Shown piece by piece: positions 1 through 64,000 of a stretch of 64,000 nt of DNA (its first letter is position 1; every line of letters begins with the position of its first letter). Origin of the DNA: Buxus sempervirens. Lineage: Eukaryota; Streptophyta; Magnoliopsida; Buxales; Buxaceae. The notes under the pieces were generated by a model. The model was not told where the DNA came from and made no database searches. It saw only the letters and a program-made list of their open reading frames with translations. The stretch is taken from contig OX387189.1 of the NCBI GenBank assembly GCA_947561395.2, positions 27,466,329 to 27,530,328 of the forward strand. The letters are read 5' to 3'. The position numbers and the translations under genes are program-made.

Positions 1-264
1 TTCCAATTACCACCTCACAACTTATGTTCGAAGTCGGTCTACTTTGGGTTTCGGATATCGTCTTATTGCGGAGCACCCAAACCAGATACAGGAGTGGGTT
101 GGCAAGTACAACCCAATCAGACTGCAACAATAAACTCAAAGAAAGACCTCATCGAGATACACGGTGGTACGGATTGTTGCAGCTCAACTAGATACAGGAA
201 AGCCTCACCAAGATACATGGTGGTACGCATACATGGACCACGAGAATTAACCTAACAGAGATTG
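1..264 (-). mobile_element. Decayed gypsy LTR L0, right-hand U5-side fragment
   Basis: This is non-coding sequence with several copies of a degenerate 'agatacatgg' unit. The same unit recurs at 2870-2960 and, inverted, at 62450-62830 in LTR L7, which suggests an old minus-strand LTR of the Tekay-like family. It continues at 2750 after solo LTR L1, which inserted into it and duplicated GCCCA. The left end lies outside the window. No open frame looks coding. Confidence 0.5.
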
Positions 265-1149
265 GCCCATGTAAGACCCCAAATTTTGTGAGTATTTATT
301 TACTTATTTAGTTATTTATTCTGATGTATAAACTGTGTTTATCAGGTTATTTTGTGGTTTGGGGGCTTAGCCCATACTCATATGTACAGGCGTTATATAG
401 CCATTTTTCCGAAAAATAGTATTATTATCATTGGTATTCTTAAGGTGTAGTTATGTGATTTTAAACGGGAATAGATGCTGAATAGGTAGTGTCTTCCGTA
501 GGCGAACATGCATAGGATCAAGAAATGGGAGAGTATTCGAGCGAGCATGTAATAGGTAAGTAGACGAAAATGGAAAAGTAGGGTTCGGGTTTATGAAATT
601 GCGCTTAGCATAATTTCGGCAATATTTTCGTTAAGTCTGGACATAAGGAAACTGGCGATTTCGGCTGGAGGGCGACTAGGGTTTTCGTTCGTGAAGAACC
701 CTCTATCGCAAGTGCTGGAAGAAGGATTTCGGAGCTGATTTTACTTGGGTTATTTCCCTCTGCTCGAGAAGTGTAGTTCGATAGTCTTTTCATTCGCGCG
801 CGTGGCCGAGAAGTGATCGGCCGGAGGTTTTCTCGTTCGGGAAGAAGCACAAGTGAGTAGCACTGTTTTATCACTGGGTTTGTCTTTTGGGTTTTCTCGA
901 GCTTATTCGTATGCATGTTTTGAATATTTAGTGATAGTATAAGGTTTTCTGGTTTCTGGGTTTTCGGAAAGTTGCATGAACAGAGTATCCGGATTTAAGT
1001 TTTAATTGAAAATGAAAGTGTTTAGATTAATTTCAAATATGGTTGGGAAGTGTTCTGGGGGTATTAGGAGTGTATTGGAGCAATTACAGACCTAAACCAA
1101 CCGGCCAGACTTGTAGATCTTGGAATAACAGAGAATGAAAAATCACAGG

Positions 1150-1420
1150 GGGTATCCGCCTACCTCGCGCCCACCGGCGTTCACCTCGGAGGTAGGCGCC
1201 CTGTTAAAAATGACTTACCGCCGATCTCGCGCCCACCTCGCGCTCATCTCGCGCGAAGTGGAAAACAGGGCGCTCATCTCGCGCGAATCCCGCGCCCATC
1301 TCATGCCCACCTCACGCCCATCTCGCGCTCACCTAGCGTCGGGTGAGCGGCAGGTCGTTTTTAACCATTTTCTTCACCGCCGACCGGCGCTCACCTCGCG
1401 CCCACCTCGATAGGTGAGCG
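1150..1420. repeat. GC-rich dyad cluster in L1
   Basis: This is a strongly GC-rich island in AT-rich surroundings, built from degenerate GCGCTCACCT / AGGTGAGCGC half-sites. One clean unit, GGCGTTCAC-N7-GTAGGCGCC, occupies 1176-1200 with the same 9-7-9 geometry as the Tat iterons. Several neighbours have spacers of other lengths. The apparent open frame across it is a by-product of the repeats. Confidence 0.6.
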
Positions 1421-2029
1421 GTAGACCTATTTTGCTTAATGAAATGGAATTTCCGACTTGACCAAGAGTAATTGCACTTCTTAGGGGTTAAACCACTTCA
1501 CTATTCACTTGGTTAGGAACCTGGAAAACCATTTTGCCTATGAAATTAATAGAGGAAAATGTTGTGAACATCTTATGAGTTTCAAGTTGGGTTTTAGGTT
1601 ACTTATGAGCATTGTGCCGGACACCGAACTAGTAAGAGTTACCAGTCACTTTTCCTTATTCTATACACTGCTTTGATTGAGAAGTTCTTGTATTTCGGGT
1701 TTCACTTGTTGGAAACTTTATACGTATTGAATGGTTTTCTTTGGTATGAATGGATTGAGTTTTACTTTCATATGACTTGTGTTATGGAAATGAGAAAGTA
1801 CTGAATGTACTTGGGGTACTGCGTGGTCCAGAGGGACAGGTGATGAATTGTGATGAGAAATTACATGATGTGGAAATGAATGGTTTGTTTTGATATTGAA
1901 ATCGAGATTATACGATGTTTACTGTTTTGGTCTAGCTTGTCCTGGATCCAGATGTTTAAGCTTAGTAATGTGATGTTATTGTTGGTTGTTGGAATTGCAT
2001 GGCCTTGTGTGTTGCCACGACCGGTGTAG

Positions 2030-2165
2030 AGCAGCCAGAAACCCTGAGTAGGCCTGGTTGTCAATGCAGAAACCCGGGGAGTAGGCCTGCATTGGATGAC
2101 GAAACCCTGAGTAGGCCGTCATTTCAGAGTATCCGAAACCCTGATTATGCCGGAACTGTGTACAT
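2030..2165 (+). repeat. Minisatellite in L1
   Basis: About four degenerate copies of a block containing 'gaaaccctgagtaggcc', each followed by a short variable segment. The equivalent position in other LTRs of the family holds different arrays (9857-10190, 23460-23590, 62450-62560). Confidence 0.75.
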
Positions 2166-2749
2166 GGAGGTGTGGAGTGTCTACTTGGCATGTTTAATTT
2201 ATCAACCAAACGATAGTCATGACATTGACCAACCGATGCGTTATTGTATTTAACTGAGATGTGATTTGTTTGAATTGAACTTGGGAAATTGATGTTGGCT
2301 GTTTAAACGTATTGTAGTGTTGTCGATGCATAGTTTTAAAATGTGATTCAACTATTTCTGCATGCATGTGCTACTCGCTGAGATATTCGTATCTCACTAT
2401 GTTGTTGTTCTATTTTTTTTCAGATACTCGTGGTGAGGCGATTTCTGGGGTAGATCCTGCTGAGGCATATAGGGAGGAAGACTACTATTACCTTCCTTAG
2501 ACTTGTAGGTTATCTGTTCCGAATTTGAGAACTTGAATTAATTGAGATGTATTAAAGTAATTGGGAATGAACCATATGATTTCAGTTCAGTTAAATGTTG
2601 AAATTTTGCATAAATGGGAATGTGCACTCTGTTAGGTTATAGATGTATGATTATCCAGCGATCATAAATTGATTAACGATCCTTGCCTAACCTCCGTGAG
2701 ACGTGTTATATCTTTAATGAACAACACGGATCCGGGGCGTTACAGCCCA

Positions 2750-3363
2750 TTTCATTACCTAGCTAACGCATGGATCCATACAAAGTTATTCCTGCTAGAC
2801 ACTAAACCTAAAATGAAAATAACCAATCCATTTCAATATTTCCAACCATGGCATCAACACCACTCCAAGATACATGGAGGGAACCAATAATTCATCCCAA
2901 GATACATGGGAAAACCAAATCCTCAATCCAAGATACATGGAGAGGAACCAGACTCATCTCGAGATACACCGGTGAGAAAACAACCACAAAATACCTATGT
3001 AAGCCGAAACCATCAATTTCCCAAGTAAACCAAAATAAGTATAAAAGAATCTTGCAAAACCTTTGGAGAACTAAAACAAACAAACCATTCACCACATATA
3101 AAGAAAATATATGAATTTAAAATGGTATTATTTTACAATTCAATATCAATATTGTTTACAATAATAATTATCCATATTTAAATATTTGTTATTATATTAC
3201 ACAAACATTTCAAATAATAGTAATACATATTTAATACAAGTAGGTTCTACATCAAGTATGATTTAGTCATTTATTTTTAATAATACCACATTTTTAATTA
3301 TTTATTATTATTAACACATGAATTAAGGCATATAAGTTATGTTTTTATAAGAGATCATGATTA
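2750..3363 (-). mobile_element. Decayed gypsy LTR L0, continued
   Basis: This is the continuation of the old LTR beyond L1. It has 'agatacatgg' repeats (2868-2965) and a ggatccat module shared with L4 and L7, then becomes very AT-rich (3115-3363). No gene is seen. It stops at the boundary with L2's TSD, where its original neighbour was probably the remnant now at 11025. Confidence 0.5.
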
Positions 3364-3447
3364 GGGGCTATAAAACCCCAAATTTTCCTAAATATTAAAA
3401 TAAAATAATAATTAATATTCTTGAGGATTATTATGGATGGAAATAAT

Positions 3448-5933
3448 TGTAACGCCCCGGATCCGAGTTACATAGGGAAAACTATAATTCATCTCCGGAG
3501 GTTATAACGTAGGATCGCAATATCAGAGTGAAGGAACAACATGAGCAACAATAACTAAATAATCAGAGCGCTACACTACCAACTAAAATAGCAACTACAA
3601 TAATACAACTCTAAAACTCACATAACCTAGCGACTACCCGCATGCATCGATCTCTTCGAGCAGCTGAAAACAAAACAAATAATACGGAATGAGATATGAA
3701 TATCTCAATAAGCAGCACATGCATGCACAATACATTTATCATCGTTATAATACATGGATCAAATAATACCCCGGTAACGATGGCAATAACACGATTAATC
3801 CGACCAAGCTCACGATAATTCAGCAGACCAAGTTGTTATATTTAATGAACTTCAACAGATAAGTAAAATCTCAATAGTAATGTCAAACGATAAAAAACTA
3901 GACCTTAATAATAACCAATTATCAACATTGAAAAATAATAACCCCGAGGCCAATGTTAAGCATTCACTTTAATTGAGTAATTCAACATGCCAGAGCGACA
4001 TCCAAGCCTCCTGGTACACAGTCCTGCCAACATAGGCTTGGTACTCTGAAATGACAGCCTACCCAGGAACTTGCCATCTAGTGTCGGCCAACTCCGGGTT
4101 TCGACATTGACAACCCGGCCTATCCAAGGATGTGGGCTGCTCTACCCTGGTCATGGCAACACTCATGGCTATGCAATTACAACAATAAAGGCAACACATC
4201 ACATTACTAAGCTTAGACTCTGGATCCAAGACAAGCTAGACCAAAACAAAATAACTCAACAAATAAACCAAGCTCTAGTTGCAAACAGACCAACCTCTGG
4301 TCACAAGCACACCAACCTCTGGTATCACAATTTCTTAATCAAAACCAAAGTATAATATTCAATCCATTCGTATAAACAATTAACTCAAGTAAACACTTTT
4401 ATAAATGCTATCCAAAATAACAAATTAGATAAAAGTCAGCTTAGCAGGTGCTTCAATCTTAAATTCAGTACTAAAACATAGTTTACACTAATAGAGGAAA
4501 TCAATAAAGGTCATGCTTAATTAACACCGTTAGCTTGAATAAAGATTTTCTAACTATTTCTTTAATATACAGTGCTAAAACTTATTAATCACCCACTTGC
4601 ATTACTATGAAAATTCTTTTCCTTGCCTAATCCGATCAAGACCATTCTTAATGAGTTCCAAGAATAAAAATAACAGATGGAACTATAAATTTTATTATTA
4701 AAGAATTCTTCAACAGTTTTTCTACTAGTTTCTATAATCTTTATTATCTCCAGACTCACTTAAATCCACTAGACAAAGATCATTTTACGGCCTTATGACC
4801 GTAGTTTGGATTTAAGAATTGAAGCCAATCTGTTCAAGATCTTATCGACATTAATCTGCAACTCAACTAAAAAGAAAATATCCTAACTCAACACCTTAAT
4901 CTCTAGAATTCTGTCAATCATTTTTTGTGTGAATTTGTTGGGTCGAATTTGCTTAAAATTATTGTTAACCTTTTAAGGAACCTTTTTGATGAATTTTGGA
5001 ACGAATAGACTCAAGAAATCAGCCCAAAATAACTTAGCCGCACATGATCAGCTTGTTAATAGAGTGCGCCGACCTCCAGGTAGTTAGCGGCAGAAAGCGG
5101 CAGTGGGCGCATAAAAGAAATGAACTGCCGCTGAATACCGCCGAGCATTGTCAATAGGCGGCACCCAGCGGATACCCTCATGATTTCCCGATACTTGTTT
5201 AGCTCACTGCTAATTCAAATCTGACATGACTGACCTAATTTTAAACCTATACAATCACTGATCCATACCCATACGACCTTCCACAGTCCTTTAGAACCAA
5301 TTTAAATTTAATTCCACTAAGATACTGCTCCGATGCAACAATTTGATCGTAAAATAGTTTCCCGTAGATAGTCTTAACTTGCAGCACATAGAACCAAATA
5401 AATTTATGCAATCGATTGCAAAACTAAATGTAAATCCGGTGCTACTTACCTGATTTGACAAGCAGTTCTTCTAGCTTCCCCATTTCCTGATCAACACCTT
5501 CGAAAGGAGAAATTTCAATAGCTGATGACCTCAGATCTAGATTAGCATCCAGATTTGTTGAGATCTGATCTCGACCTTACTTTAATAATTCTTTTGGCCT
5601 CCATCTCTCTCCAGCAAACCGGTCATGGGAGCTCTGCTTTTGATTTCTTCTGATTTTCCCCAACCTGAAATTTTGAAAATAGCAGCCTATTTATAGGCTT
5701 CGCTGAGGTCGACTCTTACCCTGATTTATTGATTGCTCGCCCACCCAAATAAAATTTTATTATTATAAAATTTTCAATTAATCTTATCCACCACTTACTA
5801 TATTTTATGCCCTTTCCCAAAATTTCAAAATTTCCCTTGCCTATCCATTACCTAAATTATTCTTTTCCTAAATTTATTAAAATTATTACGAAATTTACAA
5901 AATTGACATTAGTCGAAGATTCGGGGTTTTACA
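3448..5933 (-). mobile_element. Solo LTR L3, Tekay-like family
   Basis: Read on the minus strand it runs from TGTAAAACCCCG to GGGGCGTTACA. A perfect TSD, ATAAT (3443-3447 and 5934-5938), shows insertion into L2. The minus-strand TATA box TATAAAT is at 5689-5695. The donor-like GTAAGTAGCACC starts at 5449 and the acceptor-like TTTTCAG ends at 3664, with the hairpin at 3691-3706. A GC-rich repeat cluster lies at 5050-5180. The open frames inside it are not gene-like. Confidence 0.9.
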
Positions 5934-6102
5934 ATAATTTATTACTGTAGAGGATATCGTTATTAGTGGAGATTAAGAGTTTGGCGCAGATTGGAGCGTC
6001 TGATCGCGAATTATCGCAGTAAGATTAATATTTTAAAGCTGATGTATTTTAATTGGTCGAGTGTGTGGTGTTTTATGCGTGTGTGTTGCGTGGGATCGTA
6101 TG

Positions 6103-6111
6103 TATATAAAT
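6103..6111 (+). promoter_or_regulatory. TATA box of LTR L2
   Basis: TATATAAAT followed by AG lies 231 bp upstream of the conserved donor-like site. The other LTRs of the family show 216-246 bp between TATA and donor. Confidence 0.6.
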
Positions 6112-6418
6112 AGGTATAGTATTAACCCTAGCACATAAGGTCGTCATACCTATTCGTCTATTGCTTTGTACTCATCAGCCGCAAGAGAGAACCCACGACT
6201 GAGAGAGACCAAGGAAGAAGAAGAAGGAGGGAGGGATAACCAAGTTTCTCCTTGTTCTAAGGCTTGTCCTGCAACCGTGAAGAGGTGTGGGTGTTGTTGT
6301 TTAGAGAAGGAAGAGGAGAACGCACGAACAGAGGTAGGCAGCACTGTTTTATCAAGCGTTTTGTGTTCTCGTACATGTTTAATCTCCATTGGATGTTTTT
6401 GTGTTGTATATACATGTA

Positions 6419-8774
6419 TGTAATGCCCTAAACCCGGGTCAGTGCAAACCGGCACCCGACCCGAACCAGGTTCGCTACTGTAACAACTCGAATTCAGTTC
6501 AACAACCAAATCCGAGGTGTTACTGGCCCATATCAAATACATCATCAATAATATACTAGACAATAGAATTAAATAATCCATTCACTTTATTATGCTATCA
6601 GAGTGCGGAACAAGTATGTGCGGAAGTGTAGTCTAAAATCCTCAAATAAACATTAAAGTTAATCATCAATCATAAATATCAAAGTCTGGTAAAATAAAGT
6701 GATTACTATCTCTCTCCTCTCTCTAGTACATCAAATCCAAATGAATAATAGTCTATCAAATATAACTACGTCTTTAACAATTCACAACCTCAAACAAGAT
6801 CCGGATAAAAGTAATCCTCCAGTGAATACTCAGCTACCTCTCCCTGGAAATCACTATGATCCCTCGCTTATCAGCTAAAAAATGAAATAAAAGTAGGGTG
6901 AGATACGAATATCCCAGTAGGTAACACATGTATGATTAAACAGTTAATATAAGTAAAATAACAGTTCATGCACGATTAGGCTATATTGACTAATTAGGCT
7001 CGTATAATCATTCATATCATTCATGAATACAAAACAGTATGATAAACAATTCTAGAGATGTATTTCAGCAAATTCTAATATAAGAATCCAATATCAAAAT
7101 CAATAACATAATTCATGCTTTGCTAGGATGCACTAAACAGTCACATCCGGCCAATATCTCAATCACATGCTTCCAGAATGTATACAATAATAATAACCAG
7201 TGTTTGTGATTTCAGTGTCATTCTAGGACTCACAAAGATAGATAAACCTTTGAGATGATTCTCGACCAATCGCTATACCATCGTGCAGCTTACGAGCAAT
7301 GTTACTAATGATACTCAAGTCCCATGCAGCGCAGCTTAGACAAGAGCTGTAGTCACTGACTTATTGCACACGTACCCATTAGAGTTGGCATGTACCACCA
7401 GCATGCAGTACCAGAATCAATACATGGAGATGGTCGCTTATCCACACGTACAGGGAATCACCAGCGACTCACCGGGGTGTCCCTCCAGACATAGGACCTT
7501 CCCAGACAAACTAACTTGCAAAGGAAGCGCGTCGCACAAGGGAGAAACTCAACCCAAATGACATATCCCTCAGCTATCTAGCAACAACTATGGATCCATA
7601 ACCAGCTATGCCCACTAGACTCCAAAATTCCCTAAAATATAATATTTCTATAAGGGTTGGTGCCTAGCGGCATATAAAGGTTAAATCTGTCAATTACTTC
7701 AATATTTGGGTCATCTGAGTTCTGAATTCTCTTTATGTAATTTTCTGGTTTATAGTGTAATTTAAAAGATGTTCTAGTAATTAAATAATAGTTAGGTTTT
7801 CCAAAAACTAGATTTCTCAATTACTTTCAAAGTTTGGCAACTAATGTCCTAAATATCTTCCTAATTTATTTTTCTGTAAAATAGGGAATTAGATAATTTA
7901 TTTTAGTCTTAAAACATCTTAATTAATCATTAAAATTGTCTAAAAATAGTTTGGAATTGAATCAGGGTTTGAAATTACGAAAATCGGGAAGTTCTGCACA
8001 GAGCGCCTAGGATCGCTCAGGATCGCCTCGGCAGTCTGTGGTCGGCGGTAGTGCAAAATAGGACGCCGACAATAAGTCTTCCAGCGGTCTTCGGCGGTCT
8101 AAGATTTATAACTAGCACCGAGGATCGCCGATGATCGCCGAGCACAGTCGAGGTCAACGGTCTCCCAAAAACGAACAGAAACAGTTTCAAAACATGATTT
8201 TTCTCGTCCAATATCATTCTATCATACATATAACATTGATATTAAACTAAATACATCAATAGCTCATATAAAAACATGCTTTTGCGATTAAACGAACGTA
8301 AATACCAAACACGAACGAAAACAGTGTCACTTACCTCTTGAACATGCGTTCCTCTTCTTCTCTTCTCTAAACAATGATTCTCTATCACCCAGCAATACCC
8401 TGGACGATGAAGAACACCAAACCCAGTCCTTTCTTCCTCCTTCTTCTACCTTAGTCGCTCGGTCGTTCAAACTTGGTTTGTCGCTTGCGGCTGAAGCATA
8501 CGAACGAGAATACAAGGTATACGTTTTAGGTTATTAAACTAATATATATACCTCTTGATCCCATGTATCTTACATACAACTTTCCTATACACACTGCCCA
8601 ATCATAACACATACCTCGATAGCTCATGATCGGACGGTCAAATCTGCGTCCAACTCTGGATCTCCACTAATTATATCATTCCCTACATTAATAAAATATT
8701 TCCATCAATTATAACTCTCAAGAATATTATTTATTAATTTATATTATTATTTAAGGAAAATTCGGGGTTTTACA
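6419..8774 (-). mobile_element. Solo LTR L4, Tekay-like family
   Basis: On the minus strand it starts TGTAAAACCCCGAA and ends GGGCATTACA (2356 bp). The flanks ATGTA (6414-6418) and ATTTA (8775-8779) are an imperfect TSD, so this is an older insertion into L2. A minus-strand TATA-like ATATATATTA is near 8541-8550, the donor-like GTAAGTGACACTG at 8334, and the acceptor-like TTTTTTAG ends at 6875. The hairpin is at 6900-6915 and a GC-rich cluster with repeated GATCGC(C) is at 7995-8160. Confidence 0.85.
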
Positions 8775-8854
8775 ATTTAGCTTGATATCAATCATATAAA
8801 TATGTTTGAATCATCTTGCACATGAAAAATCGGATTTTGAAACACTGTATGTTC

Positions 8855-9020
8855 GTTTTTGGGAGATCGCCGAGCTCACTGTGCTCAGCGATCTTCGGCA
8901 CTCCCAGGCGCCCGTTGAAAAACTTTGACCGCAATCGGGCGCTAACTGATTAGTCGTTGGTGATCGATTTTGAACTACTGCTGACCCTAGACCGCCCAAG
9001 CGATCCTGAGCGCTCTAACT
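8855..9020. repeat. GC-rich dyad cluster in L2
   Basis: The clearest dyad is GATCGCCGAGC-N7-GCTCAGCGATC (8865-8893), with 11-bp arms (one mismatch) around a 7-bp spacer. More degenerate half-sites follow to about 9010. Position and composition match the clusters in L1, L3, L4 and L5/L6, but the half-site sequence differs. Confidence 0.65.
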
Positions 9021-9856
9021 AGAAAATGCAATTTTTCGTATATTAAATTCCTGATTCAATTCTGAGCTATTTTTAATCAATTATAATCCATAATTAAAAA
9101 GTTTTATGACCAAAATAAATTATCCAATACCCTGTTTTGGCAGAAAAATAAATAAGAAATTATTTTAAGTAATTAGTTGCCTAAACTTGAGCTTAAATGA
9201 GAAATTCTAAGTTTAATGCAGATAAACCTCTGTAAATTAGAGTAATTAATTAAAAGACATTAAATTACACATCATTAACCAGATTTCTACAAATAGAGAC
9301 TTTATATCAGAAACTCAACCCAGTTGAACTACTTTTGATAAATTTTAAGTATCAAGACTATTAAGCTTCACTGGTAAAACTTTAAACCAGAAACTACCTT
9401 AAAGACATTGGAGAAAGAACCCTATTTACCTTTAGGCCTCATTAGTTAATTGAATTGGTTTACTCTAAGTTTCTCTACAAAAATAACACATACCTTATTA
9501 TATTATGTCACCACCCCTAAATTTTACCTGAAATACTTATAAATAGCAAGAACCATATTATTCATAAACGTAAGTAAATAGCAAATATCTTATTACCCCT
9601 AAACTTCACCTCTAAATTACTTTATAACTTTACATAACCTCGAAGATACTTCAATTGACCCCACCACTACCTCTAATCACTCGAGTCATCTAATACTTTA
9701 ATTATCCCATAATTAGACCCAGTTATTGTGACTACAGACGAATGAATTAATTGTTGAATAAGGTTTGGATTATAGATTGATTGGGATCAAATTATTATGA
9801 ATACTCAAAATATAATTTGGACTGTGGATTGGATGCCATGATGGCTATAAGAGATT

Positions 9857-10190
9857 CGTACCACCTGCGGGTGAAATGAGACCTCTTGTGGGAAAGATGT
9901 AATCCAGGTGTGATTGCATCCCACAAAGGAGAATGTGACCACATGTGGGTGAGATGAGACCTCTTGTGGGGGAGATGTAATCCAGATGTGATTGCATCCC
10001 ACAAGGGAGATATGTGATCACCTGCGGGTGAGATAAGACCTCTTGTGGGGGAGATGTAATCACGATGTGACTGCATCCCACAACGGAGAGATATGCGATT
10101 ACCACTTGCAGGTGAGATGTGTTGACTCCTGCAGGAGAGACCTCATGTAGGGTAGATGTGATTACTACGTGATTGCATCTTACATGGGAG
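9857..10190 (+). repeat. Tandem repeat of about 84 bp in L2
   Basis: Roughly four copies of a block containing 'gagacctcttgtggg' and 'gatgtaat...gattgcatccca'. Overlapping open frames here read through the repeat and are not genes. This is L2's version of the hypervariable minisatellite segment of the family. Confidence 0.85.
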
Positions 10191-11024
10191 AATGTTTTTA
10201 TCAGATTGTGAGATTAACTATTACTTATGAATGAAATGATTTACATTTGAATAAGAAGAGTTTGATTAAACGGTTTAGCTAAGAATTGATTTGAATGACT
10301 CTAAATAGAATATAAATGAGTCATGAATAAAATATAGAATTATTTTAGGAAGACAATACTGGCAATGAATTGGAAAACCCTTTGGATGTGATTTATATTA
10401 CATTGCCCTTCTAATCGAAATGAAGTTCAAATAATAAACTCTCTTTATTTCAAGTGCTGAATAAATGTTGGTTTCGTATGGTCATTACTCGTTCTTATTA
10501 TCGACTGTGACTACCCGATTATTTTATCGTGCATGAATGATTACTTTTATATATAAAATGTTTCTAGCATGCATGTGTTACCTACTAAGATATTCGTATC
10601 TCACCCTACATTTTTTTTATCTTATTTTTCAGCTGTTCCATGTGAGAGCGTCCTTGGGGTTGACACGAGGGGGAGTTGCAGATTACTGAGCTGAGGATCT
10701 TTCTTATTTTCGTTTAGATCTTTCTATTAGAGGTTGATATAGATGTATCTTGATAGATAGTTTATGATTTAATTGAATATGAGAGAAAGTGTGTTAGAAA
10801 ACCCATTTACCAGGTTTATGAATTTATATTGATGAGTTAGTTTGATGGTTGTATTTAGCCATCAGATTGATGAAATTAAGGTTTTAAATCTTCACACTAT
10901 GATAATTAATGGAATTAGTTGAATTTAAATGTTCTGGTAATTAGTAGCTTTGGGCCTAGTATCACTTCGGATTTGGGTTTGGTGCTTGTTTTGCATAGAC
11001 CCGGGTTCGGGGTGCTACAGGGGT

Positions 11025-11270
11025 GTGCGCACATGGGGCGCATGATGCCGGTGCCCGGCTTTCTGTGGGTTTTTTGTCGTTTTTTGGGGAGTCGCCACTG
11101 TTCATTGTTGAGGGTGTGAACAATCACCCAATTTTTGACTTAAATTGATGTGCATGGTTTGCCAGAGACTTTGGATAAGGGGTTCAGTTGTAACCCAGGG
11201 AAGTCCGTAGACACCTTGAATTATCCCGCTAGATAGCGGGTTCCCATGAGTTGAAATTTGGGTGAGTTGA
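11025..11270 (-). mobile_element. Truncated LTR-end remnant of the E-type (TGTAAGCACC) family
   Basis: Read on the minus strand it contains, in order, a 'gtctacggacttccc' block, GTGGCGACTCC (around 11090-11100) and a terminal TGCGCACA-like end. This is the same order as the last 200 bp of E1, E2 and E3. It abuts the beginning of element A's gag and probably replaced that element's 5' LTR. Confidence 0.55.
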
Positions 11271-11306
11271 CTCAACTAATTTGTATGCGGGCTTTTCCTA
11301 AAGTTC

Positions 11307-13603
11307 ATGCACAGACTGGAAATGATCCAAGACGAACTAAGGGAAGTAAAAGGGGTGAACAACTTCGGGGGCATTAACTTTGAGGACTTATGCCTGTACC
11401 CTAATGTTAACCTGCCAGCTAAGTTCAAGTGCCCAGACCTAGACAAATATGATGGCACTGGCTGCCCCATGAGCCATCTGAAGTTGTACTGTGGTGCCCT
11501 ATGCCAATTCGGACGGGAAGAGGGCATCTTGATTCAGCTCTTCCAAAGGAGCTTAACTGGAACTGCGTTGAGATGGTTCGCCACTTTAGACCATGGAAAT
11601 ATCAGAAGATGGAAGGACCTAGCAGATGCCTTCCTAGCTCAGTACCGGTTTAATTCAGAGATTGTACCAGATAGGTACGACGTAATGAGAATGAGTAAGG
11701 CTAGAGACGAATCTGTAAGGCAGTATACCAAGAGATGGAGGGAGACGGCCTCTCAGGTCAGGCCACCCATGCTAGAGCAGGAAATGATTTCCACTTTCAT
11801 CAGTACACTGGGTCAACCATTCTACAGCCACCTGGTGGGTCAGACCACCACTAATTTTGCGGCTTTGGTACAAGTGGCAGACCGAATAGAGGACGGAATT
11901 AGGTCGGGTAAAATAATTGACCACTCTGCTATGGTCAGTCAGCAAGACCCCAACCTAAAGAAAGGAAGTGGGTCGAAAAAGAATGGGAACAAGAAAGAAG
12001 GGGAGGTGAACATGGTGCAGCCATCATCAGGCCCTAACAAGCCCATACAAATCAACATACCTGCTCATTTTCCTACTCCATTTGCTCCATCTATCCAGGC
12101 CCCCATGAGGGTTAATGTTCCAGCAACACCCTCAGACCAAAAAAGGATTTTTACTAAAGAGGAAAATGATGCCTATTTCGCAGCAAGGAGAAATAGGGTT
12201 TTCACCCCTATTCCAATGACTCCTTCTCAGTTGCTGCCCACTTTATTACAAGCAGGGTATATCACTTTAAGAGAACTCAATCCGAATGCATCCAAGGGGA
12301 GAAATTATGACCCCTCCACCACTTGTGATTTCCTCATGGGTGCACCTGGGCACTTTACTGACAAGTGTTGGCCGTTGAAACACGCCATTCAAGATTTGCT
12401 TGACCAGAATACCCTGTCTTTTAATACCGGGGCTCCCAATCCTCCTAGAACAGATATTGGACAAAACCCTCTGCCTCAGCATCGTGGGGCGGGCCCATCT
12501 AATGTCATAGGGGTCATTTCTTTTGATGAAATAACCTTTGACCCATCCCAGTTAATTGCTCCAATAGGGACAACGGTCAAAGTTTATTTTGACAAAAGAA
12601 GTTGCAATAAAGAAATAAATGTAATTTCAAAATGGAATGATCGTGCTACTGAGAGCATTAGCTCTTCTCTGGACCGGGTCTCATCTCTCATGGCCCAAAT
12701 GAATATAGCCAAACCGCCTTTGGTTATCAATTGCAATCCATCCACCCATTTTTCACCCACTTTATCCAAACCACCATCGGTCATAAACTGTGACCATCTC
12801 AATGCATCAGTCACTTCTACAACCTCTCAACCAAAACAGTGTCCACCATTGGTTGTTGATATTCCTCTTACTCAAATTTCATCATCCAAGTCCAAACTTC
12901 CTCCCTTGGTGATAAATGTCCCTAAGCCTTCCTACTCTGAATCGGCTGTACCATGGAACTACAGTGAAGGCTACACTACTACATTCCCTGCAGTTGAGGC
13001 AGAAAGCAAGAAAGAAGTGAACCTCATGATGAGGTCAGGAAAATGTGTAGGGGTGGAAGAAAAACAAAAGGAGACAGAGAAGGAAAAGAAAGAAGAGAAA
13101 AATAAAGGAAAGGCCAAGGTAGGGGAAGATGCCCCTCAGGTAACTAACAGTGAGGCTGCTGACCTCATTAAGTTAATTAAAAAGAGTGAGTTCAACAGTG
13201 TTGAGCAGTTGAACAAAGTCCCTGCTCAGATCTCAATACTGGGTTTATTGATAAATTCTAAAAAACATAGGGACTCCTTGTTAAGGGTACTTCAGGGGGC
13301 CCATGTGCCTAAAAATATTGAACCAGACCAACTAGGCAAGATGGTTGGGCAAATTTTATCTCATAATGTCATAACTTTTTCTGAAACAGAGATCAGCCCA
13401 GCAGGGTACCATCATGTTGACCCTTTGCACATAGCTGTGCTCAGTAAGGGTTGCATGATAGCCCGGGTTTTAATTGATAATGGGTCGGCTCTGAATGTCT
13501 GCCCGTTAATAACATTTGTTAAGCTCGGTCTGGAGCAAAATAAAATAAAACAAAATGGAAGAATCATAAGAGCATTTGATAGCTCTAAAACACACTCCCT
13601 AGG
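11307..13603 (+). pseudogene. gag: Element A Gag and start of protease (interrupted)
   Basis: This is Tat/Ogre-lineage Gag, the structural protein that packages element RNA. A 'CPDLDKYDGTG' segment and the 'F..SLTGTALRWF' region of the retrotransposon Gag fold lie within the first 100 residues. A zinc-knuckle-like C..GAPGHFTDKC is around residues 340-355. A lysine/glutamate-rich linker follows, then the start of an aspartic protease with LIDNGSA as the catalytic D-x-G motif near 13470-13490. The frame is open for 765 codons and is then cut by solo LTR S1; the same frame resumes exactly at 16082. The methionine at 11307 is internal: the N-terminal Gag, PBS and 5' LTR are missing. The element was therefore already dead or truncated at its left end. 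Confidence 0.85.
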
Positions 13604-13705
13604 TGTAGACACCCCAAATTGCACAGTAAAAATGATCAATAATTAGCAAAAATCATTATCTCCTTTGAAGCCAGCACAGAATTTGAGAAAACAAGCTTTT
13701 TCCTT

Positions 13706-13847
13706 GTATCCGACAACTCAGGTCGGATACAAGCACTCTTCTTCGTATCCGACATAAGTTGTCGGATACAAGCAGCCTTTAGTGTATCCGACATCATATG
13801 CCAGATACATTAAGGTGCTCATGTATCCGACTTGACATGTCGGATAC
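13706..13847. promoter_or_regulatory. Iteron array of S1: four dyads, 39-bp period
   Basis: Units start at 13706, 13745, 13784 and 13823, exactly 39 bp apart, and each is 25 bp long. Three have perfect GTATCCGAC-N7-GTCGGATAC arms; the third has a right arm with two changes. The array lies about 170 bp upstream of the TATA box. An array of this regularity suggests cooperative protein binding; no binding protein is known from the sequence. Confidence 0.9.
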
Positions 13848-14013
13848 ATGCTTTTTGTTCAAAATTAGGGTTTTCCGAGAGTTTTCACATTTTACCATCA
13901 TATCCCTCATTAAATGAGTGGAAATCTCAGAAATAGCCTTAGGGTTAAGGTTGGTGGGCTATAGACCTTATGTTATCTCTACCATCTCACCAACCCTAAC
14001 CCTAGCCTTTGCC

Positions 14014-14020
14014 TATAAAT
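14014..14020 (+). promoter_or_regulatory. TATA box of S1
   Basis: TATAAAT in 'cctataaatagg', about 130 bp upstream of the donor-like CAG-GTAAGCC at 14143. The same arrangement is seen in the A and B 3' LTRs. Confidence 0.7.
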
Positions 14021-14353
14021 AGGAGGCTCCTCCTTAAGCAAATGGCCATTAACTCTTGTCATTAACTCTTGCCAAGAAGTTGGAGATCAAAGAGCTCCGA
14101 GTAAAGAGGGGAACCGCTGTAGTCTTGCTTCCAGAAGCCCAGGTAAGCCTCAAACCTCTCTTTACTTTTATGTTTTTTACATTCTAGGTCTAGTTCTCTT
14201 CTTCTACCTTTCTGTAGATTAAGGCCTATGATGTGTGTATGAAAACCCTTCCTCTACTCAAAGTATCTCAAGACTCCCCCTAGCCGTAAAACGTGAAGGC
14301 GGGATCTAGGTGAAACGAGACTGAGGATTGACCTTAGAGTTGGAACCTATTTG

Positions 14354-14687
14354 AATAAGCCTTGTGATTCTATGAAAACCGTTCCATATTCAAAGTACCC
14401 CAAGATTATCTTGAAGAACAGTGTTTAACGGGGAGAGAGAACTAAGGGAAACGATAATGGAACGGAACCCTAGGTTGTTCTAGAACCCTTTTTTGTTGAT
14501 CTAAATGGATGCTATTATGAAATAAGCCTTGTGATTCTATGAAAACCGTTCCATATTCAAAGTACCCCAAGATTATCTTGAAGAACCGTGTTTAACGGGG
14601 AGAGAGAACTAAGGGAAACGATAATGGAACGGAACCCTAGGTTGTTTTTAGAACCCTATTTTGATTGATATAAATGCATGCTATCTT
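14354..14687 (+). repeat. Tandem duplication of 167 bp in S1 leader
   Basis: Two near-identical copies begin at 'aataagccttgtgattc' (14354 and 14521). Element B's LTR has one copy (about 40440-40620), and element A's LTR has an independent 153-bp duplication at the equivalent place (38938 and 39091). Confidence 0.9.
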
Positions 14688-16081
14688 TGCTATGTTGTTG
14701 GAATGATTCTTACACCTACACATACATAGCACGTGATTTTGGTGGGATAGGCTCATATTTCGGATTTATGCATTTATTGTGATAAATCTGAAATAAATAG
14801 CCCCAAGCAATTCTGGGATGTTTTGAAATGATTTTCAAAAGATTTTGATTCATCTTACACGGATCACACACCTCTTATCACTATTTTGAGTTATTTTTAT
14901 TCAAAAAAGGCTTAACTTGACAGCAACTGTACCCCAACTTCGGACACTCGTAACTTCATCGTCCGGATGAATTTTGGAGTGATTCCAGAGCCATGGGAAA
15001 GGTGGTGCTGTCTAGTTTATGCCTGTAAAAGTTCATGAATTTCTATCAAGCGGAATTTGACACCTCTCTGTCAAAGTTGATAGGTCAGTTCTGATCTGCA
15101 TACGGAACCTGTCACTTCGACTGAGCGCCATGTGTTCGTTTTAAGTCCGATTCGAGTGATTCTTGTTTCTGAGTTTTCCTTTGGAAGTCTAGTTTCAAAT
15201 CCTATTGGTTTCATAATTTTTTGACTCCATTTGTGTTGTTAGTAACAGATTTACTCAGAGCTGTTCAACAGTACTTTTCTGGGTAAATCTGTGATCTTCG
15301 GGGCCTGTTCGGGAGACCACCCAAGGCACATCCGAATGAGTTTTTGTATGAGGCTAGTTTCAATTGAAAGATGGCCATACAGGCTTCACTCACACCAAAT
15401 TTCATGGATTTATATGGAGCCGATTTTTCTAAATGATTTTCCAAAGTTGCCCACTTATCACTTTTAATTATCTCCAGCAGCAGATTTCCAAGGAGGATAA
15501 CTCCTAGGATTTTAACCGGAATGGATTGAAATTTTGCATGAGTCTTCTATCTATCATAATCTTTCAAATGGATTTGGTTTGACTCAATTTAAATTAGATT
15601 TGAATGATTTCAAGACAAATGGTTCTTGCTTTTACTGAATTTTCCGGATTTAACTCAACTTGGTTTTGTGCAACTTTTGCTTTGATTTCCATCTTTTGGT
15701 GATATTCCAGAAGTGATATTGACATAAAAGAGGATCTGGATTTCATTTGGATTTTCATGTGAAGATATCATACATTCGTCCCTTTTCAAGGTTTTAGCAT
15801 GAACAACACTTGGCAACCACCTTGTGTGGGTGAATGGGGGTGCCTAACACCTTCCCCTGTTCATAATCTAATCCCCTTACCCATTTCTAGATTTGATTTT
15901 CAAGTAGAGTTATTTTTACTATAGAATTTGCCTTTTAGCTCTTTTTGCTTATTTTGAATCTCTTGGTGTCCATTCACACCCCAAAAATCTGAATGGTGGC
16001 GACTCTCCCATTTTTGCGTTGAGCCCATGTGTTGACAGAGGGGGAATCATCCAGGTGATTTTTCCCATTTCTCACACTAGG

Positions 16082-17117
16082 GGAGGTTGAACTGCCGGTC
16101 ACCATTGGACCGTATATTTTTAACATCACATTTGAAGTGATGGATATACCTGCAGCCTTCAACCTACTCCTAGGAAGGTCGTGGATTCATACAGCTAGGG
16201 CTATACCATCTACCCTCTACCAAAGAGTCAAATATATTAGAGGGCAAAAGGTGATTATTGTCTTAGCTGAAAACTTGGTTCCTTCCATGTGGTCCCTTGA
16301 TGTACCCTACATAAACATGGAAATGACTGCTGACAAGATGGCATTTCACTCTTTCCAGTTTGACACTGTGAATTTTATACCTGGGGGGTATCAAGAAAAA
16401 GAAGGAAAGTTGACCTGTGCTGAGAAAATGGTCAAGAATGTGCTGGAAAAGTACAATTTCGACCCTGGAAAAGGTCTGGGGGTTAACCTGCAAGGAAGGA
16501 TAAAACCGATAAAGGTTAAGAAGATAGTTCATAGAACAGGATTGGGGTCCAAGCCAAGGAACTGGAGAAGACAGAAGGAAATGGAAGACATGAAATTCCC
16601 TTACATCAGGGAAACTTTTCCCAAGCTTTCTCATATGATTCAACTGTCTCCTCCCCAGGATCGGTCCAAACCCCCATACTATAGCATCAACCCATTCCAG
16701 AAACCCAAGTCCTCAACCGTGCAGCCATATGTTCCACCTTCACCTCCACAAGCATTGGGTGGGCCTGGGCCACATACAGAACATGAGCATGATTTTTCCG
16801 ATGACGTTGGAGCCTTTTTTGCCATGACTGAAGGCAACCAAGAAGAAGGAGCAAAGGAGCTACCTTTCATTGATTGGGCTGCAGTAGAAGTTCCATCTGG
16901 GACAAGCCCTACAGAAGAAGCAGGCGATGCAACTCACCCAGTACTGGTGATTTCAGATGCGGACCCTGAGCTTGAGGAGCAGGCTTGTATCCCTACCCTA
17001 GATTCTTTTATGTTGAACAATTGGGAGGAAACTCCCCTTACTTTTGAAGCTGCGTTTGTTTGGCAAACAGACATGGCTTCCAAAAAAAACTCCATTAGTG
17101 GAATGCCCTTTTCCTGA
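16082..17117 (+). pseudogene. Element A protease remainder with G-patch-like domain
   Basis: This continues the gag-protease frame after S1. The first part matches the C-terminal half of a retropepsin-like domain (the LLLGRSWIH motif is near 16160). A glycine-rich block around residues 100-145 after the ATG at 16137 has the GLG spacing of a G-patch (DPGKGLG ... GLGSKP), an RNA-associated module. An acidic, proline-containing linker follows. The frame ends at 17115 just after a run of eight A residues; the +1 frame stays open to about 17155, so a frameshift or an indel is likely. Ogre elements are known to have an intron between protease and RT, so the end may also be spliced out. Confidence 0.75.
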
Positions 17118-17254
17118 AGGTTTTAATGAGCCTTCGTCTTCAGGAAAAGATTTTTAGAAGGCTCTCAAAAAACACAAAAAGATTTTTCATTTTTTTATAG
17201 AAAAGATAAAATTTTCAAAAAGGTCCAAACCACTTATGAACCATATAAGCAAAC
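17118..17254 (+). other. Protease-RT junction, possible intron or shift region
   Basis: The region is stop-rich and A-rich and separates the protease frame from the RT frame. AAG-GTTTTAA near 17117 could be a weak donor, and several TTTTAG / TTATAG acceptor-like sites occur at 17150-17205. I cannot tell a real intron from decay. Confidence 0.35.
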
Positions 17255-18428
17255 GGAATGGGATCAGGTTGAGTATGACTTCGACCTCGAGCTCGACTTT
17301 GACCTAATGGGGGTTGAAGAAGAGACCGAGGACGACGAAGACGACCCTCCAAAAGAACTCACATATCAATTGGAGCGTCATGAAAAGGGGGTCCAACCCA
17401 ATATTGAAGAGACCATATCAATAAACCTAGGGACCGAAGATGACCCAAAAATAGTAAAAATTGGGGTATGCTTATCTGAGGTACAGCGGGATGAAATGAT
17501 ACGGTTCTTGGCTGATTATAAAGATGTATTTGCATGGTCGTATCGGGATATGCTAGGGTTAGACACGGACATGGTTGTGCACAGGCTTCCCATTCTACCA
17601 GATGTCAAGCCAGTTAAACAGAAATTGAGAAGGTTGAAACCTGAATGGACATTGAAGGTCAAAGATGAAGTGGTTAAACAATTCCAAGCGGGATTCTTGG
17701 TGGTCTCCACGTACCCTGAATGGCTTGCAAATATAGTGCCAGTACCAAAGAAGGATGGAAAGGTCCGAATGTGTGTAGACTACAGAGACTTGAATAAGGC
17801 AAACCCAAAGGACGATTTTCCACTACCACACATCGACATCTTGGTGGACAACACTGCTATACATAGTCTGTTCTCGTTCATGGACGATTTTTCTGGGTAC
17901 AATCAAATTAAGATGGCTAAGGAGGATCAAGAAAAAACAGCCTTCATTACACCTTGGGGTACCTTCCACTACACTATCATGCCATTTGGGCTTAAAAATG
18001 CCGGGGCAACCTACCAGCGGGCCATGACAGCCTTATTCCATGATATGATCCATAAGGAGATGGAGGTCTATGTGGATGATATGATAGCCAAATCATGTGA
18101 AGAAGAAGACCACCCGATCAACTTGAAGAAGGTATTTGACCGGCTCAGGAAATACAGTCTAAGGCTTAACCCTGCGAAATGCGTCTTTGGGGCTACATCA
18201 GGAAAATTATTGGGCTTTATAGTAAGCAGAAGGGGAATTGAGATTGACCCAGCTAAAGCTAAAGCAATCATTGAAATGCCATCACCTAGAACGGAGAAGG
18301 AAGTTCGTGGTTTTCTTGGAAGGATTCAGTACATAAGCCGGTTCATAGCACAGCTCACCGCTATCTGTGAACCGATTTTCAAGCTTCTAAGAAAGAATAA
18401 CCCGACGGTCTGGAATGACGATTGCTAA
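17255..18428 (+). pseudogene. pol: Element A reverse transcriptase
   Basis: This is Ty3/gypsy reverse transcriptase of the Tat lineage. After an acidic N-terminal stretch come the finger/palm motifs KKDGKVRMCVDYRDLNKA, FMDDFSGYNQI, MPFGLKNAGATYQ and the catalytic YVDDMI (about 18067-18084). The connection to RNase H follows. The frame is open from about 17255; the first ATG is at 17307. It is closed by TAA at 18426-18428, where the same frame continues directly downstream, so this is a point nonsense mutation (consistent with CAA to TAA) within one polyprotein. Confidence 0.9.
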
Positions 18429-20684
18429 GAAGCCTTTGACACAATAAAGGAATATTTATTGAACCCACCTGTGCTAGTGCCACCAACTCCAGGAAGACCA
18501 TTGATTTTATACTTGTCAGTTTTGGAGACATCAATGGGCTGTGTCTTGGGGCAGCATGACGATACAGGCAGAAAGGAAAGGGCGATTTATTACCTAAGCA
18601 AGAAATGTACAGAATATGAAGCAAAGTACTCTCCTTTGGAAAAGACCTGTTGTGCTTTAGTATGGGCAACTCAGAGACTGAGGCATTATTTCCTTAGTCA
18701 TTCCACATTACTGATATCCCGAATGGACCTTCTGAAGTATTTATTTGAGAAACCGGCTTTAACTGGCAGAACAGCAAAGTGGCAATTGTTACTCTCTGAA
18801 TTTGACCTCACCTATATCACACAGAAAGCCATTAAGGGTCAAGCCATTGCTGATCACTTAGCTGCACACCCTTTACCAGAATACCAACCTTTGAAGACTA
18901 ATTTCCCTGATGAGGCAATCCTGTTTACTGAAGAAGAAGAAGGTGAAAGCTCATGGCAAATGTTCTTTGATGGGGCCGCCAACATGAACGGAAATGGAAT
19001 AGGGGCGGTTTTGATCAAGCTAGATGGGGCACACATCCCAATCGCAGTGAAACTGAGGTTCCAGTGCACAAACAATATTGCAGAGTATGAAGCATGCATA
19101 ATTGGGTTGCAAGCTGCCTTAGACCATGAAGTGGAGGAACTTGACGTATATGGGGATTCGAGTTTTATCATCTTCCAAACAATTGGTGAATGGAAAACCA
19201 AGGATCACAAACTGATCCCCTATCACCAGTATTTGGAAGAAATAAGCACCAAATTCACTCGAATTTCCTTCAATTATATGCCAAGGGCCAAAAATCAATT
19301 TGCGGATGCTCTAGCAACATTGGCTTCAATGGTTAGTATACCAGAAGGTGTTGATATTAGACCACTGGAAATTGAAGTCAGAGATGAACCAGCTTATTGC
19401 CTTGTTTTAGAAGAAACCCCAGAAGAAGAAGTACCATGGTTTCAAGATATTAAGAACTTCCTAAATGATCGGAGTTTGCCAGAAAATGTCACTTCTACAG
19501 AGAAAAGAACAATACAGAGACTGGCAAGACAGTTCTTATTAAGTGGTGGGCAGTTGTACAAAAGATCACACAACGATATCCTACTTAGATGTGTTGCCAA
19601 GACCGAGTCAGAAAGGTTAGTCGAAACTGTACATGGAGGAGTTTGTGGACCCTATATGAACGGGCACATGCTTGCCAAGAAGATTCTGCGATTGGGATAT
19701 TACTGGTCGACAATGGAGCACGATTGCTATATACATGTCAAAAGGTGTCATTTATGCCAAGTGTATGCTGATAATAAAAATGCACCTCCAAGTGAATTGC
19801 ACAACATGACATCTCCATGGCCCTTCTCCATGTGGGGTATAGACGTCATTGGAACGATCTCTCCAAAGGCATCAAATGGACACAGGTTTATACTTGTAGC
19901 AATTGATTACTTCACCAAGTGGGTAGAGGCAGCTTCATATGCAAACATCACAAGTAGCCACGTTTTTAAGTTTTTAAAGCACAACATCATTTGTCGCTAT
20001 GGTTTGCCAAGTGCCATAGTATCAGACAATGCTTCAAACCTTAAGAACAAGGACATGAGGAAGATGTGTGAACAATTTCAGATTACCCATCACAAATCAG
20101 CTCCATACAGACCAAAGATGAATGGGGCAGTAGAAGCAGCAAATAAGAATATAAAGAAGATCATTCAAAAGATGGTAGTGAGTTTCAAAGATTGGCATGA
20201 AATGCTAGCACTTGCCCTACATGCTTACAGAACCTCGATTCGGACTTCTACAGGGGCAACCTCGTACTCCTTGGTCTATGGGATGGAAGCGGTTTTACCA
20301 GTGGAAGTAGAAAACCCTTCATTAAGAGTGCTAATGGAAGCTAAATTAGAAGAAGCTGAATGGATACAGTCAAGACATGATCAACTCAATTTGATAGAGG
20401 AGAAGCGGTTGAAAGCGCTCTGTCATGGCCAATTGTATCAGAAAAGAATGGCCAGGGCTTACAATAAGAAGGTGAAGCCCAGAACTTTCCAAGAAGGGAA
20501 TTTAGTACTAAAGAAAATCTTACCCTTTTTGGAAGACCCTCGTGGAAAATTCAAACCAAATTGGGAAGGGCCTTACCTTGTCAAAAAGGTCCTGTCAGGG
20601 GGTACTCTCATCTTAACAGAAATGGATGGGAAAGATTTTCCTGAGCCAATTAACTCTGATGCAGTAAAGAGATATTTTCCTTGA
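18429..20684 (+). pseudogene. pol: Element A RNase H, second RNase H-like domain and integrase
   Basis: This is the same frame as the RT after the TAA. The first ~130 codons are the RT-linked RNase H. A second RNase H-like domain follows (MFFDGAANMNGNGIGAVL near 18960, then GDSSFII and FADALATLA), a hallmark of Tat/Ogre elements. The integrase has a zinc-binding HHCC region (ending CHLCQVYADNK), a DDE core (GIDVIGTISP, VSDNASN, GAVEAANKNIKK) and a C-terminal GKFKPNWEGPYLV segment. It ends at RYFP-stop. The protein would process and insert element DNA in the nucleus. Apart from the upstream TAA this part is open. Confidence 0.9.
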
Positions 20685-21631
20685 ATAAATATTACTGGGA
20701 AATGATCTGAGGCCATTTTTCCTTATTTCCCAAAATTTTCATCCCTAGTCAAGCCAATTTGAACATGTTCGTCTTCTTTGATAAACCTAAACTAGACTTA
20801 CAGTCTTATACTGGGGCAAGGCCAATAGGGGCAAAGCCAATAGGGACAAAAAGAGAAAGAAAAAAAGAAGAAGAAAAATAGTGGCAAATGAAAGCCAAAT
20901 ACAAAAAAAAGGGGAATGGGGTCAAGTTCATCATGACTGTAAGTCCGGTTGACCTATTTTCACACTTAGAAAATTTTGAGCCTTTAATACTTTTTCTTTC
21001 ATAAACCGAGCTTAGCCTTTGTTTCATCCTATTATTAAGCCCTCGGTGATTTTAGTACATTCATTCAACTTTCAGAGTAAGATTAGTGATGACGGAATGC
21101 AGAAGCCGGCCCTAGTGAAAACCGTAATTAGCGCTAGGGGCAAAAGAAAAAAAAAAGAAATAAAAAGAAAAAAAAAGAGAAAGAAGAATAAAGGGTTGAG
21201 TTGATCATGTGTTTCAAGTTTGAAGTCAGCATGAGCACTAGAAATTGAGCAGATTAGCAGGGTCAGTCATGGAGGAAAAGCCATTTGGGGATGATTCTAA
21301 ATGTCACAGGATAGACAGATTTGGTCTCTCCCTATTGCTTAGACTACCCTTTTTATTATTCAACCTGATTTTAATTCTTTTGATTATATGCGATTAAGTG
21401 TTTTGGATCTGTTTTCAAAAAAAAAAAAAAACTATACTTTGGCCAGTGATGAGAAATCGAATATTTTTTCATAAAACTTCTGTTTTTACAAGCATCTGAG
21501 AAATCTGAGGCCAATAATATAAAACCTATTTTTGAATTAAATCTATTGTCTTTCCACTAATGGAGTTTGCTTTTGTATAAAGTATGAAAAAAAAGAAGAA
21601 GAAAAGAAAGAAAAAAAAATAAAAAAAGAAT
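20685..21631. other. Spacer between convergent pol and antisense gene 2 (element A)
   Basis: This ~950-bp spacer is conserved at 51187-52178 in element B. It has purine-rich runs (20860-20920, 21140-21190, 21580-21630) but no coding potential. It is where sense and antisense transcripts would converge. No clear terminator motif is seen. Confidence 0.6.
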
Positions 21632-22923
21632 CTAAGCCCTATTCCCTAACTGCTCTTCAAGCTCCCTAATCCGAGCAGCCTGAGTTGCAATGATTCCAGA
21701 AGCTCCCTCTGCATCGGGATCGCTAAAAAAGAAGATGATCTCATCTGAAAGTGATTGCTTGATCTTCAACGCCCTAAGGTCAGCCAAGGAATCCTGATAT
21801 TTCTTCCGCATCGCTCGGACTTCAAAGCGACGAGCCTATCTTTGTTCTTCAAGTGTCTTCTCCATGGCAATGCGACAAGACCTCTACTCTTCAAGTTGCC
21901 TCTCCAGATCAATACCCTTTATCCTGAGCTCTTGTGCTTTTCGTACCCAAATTTGTTGAAGCCGCTTGTGGGTTGCTCTTTCAGACTCCAGAATGTCCTC
22001 ATAAGTAGGGGGAAGAACTGCAGGAGGATCCTCAGGTACTGGGACATGACTCTGTACCTGCTCTTTGATCCAGAAATGAGTCCTTCACATGGGACTCAGA
22101 AAAGACTGGACCCCGCAGAAAGCGAACATAGAACCACTCATTCATTAATTGAGCATTTAGCCCCATGGTGGCTGATGTAAGTGGCCCTACAAGGCTCTCA
22201 TAGCCAGTAGGGATCATAATTCCCTGGGTCGCTCCAAACTGTCAAAGAACCCTCAAAGGAAGATAGAGAACAGCAGATTTCAAGCCTGCCAGGACCAAAA
22301 AGTTCCTATCTCTGAAGCTGATCACTGTCTCTGGATTGGGCTGATAAGTGCCAGGCCATCTCACTTGATCGTCCTGGAGAGTACCCAAGAAAGTGAACCA
22401 TCCCTGCTTGCCGCCTTGGATGTTAGGACAACCCCTGTTGCTCATCAGAACAGGAACTTTCAATCTTGGAAAGAAGCGGCGAGTTATCTCTTCAACTTGA
22501 CTCAGGTGGTCAAGCAACAAAAGCTGCAAAAAAGGGGAGAATTTCAATTTATTTCAAAAGAAAAAAAAAAGAAAGAAAAAAAAAAGAAAAGAAAAAAAAG
22601 AAAGAAGGGGAAAGAAGAAAAGAAAAAAAAAGAGAGAAGAAGAAGAAGAAGAAAAAAGAAAGAAAAGAAAAAAAAGAAGAGAGAGAAAAAAATTATTTCT
22701 TTTTTTTACCTGTAGGATAGGGGCGCAGGCAAGAAAGCGTTTCTTCTTTCTGAAATAGCAGTCAGTCAGAGCCTGGTATATCTCTGCCAAGATCATAGGA
22801 GCCAATCTCTCACGTTCCCTAACCTGGCAGATCACTGAGATGAGAGCCAAGTCAACTTGGTCGTCACCCCGTGGAAAAAGCAACTGGTTGACCACTATCA
22901 GAGTCAAAGCATTAAACCTGGCA
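21632..22923 (-). pseudogene. Element A antisense gene 2, 3' part
   Basis: This is antisense gene 2 downstream of the Tekay insertion: the end of exon 1 (22710-22923), an intron of 186 nt (22524-22709) and exon 2 (21632-22523). The protein matches element B's copy at 49486-51186 throughout, and the C-terminal third is a Glu/Gln/Arg-rich coiled coil. Defects: TGA at 22242-22244, a frameshift near 22075, and two CAG-to-TAG stops (21884-21886 and 21836-21838) relative to B. The intron holds a ~150-nt purine run on the plus strand, so it is pyrimidine-rich in the transcript. The N-terminal part is at 32680-33169. Confidence 0.8.
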
Positions 22924-23735
22924 TGTAACGCCCCGGATCCGTGTTCTTCATTAAAGATATAACACGTCTCCTAGGGGTTAGTTAAGGATCTCAATAATGG
23001 TGATCGTTGGATAATCACCCGCCTTTTATATCATATCAGAGTGCACAAATCAACATTTCTATCCAGGCAAGTTATGAAATCATCAAATGGTCCCAAGTTT
23101 TCTATCTTATTACAATCCTCAAAATTCAACTTAACAGTTTAAGACCGAACAACCTGCTGGACTAAGGTCGGTAGTAATAATCCTCCTCCCTATATGTATC
23201 AGCCGGATCTACCCCTGTAGGCACCTCACCACGAATATCTGAAAAACAAGTAACAGCGAGGGAATGAGATACGAATATCCCAGCGAGTGACACATGCATG
23301 CATAAAATAGTTAACACAGTTATAAGACATGCTTCGACAAATAACCAACGATAATAACAACGTAAATTTCGATAACAACTCCAACCAGGTCAATGCCATG
23401 CATATGGTTACATTGATTAATTTACATGCCAAGTAGACACTCCACACCTCCATGTACACAGTTCCGGCCTACTCAGGGTATCGGAAACTCTGAAATGACG
23501 GCCTACTCAGGGTATCGTCATCCAGTGCCGGCCTACTCCGGGTATCGGCACTGACAACCAGGCCTACTCAGGGTATCTGGCTGCTCTACACTGGTCGTGG
23601 CAACACACGTGGCCATGCAATTACACCAACAAACACATACCATCACATTACTAAGCTTAACAAGGATCCATGGGAAGCTAAACCCAAACCGATAATTAAC
23701 TGTTTAAAATTCTGCATTAGTACACATCACCCGTG

Positions 23736-23854
23736 GTTCCAACCAGAACATCAACTCACACAAGTGTTCCAACCAGAACATCAACTCACACAAGTGTTCC
23801 AACCAGAACATCAACTCACACAAGTGTTCCAACCATAACATCAACTCACACAAG
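23736..23854 (+). repeat. Four 30-bp tandem repeats (L5; copied in L6 at 31053-31171)
   Basis: Four copies of a 30-bp unit beginning 'gttccaaccagaacatc', the last with one change. Both LTRs of the element have the same four copies. The lack of unique spacers and the location inside an LTR exclude a CRISPR array. Confidence 0.95.
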
Positions 23855-24180
23855 AAATCAAATAAATAATAATTACAACCTCATTCGAAACTTGCCATCA
23901 AAACGGGGTTCAATAAACCAAATCAGGTACCAAACAATGCATATTTCAAGAGGACTAAAATAAAGCCCTAGTATGTGAACATCCCGAGCATCCTCGAAAT
24001 ATTTCTCCACACCTACCTCGTAAGCTTGTACTAAAACTAGTATCTATCTCCATTGTTCTCACCAGCAAGATTTATTACCTCTAATGTCGAAATCAATTAG
24101 TTGGTTAAGGGGTTGAAGAACCCCTATTATCCAGAACACCCTTGGTTTTTGCGAAATTTTAGGATTCTGCACGAAAAACC

Positions 24181-24450
24181 ACTGGGCGCTCACTTCCCTG
24201 AGGTGGGCGCCAGGTGGGCGCCAGGTGGGCGGTAAGTCCCTTCGTTTAACTGAAGCTTGCGCTCACCCGTGGACGAGTGGGCGCTAGCTAGGCGCCAGAC
24301 GGGCGAGAGAAAAGCGCGAGATAGGCGCGAGAGTTGGAGGTAGGCGCGAGCTAGGCGCGGGGTGGGCGCTAGCTCGGCGCCGGGTCTTCTTTTCTTGGCG
24401 CTCACCTCCTAGGTGGGCGCTAGGTAAGCGCCAGCTAGGCGGTAAGTCAT
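24181..24450. repeat. GC-rich dyad/direct-repeat cluster in L5 (copied at 31498-31767)
   Basis: The cluster consists of repeated GGCGC(C/T)AG, AGGTGGGCGC and GCGCTCAC. One unit, GGCGCTCAC-N7-GTGGGCGCT (24397-24421), has the 9-7-9 geometry. Two others have spacers of 9 and 10, and the rest are short direct repeats. It lies inside the predicted leader intron. Confidence 0.6.
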
Positions 24451-25364
24451 TCTCGGTTCCATGTCTCTGTTAATCCCAGAAATCCATCTCTGGCTGTAAT
24501 TTTTCAGTCTGTAACCACTTATATAGCCTCCTAATATTCCCAGGATACATCCAAACCTAATTTGAATTTAATCTACATGATTTCCCAGTTATCCCCAATT
24601 TCACTGTGCAAAACCAAAACCCTCCGTAACTGTGTTGCCCAGAAAACCTCAATATTAATGCAATTCAATACCATGATATCATTCAATGAATATACGAATA
24701 AATCCGAAACCTCGGTGGTAAAACAATGCCACTCACCAGTGTGCGATTAATCCCAGAATGATAGCCTTTCTCGAAATCGGCCGATCGCGATCCCGAATGC
24801 GCGAAGATGGAATGGTAGCCGAAATGGTAGTCGAACTGTTCGCTGCTCACGAGAGAGAAAACCCGCCTAAATCCAACTCGAATGAGCTGCTAGTAGTCCC
24901 TCAGAGTCTTTCTCTTCCTGAGAATAACCCCAAATCGCCATTTCTGCCGCAGTCGCCAAATCGCCCAGCTCTAACTCTAACGAAGATTAGCTCCGTAAGT
25001 TACGCATGTTACGCGTATTCCTACAACCCAAACCCTACTTTCCCCCTTGGGTATTTTTACCGCGCGAGACATACGCCGTTTGATGCATTTCCTTTTTTTT
25101 TTCTTATCCGATGCGCGCTCGCCCACTAAAACCCCACATACTCGGCATCGACATATTAATTAATTAATTAATACGTAGACACTATACAATAATAATCATA
25201 CGATAATACTAAATATTTTTCCGAAAAATGGCTATATAACGCCTGTACATACGAGCATGGGCTAAGCCCTCAAACCACATCAAACACCTGATAAACACAG
25301 TTTATGTATATCAACTGAATAAATAAATAATGGATAACCTCACAAAAGAAATCAGGGTCTTACA

Positions 25365-25378
25365 TCCTCCCCTCCTAC
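25365..25378 (-). other. Polypurine tract of the Tekay element
   Basis: GTAGGAGGGGAGGA on the minus strand directly precedes the 3' LTR. It is the expected primer site for plus-strand DNA synthesis. Confidence 0.9.
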
Positions 25379-25403
25379 AAAAATTTCGTCCTCGAAATTT
25401 ACC

Positions 25404-27713
25404 TCAAGAAGGAACAATTAAGTCCGGATACTTCTTCTTCATCTCTTCCTCGCTTTCCCAAGTGCATTCCTCAGTGGAATGGTTTTGCCACAACACTTTC
25501 ACCAAAGGTATAACCTTGGTGCGAAGGATCTGCTCACGTCGATCCAAAATCTGCACTGGCTTTTCTTCATACGACAAATCCTCCCGAATCGCTAAAGGCT
25601 CGGAATCTATCACATGACTAGGATCAGATATGTACTTTCGTAGCATGGAAATGTGAAACACGTCATGCACCCCTTCCAAGTGGCCCGGTAAAGCCAACCG
25701 ATATGCTGCTGGGTTAATTTCTTTCACTATCTCATATGGACCAATAAACCGGGGTGATAGTTTTCCTTTCTTCCCAAATCTCCTAATTCCCTTGGATGGT
25801 GAAACTTTCAAAAAGACCATATCTCCCACTTCGAATCTCAATTCTCGGCGTCTAGTATCTGCATAACTTTTCTGACGGCTTTGTGCAATTAATATCCGCT
25901 GTCTGATGAGTTTTACTTTTTCCATACTGTCTTGAATGATTTCTGGCCCAAAATACTGTTTCTCCCCAATCTCAACCCAACATACGGGTGATCTGCATGT
26001 TCTACCATACAACGCCTCATACGGTGCCATCTGGATGCTAGCTTGATAGCTATTATTGTAGGCGAATTCCACCAGATGCAAATACTTACTCCAGCCGCCA
26101 CCCCAATCCAAAACACAACACCTTAACATATCTTCTAAAGTCTGGATAGTCCTTTCGGACTGTCCATCGGTCTGTGGGTGGAAACTAGTACTGAAACTCA
26201 GCTGGGTACCCATGGCCTCTTGGAAACATTGCCAAAAGTGAGATGTGAACCGGGAATCCCTATCTGACACAATAGACACTGGGACCCCATGTAACCTGAC
26301 TATCTCCCGTGTATATAATTCAACCAATGATGCTAGATTTTGAGTAGTCAAATAAGGCAAGAAATGAGCGGATTTGGTCAACCTATCGACAATTACCCAT
26401 ATACCATTGTGATTCTTAGCTGTAGGTGGTAACCCATTCACAAAGTCCATTGTGACATGTTCCCATTTCCACTCAGGCACCGGTAGTGGTCTCATCAATC
26501 CTGGAGGCCTACGATGTTCTGCTTTTACTTGCTGACATATGAGACACTTAGCTACAAATCCCGCAATGTCTTTCTTCATACCCGACCACCAATATACCCC
26601 TTTCAAATTCCGATACATCTTGGTGCCCCCCGGGTGAACTGCATATTTAGACCTGTGACTCTCATTAAGTATCACTCCTTTGATCTCCTCGTCATTTGGA
26701 ACACACATACGACCTTTAAACTTTAGTAGTCCATCCCTGATCTCAAAGTCTCTAGCTGCTTCATCCCCCTTGGATACTAACTCTCGGGTACGTGTCAACT
26801 CCGCATCAGTCAACTGCCTATCACGAATCTGCTGTATCAACTCAGGCTCCACCTGAACTCGTGACAAGATCAACCCATGACCGTGGGTGCTGAACTCTCC
26901 TGGCCAGTCTACCACTGTATCAACTAGAGTGCACTGGCTAACCATAAAGCTAGCTAATGTGGCCACCTCCCCTTGGGAAACGCTCCTACGGCTCAGAGCA
27001 TCTGCCACTACATTAGCTTTACCAGGGTGGTAATGAAGGGTAAAATCATAGTCCTTTAGGAGGTCCATCCATCTCCTCTGTCTCATATTCAACTCCCTCT
27101 GAGAAAATATATACCTCAAGCTTTTGTGATCTGAGAATATCTCAAATGAAGCTCCCATCAGATAATGCCTCCATAACTTGAGTGCAAACACGATCGCTGC
27201 CAATTCCAGATCATGGGTAGGATAATTCTTCTCATGGGAACGTAGTAACCTCGAAGCATACGCTACTACTCGCCTCTGCTGCATCAAAACACAGCCCAGC
27301 CCCACTCGTGAAGCATAACAATATATAGAAAATCCTTCACTCACTGATGGAACAATCAGAACTGGAGCTGTAGACAGTTTACTCTTCAATTCCTGAAAAC
27401 TGGTCTCACACTTCTCACTCCATTCAAACTTCACTGCCTTTTTAGTGAGATTGGATAAAGGTGATGCCACTCGTGAGAAATTTTCTATGAATCTCCTGTA
27501 ATACCCAGCCATCCCCAAGAAACTCCGAATCTCTGTCACAGATGAAGGTCTAGGCCACTCTGCAACAGCCTGCACTTTAGCTGGATCCACTGCTATACCA
27601 TTCCTAGAAATCACATGCCCTAAGAAACTCACCTCCCTCAACCAGAACTGACATTTACTGAATTTTGCATACAGTCGGTGCTCTCTCAATGTCTGTAGCA
27701 CTGCCCTGAGGTG
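25404..27713 (-). pseudogene. pol: Tekay RNase H, integrase and chromodomain
   Basis: This is the C-terminal two-thirds of the polyprotein. It starts inside the RT thumb ([12 protein letters not shown]), then RNase H ([30 protein letters not shown]), then integrase with a zinc-binding HHCC region (C-L-I-C near 26540) and DDE core ([32 protein letters not shown]). The GPYEIVKEI region precedes a C-terminal chromodomain-like segment ([26 protein letters not shown]) typical of the Tekay/Del clade, thought to guide integration to marked chromatin. The frame is continuous with the RT except for TAG at 27714-27716. Confidence 0.95.
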
Positions 27714-28910
27714 CTACATGTGATCCTCTCTACTCTGGGAATACACCAAAATATCGTCAATAAACACGACCACAAAACTGTCTAGGTAAGGGTGAAATAC
27801 ACGATTCATAAGATTCATGAAGACAGCCGGGGCATTAGTCAGCCCAAATGGCATAACCAAAAACTCATAATGCCCATATCGGGTGCGGAAGGCCGTCTTC
27901 TCTATATCATCCGGCGCTACTCTCAACTGATGGTATCCCGATCTGAGGTCAATCTTAGAAAACCATGACGCTCCCCTCAATTGATCGAACAAATCGTCGA
28001 TCCGAGGCAAAGGATACTTATTCTTAATGGTGACCTGATTCAACTGGCGGTAATCTATACACATCCGCATCGACCCGTCCTTCTTTTGGACAAACAGGAC
28101 TGGTGCACCCCATGGTGACACACTGGGCCTAATGAAACCCTTTGCTTCCAGTTCCTCTAACTGCTTCTTCATTTCTTGGTTCTCAGGTTGTGACATTCGG
28201 TATGGAGGCTTGGACACCGGTGCCGTACCAGGTAAGAGTCGTATACTGAACTCAACCTCTCTAGATGGCGGTAAGCCCGGCAAGTCCTCAGGAAAAAGGT
28301 CCTCAAACTCTAATGCCACAGGCACACTAGAGAGACTAGGTGCCCCAGACTCTGCCTCCTCAACTTCAATGGAAGCAACCAAACTGATCCGTGCTCTTAG
28401 TCCGTCACATCGGAAACAGTGCATAGGCTGATCGGGTCGACATACCATAACAGTACCCCGATGGCAATCTATATTCACATGATGCCTAAACAGCCAATCA
28501 ATGCCCAAAATCACATCAAACTCCCCAAAGCTCAACTCCGCTAAGTCCCCTGGCAACTCTAAGGAACCTAGTCGGATCATGCAGTCTCTAAACACAGTCT
28601 GTACTCTAGTTGTCTCCCCCAATGGTGTGTGTACAAGCAATTCAGACTCAAGTGTGGCAGGAACGAAACCAATACGAAACGCACAAGGTGGAGCAATAAA
28701 AGATCTAGAGGCACCCGAATCAAACAAACATATGGCCGATCTACCATGTATAAAAAGAATACCTCCGACAAGCTGGGGTGCGCTCGGCTCCTCCTCCCGA
28801 GCCTCCTCTGTAAGTCCCCTCTCTGCCTCCTCCTCATGGGCTGCCACAGCATACACTCTCGTCTGCTGCTGCTGTGGGTGCATAGGTGGTGCATGCGGCC
28901 CCTGAGGTGC
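27714..28910 (-). pseudogene. pol: Tekay protease and reverse transcriptase
   Basis: This is the middle of the single polyprotein frame. The aspartic protease active site [11 protein letters not shown] lies near the start (about 28730-28765). The RT follows with [39 protein letters not shown] and the catalytic FIDDILVYS near the end. It is bounded by two in-frame TAG codons (28911-28913 and 27714-27716), both of which align to glutamine CAG in the family as I know it. Without these stops the frame runs uninterrupted from 30086 to 25404, 1561 codons. Confidence 0.93.
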
Positions 28911-30086
28911 CTACCTGCCCTGATGTCCGCCGCTACTCTGACCCTGAAATCTCGGCGGTGCCGGTAATGCTGGTGCAGGCCTGGGATACTGGAATCGGGG
29001 AGCAGTATCTGACCGGTTGTCCCCCGGAACTGTGTTAACGGTCTTAAGCAGTTGGTACGAGGCCGGGTGTGGGCATCCTGCCACGCGGTGACCGTGCTGA
29101 CCACATCTGAAACAGGTTCCGGGTGGTGCTACACAGGGACCCGGAATATGGAATCTGCCACAGTTAAAACAGCCTCCATAACTCCTCCTATCTCTATCTC
29201 CATAAGACCCAGAACCTCCAGTATCAAGCCTCGGCCTTTTGTCCCTGTCAGGCATCCTTCGTGGCTCTGGAACGCTAGGCTGCGCTCTCCCTCTGCTCTG
29301 CTCTGGTCCTGAATCGCGGATCTCCCTCTCAACTCGTAGTGCTCTCCCGACTAGGTCAGAATACCTAGTGCACATCAATACTGAGACCATACGCCTGATA
29401 TCGGCCCTCAACCCCCTCTCGAAGTGCTGAGTGCGTCTCTGCTCATCGTGGACGATGTGGTGCGCAAATTGAGAAAGTACCGCAAATCGGGACTCATACT
29501 GTGCCACGGTCAACGAACCCTGAGAGATGTCCATAAACTCTCTCTACTTCTGTAGCCTCACCTCAGCTGAGAAATACTGCTCGTAGAAAACCTGCCTAAA
29601 CTGATCCCATGTCATCTGGATCCCCTCTGCTGTTCGCCTCCTCAAAGACTGCCACCAGTGTTGGGCCTCGCCCTCTAGTGTGAAAGTGGCTAATCGCACC
29701 TTCCGGTCCTCTGGGCAGTCCATGGTATCAAACATACGCTCAACCCTGGCCACCCAGCTCTCTGCCTCCAAGGGATCGGGGACTCCATGGAAGGGTGGGG
29801 CGGTCAACTTCCGAAACTGATCAATGTCCCTCAAGGACAACTCATCTCCTCTTCGCTGCTGCTCTACATCTGCTCCCTGACCATTCCTGTGGCCATTCCC
29901 ATTCCCATTTCCCGTGTGACTCATCCTTTCCTCCCTCTCCAAGGCAAGGAGGTTGGCAAGGGAGCCAACTGCAGCCCAGATATCCTCAACGGCAGGTGGA
30001 GCTCCTCGTGGAGGTGCAGGGGGCTGCTCCTGCGGTATATCCTCCTCCCGAGCTCTCGGGGGTCGGCCTCTGCCTCTGCCAGCCAT
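28911..30086 (-). pseudogene. gag: Tekay Gag
   Basis: This Gag precursor starts at the ATG at 30086 with an RG-rich N-terminus (MAGRGRGRPPRAREE), then the Gag core (FHGVPDPLEAESWVARVE, FTLEGEAQHWW, TWDQFRQVFYEQYF). A CCHC zinc knuckle (CFRCGQHGHRVAGCP) lies near 29090. Gag packages the element RNA in cytoplasmic particles. An in-frame TAG at 29544-29546 splits it and another TAG closes it at 28911-28913. Both are consistent with CAG-to-TAG change. The start is supported by its position about 150 bp downstream of the primer-binding site. Confidence 0.93.
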
Positions 30087-30225
30087 GATTTCCTGAAATC
30101 AACAAACACCATATTAGTTAAGAGCTCTCTTCTATACCTCATGGTTCACCCTCGCGTACACACAGTAATTTCCCCGGGTCTCCTAAGGTCGTACTACCTA
30201 GGAATCTCTAATTCCAGCTTTAAGG

Positions 30226-30237
30226 GCTCTGATACCA
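30226..30237 (-). other. Primer-binding site of the Tekay element
   Basis: TGGTATCAGAGC on the minus strand, four bases after the 5' LTR end, is complementary to the 3' end of plant initiator methionine tRNA, the usual primer for this clade. Confidence 0.93.
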
Positions 30238-30241
30238 TCTC

Positions 30242-32679
30242 TGTAACGCCCCGGATCCGTGTTCTTCATTAAAGATATAACACGTCTCCTAGGGTTAGTT
30301 AAGGATCTCAATAATGGTGATCGCTGGATAATCACCCGCCTTTTATATCATATCAGAGTGCACAAATCAACATTTCTATCCAGGCAAGTTATGAAATCAT
30401 CAAATGGTCCCAAGTTTTCTATCTTATTACAATCCTCAAAATTCAACTTAACAGTTTAAGACCGAACAACCTGCTGGACTAAGGTCGGTAGTAATAATCC
30501 TCCTCCCTATATGTATCAGCCGGATCTACCCCTGTAGGCACCTCACCACGAATATCTGAAAAACAAGTAACAGCGAGGGAATGAGATACGAATATCCCAG
30601 CGAGTGACACATGCATGCATAAAATAGTTAACACAGTTATAAGACATGCTTCGACAAATAACCAACGATAATAACAACGTAAATTTCGATAACAACTCCA
30701 ACCAGGTCAATGCCATGCATATGGTTACATTGATTAATTTACATGCCAAGTAGACACTCCACACCTCCATGTACACAGTTCCGGCCTACTCAGGGTATCG
30801 GAAACTCTGAAATGACGGCCTACTCAGGGTATCGTCATCCAGTGCCGGCCTACTCCGGGTATCGGCACTGACAACCAGGCCTACTCAGGGTATCTGGCTG
30901 CTCTACACTGGTCGTGGCAACACACGTGGCCATGCAATTACACCAACAAACACATACCATCACATTACTAAGCTTAACAAGGATCCATGGGAAGCTAAAC
31001 CCAAACCGATAATTAACTGTTTAAAATTCTGCATTAGTACACATCACCCGTGGTTCCAACCAGAACATCAACTCACACAAGTGTTCCAACCAGAACATCA
31101 ACTCACACAAGTGTTCCAACCAGAACATCAACTCACACAAGTGTTCCAACCATAACATCAACTCACACAAGAAATCAAATAAATAATAATTACAACCTCA
31201 TTCGAAACTTGCCATCAAAACGGGGTTCAATAAACCAAATCAGGTACCAAACAATGCATATTTCAAGAGGACTAAAATAAAGCCCTAGTATGTGAACATC
31301 CCGAGCATCCTCGAAATATTTCTCCACACCTACCTCGTAAGCTTGTACTAAAACTAGTATCTATCTCCATTGTTCTCACCAGCAAGATTTATTACCTCTA
31401 ATGTCGAAATCAATTAGTTGGTTAAGGGGTTGAAGAACCCCTATTATCCAGAACACCCTTGGTTTTTGCGAAATTTTAGGATTCTGCACGAAAAACCACT
31501 GGGCGCTCACTTCCCTGAGGTGGGCGCCAGGTGGGCGCCAGGTGGGCGGTAAGTCCCTTCGTTTAACTGAAGCTTGCGCTCACCCGTGGACGAGTGGGCG
31601 CTAGCTAGGCGCCAGACGGGCGAGAGAAAAGCGCGAGATAGGCGCGAGAGTTGGAGGTAGGCGCGAGCTAGGCGCGGGGTGGGCGCTAGCTCGGCGCCGG
31701 GTCTTCTTTTCTTGGCGCTCACCTCCTAGGTGGGCGCTAGGTAAGCGCCAGCTAGGCGGTAAGTCATTCTCGGTTCCATGTCTCTGTTAATCCCAGAAAT
31801 CCATCTCTGGCTGTAATTTTTCAGTCTGTAACCACTTATATAGCCTCCTAATATTCCCAGGATACATCCAAACCTAATTTGAATTTAATCTACATGATTT
31901 CCCAGTTATCCCCAATTTCACTGTGCAAAACCAAAACCCTCCGTAACTGTGTTGCCCAGAAAACCTCAATATTAATGCAATTCAATACCATGATATCATT
32001 CAATGAATATACGAATAAATCCGAAACCTCGGTGGTAAAACAATGCCACTCACTAGTGTGCGATTAATCCCAGAATGATAGCCTTTCTCGAAATCGGCCG
32101 ATCACGATCCCGAATGCGCAAAGATGGAATGGTAGCCGAAATGGTAGTCGAACTGTTCGCTGCTCACGAGAGAGAAAACCCGCCTAAATCCAACTCGAAT
32201 GAGCTGCTAGTAGTCCCTCAGAGTCTTTCTCTTCCTGAGAATAACCCCAAATCGCCATTTCCGCCGCAGTCGCCAAATCGCCCAGCTCTAACTCTAACGA
32301 AGATTAGCTCCGTAAGTTACGCAAGTTACGCGTATTCCTACAACCCAAACCCTACTTTCCCCCTTGGGTATTTTTACCCCGCGAGACATACGCCGTTTGA
32401 TGCATTTCCTTTTTTTTCTTATCCGATGCGCGCTCGCCCACTAAAACCCCACATACTCGGCATCGACATATTAATTAATTAATTAATACGTAGACACTAT
32501 ACAATAATAATCATACGATAATACTAAATATTTTTCCGAAAAATGGCTATATAACGCCTGTACATACGAGCATGGGCTAAGCCCTCAAACCACATCAAAC
32601 ACCTGATAAACACAGTTTATGTATATCAACTGAATAAATAAATAATGGATAACCTCACAAAAGAAATCAGGGTCTTACA
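30242..32679 (-). mobile_element. 5' LTR (L6) of the Tekay element
   Basis: 2438 bp, about 99.7% identical by eye to L5. Length differs through a 1-bp indel near the start and a 2-bp T-run indel. About five of seven substitutions are C/T or G/A transitions. It contains the same intron, dyad cluster, repeats and hairpin (30583-30598) as L5. Confidence 0.97.
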
Positions 32680-33169
32680 TGGCATCCTTGTCCCCACTCC
32701 TTAGAAGTTTTTCAGTTAGAAAGGTCTTGGACAAGGTCAATAGTGTATCAGAATTTCCTAAGTCCTTCTTCCCTATACCCAAGAATGTGGAGGCTTCCTT
32801 TTTGTAGCTAGGCTTTAGGGGTGGGTTCACAACTTTTTCAGAAAACCTTAGGCCAAGGATGGTTTCAATTTCTTCTATGGTAGGAGTCATCTTTTTGTCA
32901 TCAAACCGGAAGAGATTCAATTCAGGAACCCAGTGTCCAATCAAAGCTTCAATGATTTCCCACTTGAAGGGAATTTTAGGGATGTGTAGGATATGGCCTA
33001 AGTGGATGGAATCCCAGCGAATCTCCTCATCAAGGGTCATGGAGTTAACCCATCTATCATAGAAGGAGTCCATAACACTGTACCTGGTGAGATTAGGATG
33101 TTTTGATCTAACAGGTTGTCTTGTAGGAGGAGATTCATCGGCAGAAGAGAAAGGGGCGAGGGAAGCCAT
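32680..33169 (-). pseudogene. Element A antisense gene 2, N-terminal part of exon 1
   Basis: This is the first ~163 codons of antisense gene 2, starting at ATG 33169, cut by the Tekay element after GDKDA. It closely matches the start of B's copy (49486), including WVNSMTLDEEIRWDSIHLGH and MTPTIEEIETILGLRFSEKV. The F-G/D-x-x-x-MTPTIEE-x-x-x-ILGL pattern resembles the core of the plant mobile domain / DUF7745 proteins ('aminotransferase-like'), a group found both in host genes and in transposons. Its molecular function is not established. It is antisense to gag-pol and lies between pol and the 3' LTR. The promoter is at 33261-33438. Confidence 0.8.
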
Positions 33170-33260
33170 GCAAATACCAAAGAAGCCAAGGAAAGCAGAA
33201 AACGGAAAGCTCAGGGAGTTTTCAAACTTTTAAAAACGTCACAGTGACGTTCCCCATCAG

Positions 33261-33268
33261 TTTATATA
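33261..33268 (-). promoter_or_regulatory. TATA box of antisense gene 2 (element A)
   Basis: TATATAAA on the minus strand, 92 bp upstream of the ATG and about 33 bp downstream of the iteron array. Confidence 0.7.
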
Positions 33269-33301
33269 GAAAATTCGAACAGGCAGCAAAATCCGTAATA
33301 T

Positions 33302-33438
33302 AATACGAGCATGGCGTGCCCATATAGAGAATATGGACACACTGTGACCGTGAAAAATTTACGGGCAGAGTGCGCTCGTATTAACATTATGGGCACGGCT
33401 TGCTCGTAAGCTAATTACGGTTTCTTCGGAAAAATGCA
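33302..33438. promoter_or_regulatory. Iteron array at antisense gene 2 promoter, element A (28-bp period)
   Basis: Units start at 33302, 33330, 33358 and 33386, exactly 28 bp apart, followed by a half-unit at 33414. Each is 9-N7-9, for example TTTACGGGC-N7-GCTCGTATT and ATTATGGGC-N7-GCTCGTAAG. The consensus half-site is (A/T)TTACGGGC. The same half-site and period occur in element A's LTR and at antisense gene 1. Confidence 0.85.
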
Positions 33439-33632
33439 AAAAAATGGGAAGTTTCAATTTTCATGCTTTCCCAAGTATCACCTATCCCTGCTTTAACATA
33501 TAGCATGCAAGAAAAGCTAGAAATAAAAGGAAAAAGAGCAGAAATGAATAAAAATCAAATTTCTTTTATATATATGAAGGTGTACATCGTTTTGTCAAAA
33601 TACAAGTACATGAATGAATCCTAATCTACTGT

Positions 33633-36507
33633 CTATACAGGTCCACCCCTACGACCACGGCTACGTCCTCTGCCTCGGCCACGGACTAGAGATTGCCGGC
33701 GCTCAAAAACATGTCGCATAATGTTACGGGCTGTACTACGGGTCATCCTGCTCAAAACAGACTGAATATCATGCCACATATATAAAGGCACAAGGCCAGC
33801 AGTGGGATGATCAGGAGGAATGTACCCTGAAGTATCTACATATCCCGTAGACTCGGTATCAGAATCAGTAGAGGCAGACTCAGTCGCAGGACCAGCGGCA
33901 GCAGGCGTCTCCTCTGTAGGCCCCGTGGCAAGATCAGCAGGAATGGACGTCCCAGGAGCGTTAGCATCATGTATAGGCTCTGCAGGCTCAACAGAAGCCT
34001 CCTCTATCACCACGGCCTCCTCGGTAGGCTCCACCACAGCGGCATCCCTGGCCGGCTCCATATCCATATCAGCAAACGCATCAGGAGCGGTCTCAGGTGC
34101 TGGAGCAGACTCTGGCACATCCTCAGTAGTAGGTGCAACCTCAGCCTCGATCTCAGGCTCTGTTGCAAGTGCCTCTATCGATCTAGGAGAAGTCACAAAC
34201 TCCACCCGTGCCACAGAAAATACCTCGCCACGAAGATGCATAGGCACAGATGAAGCAGGTGAAGAAGGGCTGGCTGTGTCATCCTAAAAATAAGAAAAGA
34301 GATTTTAATCAGAACAGGATAAACAGATATAAGAGCAGGTATGGAAAGAGGTGAAAGAATTAACCTGGGTATGAGATGGACCCGCCTGGTCTTGTGCACC
34401 AGAAGGGCCCGCCTGGCCCTGTACCCTGGCAAGCTGTCCCCGGAGATCGGAAATAGTAATGTAAAGGGCGTCCCGCTCGGCAATAGCAGCATCTCGGTGA
34501 CGCTCTATATCAGGATACCGAGATCGGATCTCTGCCAACTGAGCCTCCTGAAATAGAAGAGAAGTGTCAGAAAATGCCAAGACAAATAGAATATATGAAT
34601 TGAAGATCAAAAAAGAGAGGGAATACCGTCGTGTCGTAGGCCCTGATCACTACTCCTCCTATCTCCGTGACTCCGCCACAGACAGGCATGGGTGGCATAA
34701 GGCACCCGACTGAAGCTCGCCTGAACCAGGCATCATAGTCACCCTCCTCCAATAATGTCTCTGCCTTAATCCAATCTAGGAACTGGGCAGGATCAACAGG
34801 CATAGGAGGAAAGGAGGGGGTAGTATCTGGAGGGATGGCAGGAATCCGAGGCTCTCCAACATGCGGATAAAAGAAGCGTCCGCCGCAATACCAGATGCTG
34901 CCCATCTGACCAATAAAGAACTGATATCTCTGATGTCTCTGGTCAGGGGCAAAGGCATCATCTCTAGCCGCATGCAGGGCCAGCACCTCATGAATGTCCT
35001 CCATCCTGGGGACAAACAGTTGAAAAAACAGAAAGAATAACATTAGACATGTGATTCAGAAAGGAAAAAGAGGAGGGAGGAAGAATTAAAGAAGGTTACC
35101 TCAGACCGATATAGCCTGTACAGGTGGGCCCGGGAAGACCTCGGACGACTCTTTTCAGAGTCGTGCTCCACATGACACCATCTACGAGCCATGGGATATG
35201 TCTCCTCTGGCATCGTAGAGGTAGGGCGAAAATAGGGGATATAAACCCTAGCAAAGAACTGCAAAAAGAAGAAAAAGGGTCAAGAAGAATAGAAAAGGAG
35301 AAAAGTGAAAGAAAGAGAAAGAAAGAGAAGAGAAATAGATATTTCACCTGCAGGAAGGGCCAGAAGAATCTGCACCCAACTCCAGCTCCTCTGGAAGTAG
35401 AGAGGCTGCTTACTGATCGGCGCAGGCCGGCTAAAATGGTACCAAAAATGAGCGGGCCCTAGGCGTACCTCCTCCCTTGATGAAGATCTCCCAATAAGCT
35501 CAAAAAATGAGGACTGACAGAAGTCGTGTCCTCTGGGAAGAAGCAGGAGCCCATCATATACAAAAAGATGAAGCGGAAGGCGAATGGAAAAGCTGGATCA
35601 CCGGCGGCAAGCTGGCCAAGCTGCCTCCCCCGGAAGGTCTTTTTCAACCAAGTCAAAGACAATCTCGCTCTCCCTCTATCCCATGCCTCCGGAGGGAGCA
35701 CAATATAGCCAAGATAAGAGGTGATCTCCTCGGCATCCGGCATCACCATCTCGGGAATAATATCACCGATCATCCTGATCCAGGTGATAAGCGTGAAGTC
35801 AGACGGCCGGATCCCAATCTTGATATCTGGAAAATGGAAGCTCAATGTCTCAGGGAAGAACCTCTCGAGCAGCGCCGCAATAAGGGCTCGATCCAGGCAA
35901 ACATCTGGAATGGTGATGAAGAGACCAAAGCCATACAAGCCTAGCTCCCGGCGATAAGCTGAACTGCAATCTCCAATAAATCTAATAAAGCTAGCCCAGC
36001 TCCCATGGTAATGAGACATGGGATACTCCAAAGGGATATCTACCCTAATATATGCTGAAGGATGAGTCCTCAAGCCATGCAAAAGATCAGTATCCCTAAT
36101 CTGGACAGCCACCTCCTCAGGGACCTCAACCCTGGTCCTAGCCTCATCTCTGCCACGGCCTCCTCTGCGGCCTCCTCTACGGCCCTCATGGCCTCCATCT
36201 CTACCTCCGCTGCGGCGCCCTCTACGGCTCCTATCTTGGCCTGAAGCCTCAACTGCCGGCTAAAGAAACAATTGGAGAGAAGAAAGAATCAGGGTGATGC
36301 ATTGTGTGAGGAAGGTGAAATTTCAGAAAGGTTAGAGTATACCTTTGGGGTCGCCTCACGCGAATCCCCAGAAGGAAGATCAGGGATATCAGAATCGGAA
36401 TCCCTCTCGGCCCTCGAAGATGAGGCCACATCAGCATGATCCCGCCGAACCCTCGAAGAGGAGGGCTCATCAGCAGGATCCCTGGAAGCTGATCGAATGC
36501 GGGACAT
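33633..36507 (-). pseudogene. Element A antisense gene 1, plant-mobile-domain protein
   Basis: A six-coding-exon gene, antisense to gag-pol. Predicted exons: 36343-36507, 35348-36259, 35100-35258, about 34627-35019, 34365-34547 and 33633-34283. Exon 2 begins with an RG-rich stretch and holds a plant-mobile-domain-like core (ALLERFFPETLSFHFPDIKI, MGSCFFPEDTTSVSP). Exon 5 is a coiled coil (AQLAEIRSRYPDIERHRDA). Exon 6 is acidic and Pro/Ala-rich and ends in an RGRGRGRSRG tail, typical of nucleic-acid contact. Exon boundaries match element B's copy. Defects: TAG at 35459-35461 (B has TGG), a frameshift just after it, and a likely lost acceptor at exon 4 (CAA in place of CAG). Domain assignment rests on motif similarity; the function is unknown. 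Confidence 0.75.
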
Positions 36508-37506
36508 CTGCGGTTCAAATCAGGGAGATGTTTAATTTTTCATGTTAAAAATTTTTATTGGTTTTTCATTTAATCAAGTTTAATTGTTTGCTGGATTGAA
36601 CAGTGAAGAGTATAAAGGAAAGTGCCTCAGAAGTACAACCAAATTCTGCCAGGGAGGCTGTCCTACAGAACCCAAAATTTTGTTTTTAGGAAACTTTATT
36701 TTTGGTTGTTTAAGAGGAAAAGTGTGAAGGAGTGAACTTTAAAATGGGAATTTTATATGTTAATCCTCTCTTTTGTAAAGGTTCCTAATCATATATTTTT
36801 GGTTTCAGGACGGCCAAGGCAGGTGGTAACAAGGAAAAGGCAGGAGGAATTCAGCTTTCAAAGATTTATTGTATGCAGCTCTAAAAAGTTGGATGAGAAA
36901 GTTCAATGTGGATTAGGTCCTAAATCATCTCGGTAAAAGCAATAAGAAGAAGAAGGTGTTTTTAGAATCTGAGATATCACAGGATTATGCAAAATCAGCA
37001 GCTCAACATCTCAAACTGAGAGCAATCAGTTGGTAAGAAAGGCATGCCCGAACTGGTGTAAAAAGTGTACAAAAGCTCTAAAAGCCTAGGCATGGAAAAG
37101 TCGGAATAACCAGGAAAATATCCAACAAAGAATTATAAACCTTCAAAGATGGAAAACCAAAACATGTGGGCATTTGGAGTTTCTAACAGTAGACATTCAA
37201 AAAAAAAAAAATCTTCAGAAGCAAAGTCCATTCAAATATAGATTGCAGAAGGCTAAGGCAATAAAATCATCATCAGCAATAGAAGCCATATGGAGGATTA
37301 TCAGTATTTGTGCTCATAAATGGCCAAATGTCAAAAAGGAATCAAAATTTCAATACAGCAAATAAGCAGAAATTCAGTTGCTCATTCAAGAACAGAAATT
37401 GCAAAGCATACAATTTGGAGGAATTCTCATCATTCGAAAGCAGAAAATCATGTATTCAAGATGCATTGCAAAGCATTCAGTCAAGAAAAATGAATTTTCG
37501 GCATAC
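36508..37506 (-). other. 5'-UTR intron of antisense gene 1 (element A)
   Basis: The acceptor CGCAG directly abuts the ATG at 36507, and a donor ACAG-GTATGCC lies at 37506. Element B has the same design (42253-43213, acceptor TTGTAG directly before the ATG). No coding sequence is seen inside. Confidence 0.55.
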
Positions 37507-37887
37507 CTGTTTATGTCGAAATAAGGAATGGGCAAAGAAAAGTTGAAGCTCTGAGCACACTCACGGATGGTATCTGATGTGTGTGGAAGCTTTGAACAAA
37601 ATCCCAAGAAATGGGAAGGTGTACCAGTCTCGGCAATGGGGGATGAAAGTCACCGGAGAAGTTGGATCGATCGCCCAATGATCAGGAAAGCAAGTCGCCG
37701 GAGAGAGTGAAGCCGTCGGAGTTAATGGAGAATATGAGAATCGACGGAGTAAACGGTGGTCGCCGGAGTGAACAGTGGTAGCCGGCGAAGTCGAGTCACT
37801 ATTGGAAGAAGCAAGACCGGAGAAAACGGTCGCAGAGAAGTTAGGTCAGAAATGCGAGCAGAAGAGAAAGAAGTTCGCGGCCGCGGT
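37507..37887 (-). other. 5' leader of antisense gene 1 (element A)
   Basis: Non-coding, with repeated CGCCGGAG / CTCCGGCG motifs at 37620-37850. The homologous leader in element B (about 41925-42252) has the same motif on the plus strand. It is probably the first, untranslated exon. Confidence 0.45.
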
Positions 37888-38023
37888 TAAGAAGGAAGCC
37901 AAAATCCGTAAAAACAGTATGGGCTACAGGCACCCGTAAAGGTAATACGGTCCACTTCGCCCGTGTTCAAATTACGGGCATCATCTGTCCGTAATATCAA
38001 CACGGGCGAAGCAGAAAATTGCA
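37888..38023. promoter_or_regulatory. Iteron array at antisense gene 1, element A
   Basis: Units start at 37888, 37916, 37944, 37971 and 37999: a 28-bp period with one 27-bp step explained by a 1-nt deletion in the third unit. The best unit is ATTACGGGC-N7-GTCCGTAAT (37971-37995). The half-site is the same as in A's LTR and gene 2 promoter. The last unit is half degenerate. Confidence 0.8.
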
Positions 38024-38341
38024 TTTTTTATTATTTTCTCCACACTTTTTAGGAGATTAATGTTTATATTAGTTGTAAGTTGCAAGGATTGCCACCTTAC
38101 CCACTTTTGTTTAAAAATTTTGTCTCAAATCTCACTTCATAGCCACGAGTGCTCAGTGAGAGGAGAGAGGAAGATTTGCCCCTTAAGGTGAGGGACTTTT
38201 CAGCAAATCTTCCGCAATGAATTCTTTTTCCAAAATCATCCATTTAATCCTTGCAAAATGCAATTAGTTAGACAAAGATCTCAAAATGTGCAATTGGTGG
38301 GTCTTTTTGCTCTCTGCTCGTAATTGGTTCCAATTACTAGC

Positions 38342-38355
38342 AAAGAGGGGGCAGT
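38342..38355 (+). other. Polypurine tract of element A
   Basis: AAAGAGGGGGCAGT immediately before the 3' LTR. Element B has the same tract in reverse at 41318-41332. Confidence 0.85.
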
Positions 38356-38442
38356 TGTAGACACCCCAAATTGCACTAAAAAAAGAGAAAATAATGAAAA
38401 CATGTAATTGGAATTTAAAACAAGGCAAAAATGCATGAAAAT

Positions 38443-38579
38443 CAATAATTTAAGCCTTGCCCGTATTGTATCTACGGGCTGAGCTCGCCCGAATTTTATA
38501 TACGGGCACGCAGCGCCCGTAATACATATATGGACACCACTGGACCGTAAATCATTTACGGGTGCATTGTTTTTGTGCG
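38443..38579. promoter_or_regulatory. Iteron array of element A's LTR (28-bp period)
   Basis: Units start at 38443, 38471, 38499, 38527 and 38555, exactly 28 bp apart. The cleanest is TATACGGGC-N7-GCCCGTAAT (38499-38523). The first and last retain one good half-site. The array lies about 190 bp upstream of the TATA box. Confidence 0.88.
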
Positions 38580-38763
38580 AATTTTATCCTTTCTCGATTT
38601 CTGAGCTTTATCTTTAGTCCAATATATCTTTAAATGAGCGAATTATCTTTTTTATTCATTCGAAATATCCTTGTTGGCCATGGATGGGCATTATCCTTGT
38701 GTTTAACTCAATCTGAAACTCTATCTTGCCAAACCTTGGACCAGCTATACCCCTGTGTTTGCT

Positions 38764-38770
38764 TATAAAT
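38764..38770 (+). promoter_or_regulatory. TATA box of element A's LTR
   Basis: TATAAAT in 'cttataaataga', about 105 bp upstream of the donor-like CCAG-GTAAGTCCC. Confidence 0.7.
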
Positions 38771-40173
38771 AGAGGGCCTCTCCTCAAGTAAAAGGCCACG
38801 AAAATTTGAAGTCCAAGGAGCTCCAAGAGAAGAGAGGAATCCCTGTTACTCTGCTTGCTCAATCCAGGTAAGTCCCTTTTCCCTTTTATTTTCTGTCTTC
38901 AATTCTAGAAGTAATAGGATCTTCTCTATTGTTGTAGAATAAGGCCATTTTTTATTTTGTATTCCTAAACTTGTCTCTAAGTACCTCAAGAGTCTCTCTA
39001 GCCGTAAAACGTGAAGAGAGAGCTAGGGGAAAGGGGAACAGGTGGATCCCTAAAATAGAACCCTATATCGGTTTTTCTTCTTTTTCATAGAATAAGGCCT
39101 TTGATTGTGTTCGTATACCCAAACCTATCTCCAAGTACCTCAAGAATCATCTCTAGCCATAAAACGTGAAGAGAGAGCTAGGGGAAAAGAGAACAGGTGG
39201 ATCCGTAGGGTAGACCCCCATGTACTCTAATCTGTGAGATGTGGCTACTTTTGAATATCCTGATCATGTTTTAATGGTTTTTATGTTGAATCTGAATGAA
39301 TCCTATGAATCTATGATGATCATGATGATTATAACATGAGATCCCCACTTTTTGCTAAAATTTGGATTTTCACCACTTTTGCACCTACAGCACTGTTTTC
39401 GTGATTTTTGTGATATTAGGCTAAGATCCTGGATCTATCATGATCAATATGATAGATCTGGGTTCAGAAGCTTGAAAGTAAATTCTAGGGTTTCATGATG
39501 TGGTTTTTGAATCGTTTTTCACTTTTGAGAGAAGAGCCTACGGTCTAAGTTCTCCCCTTTTGATGTTCTTCATCAACGTGGGTATTTTTGGTTTTGATTT
39601 TTTGATTTAACGTGAAATTTGGGCTATATCTATGTCCTGGACTATTCAAGTTCAATTTTGCAATGTTTTATAAAAATCATATTTTTCTAGATTTCTAGAA
39701 TTTAACTTGAATCCAGATTTTTGAAGTTTTCACTTTAGATTGGTTTTATTTGATTTTATCTCAATTTTATTTTAATCATGAAATGCTAGGAATGGTATGA
39801 TCATATTTGAAAGTTCTGGATCAATCAGGCTATTCGTATGAAAAAACCATACACTTTTGTCTTTTTTATGATTTTTCATGATTTTTGTAGCAAGCCTTTT
39901 TTCCTTTATTTTAACATGAACAATACCTGGCAACCACCTTGTGTGGATGAATAGGGGTGCCTAACACCTTCCCCTGTTCATAATCTAATCCCCTTACCCA
40001 TCTCTGGTTGTTTTTTTAGAGGATTATTTTCACCCTAAATTTGCCTTTTTTGCTTATTTGATATTTTGGTGTCCATTCACACCTAAACAGAATGGTGGCG
40101 ACTCTGTGTTTTTTTACCAATCCCACGTGATGATTGAGGAAGTCATTGAATTGATTTTTTCCCATGTCTCATA

Positions 40174-41317
40174 CCATTCTCTCCGATTGGAAAGAATATG
40201 CCAAAAACCCCAAAAGTGAGCAAAAATGCCCAAAACCGAGAGGTTAGACCTAGAGGTCTTCAAGATTTGAAATAAACTTGATTGAAATCGATAACGAACA
40301 TCCCAGAATTGCTTGGGGCTATTTATTTTAGATCTACCACAATGACGGCAATAGATCCAAAATACGAGCCAAATCCGACAAAACAAGTGCTATGTGTGTG
40401 TGTAAAAATCCATTCTTCAATAATATAACAACATATAGCATGCATTTATATCAATCAAATGGGGTTCTAAAACAACTTAGGGTTCCGTTCCATTATTGTT
40501 TCCCTTAGTTCTCTCTCCCCGTTTAACGGTTCTTCGAGATAATCTTGGGGTACTTTGAATATGAAACGGTTTTCATAGAATCAAAAGGCTTATTCCAATA
40601 AGGTTCTAACACTAGGATCAATGCTCAATCTCGTTTCCCCTAGATCCCGCCTTCACGTTTTACGGCTAGGGGGAGTCTCGAGGTACTTTGAGTAGAGGAA
40701 GGGTTTTCACACACACAGATTAGGCCTTATTCTACAGAAAGGTAGAAGAAGAGAACTAAACCTAGAATGTAAGACAGAAAAATTAAAGAAGGTTTTAGGC
40801 TTACCTGGGTTCTGGGAGTAGTGCGGCAGCGGTTCCCTTCTTCACTCGGAGTTCTTCAATCTCCAACTTATTGGCCATTTGCTTGAGGAGGAGCCTTCTA
40901 TTTATAGGCAAAGGCTAGGGTTAGGGTTTGCATGATGGTAGACACAAAATAATGTCTAGAGCCCACCAACCTTAACCCTAAGGCTATTTCCGAGATTTCC
41001 ACTCCTTTAATGAAGGATATGATGGTAAAAAGTGAAAACTCTCGGAAAACCCTAATTTTGAGCAAAAAGCTTGTATTCGACATATCAGGTTGGATACAAG
41101 AGCACCTATATGTATCCGACATATGTCATCGGATACATTAAGAGCTGCTTATATCCGACAACTTATGTCGGATAGAAAGAGGTATGCTTGTATTTGACCT
41201 GAGTTGTCGGATATAAGAAGAAATGCGTATTTCTCAAATTCTGTGCTGGTTTTAAAGGAAAGAATGATTTTTGCTAATTATTCATCATTTTTATTGTGCA
41301 ATTTGGGGGTGTCTACA
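40174..41317 (-). mobile_element. 3' LTR of element B, truncated
   Basis: On the minus strand it starts TGTAGACACCCCC at 41317 and is collinear with S1 for about 1.1 kb, then stops at the edge of element A's LTR. The 3' part is missing from this window. Minus-strand TATA: 40900-40906. A donor-like CCCAG-GTAAGCC lies near 40806. The iterons are at 41073-41214. Confidence 0.85.
41073..41214. promoter_or_regulatory. Iteron array of element B's LTR (39-bp period)
   Basis: Units start at 41073, 41112, 41151 and 41190, exactly 39 bp apart, all 25 bp with a 7-bp spacer and TATCCGAC-type half-sites. Number, spacing and half-site match S1. Confidence 0.9.
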
Positions 41318-41332
41318 ACTGCCCCTCTTTGT
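41318..41332 (-). other. Polypurine tract of element B
   Basis: Minus-strand ACAAAGAGGGGCAGT directly before the 3' LTR, nearly identical to element A's tract. Confidence 0.85.
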
Positions 41333-41844
41333 GGGAGTTGTGAAGCAATGAGCTGCAAAGATTAGACAAGCCCAATTTGCACTCCCTTAACCATGATTTC
41401 CTTGGTTCAATTCAATTTTGCAAAATAATTTTTGGGTGAAGATTTACCAAAAAGCCCTAACTTTAAGGGGGGCATCTCTCCAAGATGTCTTAAATTCCAC
41501 TGAGCTCTCGTGGCTATGAAGTGGATTTTAAGCCCAAAATAAGATTTTTGAAAACTGATTTTTTCATCAGACCAAGTTAAAAATTGAGTAAATATTTTCC
41601 CTTTTGATCAACACATTTTCTAAAGTTGTCCTAAATTCCACTGAGCTCTCGTGGCTATGATGTGGATTTTAAGCCAAAAATAGGGTTTTTGTGAAAATAG
41701 CAGCCTTTGTAGCACCCTTTTTTCTTTTCCTTTTTCTTTTTCTCTTTTTCTTTTTCTCTTTTTTCTTCTTTTTTTTTCTCTTTTTTTTTTCTGTTTTTCT
41801 CCTTTTTCTTTTTTTTTTTTCTTTTTTTTTCCTGTTCTTCTTTT
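41333..41844. other. Non-coding region upstream of B antisense gene 1
   Basis: A diverged tandem duplication (about 41475-41560 and 41630-41700) shares 'cactgagctctcgtggctatg'. It is followed by a T-rich tract of about 135 bp (41706-41840). The lysine-rich open frame on the minus strand is an artefact of the tract. Confidence 0.6.
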
Positions 41845-41908
41845 GTATCCGACATAGTTGGTCGGATAAGAAGACCTCTATTTGTATCCGACATGCTTCG
41901 TCGGGTAC
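41845..41908. promoter_or_regulatory. Iteron pair upstream of B antisense gene 1
   Basis: Two units, at 41845 and 41884, exactly 39 bp apart: GTATCCGAC-N7-GTCGGATAA and GTATCCGAC-N7-GTCGGGTAC. The half-site is the same as in B's LTR. No clear TATA box follows. Confidence 0.82.
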
Positions 41909-42252
41909 ACTTGTTTTTACTTAGTCGTGCGCGACCGCGACTTTTCCTTTCTACTCTTCTTCTCCGAATACTCAGACCGGATGCCCCTTTTCTCTTCTCC
42001 GTCCCCGACAGCTTCTCTTTCTTTTCCGGTGACTTACTTTCTCTCCGACGACCTCCATTTTTGCCGACGTTAGCCCTTAACTCCGGTAACACTCCAGTGA
42101 TCACCCATTTACGGCAGTGGTCGAGCCCTAGCTCAATCTCCTCTAATTTTCAATGATTTTCTCAGCTCAGCGCTGTCGCCTTTGCTCCGGTGATTTCCTC
42201 TGAGTTCCGGCGACTTGTTCTTCACCAATCCAACTTACCTGCTTGCAATCAG

Positions 42253-43213
42253 GTACTCCCTTCTTTGTTGCCGCTCAAACAGTAAGTAATTCGGCACAGT
42301 CAAGCATGCTCTTTTTTTTTTCTTCTTGCATAGCTTCACCGAATCTGCCACATCCAAGCATGCCTTTTTCTTTGCTTTGATTTTGTCTATTCATCATGCT
42401 GGATTATTGTTGATTGGGTTTGATACTTGCAATTGATCGCCCATTTCTCATCGTGGCATGATTCTCTGATTTTGTATTTTCAATACTGTTGATGCTGGAT
42501 TTTTCAGACTTAATGCCATGCTATTTGTTTTGTCTTGCCGATTCCTGCTATGATTCCTGGTAACAATGGCTTGCTTCTTTGGTGATACCCTTGAATTGGC
42601 AGTATTTTGGATTGCCTGCCGGTGGTATTTGCTGATTGCATGCTTTTTGGATTGTATGCTTGAAATGCTGGTGTCATGCTGGATTTTTTTCAAACTTGAT
42701 CCGATTTTCTGCAATTCCTTAGGATTGACCTGCCAGTGATATTTTCCTACCGAAATTGCTGATGTTCCAATGCCTTTTGAATTGCCGGAAAAATTGCCTA
42801 CTCAGATGCCATGCTGATTTTAGTATGTCTTTGACTGTCAGAATTTTTCCATGATTGGCCTTTGGGTCCCACAGCTTGTTTTGATCTCTGACCTTTTACT
42901 GTTCTGTCTTCATGTAGCAATCTTGAAATAAATTAACAGATATTAAGCCGTGTAAATATCTTTAGGACAAAATGCTTAGAACCAGAATAGAAAAAAACTT
43001 TGAACTGAAACAGATGACAAAAGTAACATAAGATTCCCTCGAGACACACAAAAATCATGTAAGATCCCTGATGAATTAGAACCGAAACCTAGACCTAAAG
43101 CAAGGTGAGATTCCTGATAAATTTGAACTGAAACCTAGACTAAGAGAAAGGTAAGATTCCTGATAAGCAAAGTAGGATAAATTTGAACTGAAACACTTCC
43201 CTGTTGCTTGTAG
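42253..43213 (+). other. 5'-UTR intron of B antisense gene 1
   Basis: Donor ATCAG-GTACTCC at 42253 and acceptor TTGTAG ending at 43213, immediately before the ATG. It matches the intron at 36508-37506 in element A. No coding sequence is seen. Confidence 0.55.
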
Positions 43214-45659
43214 ATGGCTAGCAGTCGTTCTCGCGCCCGAGAGGAGGTTGATCCAGCTGATCAGCCTTCTTCTTCTCAAGCCCGGACAGAGGCGAGTTCT
43301 AGCGCTACCCTGTCGGAGCCGCTAGCTGATTCCAGAGAGTGCTCTGGAGAGGGTTCTGCTGAGGTAGGTTTCCCAATTCTTTCTTTCTCTTCTTGCTTCC
43401 CTTGAAACCGACTTCGCTCATTCATTTATGCTTGTAGCCCGTTGTTGTTCCCGCTCGAGTTCGGGGCAGAGGCCGAGGCAGAGTTCAGGATCAGGCCCTA
43501 GGGGATTCCATTTGGCATTTCCTGAGGATTTGAGGGCATCTGTTCAGGACACCGAGCTTCTTAGTGGATTGGATCATCGTCCTTCGATGTGTGTCCGGGC
43601 AGATCTTCCTCTTCAGTATCCCCCTTCTCATCTGAGAGGTAGTTGGGGGAGGTTCTTCGAGCTGTATCAGACCCTATCTCTCAGACTCAGACGGGAGTTC
43701 CGTAGATGCTGTTTTGATCATTTTCTGCTTATCCCGTCGTTCCGAGCTGATCGCCCGCTCATCTTTGCCATGCTGGAGCGCTACTTTCTTGACACCCAGT
43801 CTTTCCATCTGCTGGACGTTGAGCTGGGGATTCGACCTTCAGAATTTGTCATGCTCACTGGCATCCCTTTGACTGGTAGGACCATAGAGATGGAGCATCC
43901 TTCTGCTGCGGATATCGGCACCCTGCTAGGATATGAGGATTTTCCTAAGGCTGCTTGGGATGGCAGGAGTGGACGGATTTCTATCAGCTGGTTGCGCGGC
44001 AGCATTGTTGATCACCCTGACTGGAAGCACGCTATTATTGCTGAGGCTGATGACGGTTTCGTCCCTTTATTTCGACCGGTCTTCCTGTTGATGCTGGGCA
44101 GCTGCTTTTTCCAGGAGGATACGACGTCGGTCAGTCCTGTCTTCTTGGATGCCCTGAGGGATCTTTGGCAGACCAGGCGGCTTGCATGGGGTCGGTTGAT
44201 ATATGGGACTATATTAGCCGGACTGAGTTGAGTTGTCTGAGGTCTGGCCGCTCCGAGGGGAGATGGTATCAGCTGCTGATTTTTCTGGTAGATCTTACAG
44301 GTAAGGAATATTTTGACTTAATTCCTTGAAATTATTTTATCTCCTTCTAACTTGTTTTCTTTCCTTGCCAGATATTGATCATGTATTCATATATGACCTA
44401 CTTCCGCCCTTCTCCCGTGCCCGCTGCTGCAGTGTTTCCCGTAGCCATACGGTGGTCTGTTTTTGAGAGGGACGCAGATAGGAGCCAGCCTCGATCGGCC
44501 TGGGCGCACTTAGACCGCTTTCGCCATTCTGATGTAAATTTCCCTTTCCCTTCAATATTCTCTTTTCTTTAATACTGCCCTTGTATCTGACACTTTTTAT
44601 TTTGATTGCAGCTAATACTGGCCCGCTTCGAGGATGTGGATGACGAGGTTGCTCGTCAGGAGATGGTACAGGACGCGTTTGAGTGAGATGTGCGATGCCA
44701 GTCCTACCAGTGTTTCATTAGGAGACTTGGTAGGATTGTGTACTTAAGCGAGCGCCTGTACCTTCAGCACACCAGCATCCTTCGTAGCTCAGTTCCTCCG
44801 CCCCCCGTTGGCCCTACTATCCTCCGGCCCGGATTTGATGTCGCCCAGTTTGATCAGTGGGAGGATGCAGAGGTGCTTACTGTGGCTGGGGATTATGATG
44901 AGTGGATCCAGAGAGTATCCATTGGGTGCTTGATGGATTGACCCACCTATGCTGCAGTGACAGAGATTGGCGGGATCTATATCTGGGTCCATGATGATAC
45001 TGTGAGTTTTGTGATCTTCATTTTTCATCTCATCTCAGGGATCGGTTTCAGAGTCAACGGGCCGCGGTTGATGACATGATCGCGGAGCATGACGCGGTTG
45101 TAAGCACCTTATTTTTGCACCCCTGGAAGTGCTGAAAATGAAAACCCTGGCGGAAAAGTCAAACCCTGAGGGGACGAAAAGTTGACTTTTTGATCAGGTG
45201 ATAGTTGACTACCTTGCTTTATCTCAATGGATAGAGAATCCCGACACGGTTCCAACGCGACTGAGTTTGCAGGAATCAGAGTCCGGATGAAGGTTCTGCG
45301 GGTGGTCAAACTTAAGCGGGAGCTGAAAGTTGATTTTCTGCTAAACCCCGATCCAGGTGCTTACACCCATGCCATTGGATTGAGGGCTCCGATACGGTTC
45401 TAACGCAACTGAGTTTGCTCAAATCGGAGTCCGGATGAAGGAGATATAAGCTGTCGAAGTTTCCAAGCAGCAAAACCCAGAAAGCTGCACACGTGGCGAG
45501 TGGCGCAAAAAATATCTCGAGGGGCAATTCGTAAATATCCAAACATGCAAAATATCCCAGGGTTTAAAGCAAAATTTCGCAGGGACCAAATCTGTGAATA
45601 TCTGAGAGTATCGGATGAATCTGCGAATATCGAGGGGCAAATCCGTAATTTTTTTATTT

Positions 45660-45906
45660 GCATCCAATCGAATATTTCGGATACACGTACCCTTGTGTAT
45701 ATCCGACACTATTCATCGGATACAAAGAGATCCGCCAGCGAGATTCGAGCCGATTCCCCGACAAATTCGCGGCGGCATTTAAATTTCGAAATTATTATGT
45801 CTTGTATCCGATATAATATGCCGGATACAAAGGAAGTGCAGTGTATCCGACATAATTTGCCGGATACAAACGAAGTGTAGTGTATTTGACATTGAATGCC
45901 GGATAC
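45660..45906. promoter_or_regulatory. Iteron array of E1, promoter-proximal
   Basis: Five units: 45660 and 45699, then 45804, 45843 and 45882, each 39 bp apart within its group. The half-sites are TATCCGAC/TATCCGAT-type with CCGGATAC or TCGGATAC right arms. The last ends 10 bp before the TATA box. Confidence 0.85.
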
Positions 45907-45915
45907 AAAAATTTA

Positions 45916-45923
45916 TCTATAAA
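45916..45923 (+). promoter_or_regulatory. TATA box of E1
   Basis: CTATAAAA just downstream of the iterons and about 290 bp upstream of the donor-like AAG-GTATGG. Confidence 0.7.
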
Positions 45924-47105
45924 AAGGCAACTGCAGCCCCATTTTGGGGGTTGGCTTCTTTTTTGCTGTTTCTCCCTTCCTTCCCCCTTGGCTACTGCTC
46001 CGAAATCCCCTTTTCTTGCCCCCCTTTGGTTCCCCAAACCCTTCAACATTATCTCAAGGCTCTCCTACTCTCTCTTCTCTTCTTCTTCTCCATCTTCACT
46101 CCACCAAGAAGGAGAGTACCTGCTGTTGGTGTGTAAAGGGAGGGCTCCAACACCTGTTCTTGCTTCAAGGAGAAGACTACACACTTCAAAGGGGTTTTAA
46201 AACCCCAAGGTATGGTCCCTTGACATATTTTATTCTACATATATTAAAATGAGGATGTTTTGAGCATGTGCAGAAGGTTTATCTCTTCTTGTTGAAATGG
46301 ATCTGTTAATCAGGTTTTTAGCCTATTTTTCTCCTCTTTTATATGATATGAAAGGCCTCCCATGGTAGGGGGAGTGCACGTATGGTTATGAGAAAAGGCA
46401 AGAATGATTTTTGGTCACTTCCAAAGGTCTCCAAGGTGTTACTTTGCTGTTGAAATTTCCCATTTTGCATAGGGAGCATGTTCCCTTTTCCAACAATCAA
46501 ATGTACCCCATTTTAAACCCCCTCATCCGCTTCTTTAAAGTGTTTTCTTAAATGCTTCTGGGTGTTGTTTGAGCATAGGGTTGTGTCGGGCTTGTTGGCA
46601 TGTTTAGGGTAGATGATGCGTGTGTGTTTTTATGTTCTCATATTGATTCCTTTCAAGCTCCTAGTAGTGGTATGCATGTTTTCCTTTCCGACACATGCTC
46701 ACACATGAAGCATGCTTGCTCACGCACACACTCTTATTTCATGTATAAGAATCTGTAAAAATGAATGTGCCGTTCATGGTTTAGGAGCATGCTTACTAGG
46801 TTTTGTTGGGAGACTGGTGCTTGCCTTGTATGTCCATTGATATGTGAAATGGGAAGAACCAAGTAGGGACACCTAGGTTCCTGCTCAGCCGCTGGGAGTA
46901 TCCCAAGAATGGGAGGAGGCAACACCTTAAGCCTCCTCCCCCTTGCTTGAACCACTAGAGTCCCAAAAGAAGGCAAAAATGGAGTCTTCCCCATCTCTCT
47001 GAACCTCTGTGGGCTCACACAGGAGCCCACACAATCACTGGAACTCCCCAAGAAGCCTAAAAACCCAACCCCAATGCAAAAATCACAAAAACAGCTTCTG
47101 TATGT

Positions 47106-47208
47106 TGATCTGGCAACTTAGGTTGGATCAACAGAGCTGTATTCGTAGCCGGCAAAAAATGCCGGATACACTGAGACCTGTGTGTAATCGGCATCTTAGG
47201 TCGGCTAC
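47106..47208. promoter_or_regulatory. Second iteron array of E1
   Basis: Three units at exact 39-bp steps (47106, 47145, 47184), with dialects TGATCTGGC..., GTAGCCGGC-N7-GCCGGATAC and GTAATCGGC-N7-GTCGGCTAC. It lies in the 3' part of the LTR, far downstream of the promoter. Confidence 0.75.
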
Positions 47209-49214
47209 ACTGCCAGATTGCTTTTCTTGCCATTTTCAGATCTTGTGCTGTTTTTTTTGGTTTGTTTGATCAATTTGGGCGAACCAGTGGGGTTTCCGGG
47301 TCACCCGGAAACCCAAGGTGGGCCTTGGACCAACCTGGTCCAAATTGATTTCCGGTGGGCCTTCCAACGGGGCCCACCAAGCCCGACAAACCCATTTTTG
47401 CTAAATGAAGACAATCAAATTAATCGAGTGGGCTGGACCATTGGAGGCCCACCCAAGCCTAGTTTCAGTGACATGTTGCTTAGATTTAGGCATGGTTTGG
47501 CCGAGACCATGGGTAAGGCCGATCGGGCCTGCTAAAGCCCATTAAATCGAACCAATTTTAGGGTTTCCAAACCCTAACTCATGAAGACTTGGGCTTTCGA
47601 GCCCAAGCCCAAATCCTGGCCCACTTTGGCATAGATTAAGAAAGATAATCAAAACTACTTGGCAACCAACTGCGTGGCCCACTCAAGGGCCCACAAAGCA
47701 ATCCCGGCCCACATTGGCATAGAAATCCACTCAAATTTAAATAAAATCAATTCATTGAACCAAAGCCCAAAGGGCCTCTCAGGTTTAGACAGAGGCCCAC
47801 CAAGGGAACATGTGGGTTTAACCAAGCCCACCAAGGGATCTGCAGACCTTCCAACAGGGCCTGCCCAATCAGACTCAGATCACTCTAAGTTAAAAGAAGG
47901 TAAAATCAAGTAAAGGGACCCACACCACTTTGGTGGTCCCACCAGACTTAATCAAACTGAATGCTGGAATAAGAATCGGGTGAGTGAGAGACCCAAAAGC
48001 TGACTCAAAACCAGGAAGACTATGGGACCCGTCATTCGACGGGGTGGACTGGGGTGTCTACGGACTTCCCCAGACCGCAACCGAGAACCTACTTAGAATC
48101 TCAAGCCGCAAACCAAGCCCTAATAGACAAACTTAGGCACCCAGGTGTCCACCTGCACTTCATCAGGCGGTGGCGACTCTAATATTCCAATTTTTACCCG
48201 TGCGACCGAAATGAGGTGCGCACAGCGGTTGTGGCCCAGAGAGATGCCCGGATCAGAGAGTTGGAGGCTCTGGTTTCTGAGCTTCAGGCTAGACATGTAT
48301 CTGGTTTTTTATGATTTCATCTCTTTTATTTCTATGACTTTCTGCTGTTCTGATATGAATTGTTTGACTTTTGCAGGATTCAGTCCCAGATCATGACGTC
48401 TCAGTTGGGCCAGACCCTCCTGTTTCGGATCCATCTCCAGTTCGGGCTGCTGATCCTGAGGATGCCCCAGCTGCTGACTCGGTTGTAGTCCCTGTACCCG
48501 CTGCTCCTATGGATCCTGTGGGTCCTTTATCTCTAGTGATGGTTCCTGAGCCAGAGGACGTCCCTGCTGCTGACCTGGTTGAGCCAGATCCCCCAGTTCC
48601 TGCTGCAGACACCCCTGGTAAGTTTTCTTTAGCTTTGCCTCTTTGGTTCATCTTGATACCTCAATTTCTGACTCTTTCTATTGACCCAGCTATTTTTGTT
48701 CCTGGTCCTTCTTCTGCTGCTGTCGAGCCTTCTGGAGTTGTAGGAGTTAAGACTGCCGCGGCCGAGGATTCAGCTGCACCTGAGGTGGCTCCCCTGCCAG
48801 TTGAGCCTGTTCCTGCTGGGCCTGAGGCTTCTTCGCCAGATTCTGCTCCTGATCTGCCTCCTGACCTTTCGGACTATTGCTTGGAGTATCAGCTTCAGTC
48901 CATTGTGGGCCGGAGACCGCGCTACATAGCCGAGCGTCTTCTGGCATATTCTAGGCGTCGATCTCCTCGAGGTAGAGGCCGCAGAGGAGCGCGGGGGTGA
49001 TCCTGCACAGTAGTAGGAGATTAGGATTTCTATTTTTTTTTCATTATCACTGTACAAACGAGACTTATATATATGAAAAAAACTTTTTATTCATTCTCTC
49101 TTGTGTTGCTTTCTTTTCTTTTCATTTTCATGCAATTCAGACTTGTATACAGGTGAAACAGGTAAAAAATTCGGATTTTCCTCCATTTTCTCTTTTTTTT
49201 TGCCTTTTTTCTTT

Positions 49215-49357
49215 GTATCCGATATATCAGATCGGATACATTGATATTTTTTTTGTATCCGTCAAACTATATCGGATACACACAAGGTGGCTTGTATCCG
49301 GCATTGTTCATCGGATATGAAGAAATGCTTTTGTATCCGATCTGATATATCGGATAC
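49215..49357. promoter_or_regulatory. Iteron array at B antisense gene 2 promoter
   Basis: Units start at 49215, 49255, 49294 and 49333 (steps 40, 39, 39; the extra base is in a T-run). Two units have perfect 9-bp arms, GTATCCGAT-N7-ATCGGATAC. The array ends 12 bp before the TATA box. Confidence 0.9.
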
Positions 49358-49369
49358 ATTAAAAAATGT

Positions 49370-49377
49370 TATAAATA
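49370..49377 (+). promoter_or_regulatory. TATA box of B antisense gene 2
   Basis: TATAAATA, 109 bp upstream of the ATG at 49486. Element A's copy has TATA 92 bp upstream of its ATG. Confidence 0.75.
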
Positions 49378-49485
49378 CGACTGGCATCGGGATTTGAGTC
49401 GTTTTTATGACTTTTTGAGTTTAGAGAACCCCTTTTTCGCTTTTTTCTTCCTTCCCTTGATCCTTAGCTCGCTCCATCATCTCCA

Positions 49486-51186
49486 ATGGCTTCCGGATCA
49501 TCTTCTGCCCTACCATTGTCTATCCACGCAGCCTCCCCTGCAAAACAACCTTTTAGAGCAAAACCCCCTAATCTCACTAGGTACAGCCCTATAGATTCAT
49601 TATACACTAGGTGGGTCAATTCCATGACCCTTGATGAAGAGATCAGATGGGATTCTATTCATTTAGGCCACACTTTGCTCATCCCTTCCATCCCGTTCAA
49701 GTGGGAAGTTATTGAAGCCATGATTGGCCATTGGGTACCTGACCTAAACCTTTTTCGTTTTGGAGACCATGAGATGACCCCCACCATTGAAGAGGTTGAA
49801 ACCATCTTGGGCTTGAGGTTTGCAGAGAAGGTAGTGAACCCACTCCTTAGGCCTAGTTACAAGAAGGAGGCTTCTACTTTTCTGGGTATAGGGAAGAAGG
49901 ATTTAGGGGATTCTGACACCCTTTTGACTTTGTCCAAGTCTTTTCTGACTGAGAAGCTCTTGAGGGGGGAGAACAAGGAAGCCAGGTTCAATGCCCTAAC
50001 CCTGATAGTGGTTAACCAACTGCTTTTTCCACGGGATAACGATGAGGTCGACTTGGCCCTTATCTCAGTTGTATGCCAGGTTAGGGAGCAGGAAAGATTG
50101 GCCCCTATGATTTTGGCAGGGATGTACTAGGCTTTGACTAACTGTTATTACAGGAAGAAGAAGCGCTTCCTAACATGTGCCCCTATCCTGCAGGTAAACC
50201 CCCTTTTTTTTTCTTTTTCTTTTTGCTTTTTTTCTTTTGCTTGCTTTTTTTTTTTCCTTACAATATACTGAAATATCCCACCTCCTTTGCAGCTTTGGTT
50301 ACTTGACCACCTGAGTCAGATTGAGGAGATCAATCGACACTTCTTCCCAAGCTTGAAGGTTCCCATCTTGATGAGCAACCGGGGGTGTCCTGACATTCCA
50401 GGAGGTAAACAGGGCTGGTTTACTTTCTTGGCTACACTCAAGGATGATCAGGTGAGGTGCCCTGGTATTTATCAGCCCAATGCAGAGACAGTGATCAGTT
50501 TTCGAGATCGCAACTTTTTGGTTCTGGCTGGCTTGAGTCGTGCTGCGCTTTACCTCCCTTTGCGGGTTTTTCGTCAGTTCAGAGTGACCCAGGGGATTAT
50601 AATCCCAAGTGGATACGAGGACTATCTTGGGCAACTTTTACCAACCACCATGAAGCTGAACGCTTGGTTGATGAGGGAGTGGTCCTACGTTCGTTTCATG
50701 CGGAGCCTCGTCTTCTCAGAGTGCCATGTGAAGGACTATCTCTTCTGGATCAAGGAACAGATACAGAGTCAGGCCCCAATACCCGAAGATCCTCCTGCAG
50801 TTTTGGCTCCTACCTATGAAGACATCCTGGAGTCTGAGAGAGCCTCCCACAAGCGACTTCAGCAGATATGGGTACGAGAGGCTCAGGAGCTTAGGATACG
50901 AGGCCTTGATATGGAGAGGCAACTTGAAGAGCAGGTATCCCGCCGTCTGGCTATGGAAAAGCAACTTGAGGAGCAGCGGCAGGCTTGCCTCTTTGAAGTC
51001 CGAGTACTGTGGCAGAAGCACCAAGATGCTTTAGCCAGCCTTAGGAGCCTAAGGATCAGGCAGACTCTTTCAGATGAGGTCATTTCCTTCTTGAGTGATC
51101 CCGCTGCAGAGGGGGCTTCTGGGGTTATTGCAGCTTAGGCAGCTCGGATTCGGGAGCTTGAGGAGCGGCTAGGAGACAGAGACTAG
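49486..51186 (+). pseudogene. Element B antisense gene 2, DUF7745/PMD-like protein
   Basis: This is the most complete copy of antisense gene 2. Exon 1 is 49486-50193 and exon 2 is 50293-51186, separated by a 99-nt intron (GTAAACCCCC...CTTTGCAG) with a T-rich tract. The N-terminal ~240 residues contain WVNSMTLDEEIRWDSIHLGH and MTPTIEEVETILGLRFAEKV, resembling plant mobile domain / DUF7745 proteins. Exon 2 has a conserved globular part (GNRGCP-like, GKQGWFTFLATLKDDQVR) and a long C-terminal coiled coil (RLAMEKQLEEQRQA). Two TAG stops (50128-50130 and 51136-51138) both stand where element A's copy has CAG. It has its own TATA box and iteron array. Function unknown; binding to the iterons by this or the gene 1 product is a testable idea, not shown. 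Confidence 0.8.
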
Positions 51187-52178
51187 CCTTATTTCCTGCA
51201 CATTTTTTTTATACCTTTGTACGAAATTAAACTCCAATAGTGGAAAGACAAAGGATTTAATTCAAAATAAATTTTTTATATTATTGGCCTCAGAATGCTC
51301 AGATGCTTGTAAAAACAAAGGTTTTATGAAAAGTATTTGATTTATCATCACTGGCCAAAGTATAGTTTTTCTTTTTATTTTTTTTGTTTTTTTATTTTTT
51401 TATTTTTTGAAATTTGGTCCATATACTTAATCACCCATAATTTAAGGAATTAAAACCACGTTAAATAATGAAAAGGGTAATCCAAAAAATAAGGAGGGAT
51501 CAAGTTTGTCTATCTTAGGGCCTTTAGAGTCATCCCCAAATGGCTTTTCCTCCATGTTCGACCCCGTTATTCCCAATCTGCTCAGTCTCAGTACTTGTGC
51601 TGATTTCTCTTCAAGCTTGGATCACATGATCAACTCAACGTCTGATTTTTTTTTTCATTTCATTTTCTTTTTTTTTCTTTTTGCCAATATTGCCCCTAGT
51701 GCTAGTTACGGTTTTCACTAGGGCCGGCTTTTGCATTCCGTCATCACCAATCTTACTCTGAAATTTGAATGAACAAACTAAGATCACTGAGGACTTAAAA
51801 ATAGGACGAAACAAAGGCTAGGCTTGGTTTATGAAAGAAAAGGTATTTAAAGGCTCCAAAATTTTCAAATGTGGAAATAGGTCAACCGGACTTACAATCA
51901 TGATGAATTTAACCCTTTTTCCCCAAAATGTATCCTTTTTATCTCTTTTCACACTTGGCTTTCATTTGCCATTTTTCTTTGCTTTTTCTCTCTTTTCCTC
52001 TTTTCCTTTATTTTTGCCCCAATTGGCCTTGCCCCAATTTGTTTTGCCCCAGTATAAGACTATAAGTCCGGTTTAGGTTTATCAAAGAAACGAACCGGCT
52101 CAACTCGGCAAAACTATGGATCAAAATTTGAGGGAAATAAAGAAGGACGGCCTCGGATCATTTCCTAGTAATATTCAA
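51187..52178. other. Spacer between B antisense gene 2 and pol
   Basis: This is the homologue of 20685-21631. T-rich tracts occur at 51360-51410 and 51645-51690. No coding sequence or clear terminator is seen. Confidence 0.6.
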
Positions 52179-52238
52179 TCAAGGAAAATACCTTTTTACT
52201 GCATCAGAGTTAATTGGCTCAGGAAAATCTGTCCCATC
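52179..52238 (-). pseudogene. pol: Element B integrase, last codons
   Basis: These are the final 19 codons and stop of pol, ending RYFP as in element A. They are separated from the rest by E3, whose TSD CCATC is at 52234-52238. Confidence 0.85.
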
Positions 52239-52805
52239 TGTAAGCACCTTATTTTTGCACCCCTGGAATTGCTGAAAATGAAAACCCTGGCAGAAAGTCA
52301 AACCCCGAGGGGACAAAAAGTTGACTTTTTGATTAAGTGATATTTAGAGGCCTTGCTTTATATCATTGGATAGAGAATCTCGACACGATTCCAGCGCAAC
52401 TGAGTTTGCAGGAATCGGAGTCCGGATGAAGGTCCTGCGGGCGGTCAAACTTGGGCGAAGCCAAAAGTTGACTTTCTGCTATTATCCGATCCGGAGGCCT
52501 ACCCCTAGGCCATGGGATGGAGGGCTCCGATACGATTCTAATGAAACTAAGTTTGCCCAGATCGGAGTCCGGATGAAGAAAATATGAGCTGATGAAATTC
52601 CCGAGCAGCAAAACCGGCAATCTGCGCACGTGGCAAAAAGCTGCACACGTGGCGAGTTGCGCAGGAAAATATCTCAGGGATCAAATCCGTAAATATCCAA
52701 ACATTCAAAATATCCCAGGGACTAAATCTGTAAAAATCCGAGAATATCGGATTAAACCAAAAATTGCCAGGGACTAAATCTGAATTTTTTAGATTTTTAC
52801 GACCG

Positions 52806-52848
52806 GCGAGCGGCGGCATTAAATGATTTCCATCATTATGCCGCTCGC
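52806..52848. repeat. Long inverted repeat in E3 promoter region
   Basis: GCGAGCGGC (52806) and GCCGCTCGC (52840) are perfect 9-bp arms around a 25-bp spacer that itself contains AATGAT-N4-ATCATT. It replaces the iteron array found at this position in E1 and E2. Confidence 0.75.
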
Positions 52849-54177
52849 GCGGATGTGGCAAGCAAGTGGGCGCCCCTTTCTTTTTCCCTTATATAAGCCG
52901 CGCGACTTTTCGCGCAGGGGTTGGAAGATTTTTCGAAAGAAAAAAACTAAGTGTTCGGCATTTTCTTGGGGGTTCGGACTTTTGGGGTTCGAGATTTTTT
53001 GTGGCTGGGCATTCTCTGGTTTTAGGATTCGAGGGTTCGGCATCGTTTTTCTGGGCTCGGGATTTTGAAGAAAAAGACCAGACACACACGCCCCCTCCCT
53101 TCCTCTTCTTCCTTGTCAAATCTGAAGGTCGTGCTCTTGGCGTGGGAAGAAGGAGGCTCCGGCAGCAGCTCGTGAGCTCCAGGGAACCATCCGACCTGTT
53201 CTACAAAGGTTCGGAACCAAGGTGAGATCACTCTCTGTCATTGTTTTAACATATAGAAATCGAGCATGTTTTCCATCTCAGCAAGTTATTTTATGTTCTG
53301 GTTTGATTGATTCGAAGGGGGAGCATGTTCCCCCCATGAATTCTCCATCCCTCTTGTACCCCATGTAAACCCCCTTCTCTTCCCCTTCTTCGAATGTTCG
53401 TATGGTTTTCTTCAGTTCCAGAAGCACACACACGCACCTGAGTCTGAAATAATCTTATCAGAGGGTGTAAGCACCTCATTTTTGCGCTCCCAAAAAGCCT
53501 GAAAATGTAAAAAAACCCGGCCAAGAAGTCAAACCCTGAAGGGGTGAAAAGTTGACCTTTAAATCAGATAAAATTTGGCCACCTTGGTCTATCCAGTTGG
53601 ATAAAGAATCCCGACACGGTTCCAACGCAACTGGGTTTGCAGGAATCAGAGTCCGGATAAAGGTTCTAAGGGCAGTCAAACTTGAGGGAAAGCCAAGAGT
53701 TGACTTTTTCTCGATTTCCGTGCCAAAAACCTTACTTTAGCCCAACGGATAGGGAATCCTGACACGGTTCCAGCGCAACTGGGTTTGCAGGAATCGGAGT
53801 CCGAATGAAGGTTCTAAGGGTAGTCAAACTTAAGGGAAGGCCAAAAGTTGACTTTTTCTCGGAATCCGTGCCAAGTGCTTAGCCCCATGTCATTAAATAG
53901 AGGGCTCCGATACGAGTTTAACACAATTGAGTTTGCTCAAATCGGAGTTCGGATGAGGGAGATATGATCTGTCAAAGTTTCCAGGTAGCAAAAGCCGGAA
54001 ACTGCACACGTGGCACAATAACTGCACACGTGGCAGCCAATGCAGCAAAATATCTCAGGGACTAAATCATAAATATAAAAATTTCGTACGGGCAATCCGT
54101 AGATATCAAAAAGGGTCAAATCAGTCGAATCGGTCGAATCGGTCAAGTCGAAGGGCAAATCCGTAATTTTTCGATTT

Positions 54178-54423
54178 GTATCCGGTCACACATACCGGAT
54201 ACACTGCCTGTCCTTCATGGCCGGACTTGAAGACCGGATACATCAAGATATTCGCGCGAGATCTGCGCCGATCGCCCGACAAATTCGCGGCGGCATTTAA
54301 TTTTCGAATGATTATGTCTTGTATCCGGACTTGAAGACCGGATACAAAGGGAAGCTAGGGTATCCGGACTTGAAGTCCGGATACAAAGAGGCCTTAGTGT
54401 ATCCGGCCTGAGTGGCCGGATAC
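54178..54423. promoter_or_regulatory. Iteron array of E2, promoter-proximal
   Basis: Units start at 54178 and 54217, then 54321, 54360 and 54399, 39 bp apart within groups. The layout is that of E1, but the half-site is GTATCCGG(N): for example GTATCCGGC-N7-GCCGGATAC and GTATCCGGT-N7-ACCGGATAC, with perfect arms. TATA follows about 10 bp after the last unit. Confidence 0.9.
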
Positions 54424-54432
54424 ATTAAAATC

Positions 54433-54439
54433 TCTATAA
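54433..54439 (+). promoter_or_regulatory. TATA box of E2
   Basis: TATAAAT in 'ctctataaatagc', 277 bp upstream of the donor-like site. Confidence 0.7.
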
Positions 54440-55451
54440 ATAGCAAACCAGCAGCTCATTTCCGGGGTTGGGCTTTTTCTTGGCTGTCTTGAGCTTCCTC
54501 CCTCCACTCTTCTCCCACACGAATCCCCACCTCTCCAACCCCTTTTGGCCCCCATACCATCCCAAGCCCTTCCCCCCTTCTCCTCCTCCTCTCTATCCCT
54601 ACTAAAAGAAGAAGGACTTGAGTTGCTGTTGGTGTTCCAAGGAGGTCTCCAGGTGCTGCATCACCCCCAAGGCATACCACCTCCTTGCACAAGAGGTCAA
54701 GGACCTCAGGTAAGACTCCTCACCATATTGTACTTAACATATATTAAAATTAGATTTTTCTGGCATCTTTTCTCTTGTTTTCCCTCTTGCTTGGCATGAA
54801 CACTTGCATGGTGGTGCAACCACGTTCTTTACCACCTTTCTCATAGCATGAATGCATCCATCAGTATGGGGGTCACGTAGGCTGTGTTAAGGAAGCTTGG
54901 GAGCCTTGTTCTAGCATGTTTTTAATCTCTCTTAGCTACTGTCCATAAGCTTACATCAAGTAGTTTCCAAAGGGAGCATGTCCCTTCTTAATATAATCAA
55001 ATGTACCCCATGATAAGCCCCCCTCCTCTCTCCTTTCTTCGAGATTTTATCTGTTTGAGGTATATAAATTGATTGATATCTTATTGCCGTAGTAAAAGCT
55101 TTTGCATGCTCCATGATCCCCTCACCCAACAGGGGGTTTCCTATTGTCCAAGCATGCATTTGATGTTTTTTTGGATAATAACATGCTAGGTAACTATGTT
55201 TGTGCTTCTTTGGCTGGATAATCACTAAGGACCTTTGCATGATCCATCATTCCCACAAGCATGAACCCCTTCCCCATTGCTATGTACCCCCTTTCCATTG
55301 CCAAGAAAAACAGAAGGAGAAGCCATGTGTGGCTTCTCCCAAGTCTGAACCTGCGTGGGCCCTCACGGGGGCCCACAAGATCTTAGAAACCCCCTAGGAA
55401 CCCCTGGAGGCCATCCCAGCTGCCAAAAATTCGAAAAGGGCCATTCTGGGG

Positions 55452-55554
55452 TGATCCGGATACTCAGGCCGGATGACCTATGGCCACTGTGTATCCGGAT
55501 ACCTTGGCCGGACCACCTGTAGACCGTGCGTATCCGGCCTGAGTTTCCGGATAC
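55452..55554. promoter_or_regulatory. Second iteron array of E2
   Basis: Three units at exact 39-bp steps (55452, 55491, 55530) with the same CCGG-type half-sites as E2's first array. It corresponds in position to 47106-47208 in E1. Confidence 0.8.
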
Positions 55555-56754
55555 GCACAGAAATGTTTTTTTTGCAGTTTCTGATTACTTGCCGAATTTG
55601 GATGTGTAATTCGTCGAAACTAGTGAACCGATAGGGTTTCCGGGACACCCGGAAACCCAGCTAGGGATCCGGACCAACCGGTCCGACCCGGCACACTTGT
55701 GGGCCTTCCAACGGGGCCCACCAAGCCCAATGGACCAAAGCATGTGGACCAAATAACTTAAGCAAAAATGGACTAATTGAATCGGGCGGGCCAAGCCCAA
55801 TGCGGCCCGCCCGCCCCTTGTGATGAATGAATGCATAAACTGCGTGGTTTGGCCGAGACCATGGGCTAGGGCCTGTCGGGCCCACCAAAGCCCGCTAACC
55901 GAACCAAGTTAGGGTACAAACCCTAAACTTTGAAGCATTGGGCTTTCAAAGCCCGAAACCTGGATCATGGGCCCCAAGCCCAGTGACCAGCCCACTTTGG
56001 CAAGACTCAAATGGGATAACAGAAAATCACTTGGCCACCAGGTGGGCCTGCCTAAGGGGCCCACAAACCGATCCGACCCACTACCTGCATGAAAATAACT
56101 TAATAATCACACTTGAACCCCCATGTAAAATCAATGCATTAACCAAAGCCCACAGGGCCTCCTAGGATAGGCCGAGGCCCACAAGGGCACACGGGCCAAC
56201 TCAAGCCCATTCAGGACACCGGTTGGGCCTTCCAACGGGGCCCACCCAATCAGACTCAGAAAACCCTAAAATAAAAGATAAAATCAACTAAAGGGACCCA
56301 CACCAACTCAGGCGGTCCCGCCACGACTCAACCTGAATTACATGCGGGGTTAGGAACCGGGTGAGAACCAAAGTGAGAATGCTGACTCAAAGTAGGGAAC
56401 CCACGGGACCCGTCATCCGACGGGGTGGATTGGGGTGTCTACGGACTTCCCCAGCCCACAACCGAGAACCAACCTTAGAATCTCAAGCCGCAGACCCAAA
56501 AAGCCCTTAATAGACAAGATTAGGCACCCCGGTGTCCGCCTGCACCCCATCAGGCGGTGGCGACTCCGAATTTACCCCGTACCGCGTTTCCCACGCGCGC
56601 ACAGAGGGTATTTAGCTTGGTCTGCCAGCATGTTTAGGTTTGTTTTAGGTTAATTTCAGGCATGTTCAGGTGTCTCTTGGGAGTCTGGGGAGCACCTGGG
56701 GGGGTTTACAGAGCCTAAAAAACGAGTTACAGAGCTTAAAAATCAGCTAAAAAA

Positions 56755-56960
56755 TGGAGTTTGAAAAAAACCCGAGAGCATCGAGTGTCCGCAGAGCTCG
56801 CGCGAACACTTCGCGTGAACCTCACGCGAGGCTCGCGCTCAGTTCGCGCGAACCTCGCGCCCACTCCATTTTTTTGTGTTCTTTCGCTATTTTCGATCCG
56901 CCCATTTCGCGCCGACCTTGCGCCTACTACCTGAGGTCGGCGCCTACCCCTAAAACATGC
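56755..56960. repeat. GC-rich cluster in E3
   Basis: Degenerate CGCGCGAAC / GTTCGCGCG repeats. One unit, GGCTCGCGC-N7-GCGCGAACC (56830-56854), has 9-7-9 geometry. It lies where E1 and E2 have their second iteron arrays, and is probably E3's diverged version. Open frames on both strands are artefacts. Confidence 0.55.
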
Positions 56961-58132
56961 CGAATTGATATATTTTTGAAAAATCCCAAAAATGCCCTTT
57001 AGTGTACCGCGGGGGGCTTCGCTCCGCCCACAGGGCCCCCGGGTACCTCCCCTTGGACCCAGCACAATGAGCCAGTTTCGTTTCTGACGGAGTGTCCATC
57101 TTGTGTTTTTTCTATGATTGTTGCTAGATGTGAATGCCATTTCCGAACCTGATAAACCAATAGGGTTTCCGGGTCACCCGGAAACCCAACATGGGACTTG
57201 GACCCTTGGTCCAACTTGGTTTCCAGTGGGCCTTCCAACGGGGCCCACCAAGCCCGACCAATTCATTTTGCTTAACTAAGATAATAAAAGATTTGAGTGG
57301 GCCAGACCACTTGAGGCCCACCTAAGCCCTAATTGGGCCATCCATGATTAAAGTAGGATGTGGTTTGGCCGAGACCACGGGTAGGGCCTATCGGGCCCAC
57401 TAAGCCCACGAACCCAACCAACTTAGGGTTTCAAAACCCCAACTTAAGAAGTCTCGGGTTTTCAAGCCCAAGCCCAGGTAAAAGGCCCCAAGCCCAACAC
57501 TTGGCCATTTTGGCACAGATAAGCAAGATAATCAAAACCACTTGGCAACCAACTGTGAGGCCCACCCAGGGGCTCGAAATACAATTCGACCCACTTTGCA
57601 TGGAAATCACTAAATAATCAAACCTGAACTCTAAAATAAAATCAATTCAAAGTGAGCCAAAGTCCAAAGGGCCACACTTGGCCCACCAAGGAACATGCGG
57701 GCCACACTTGGCCCACCAAGGGATACCGTGGGCCTTCCAATGGGATCCATCCCACCAGACCCAGATCATCCTAATTAAAAAGATAAAATCAAGTAAAGGG
57801 ACCCACACCACTTTGGCGGTCCCGCCAGACTTAATCAAATTTCATGTTGGAATAGGAATCGGGTGAGTGAGAGACCAGAATTGACTCAAACCAAGGAAAC
57901 CTACGGGACCCGTCACTTGACGGGGTGGATTGGGGTGTCTACGGACTTCCCCAGACCGCAACCGAGCCCCTACTTAGAATCTCAAGGCCGCAGACCAAAA
58001 GCCTTAGTAGAAGAACTTAGGCACCCAGGTGTCTGCCTGCACCCCATCAGGCAGTGGCGACTCCAAACAAAACCCCGAGGCACGCATCGTTTTGCATGCG
58101 CCTCGTCGTGCGACCGAAATCGGGTGCGCACA

Positions 58133-59399
58133 CCATCCATTTCTGTAAAGATGAGCATGCCCCCTGACAGGACCTTCTTGACAACATAAGGCCCTTCCCA
58201 ATTGGGCTTGAACTTACCACGAGGATCTTCCAAAAATGGTAAAATTTTCTTTAGCACCAAGTTTCCTTCCTAGAAAGTTCTGGGCTTCACTTTCTTATTG
58301 TAGGCCCGGGCCATTCTTTTCTGGTACAATTGGCCATGGCAAAGGGCCTTCAAACGCTTCTCTTCTTTCAGGTTGAGTTGATCACTTCTTGACTGTATCA
58401 ATTAGGCTTCTTCTAATTCAGCCTCCATGAGCACTCTGAGTGATGGGATTTCTACTTCCACTAGCAGAACTGCTTCCATCCCATAGACCAGGGAATACGG
58501 GGTTGCCCCAGTTGAAGTCCGGATTGAGGTTCTATAGGCATGTAGAGCAAGTGGTAGCATTCCGTGCCAATCCTTGTAACTCACTACCATTTTCTGAATG
58601 ATTTTCTTTATGTTCTTGTTTGCTGCTTCTACTGTCCCATTCATCTTTGGCCTGTATGGACTGACTTGTGGTGGGTGATTTGAAACTGCTCACACATCTT
58701 CTTCATGTCCTTGTTCTTAATATTTGAAGCGTTGTCTGATACTATGGCACTTGGCAGTCCATAGCGACAAATGATATTGTGCTTAAAAAATTTAATAACA
58801 TGGTTGCTTGTGATATTCGCATATGAGGCCGCTTCTACCCACTTAGTGAAATAATCTATTGCCACCAAGATGAATCTGTGCCTGTTCGATGCCTTAGGAG
58901 AAATCATGCCAATGACATCTATGCCCCACATAGAGAAGGGCCACGGTGATGTCATGTTGTGCAACTCACTTGGGGGTGCATGCTTGTTATCTGCATATAT
59001 CTGACATTGGTGACACCTCCTGACATGTATACAGCAATCATGCTCCATGGTCGACCAGTAGTATCCCAACCGCAGGATCTTCTTTGCCAGCATGTGTCCG
59101 TTCATATAGGGTCCGCAAACTCCTCCATGTACAGTCTCAATCAGCCTTAGCAACACATCTGAGCAGAATATCGTTATGTGATCTCTTGTACAAATGTCCA
59201 CCACTTAGCAGGAACTGACCAGCCAATCTTTGTATTGTCCTCTTCTCAATAGAAGTGGCATTTTCTGGCAACCTTCGATCATTCAAGAAATTTTTGATAT
59301 CTTGAAACCATGGTGTTTCCTCTTCTGGTGCTCCCTCTAGAGCAAGATAATAAGCTGGTTCATCTCTGACCTCAATTTCCAATGGTTTGATGTCTACCC
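58133..59399 (-). pseudogene. pol: Element B integrase
   Basis: This is the minus-strand integrase of element B, nearly collinear with 19355-20630 of element A: upstream spacer (VDIKPLEIEVRDEPAYY), zinc-binding region (CHQCQIYADNK), DDE core (GIDVIGMISP, VSDNASN, GTVEAANKNIKK) and FKPNWEGPY. Defects: a short deletion with frameshift near 59147, a 1-nt deletion near 58662, TAA near 58401, and TAG at 58270-58272 (Gln in element A). It is interrupted by L7 upstream and E3 downstream. Confidence 0.88.
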
Positions 59400-59693
59400 T
59401 GTAAAATCCCAAAATTTTAACGAAATTAAAATTTATGATTTTAGTAATTAAGTAATGCAAGTGGCAAAATTTTACAGATTTGGAGAGTGGAAAGGGTTGA
59501 CTTGAGTTGGGTGAACGGGTTGGTTAATTTTATTAAAATGGACGAGGGCTTGGCTAAGAATTATTATTGGTCGATTTTATGTTGATTCAGTGGATGGCAT
59601 GAGTAGAATCAAGGTATCCAAATTGTGTTAGTATAGGAAGATGCTGGAGTGGCAACCATGGGATCAAGTTTTAATCAGCTCCTTGGCGGCATC

Positions 59694-59702
59694 TATAAAA
59701 AG
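59694..59702 (+). promoter_or_regulatory. TATA box of L7
   Basis: TATAAAAAG, 242 bp upstream of the first donor-like site, the family's usual distance. Confidence 0.65.
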
Positions 59703-59879
59703 AGTCTAGTTTCAGATTGTCAGTTTTGTTGGTTTGTGGTACAGCCATATGTGAGATTTCAGAGAGAAGAAGAAGGAAAGCTGGGATTGAGAGGTTAGAT
59801 CTGGGAAGTAAGTGAGATTAGGAAGAGATCTGATCTGAACCTCTTCTCCGTTTGATGTGGAGCTGAAATACATTTGCAG

Positions 59880-60330
59880 CAGCAACTTCAATTCATCCAG
59901 GAGCAGAAATCTCAGCAAGATAAATCAAAATTCAGGTAAGATTACTATAGTTAGGTTAGATTTCATTGAGAGTTATCAGAGAATCTCAGATCTGTAGAGA
60001 TCTGATCGATTTATTAATTTCTACAGAAGTGTTCAATCGTTTGGTTTGAGCTGGAACCGATTTTCCCTATAGCAGCAACTTCATTCCTCTTGGAGCAAAT
60101 TAACCTTGTGAATTCAGATCACCTGGGTAAGTTATCATCAAATCTAAGGTTCTTATTTAATTCTAGTGCTAATAGAGATCAGATCTCAGATCTGAGGTGA
60201 GTTGTTTGGATTGAGGTCAATTTCAGAAAATAAAGGTTGGCGGCTGTATTGGTTTTGGTTGCTGAAGGTGTGATTGACAAATTGAGAGAGGTTGAGCTGG
60301 GAATTACCTTCAATCAGGTAAGTAGCACAA
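59880..60330 (+). repeat. Triplicated leader block in L7
   Basis: Three diverged copies of a ~191-bp block, each with 'cagcaactt' or similar and ending in a GTAAG donor-like site (59936, 60127, 60318). Confidence 0.65.
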
Positions 60331-63300
60331 ATTCGTTTTGATTTGAATGGTTTAAACTGGAAATTGGTGTAGTTAAGATGAGCATGTAGCCGAACCCTGT
60401 TTTACTGATTTTGTCGCTCATATCTGATCATACATGAAATTTAGTTCAATTAATGCCAGGGCATATTCGGAGAGTAGTTAGATGTTTATGGATTATGCTG
60501 AGTATGAAATGGTAGACCAAATACAATGTAGTGCATGACATATCTAGAAAATTTTTTTTACTTAAGGTGAGTTTCTGTTTGAAGGATATGCATGGGGCGG
60601 CTATGGTGTCATTGCTGCAGTATTTAAATTAAATCCGAATTGTGTTTAAGGTATGCTTAGAGGTTTAAATATTAGACTAGAGGTGATTCGAATGCAAGGC
60701 AGAAGTTCAGACATTATGTTTTCCATTAGCAGCACTTGAAACCTGGAAAATAAAGCTGCCGTTGAGCACATTTATCTGGGGCCAACCTCATCAGAGGTCA
60801 GCACCAGATCCATTCTCACAGTCTTATGCGGCTGTTTTTAGTATAACTTTTATGCCATAATTTCCAATTAGAAATACAAGTTAGATGTTTTAATTAGGTG
60901 TGGTGATATGGTAAGGAGGTTTATTAATTAATAACTTGATCAAGCCAAGGGGTAGTTGGATTAATGAAGAATTTGGGTTGCTGGATTGCCTGGGCGCCAA
61001 CTGCAATTTGGTGAGTAGTCATTGGTGTCCAGCTCACTTGATTATATTTTGTGGTTATTATAAAATGGCAAGTAGGGAGTTCTCTTAAGGAATTTAGATA
61101 GGTGTATTTGAAGTTCTTTAGGTGAAGTATAGGTGCTGGAAATTGGGGGTATGTTACGATATTAAGTTTTGAAATCAGAAAATAGTATTAGTATTAAGTT
61201 GAGTGTTCTTTTGAGATCTGAATTTTGTCCAGCTCCATACCAGATTATATTTGTCTCATTTGAAGCTTATGTCCCATTATACCTTGGGGATATTCTGGAA
61301 AGTGATTCAGGGAGCTTAAACAAAGGGTAAAATTGAAGTTCATAGGAGAATCAAGGGGTACTAAATTGGGTTTTCATGAGCTGTGTTGCTGTGGTGTGCT
61401 GAGTGCTGAGGGGTGCCTACCCTCTCAGTGGCCTATGTTATGGTCATATATAATCCCTCCTGTTAACCTTATTTGGGAGTTAATTTAGTATCACTATAGG
61501 ACTTATTTAAGTTGTAATTGGAAGTACTTGGAGGAAATTTATTGGCCATAGTACATCACATAAAAACTGGTTGGTGCTGAGTGGTGTCTACCTCCCTCGA
61601 GGTTGGCGCCCAGCTCTTACCAACACTGTTGGATATTGTTAAGTTTCATCCATGGGGGATTATTTAGGGGGTTAATTGGAAGTTACTAAGGGTTCTTTGG
61701 GGAAATAGGAAGCACTGGAATTAGGGGTATATCCAAGGTATTAAGAAAGGAAATCAGAAAAAAAACTGTTTAGTTAAGATTTTGTGAATTCTTGGGAGTG
61801 CTGAAATTTCTTCAGCACATATACATTTTAAATTTCAAACACTCAATTGTGAAGATACTTAATGGTTTATTTAGTGATTATTACCAGTGATTGGAATGAA
61901 TAAGGAGATACTGAATTAAGTGTATAAAGAGAGATTTAACTTAATAGGCATGGTATATTTCAGTTTTGGTATTGGTGAGTTAGGAGCATTGGGATTGCGA
62001 AGTAAAGACTATAGGATTGTCTCTTTTAGGTTCAGAAACACATTTGAGGTTGCTTGAAAATCATATTAAGAAATAATTGCAAAAATGAGATTAGTTTAAA
62101 GGTGGAAAGATGTGGAGTGCATACAAGGGAATTTCATGTGCTAGTATAAGTATTTAAAGGTTAATTCTAGAATAAGTGAGCTGAAGATAACTTTTGTGGG
62201 AAAAACCTATATTTTACAGTTTTAAATGAGTAGAGCATATCTATATGGATAATAGGAATTAATTCTGAGAATTTACACTCGAAGTTACCCGTTTAACCGA
62301 AATTCGACAGTTTTACTAAATTTAAGATTATAAAGGGATTTTTATGCAATACTTTGAAAAAGAGTTTGGAATCAAATTATTTTGGTTAAATGTGATCATT
62401 TATCTTCTCCCTGTACTTGAAAAATGTTTTTGGGTTTTCTTTGATGGTTATCTTACCTCCGTGTATCTTGGAGATGCCCCGTGTACCTCGGGATGTTGTT
62501 TCCTCCGTGTATCTCGGAGATACCCCGTGTAGCTTGGGATGATATGATTGAGTTTGAGATGGGTTGTGGTTACTGGATTTCTCTATTGGTTTTGGTTTTA
62601 GAGTCTAGTGGGCATAGCTCGATATGGATCCATGTTAGGAGCTAGATAGTGGGAAGGATTGTTCTTTGCTAGTCGTAACACTTTGTTCACGCACGCGTTT
62701 CCATCGTGTATCTCGATGAGGCCTTCTCTGTATCTGGTTGGCTGCGGCTATGATAGGATAGTACATGCCAACCCATTACTGTATCTGGATGGGTTCTTCC
62801 GCAATAAGTCGATGGCCGTGTAGCTCAGCTTCGCTCATAAACTGGAAGGTGGCATAGTGAGCATGGTCTTATACTAGTTAAAGGCAGTCTTATTTCATGA
62901 GTCTCGCAGTGACTTATTAACTGTTGTTTTGATGTTACATATGCGATTGTTAAAACTGGATTATTCTTGTATCTTATACTGATCGATGAATTACTGTTGG
63001 ATTATTCGGATTATTCAGAAATTATGTGTTATCGCTACTGTTGCATGATTTACAACTGTTGCATATTTTAGAACTGATAAACTGTATTTTAGCATGCATG
63101 TGCTGCTTACTGGGATATCCGTATCTCATTACGTTCTGTTTTGTTTTGTTTTCAGTTTCTGGTAAGGACGGCACCCACGGGTATATGCTTAGTTCATGTG
63201 AGTTAGTATTGGTTATGGTATTTTATTGTTAAGCTTGGGTTATAGTGCACTCTGATTATCCAGTTATTGATTTATTCATGTTTTTCCTTCACTTTGATTT

Positions 63301-63376
63301 GCTATCCTGGGTTATATAATAACCTTCGGAGATAAGTTACGGTTTTACCTACGTAACTTGGATCTGGGGCGTTACA

Positions 63377-64000
63377 TACCCCTTCTGGCATGCTGACCAT
63401 TGAAGCCAATGTTGCTAGCGCATCCGCGAACTGATTCTTGGCCCTTGGCATATAGTTAAAGGAAATTCGAGTAAAATTTGTGCTTATTTCTTCCAAATAC
63501 TGGTGATAGGGGATCAATTTGTGATCCTTGGTTTTCCATTCACCAGTTGTTTGGAAGATGATAAGACTCGAATCTCCGTATACATCAAGTTCCTCCACTT
63601 CATGATCTATGGCGGCCTGCAACCCAATTATACATGCTTCATATTCTGCAATATTATTGGTGCACTGGAATCTCAGCTTCACTGCAATCGGGATGTGTGA
63701 ACCATCTGGTTTGACCAAGACTGCCCCTATTCCATTTCCATTCATGTTAGCGGCCCCATCGAAGAACATCTGCCAAGAACTCCCACTTTCCTCTTCTTCA
63801 GTAAACAGAATTGCCTCATTCGGAAAGTTGGTCTTCAAAGGTTGGTATTCTGGCAAAGGATGTGCGGCCAGCTGATCAGCAATGGCTTGACCCTTAATCT
63901 CCTTCTGAGTGACGTACGTGAGGTCAAACTCGAATAGTAGCAGCTACCACTTTGATGTTCTGCCAGTTAGTGCCGGTTTCTCAAATAAATACTTCAGAGG
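63377..64000 (-). pseudogene. pol: Element B second RNase H-like domain (runs off the window)
   Basis: The minus-strand protein matches element A's second RNase H-like domain (MFFDGAANMNGNGIGAVL, CTNNIAEYEACIIGLQAA, GDSSLIIFQT, FADALATLASMV) and the end of the preceding RNase H. L7 cuts it at 63376. A TAG at 63944-63946 stands where element A has glutamine. RT, protease and gag of element B would lie to the right of the window. Confidence 0.88.

Follow-up and report, generated by a model that had tools for sequence, protein, structure and literature searches.

Elements, LTRs and antisense genes

The window analysed here is a stretch of 64,000 nt from Buxus sempervirens (assembly GCA_947561395.2, contig OX387189.1, positions 27,466,329–27,530,328, forward strand), and all coordinates refer to it. 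It contains two Ogre-like Ty3/gypsy retrotransposons, A and B, each carrying two antisense genes, one coding for a protein with a plant mobile domain (PMD; gene 1) and the other for a DUF7745 protein (gene 2):

13604–16076, forward strand: solo B-type LTR inside gag-pol of A, with a CTAGG duplication and dyads at 13707, 13746, 13785 and 13824
16077–20684, forward strand: pol region of A, coding for RT, RNase H, a second RNase H and integrase, in this order; gag from 11280
21640–22922, reverse strand: remainder of antisense gene 2 of A, beyond the insertion and broken by stops; lower boundary approximate
32681–33170, reverse strand: first part (DUF7745) of antisense gene 2 of A, broken by an insertion at 22924–32680
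33633–36507, reverse strand: antisense gene 1 of A, with several exons, a PMD above the Pfam cut-off and an Arg-rich C-terminus; start codon placed by sequence reading
38356–40173, forward strand: 3′ LTR of A, preceded by a polypurine tract; end set by similarity to the end of the solo LTR
40297–41317, reverse strand: 3′ LTR of B; extent given by the reach of similarity to the solo LTR
43214–49000, forward strand: antisense gene 1 of B, with a PMD slightly under the Pfam cut-off and an Arg-rich C-terminus; interrupted by a D-type LTR (45099–48224)
49486–51138, forward strand: antisense gene 2 (DUF7745) of B, with one in-frame stop

Pfam matches in the pol of A follow the sequence RVT_1, RT_RNaseH, RVT_3/RNase_H and rve, so that an additional RNase H (aRH) separates RH from INT, a trait common to Ogre and Retand; for B, the pol was compared with that of A. 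No 5′ LTR of A was found within the 64-kb window, and the LTR at 13604–16076 was rejected for this role, being a B-type solo LTR. As in the Ogre lineage, a PMD is encoded in an extra ORF, with PF10536 scores of 37.9 bits in A and, below the cut-off of 34.9 bits, 31.3 bits in B; a PMD encoded by a Gypsy element is also what passages of PMC5418596 give for PMD-A. The Pfam matches of the gene 1 and gene 2 pieces did not include TRP28 (PF04195), the domain typical of Retand, nor a VANC-family protein, and comprised PMD and DUF7745 only. Neither gene matched a solved structure at E values up to 1.

Gene 1 is the part of the element that diverged most between A and B: identity of its products is 42% (193 and 84 codons; dN about 0.59), as against dN values of 0.07–0.13 in four pieces of gene 2 and about 90% identity over 438 codons (dN 0.045) in pol. 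Since the synonymous sites of gene 1 are saturated, this divergence could reflect an older or recombined block rather than fast evolution. In both elements an Arg-rich tail closes the gene 1 protein. Searches for relatives retrieved none of gene 1 among the 8000 candidates scored (the upper limit) from the protein collection; viral contigs held none of gene 2 or of pol, and prokaryote genome contigs none of pol, none of 4 pattern matches there being confirmed.

Dyad arrays at the LTRs and antisense promoters

The first-pass annotation had reported arrays of a common half-site in the LTR and upstream of both antisense genes of each element, and all six intervals indeed contain them. Their units are inverted 8-mers flanking a 7-bp spacer (8-7-8), TTACGGGC-N7-GCCCGTAA repeated every 28 bp in A and TATCCGAC-N7-GTCGGATA repeated every 39 bp in B; this fixed geometry and the element-specific period add to that description, as do the solo B-type LTR and two D-type LTRs with a near-B code. 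The arrays are as follows:

33302–33438, reverse strand: promoter of antisense gene 2 of A; dyads at 33303, 33331, 33359 and 33387, period 28, TATA 35 bases downstream
37888–38023, reverse strand: upstream of antisense gene 1 of A; dyads at 37917 and 37972
38443–38579, forward strand: LTR (U3) of A; three 8-7-8 dyads at 38472, 38500 and 38528 plus outer half-sites, period 28, TATA at 38764
41073–41214, reverse strand: LTR (U3) of B; dyads at 41074, 41113, 41152 and 41191, period 39, TATA at 40906
41845–41908, forward strand: upstream of antisense gene 1 of B; dyads at 41846 and 41885
45805–45905, forward strand: D1 solo LTR (45099–48224); TATCCGRY-type dyads, period 39, TATA at 45918, with more dyads at 45700, 47146 and 47185
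49215–49357, forward strand: promoter of antisense gene 2 of B; dyads at 49216, 49256, 49295 and 49334, period 39–40, TATA at 49370
54322–54422, forward strand: D2 LTR; TATCCGGN-type dyads, period 39, TATA at 54435

All three arrays of A, and none of the three of B, contain half-sites that differ from TTACGGGC by at most one mismatch; for TATCCGAC the same tolerance gives the reverse distribution. An unbiased scan for tandem palindromes over 735 combinations of spacer and period put period 39 on top, with 11 pairs at spacer 7 (spacers 9 and 11 tie, with the same centres, and represent the same palindromes). Combination (7,28) yielded 3 pairs, every one in A, a count reached by six further combinations, among them (2,30), whose pairs fall elsewhere than in the arrays; no combination exceeded 1 pair in Markov simulations (n = 5).

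Matrices trained on a single LTR, either that of A or that of B, were then run over the 64 kb. The top 5 non-training dyads of the A matrix all fell within the two antisense promoters of A, and the top 19 dyads of the B matrix all fell in B-type arrays: four in the B LTR (training), two in the gene 1 promoter, four in the gene 2 promoter, four in the solo LTR and five in the D LTRs. Sixty simulated windows contained no dyad at 17.1 (A matrix) or 20.5 (B matrix), thresholds below which lie the fourth gene 2 dyad of A (33331, score 13.7) and the D2 dyad (18.6). Neither matrix reached a score of 13.5 in the arrays of the other element. These searches, together with the comparison of the arrays, bear out that one code is common to the three promoters within each element and that the codes of A and B, the two elements compared, do not cross-match: all three places of an element changed code together.

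The further claim that each code is private to its element holds only in part, in that sharing within the element and distinctness between A and B stand but the B code is not B's alone. The D LTRs carry TATCCGRN dyads with the geometry and 39-bp period of B, and a blast comparison of D-type with B-type sequence matched the array alone; a near-B code in LTRs otherwise unlike those of B contradicts privacy for B.

At both gene 2 promoters, and in each of the five LTRs examined, the arrays lie upstream of a TATA box, 13–35 bases away for gene 2 and D and 168–201 bases away for the LTRs of A and B and the solo LTR. For gene 1, a TATA box was sought without success in 37400–37917 (A) and 41907–42400 (B). 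An RNA hairpin as the main function of the arrays was rejected because, in the five LTRs and at both gene 2 promoters, they are upstream of TATA and thus outside the expected transcript start; at gene 1 such a role is conceivable.

Five contigs of a viral collection had one exact B-type dyad each, which we attribute to chance, there being no second dyad within three mismatches. Among the literature matches listed, no title, abstract start or passage describes such arrays.

Possible binders and alternative origins

From the established geometry and position of the arrays, their concordance within and discordance between elements, and the strong divergence of gene 1, we infer binding by a dimeric factor, its identity and the sign of its action. 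Our tentative reading, the likeliest of those considered, is that this factor is encoded by the element, is likeliest the gene 1 PMD protein, and co-regulates its own LTR and antisense promoters, protein and sites changing together. The gene 1 protein is the best candidate because the A and B versions share only 42% identity, where pol reaches about 90%, and because of its Arg-rich tail. Each element would thus encode a dimeric DNA-binding regulator, most likely this protein, perhaps jointly with the DUF7745 product of gene 2, that would bind the arrayed 8-7-8 inverted repeats upstream of its own promoters, in the LTR U3 and at both antisense genes. It would activate these promoters or keep them unsilenced, coupling its own synthesis to the production of genomic RNA. 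Protein and sites would have changed together between families, which on this proposal would be why the codes do not cross-match; D LTRs may use or share a B-type factor.

Alternatively, and rather unlikely in our judgement, the binders are host transcription factors: each family would have recruited a different one, or a different member of a single factor family, to serve all three promoters of an element. Divergence of U3 regulatory regions among Tnt1 subfamilies, with other parts remaining similar, offers a precedent (PMC1838419, in the passages on U3). The geometry common to A, B and D would also suit one host factor family, as would the near-B code in D LTRs suit a shared factor, but a host binder requires a concerted switch at all three promoters, alongside which the element's own gene 1 diverged most. 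No host factor is known to us whose site is an 8-7-8 dyad of TATCCGAC or TTACGGGC, which also counts against this explanation.

An antisense protein could instead act through the same dyads as a repressor of the LTR and of its own genes, limiting copy number. Either sign is compatible with the LTR and the promoter of the protein itself having the same sites, and MAIN and MAIL1 act in transposable-element silencing according to passages of PMC5418596 and PMC7156037; nevertheless, where a TATA box was found the arrays precede it at the distances given above, a position more usual for activation, which makes repression improbable.

Agreement between the arrays of one element is 0.75 (A) and 0.85 (B) for half-sites but 0.31 (A) and 0.43 (B) for inner spacers, and the D1 and D2 LTRs keep 39/48 bases in half-sites against 4/21 in inner spacers and 293/433 outside. 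Between the solo and B LTRs, half-sites showed no extra conservation (57/64, against 24/28 in inner spacers and 645/726 in the rest). Simple tandem duplication of the arrays is disfavoured, given the mismatching spacers and that Tandem Repeats Finder (33000–50000, score 30) reported none of the six. Copying of arrays among the three places by recombination or template switching, with no common binder, would accord with the recognition of the D1 array as a tandem repeat by the same program, and with n = 2 elements the stretch between the gene 2 promoter and the LTR may have diverged as a single block. Such copying is nevertheless very improbable: both within elements and between D1 and D2, half-sites persist where inner spacers do not, a pattern for which recent block copying fails to account; none of the six arrays in A or B is reported as a tandem repeat; and in the LTRs the array has been exchanged while blast still matches the flanks on both sides (69% and 71%).

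Comparison with known systems

Returning to the element-encoded regulator, it is conceivable, though somewhat doubtful, that these elements exemplify an Ogre self-recognition system in which an element's PMD protein reads the dyad code of its family, both in the LTR and at the promoters of its own gene, protein and code co-diverging. The function of the antisense genes of Ogre/Retand-type elements is not known, in the accounts given in parts of PMC7264820 and PMC6317226, and a site shared by LTR and antisense promoters supplies a direct functional hypothesis for them, with a 23-bp probe per element.

Passages on the Tnt1 superfamily (PMC1838419) likewise describe a regulatory LTR part that diverges as other parts stay similar but, unlike here, neither extra genes nor concerted change at further promoters. 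In Grande, RIRE2 and Retand, too, antisense genes lie after pol and before the 3′ LTR; gene23 of Grande has its own promoter and a nuclear product, and a regulatory role has been proposed in this setting. Retand ORFs carry TRP28, unlike the antisense genes of A and B, and the passages on these elements mention no motif common to LTR and antisense promoter (PMC11963269, PMC7264820). For the Ogre lineage, sections of PMC6317226 report that a second RNase H separates RH from INT, as in A, and that PMDs occur in extra ORFs (57% of the Ogre elements there), as in A and B; they question the function of these ORFs and do not mention shared promoter arrays.

Genes that carry a certain promoter motif depend for their expression on the host PMD proteins MAIN and MAIL1 (PMC7156037, PMC9899485). 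As partly described there and in PMC5418596, these PMD-C proteins resemble the present case in that their loss lowers genes bearing that motif and in that Gypsy-encoded PMD clades are their relatives, but they are host genes and their DOWN motif, CATGCAGTTT, resembles neither dyad.

The VANC proteins of VANDAL transposons, which counteract silencing, act on short family-specific motif arrays in the element's non-coding regions; the arrays of A and B are likewise short, non-coding and, the D LTRs excepted for B, element-specific. Related VANDAL families differ in motif, as do A and B, and the VANC6 motif also occurs in the unrelated AT9TSD1, a parallel to the near-B code in D. In contrast, VANDALs are DNA transposons with an unrelated protein, their motifs share one orientation where A and B have inverted dyads of fixed geometry, and binding and demethylation are demonstrated for VANC, the arrays of A and B being known from sequence (PMC5735166, in the passages on VANC motifs). 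If the PMD protein does bind, plants would possess two unrelated kinds of family-specific regulator encoded by transposons, and sequence-specific regulation would become a plausible original role for the PMD proteins of the host. Should the self-recognition system be real, Ogre elements would possess an LTR-retrotransposon counterpart of VANC built on an unrelated protein, with D LTRs riding on it, and would hint at the ancestral function behind MAIN and MAIL1.

Nested elements and their antisense genes

Nested retrotransposons make up the window, and their types point to plant DNA. Two of them, A and B, are related Ogre-like Ty3/gypsy elements that each carry an antisense plant mobile domain (PMD) gene (gene 1) and an antisense DUF7745 gene (gene 2):

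Element A, + strand: gag from 11280, solo B-type LTR, pol to 20684, two antisense genes, 3' LTR from 38356
13604-16076: solo B-type LTR in A, CTAGG duplication
22924-32680: chromodomain Ty3/gypsy element inserted within A gene 2
Element B, - strand: 3' LTR from 41317 downward; pol farther on, past gene 2 and D-type sequence
43214-49000: B gene 1, holding a D-type solo LTR
45099-48224: D-type solo LTR (D1), start TGTAAGCACC, GCGGT duplication
49486-51138: B gene 2
52239 to about 58100: second D-type LTR sequence (D2), start TGTAAGCACC, apparently nested

The pol domains of A are ordered RT, RNase H, second RNase H, integrase, which, combined with the antisense PMD, agrees with the account of the Ogre lineage in the accessible part of PMC6317226; a G-patch domain (16433-16552) lies in this pol region, ahead of the reverse transcriptase. 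By eye only, an LTR-like sequence in opposite orientation (11000-11280) abuts the A gag at the expected site of the 5' LTR. The LTRs of the inserted chromodomain element are 99.6% identical over 2442 columns. The PMD match of gene 1 is above the Pfam cut-off in A and slightly below it in B, while gene 2 matches DUF7745 above and PMD below the cut-off; TRP28, a mark of Retand ORFs, gave no match in the Pfam search of these gene pieces. B gene 2 has an in-frame stop at 50128 and the A copy is likewise broken, so that neither copy in the window is intact. The solo, A and D LTRs, otherwise unlike one another, each have a GGTGGCGACTCT box close to the 3' end (15995-16006, 40094-40105, 48169-48180 and 56556-56567; 4 matches at ≤1 mismatch, 0.16 expected).

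Dyad arrays of LTRs and antisense promoters

The six array intervals of the first-pass annotation (LTR, gene 1 and gene 2: 38443-38579, 37888-38023 and 33302-33438 in A; 41073-41214, 41845-41908 and 49215-49357 in B) were correct, and every one holds 8-base half-sites in inverted pairs (dyads) around a 7-base spacer. The A half-site approximates TTACGGGC; its dyads follow a 28-base period in the LTR and the promoter of gene 2, and the gene-1 promoter has two of them, 55 apart; the B half-site approximates TATCCGAC, with a period of 39 bases (40 in one case). A motif-blind scan for palindrome arrays over 735 spacer x period combinations ranked period 39 first (11 pairs); the (7,28) combination of A gave 3 pairs, as did six others, one outside the arrays, and the maximum in five simulated windows was 1.

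A matrix built from the eight half-sites of the A LTR and scanned across the window placed its best five dyads beyond that LTR (37972, 33359, 33303, 33387, 37917) all in the A antisense promoters. The next three (15.2-15.4) fall within D-type sequence, inside the simulated range (maximum 16.6, 60 simulations), and the remaining gene-2 dyad of A, 33331, ranks below them (13.7). The top 19 dyads of the B-LTR matrix were all in B-type arrays: four in the B LTR (training), two and four in the gene-1 and gene-2 promoters, four each in the solo LTR and D1, and one in D2. The proposal of one code across the three promoters of an element thus held, as did that of different codes in A and B, since cross-tests were empty (B matrix ≤ -5.1 in A arrays, A matrix ≤ 3.2 in B arrays). 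Half-site identity was 0.72-0.89 among arrays of one element versus 0.28-0.44 between elements, in a sample of two cases rather than a population test, where a label shuffle bottoms out at 1 in 10 because there are only six arrays from two elements.

A TATA box lies 13 to 35 bases past the array in both gene-2 promoters, D1 and D2; in the solo LTR and the LTRs of A and B this distance is 168 to 201 bases. The search found no TATA box for either copy of gene 1. This location would suit promoter-proximal control elements.

Divergence of arrays and proteins

When the arrays of one element are compared with each other, inner spacers are less alike than half-sites, in both A (identity 0.31 versus 0.75) and B (0.43 versus 0.85). 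Tandem Repeats Finder (33000-50000) reported the D1 array and none of the six A and B arrays. Between D1 and D2, bases were kept at 39/48 half-site, 4/21 inner-spacer and 19/32 linker positions and 293/433 elsewhere, and half-site position 7 is A or G in D1 and G in D2. No such contrast is seen between the solo LTR and that of B (57/64, 24/28, 36/48 and 645/726, respectively), which counts against selection on the half-sites. Between the A and B LTRs, both flanks of the array still align by BLAST (69% and 71%) and the array itself is unmatched.

In the comparison of A with B, pol identity is 90% (438 codons, dN 0.045; three of six same-frame pieces, those left out being 90, 93 and 95% identical). 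For gene 2, four pieces were used, with identities of 79-86% (dN 0.07-0.13), and three were omitted, one at 86% and two C-terminal at 65 and 66%. Gene 1 reaches 42% in stretches of 193 and 84 codons (dN 0.59), and two short pieces that were set aside have 41 and 43%. Because of this lowest identity and an Arg-rich tail at its end in both elements, gene 1 is, on sequence grounds, the first candidate binder of the dyads; gene 2 is a further candidate, and the two may act jointly. The divergence of gene 1 may instead reflect an older or recombined block, as its synonymous divergence is saturated, versus about 1 per site in pol. A structure search found no solved relative of either gene.

Proposed mechanism and known systems

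Most likely, the PMD protein of an element would bind the dyads as a dimer, and would thereby activate its own LTR and genes or prevent their silencing. The main competing explanation is that a host factor acts on the dyads, in line with Tnt1, whose subfamilies, in the available portion of PMC1838419, differ in U3 regions while other parts remain similar. A factor encoded by the element remains the preferred reading.

As far as the accessible text of each source goes, Grande, RIRE2 and Retand are known to carry antisense genes, for which a role in regulation has been proposed (PMC7264820; PMC11963269), PMD has been reported in Ogre (PMC6317226), and Gypsy-encoded PMD clades have been described (PMC5418596). 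Our search of the open-licence literature, with subscription journals and preprints outside it, found no report of a motif common to LTR and antisense promoters. Recognition of family-specific motifs is established for VANC, according to the portion of PMC5735166 available. The B code, proposed to be private, is contradicted by the D LTRs, which bear near-B dyads with the spacing of B, the array being their sole BLAST match to B-type sequence. A parallel, from the same portion of PMC5735166, is the VANC6 motif, also present in the unrelated AT9TSD1.
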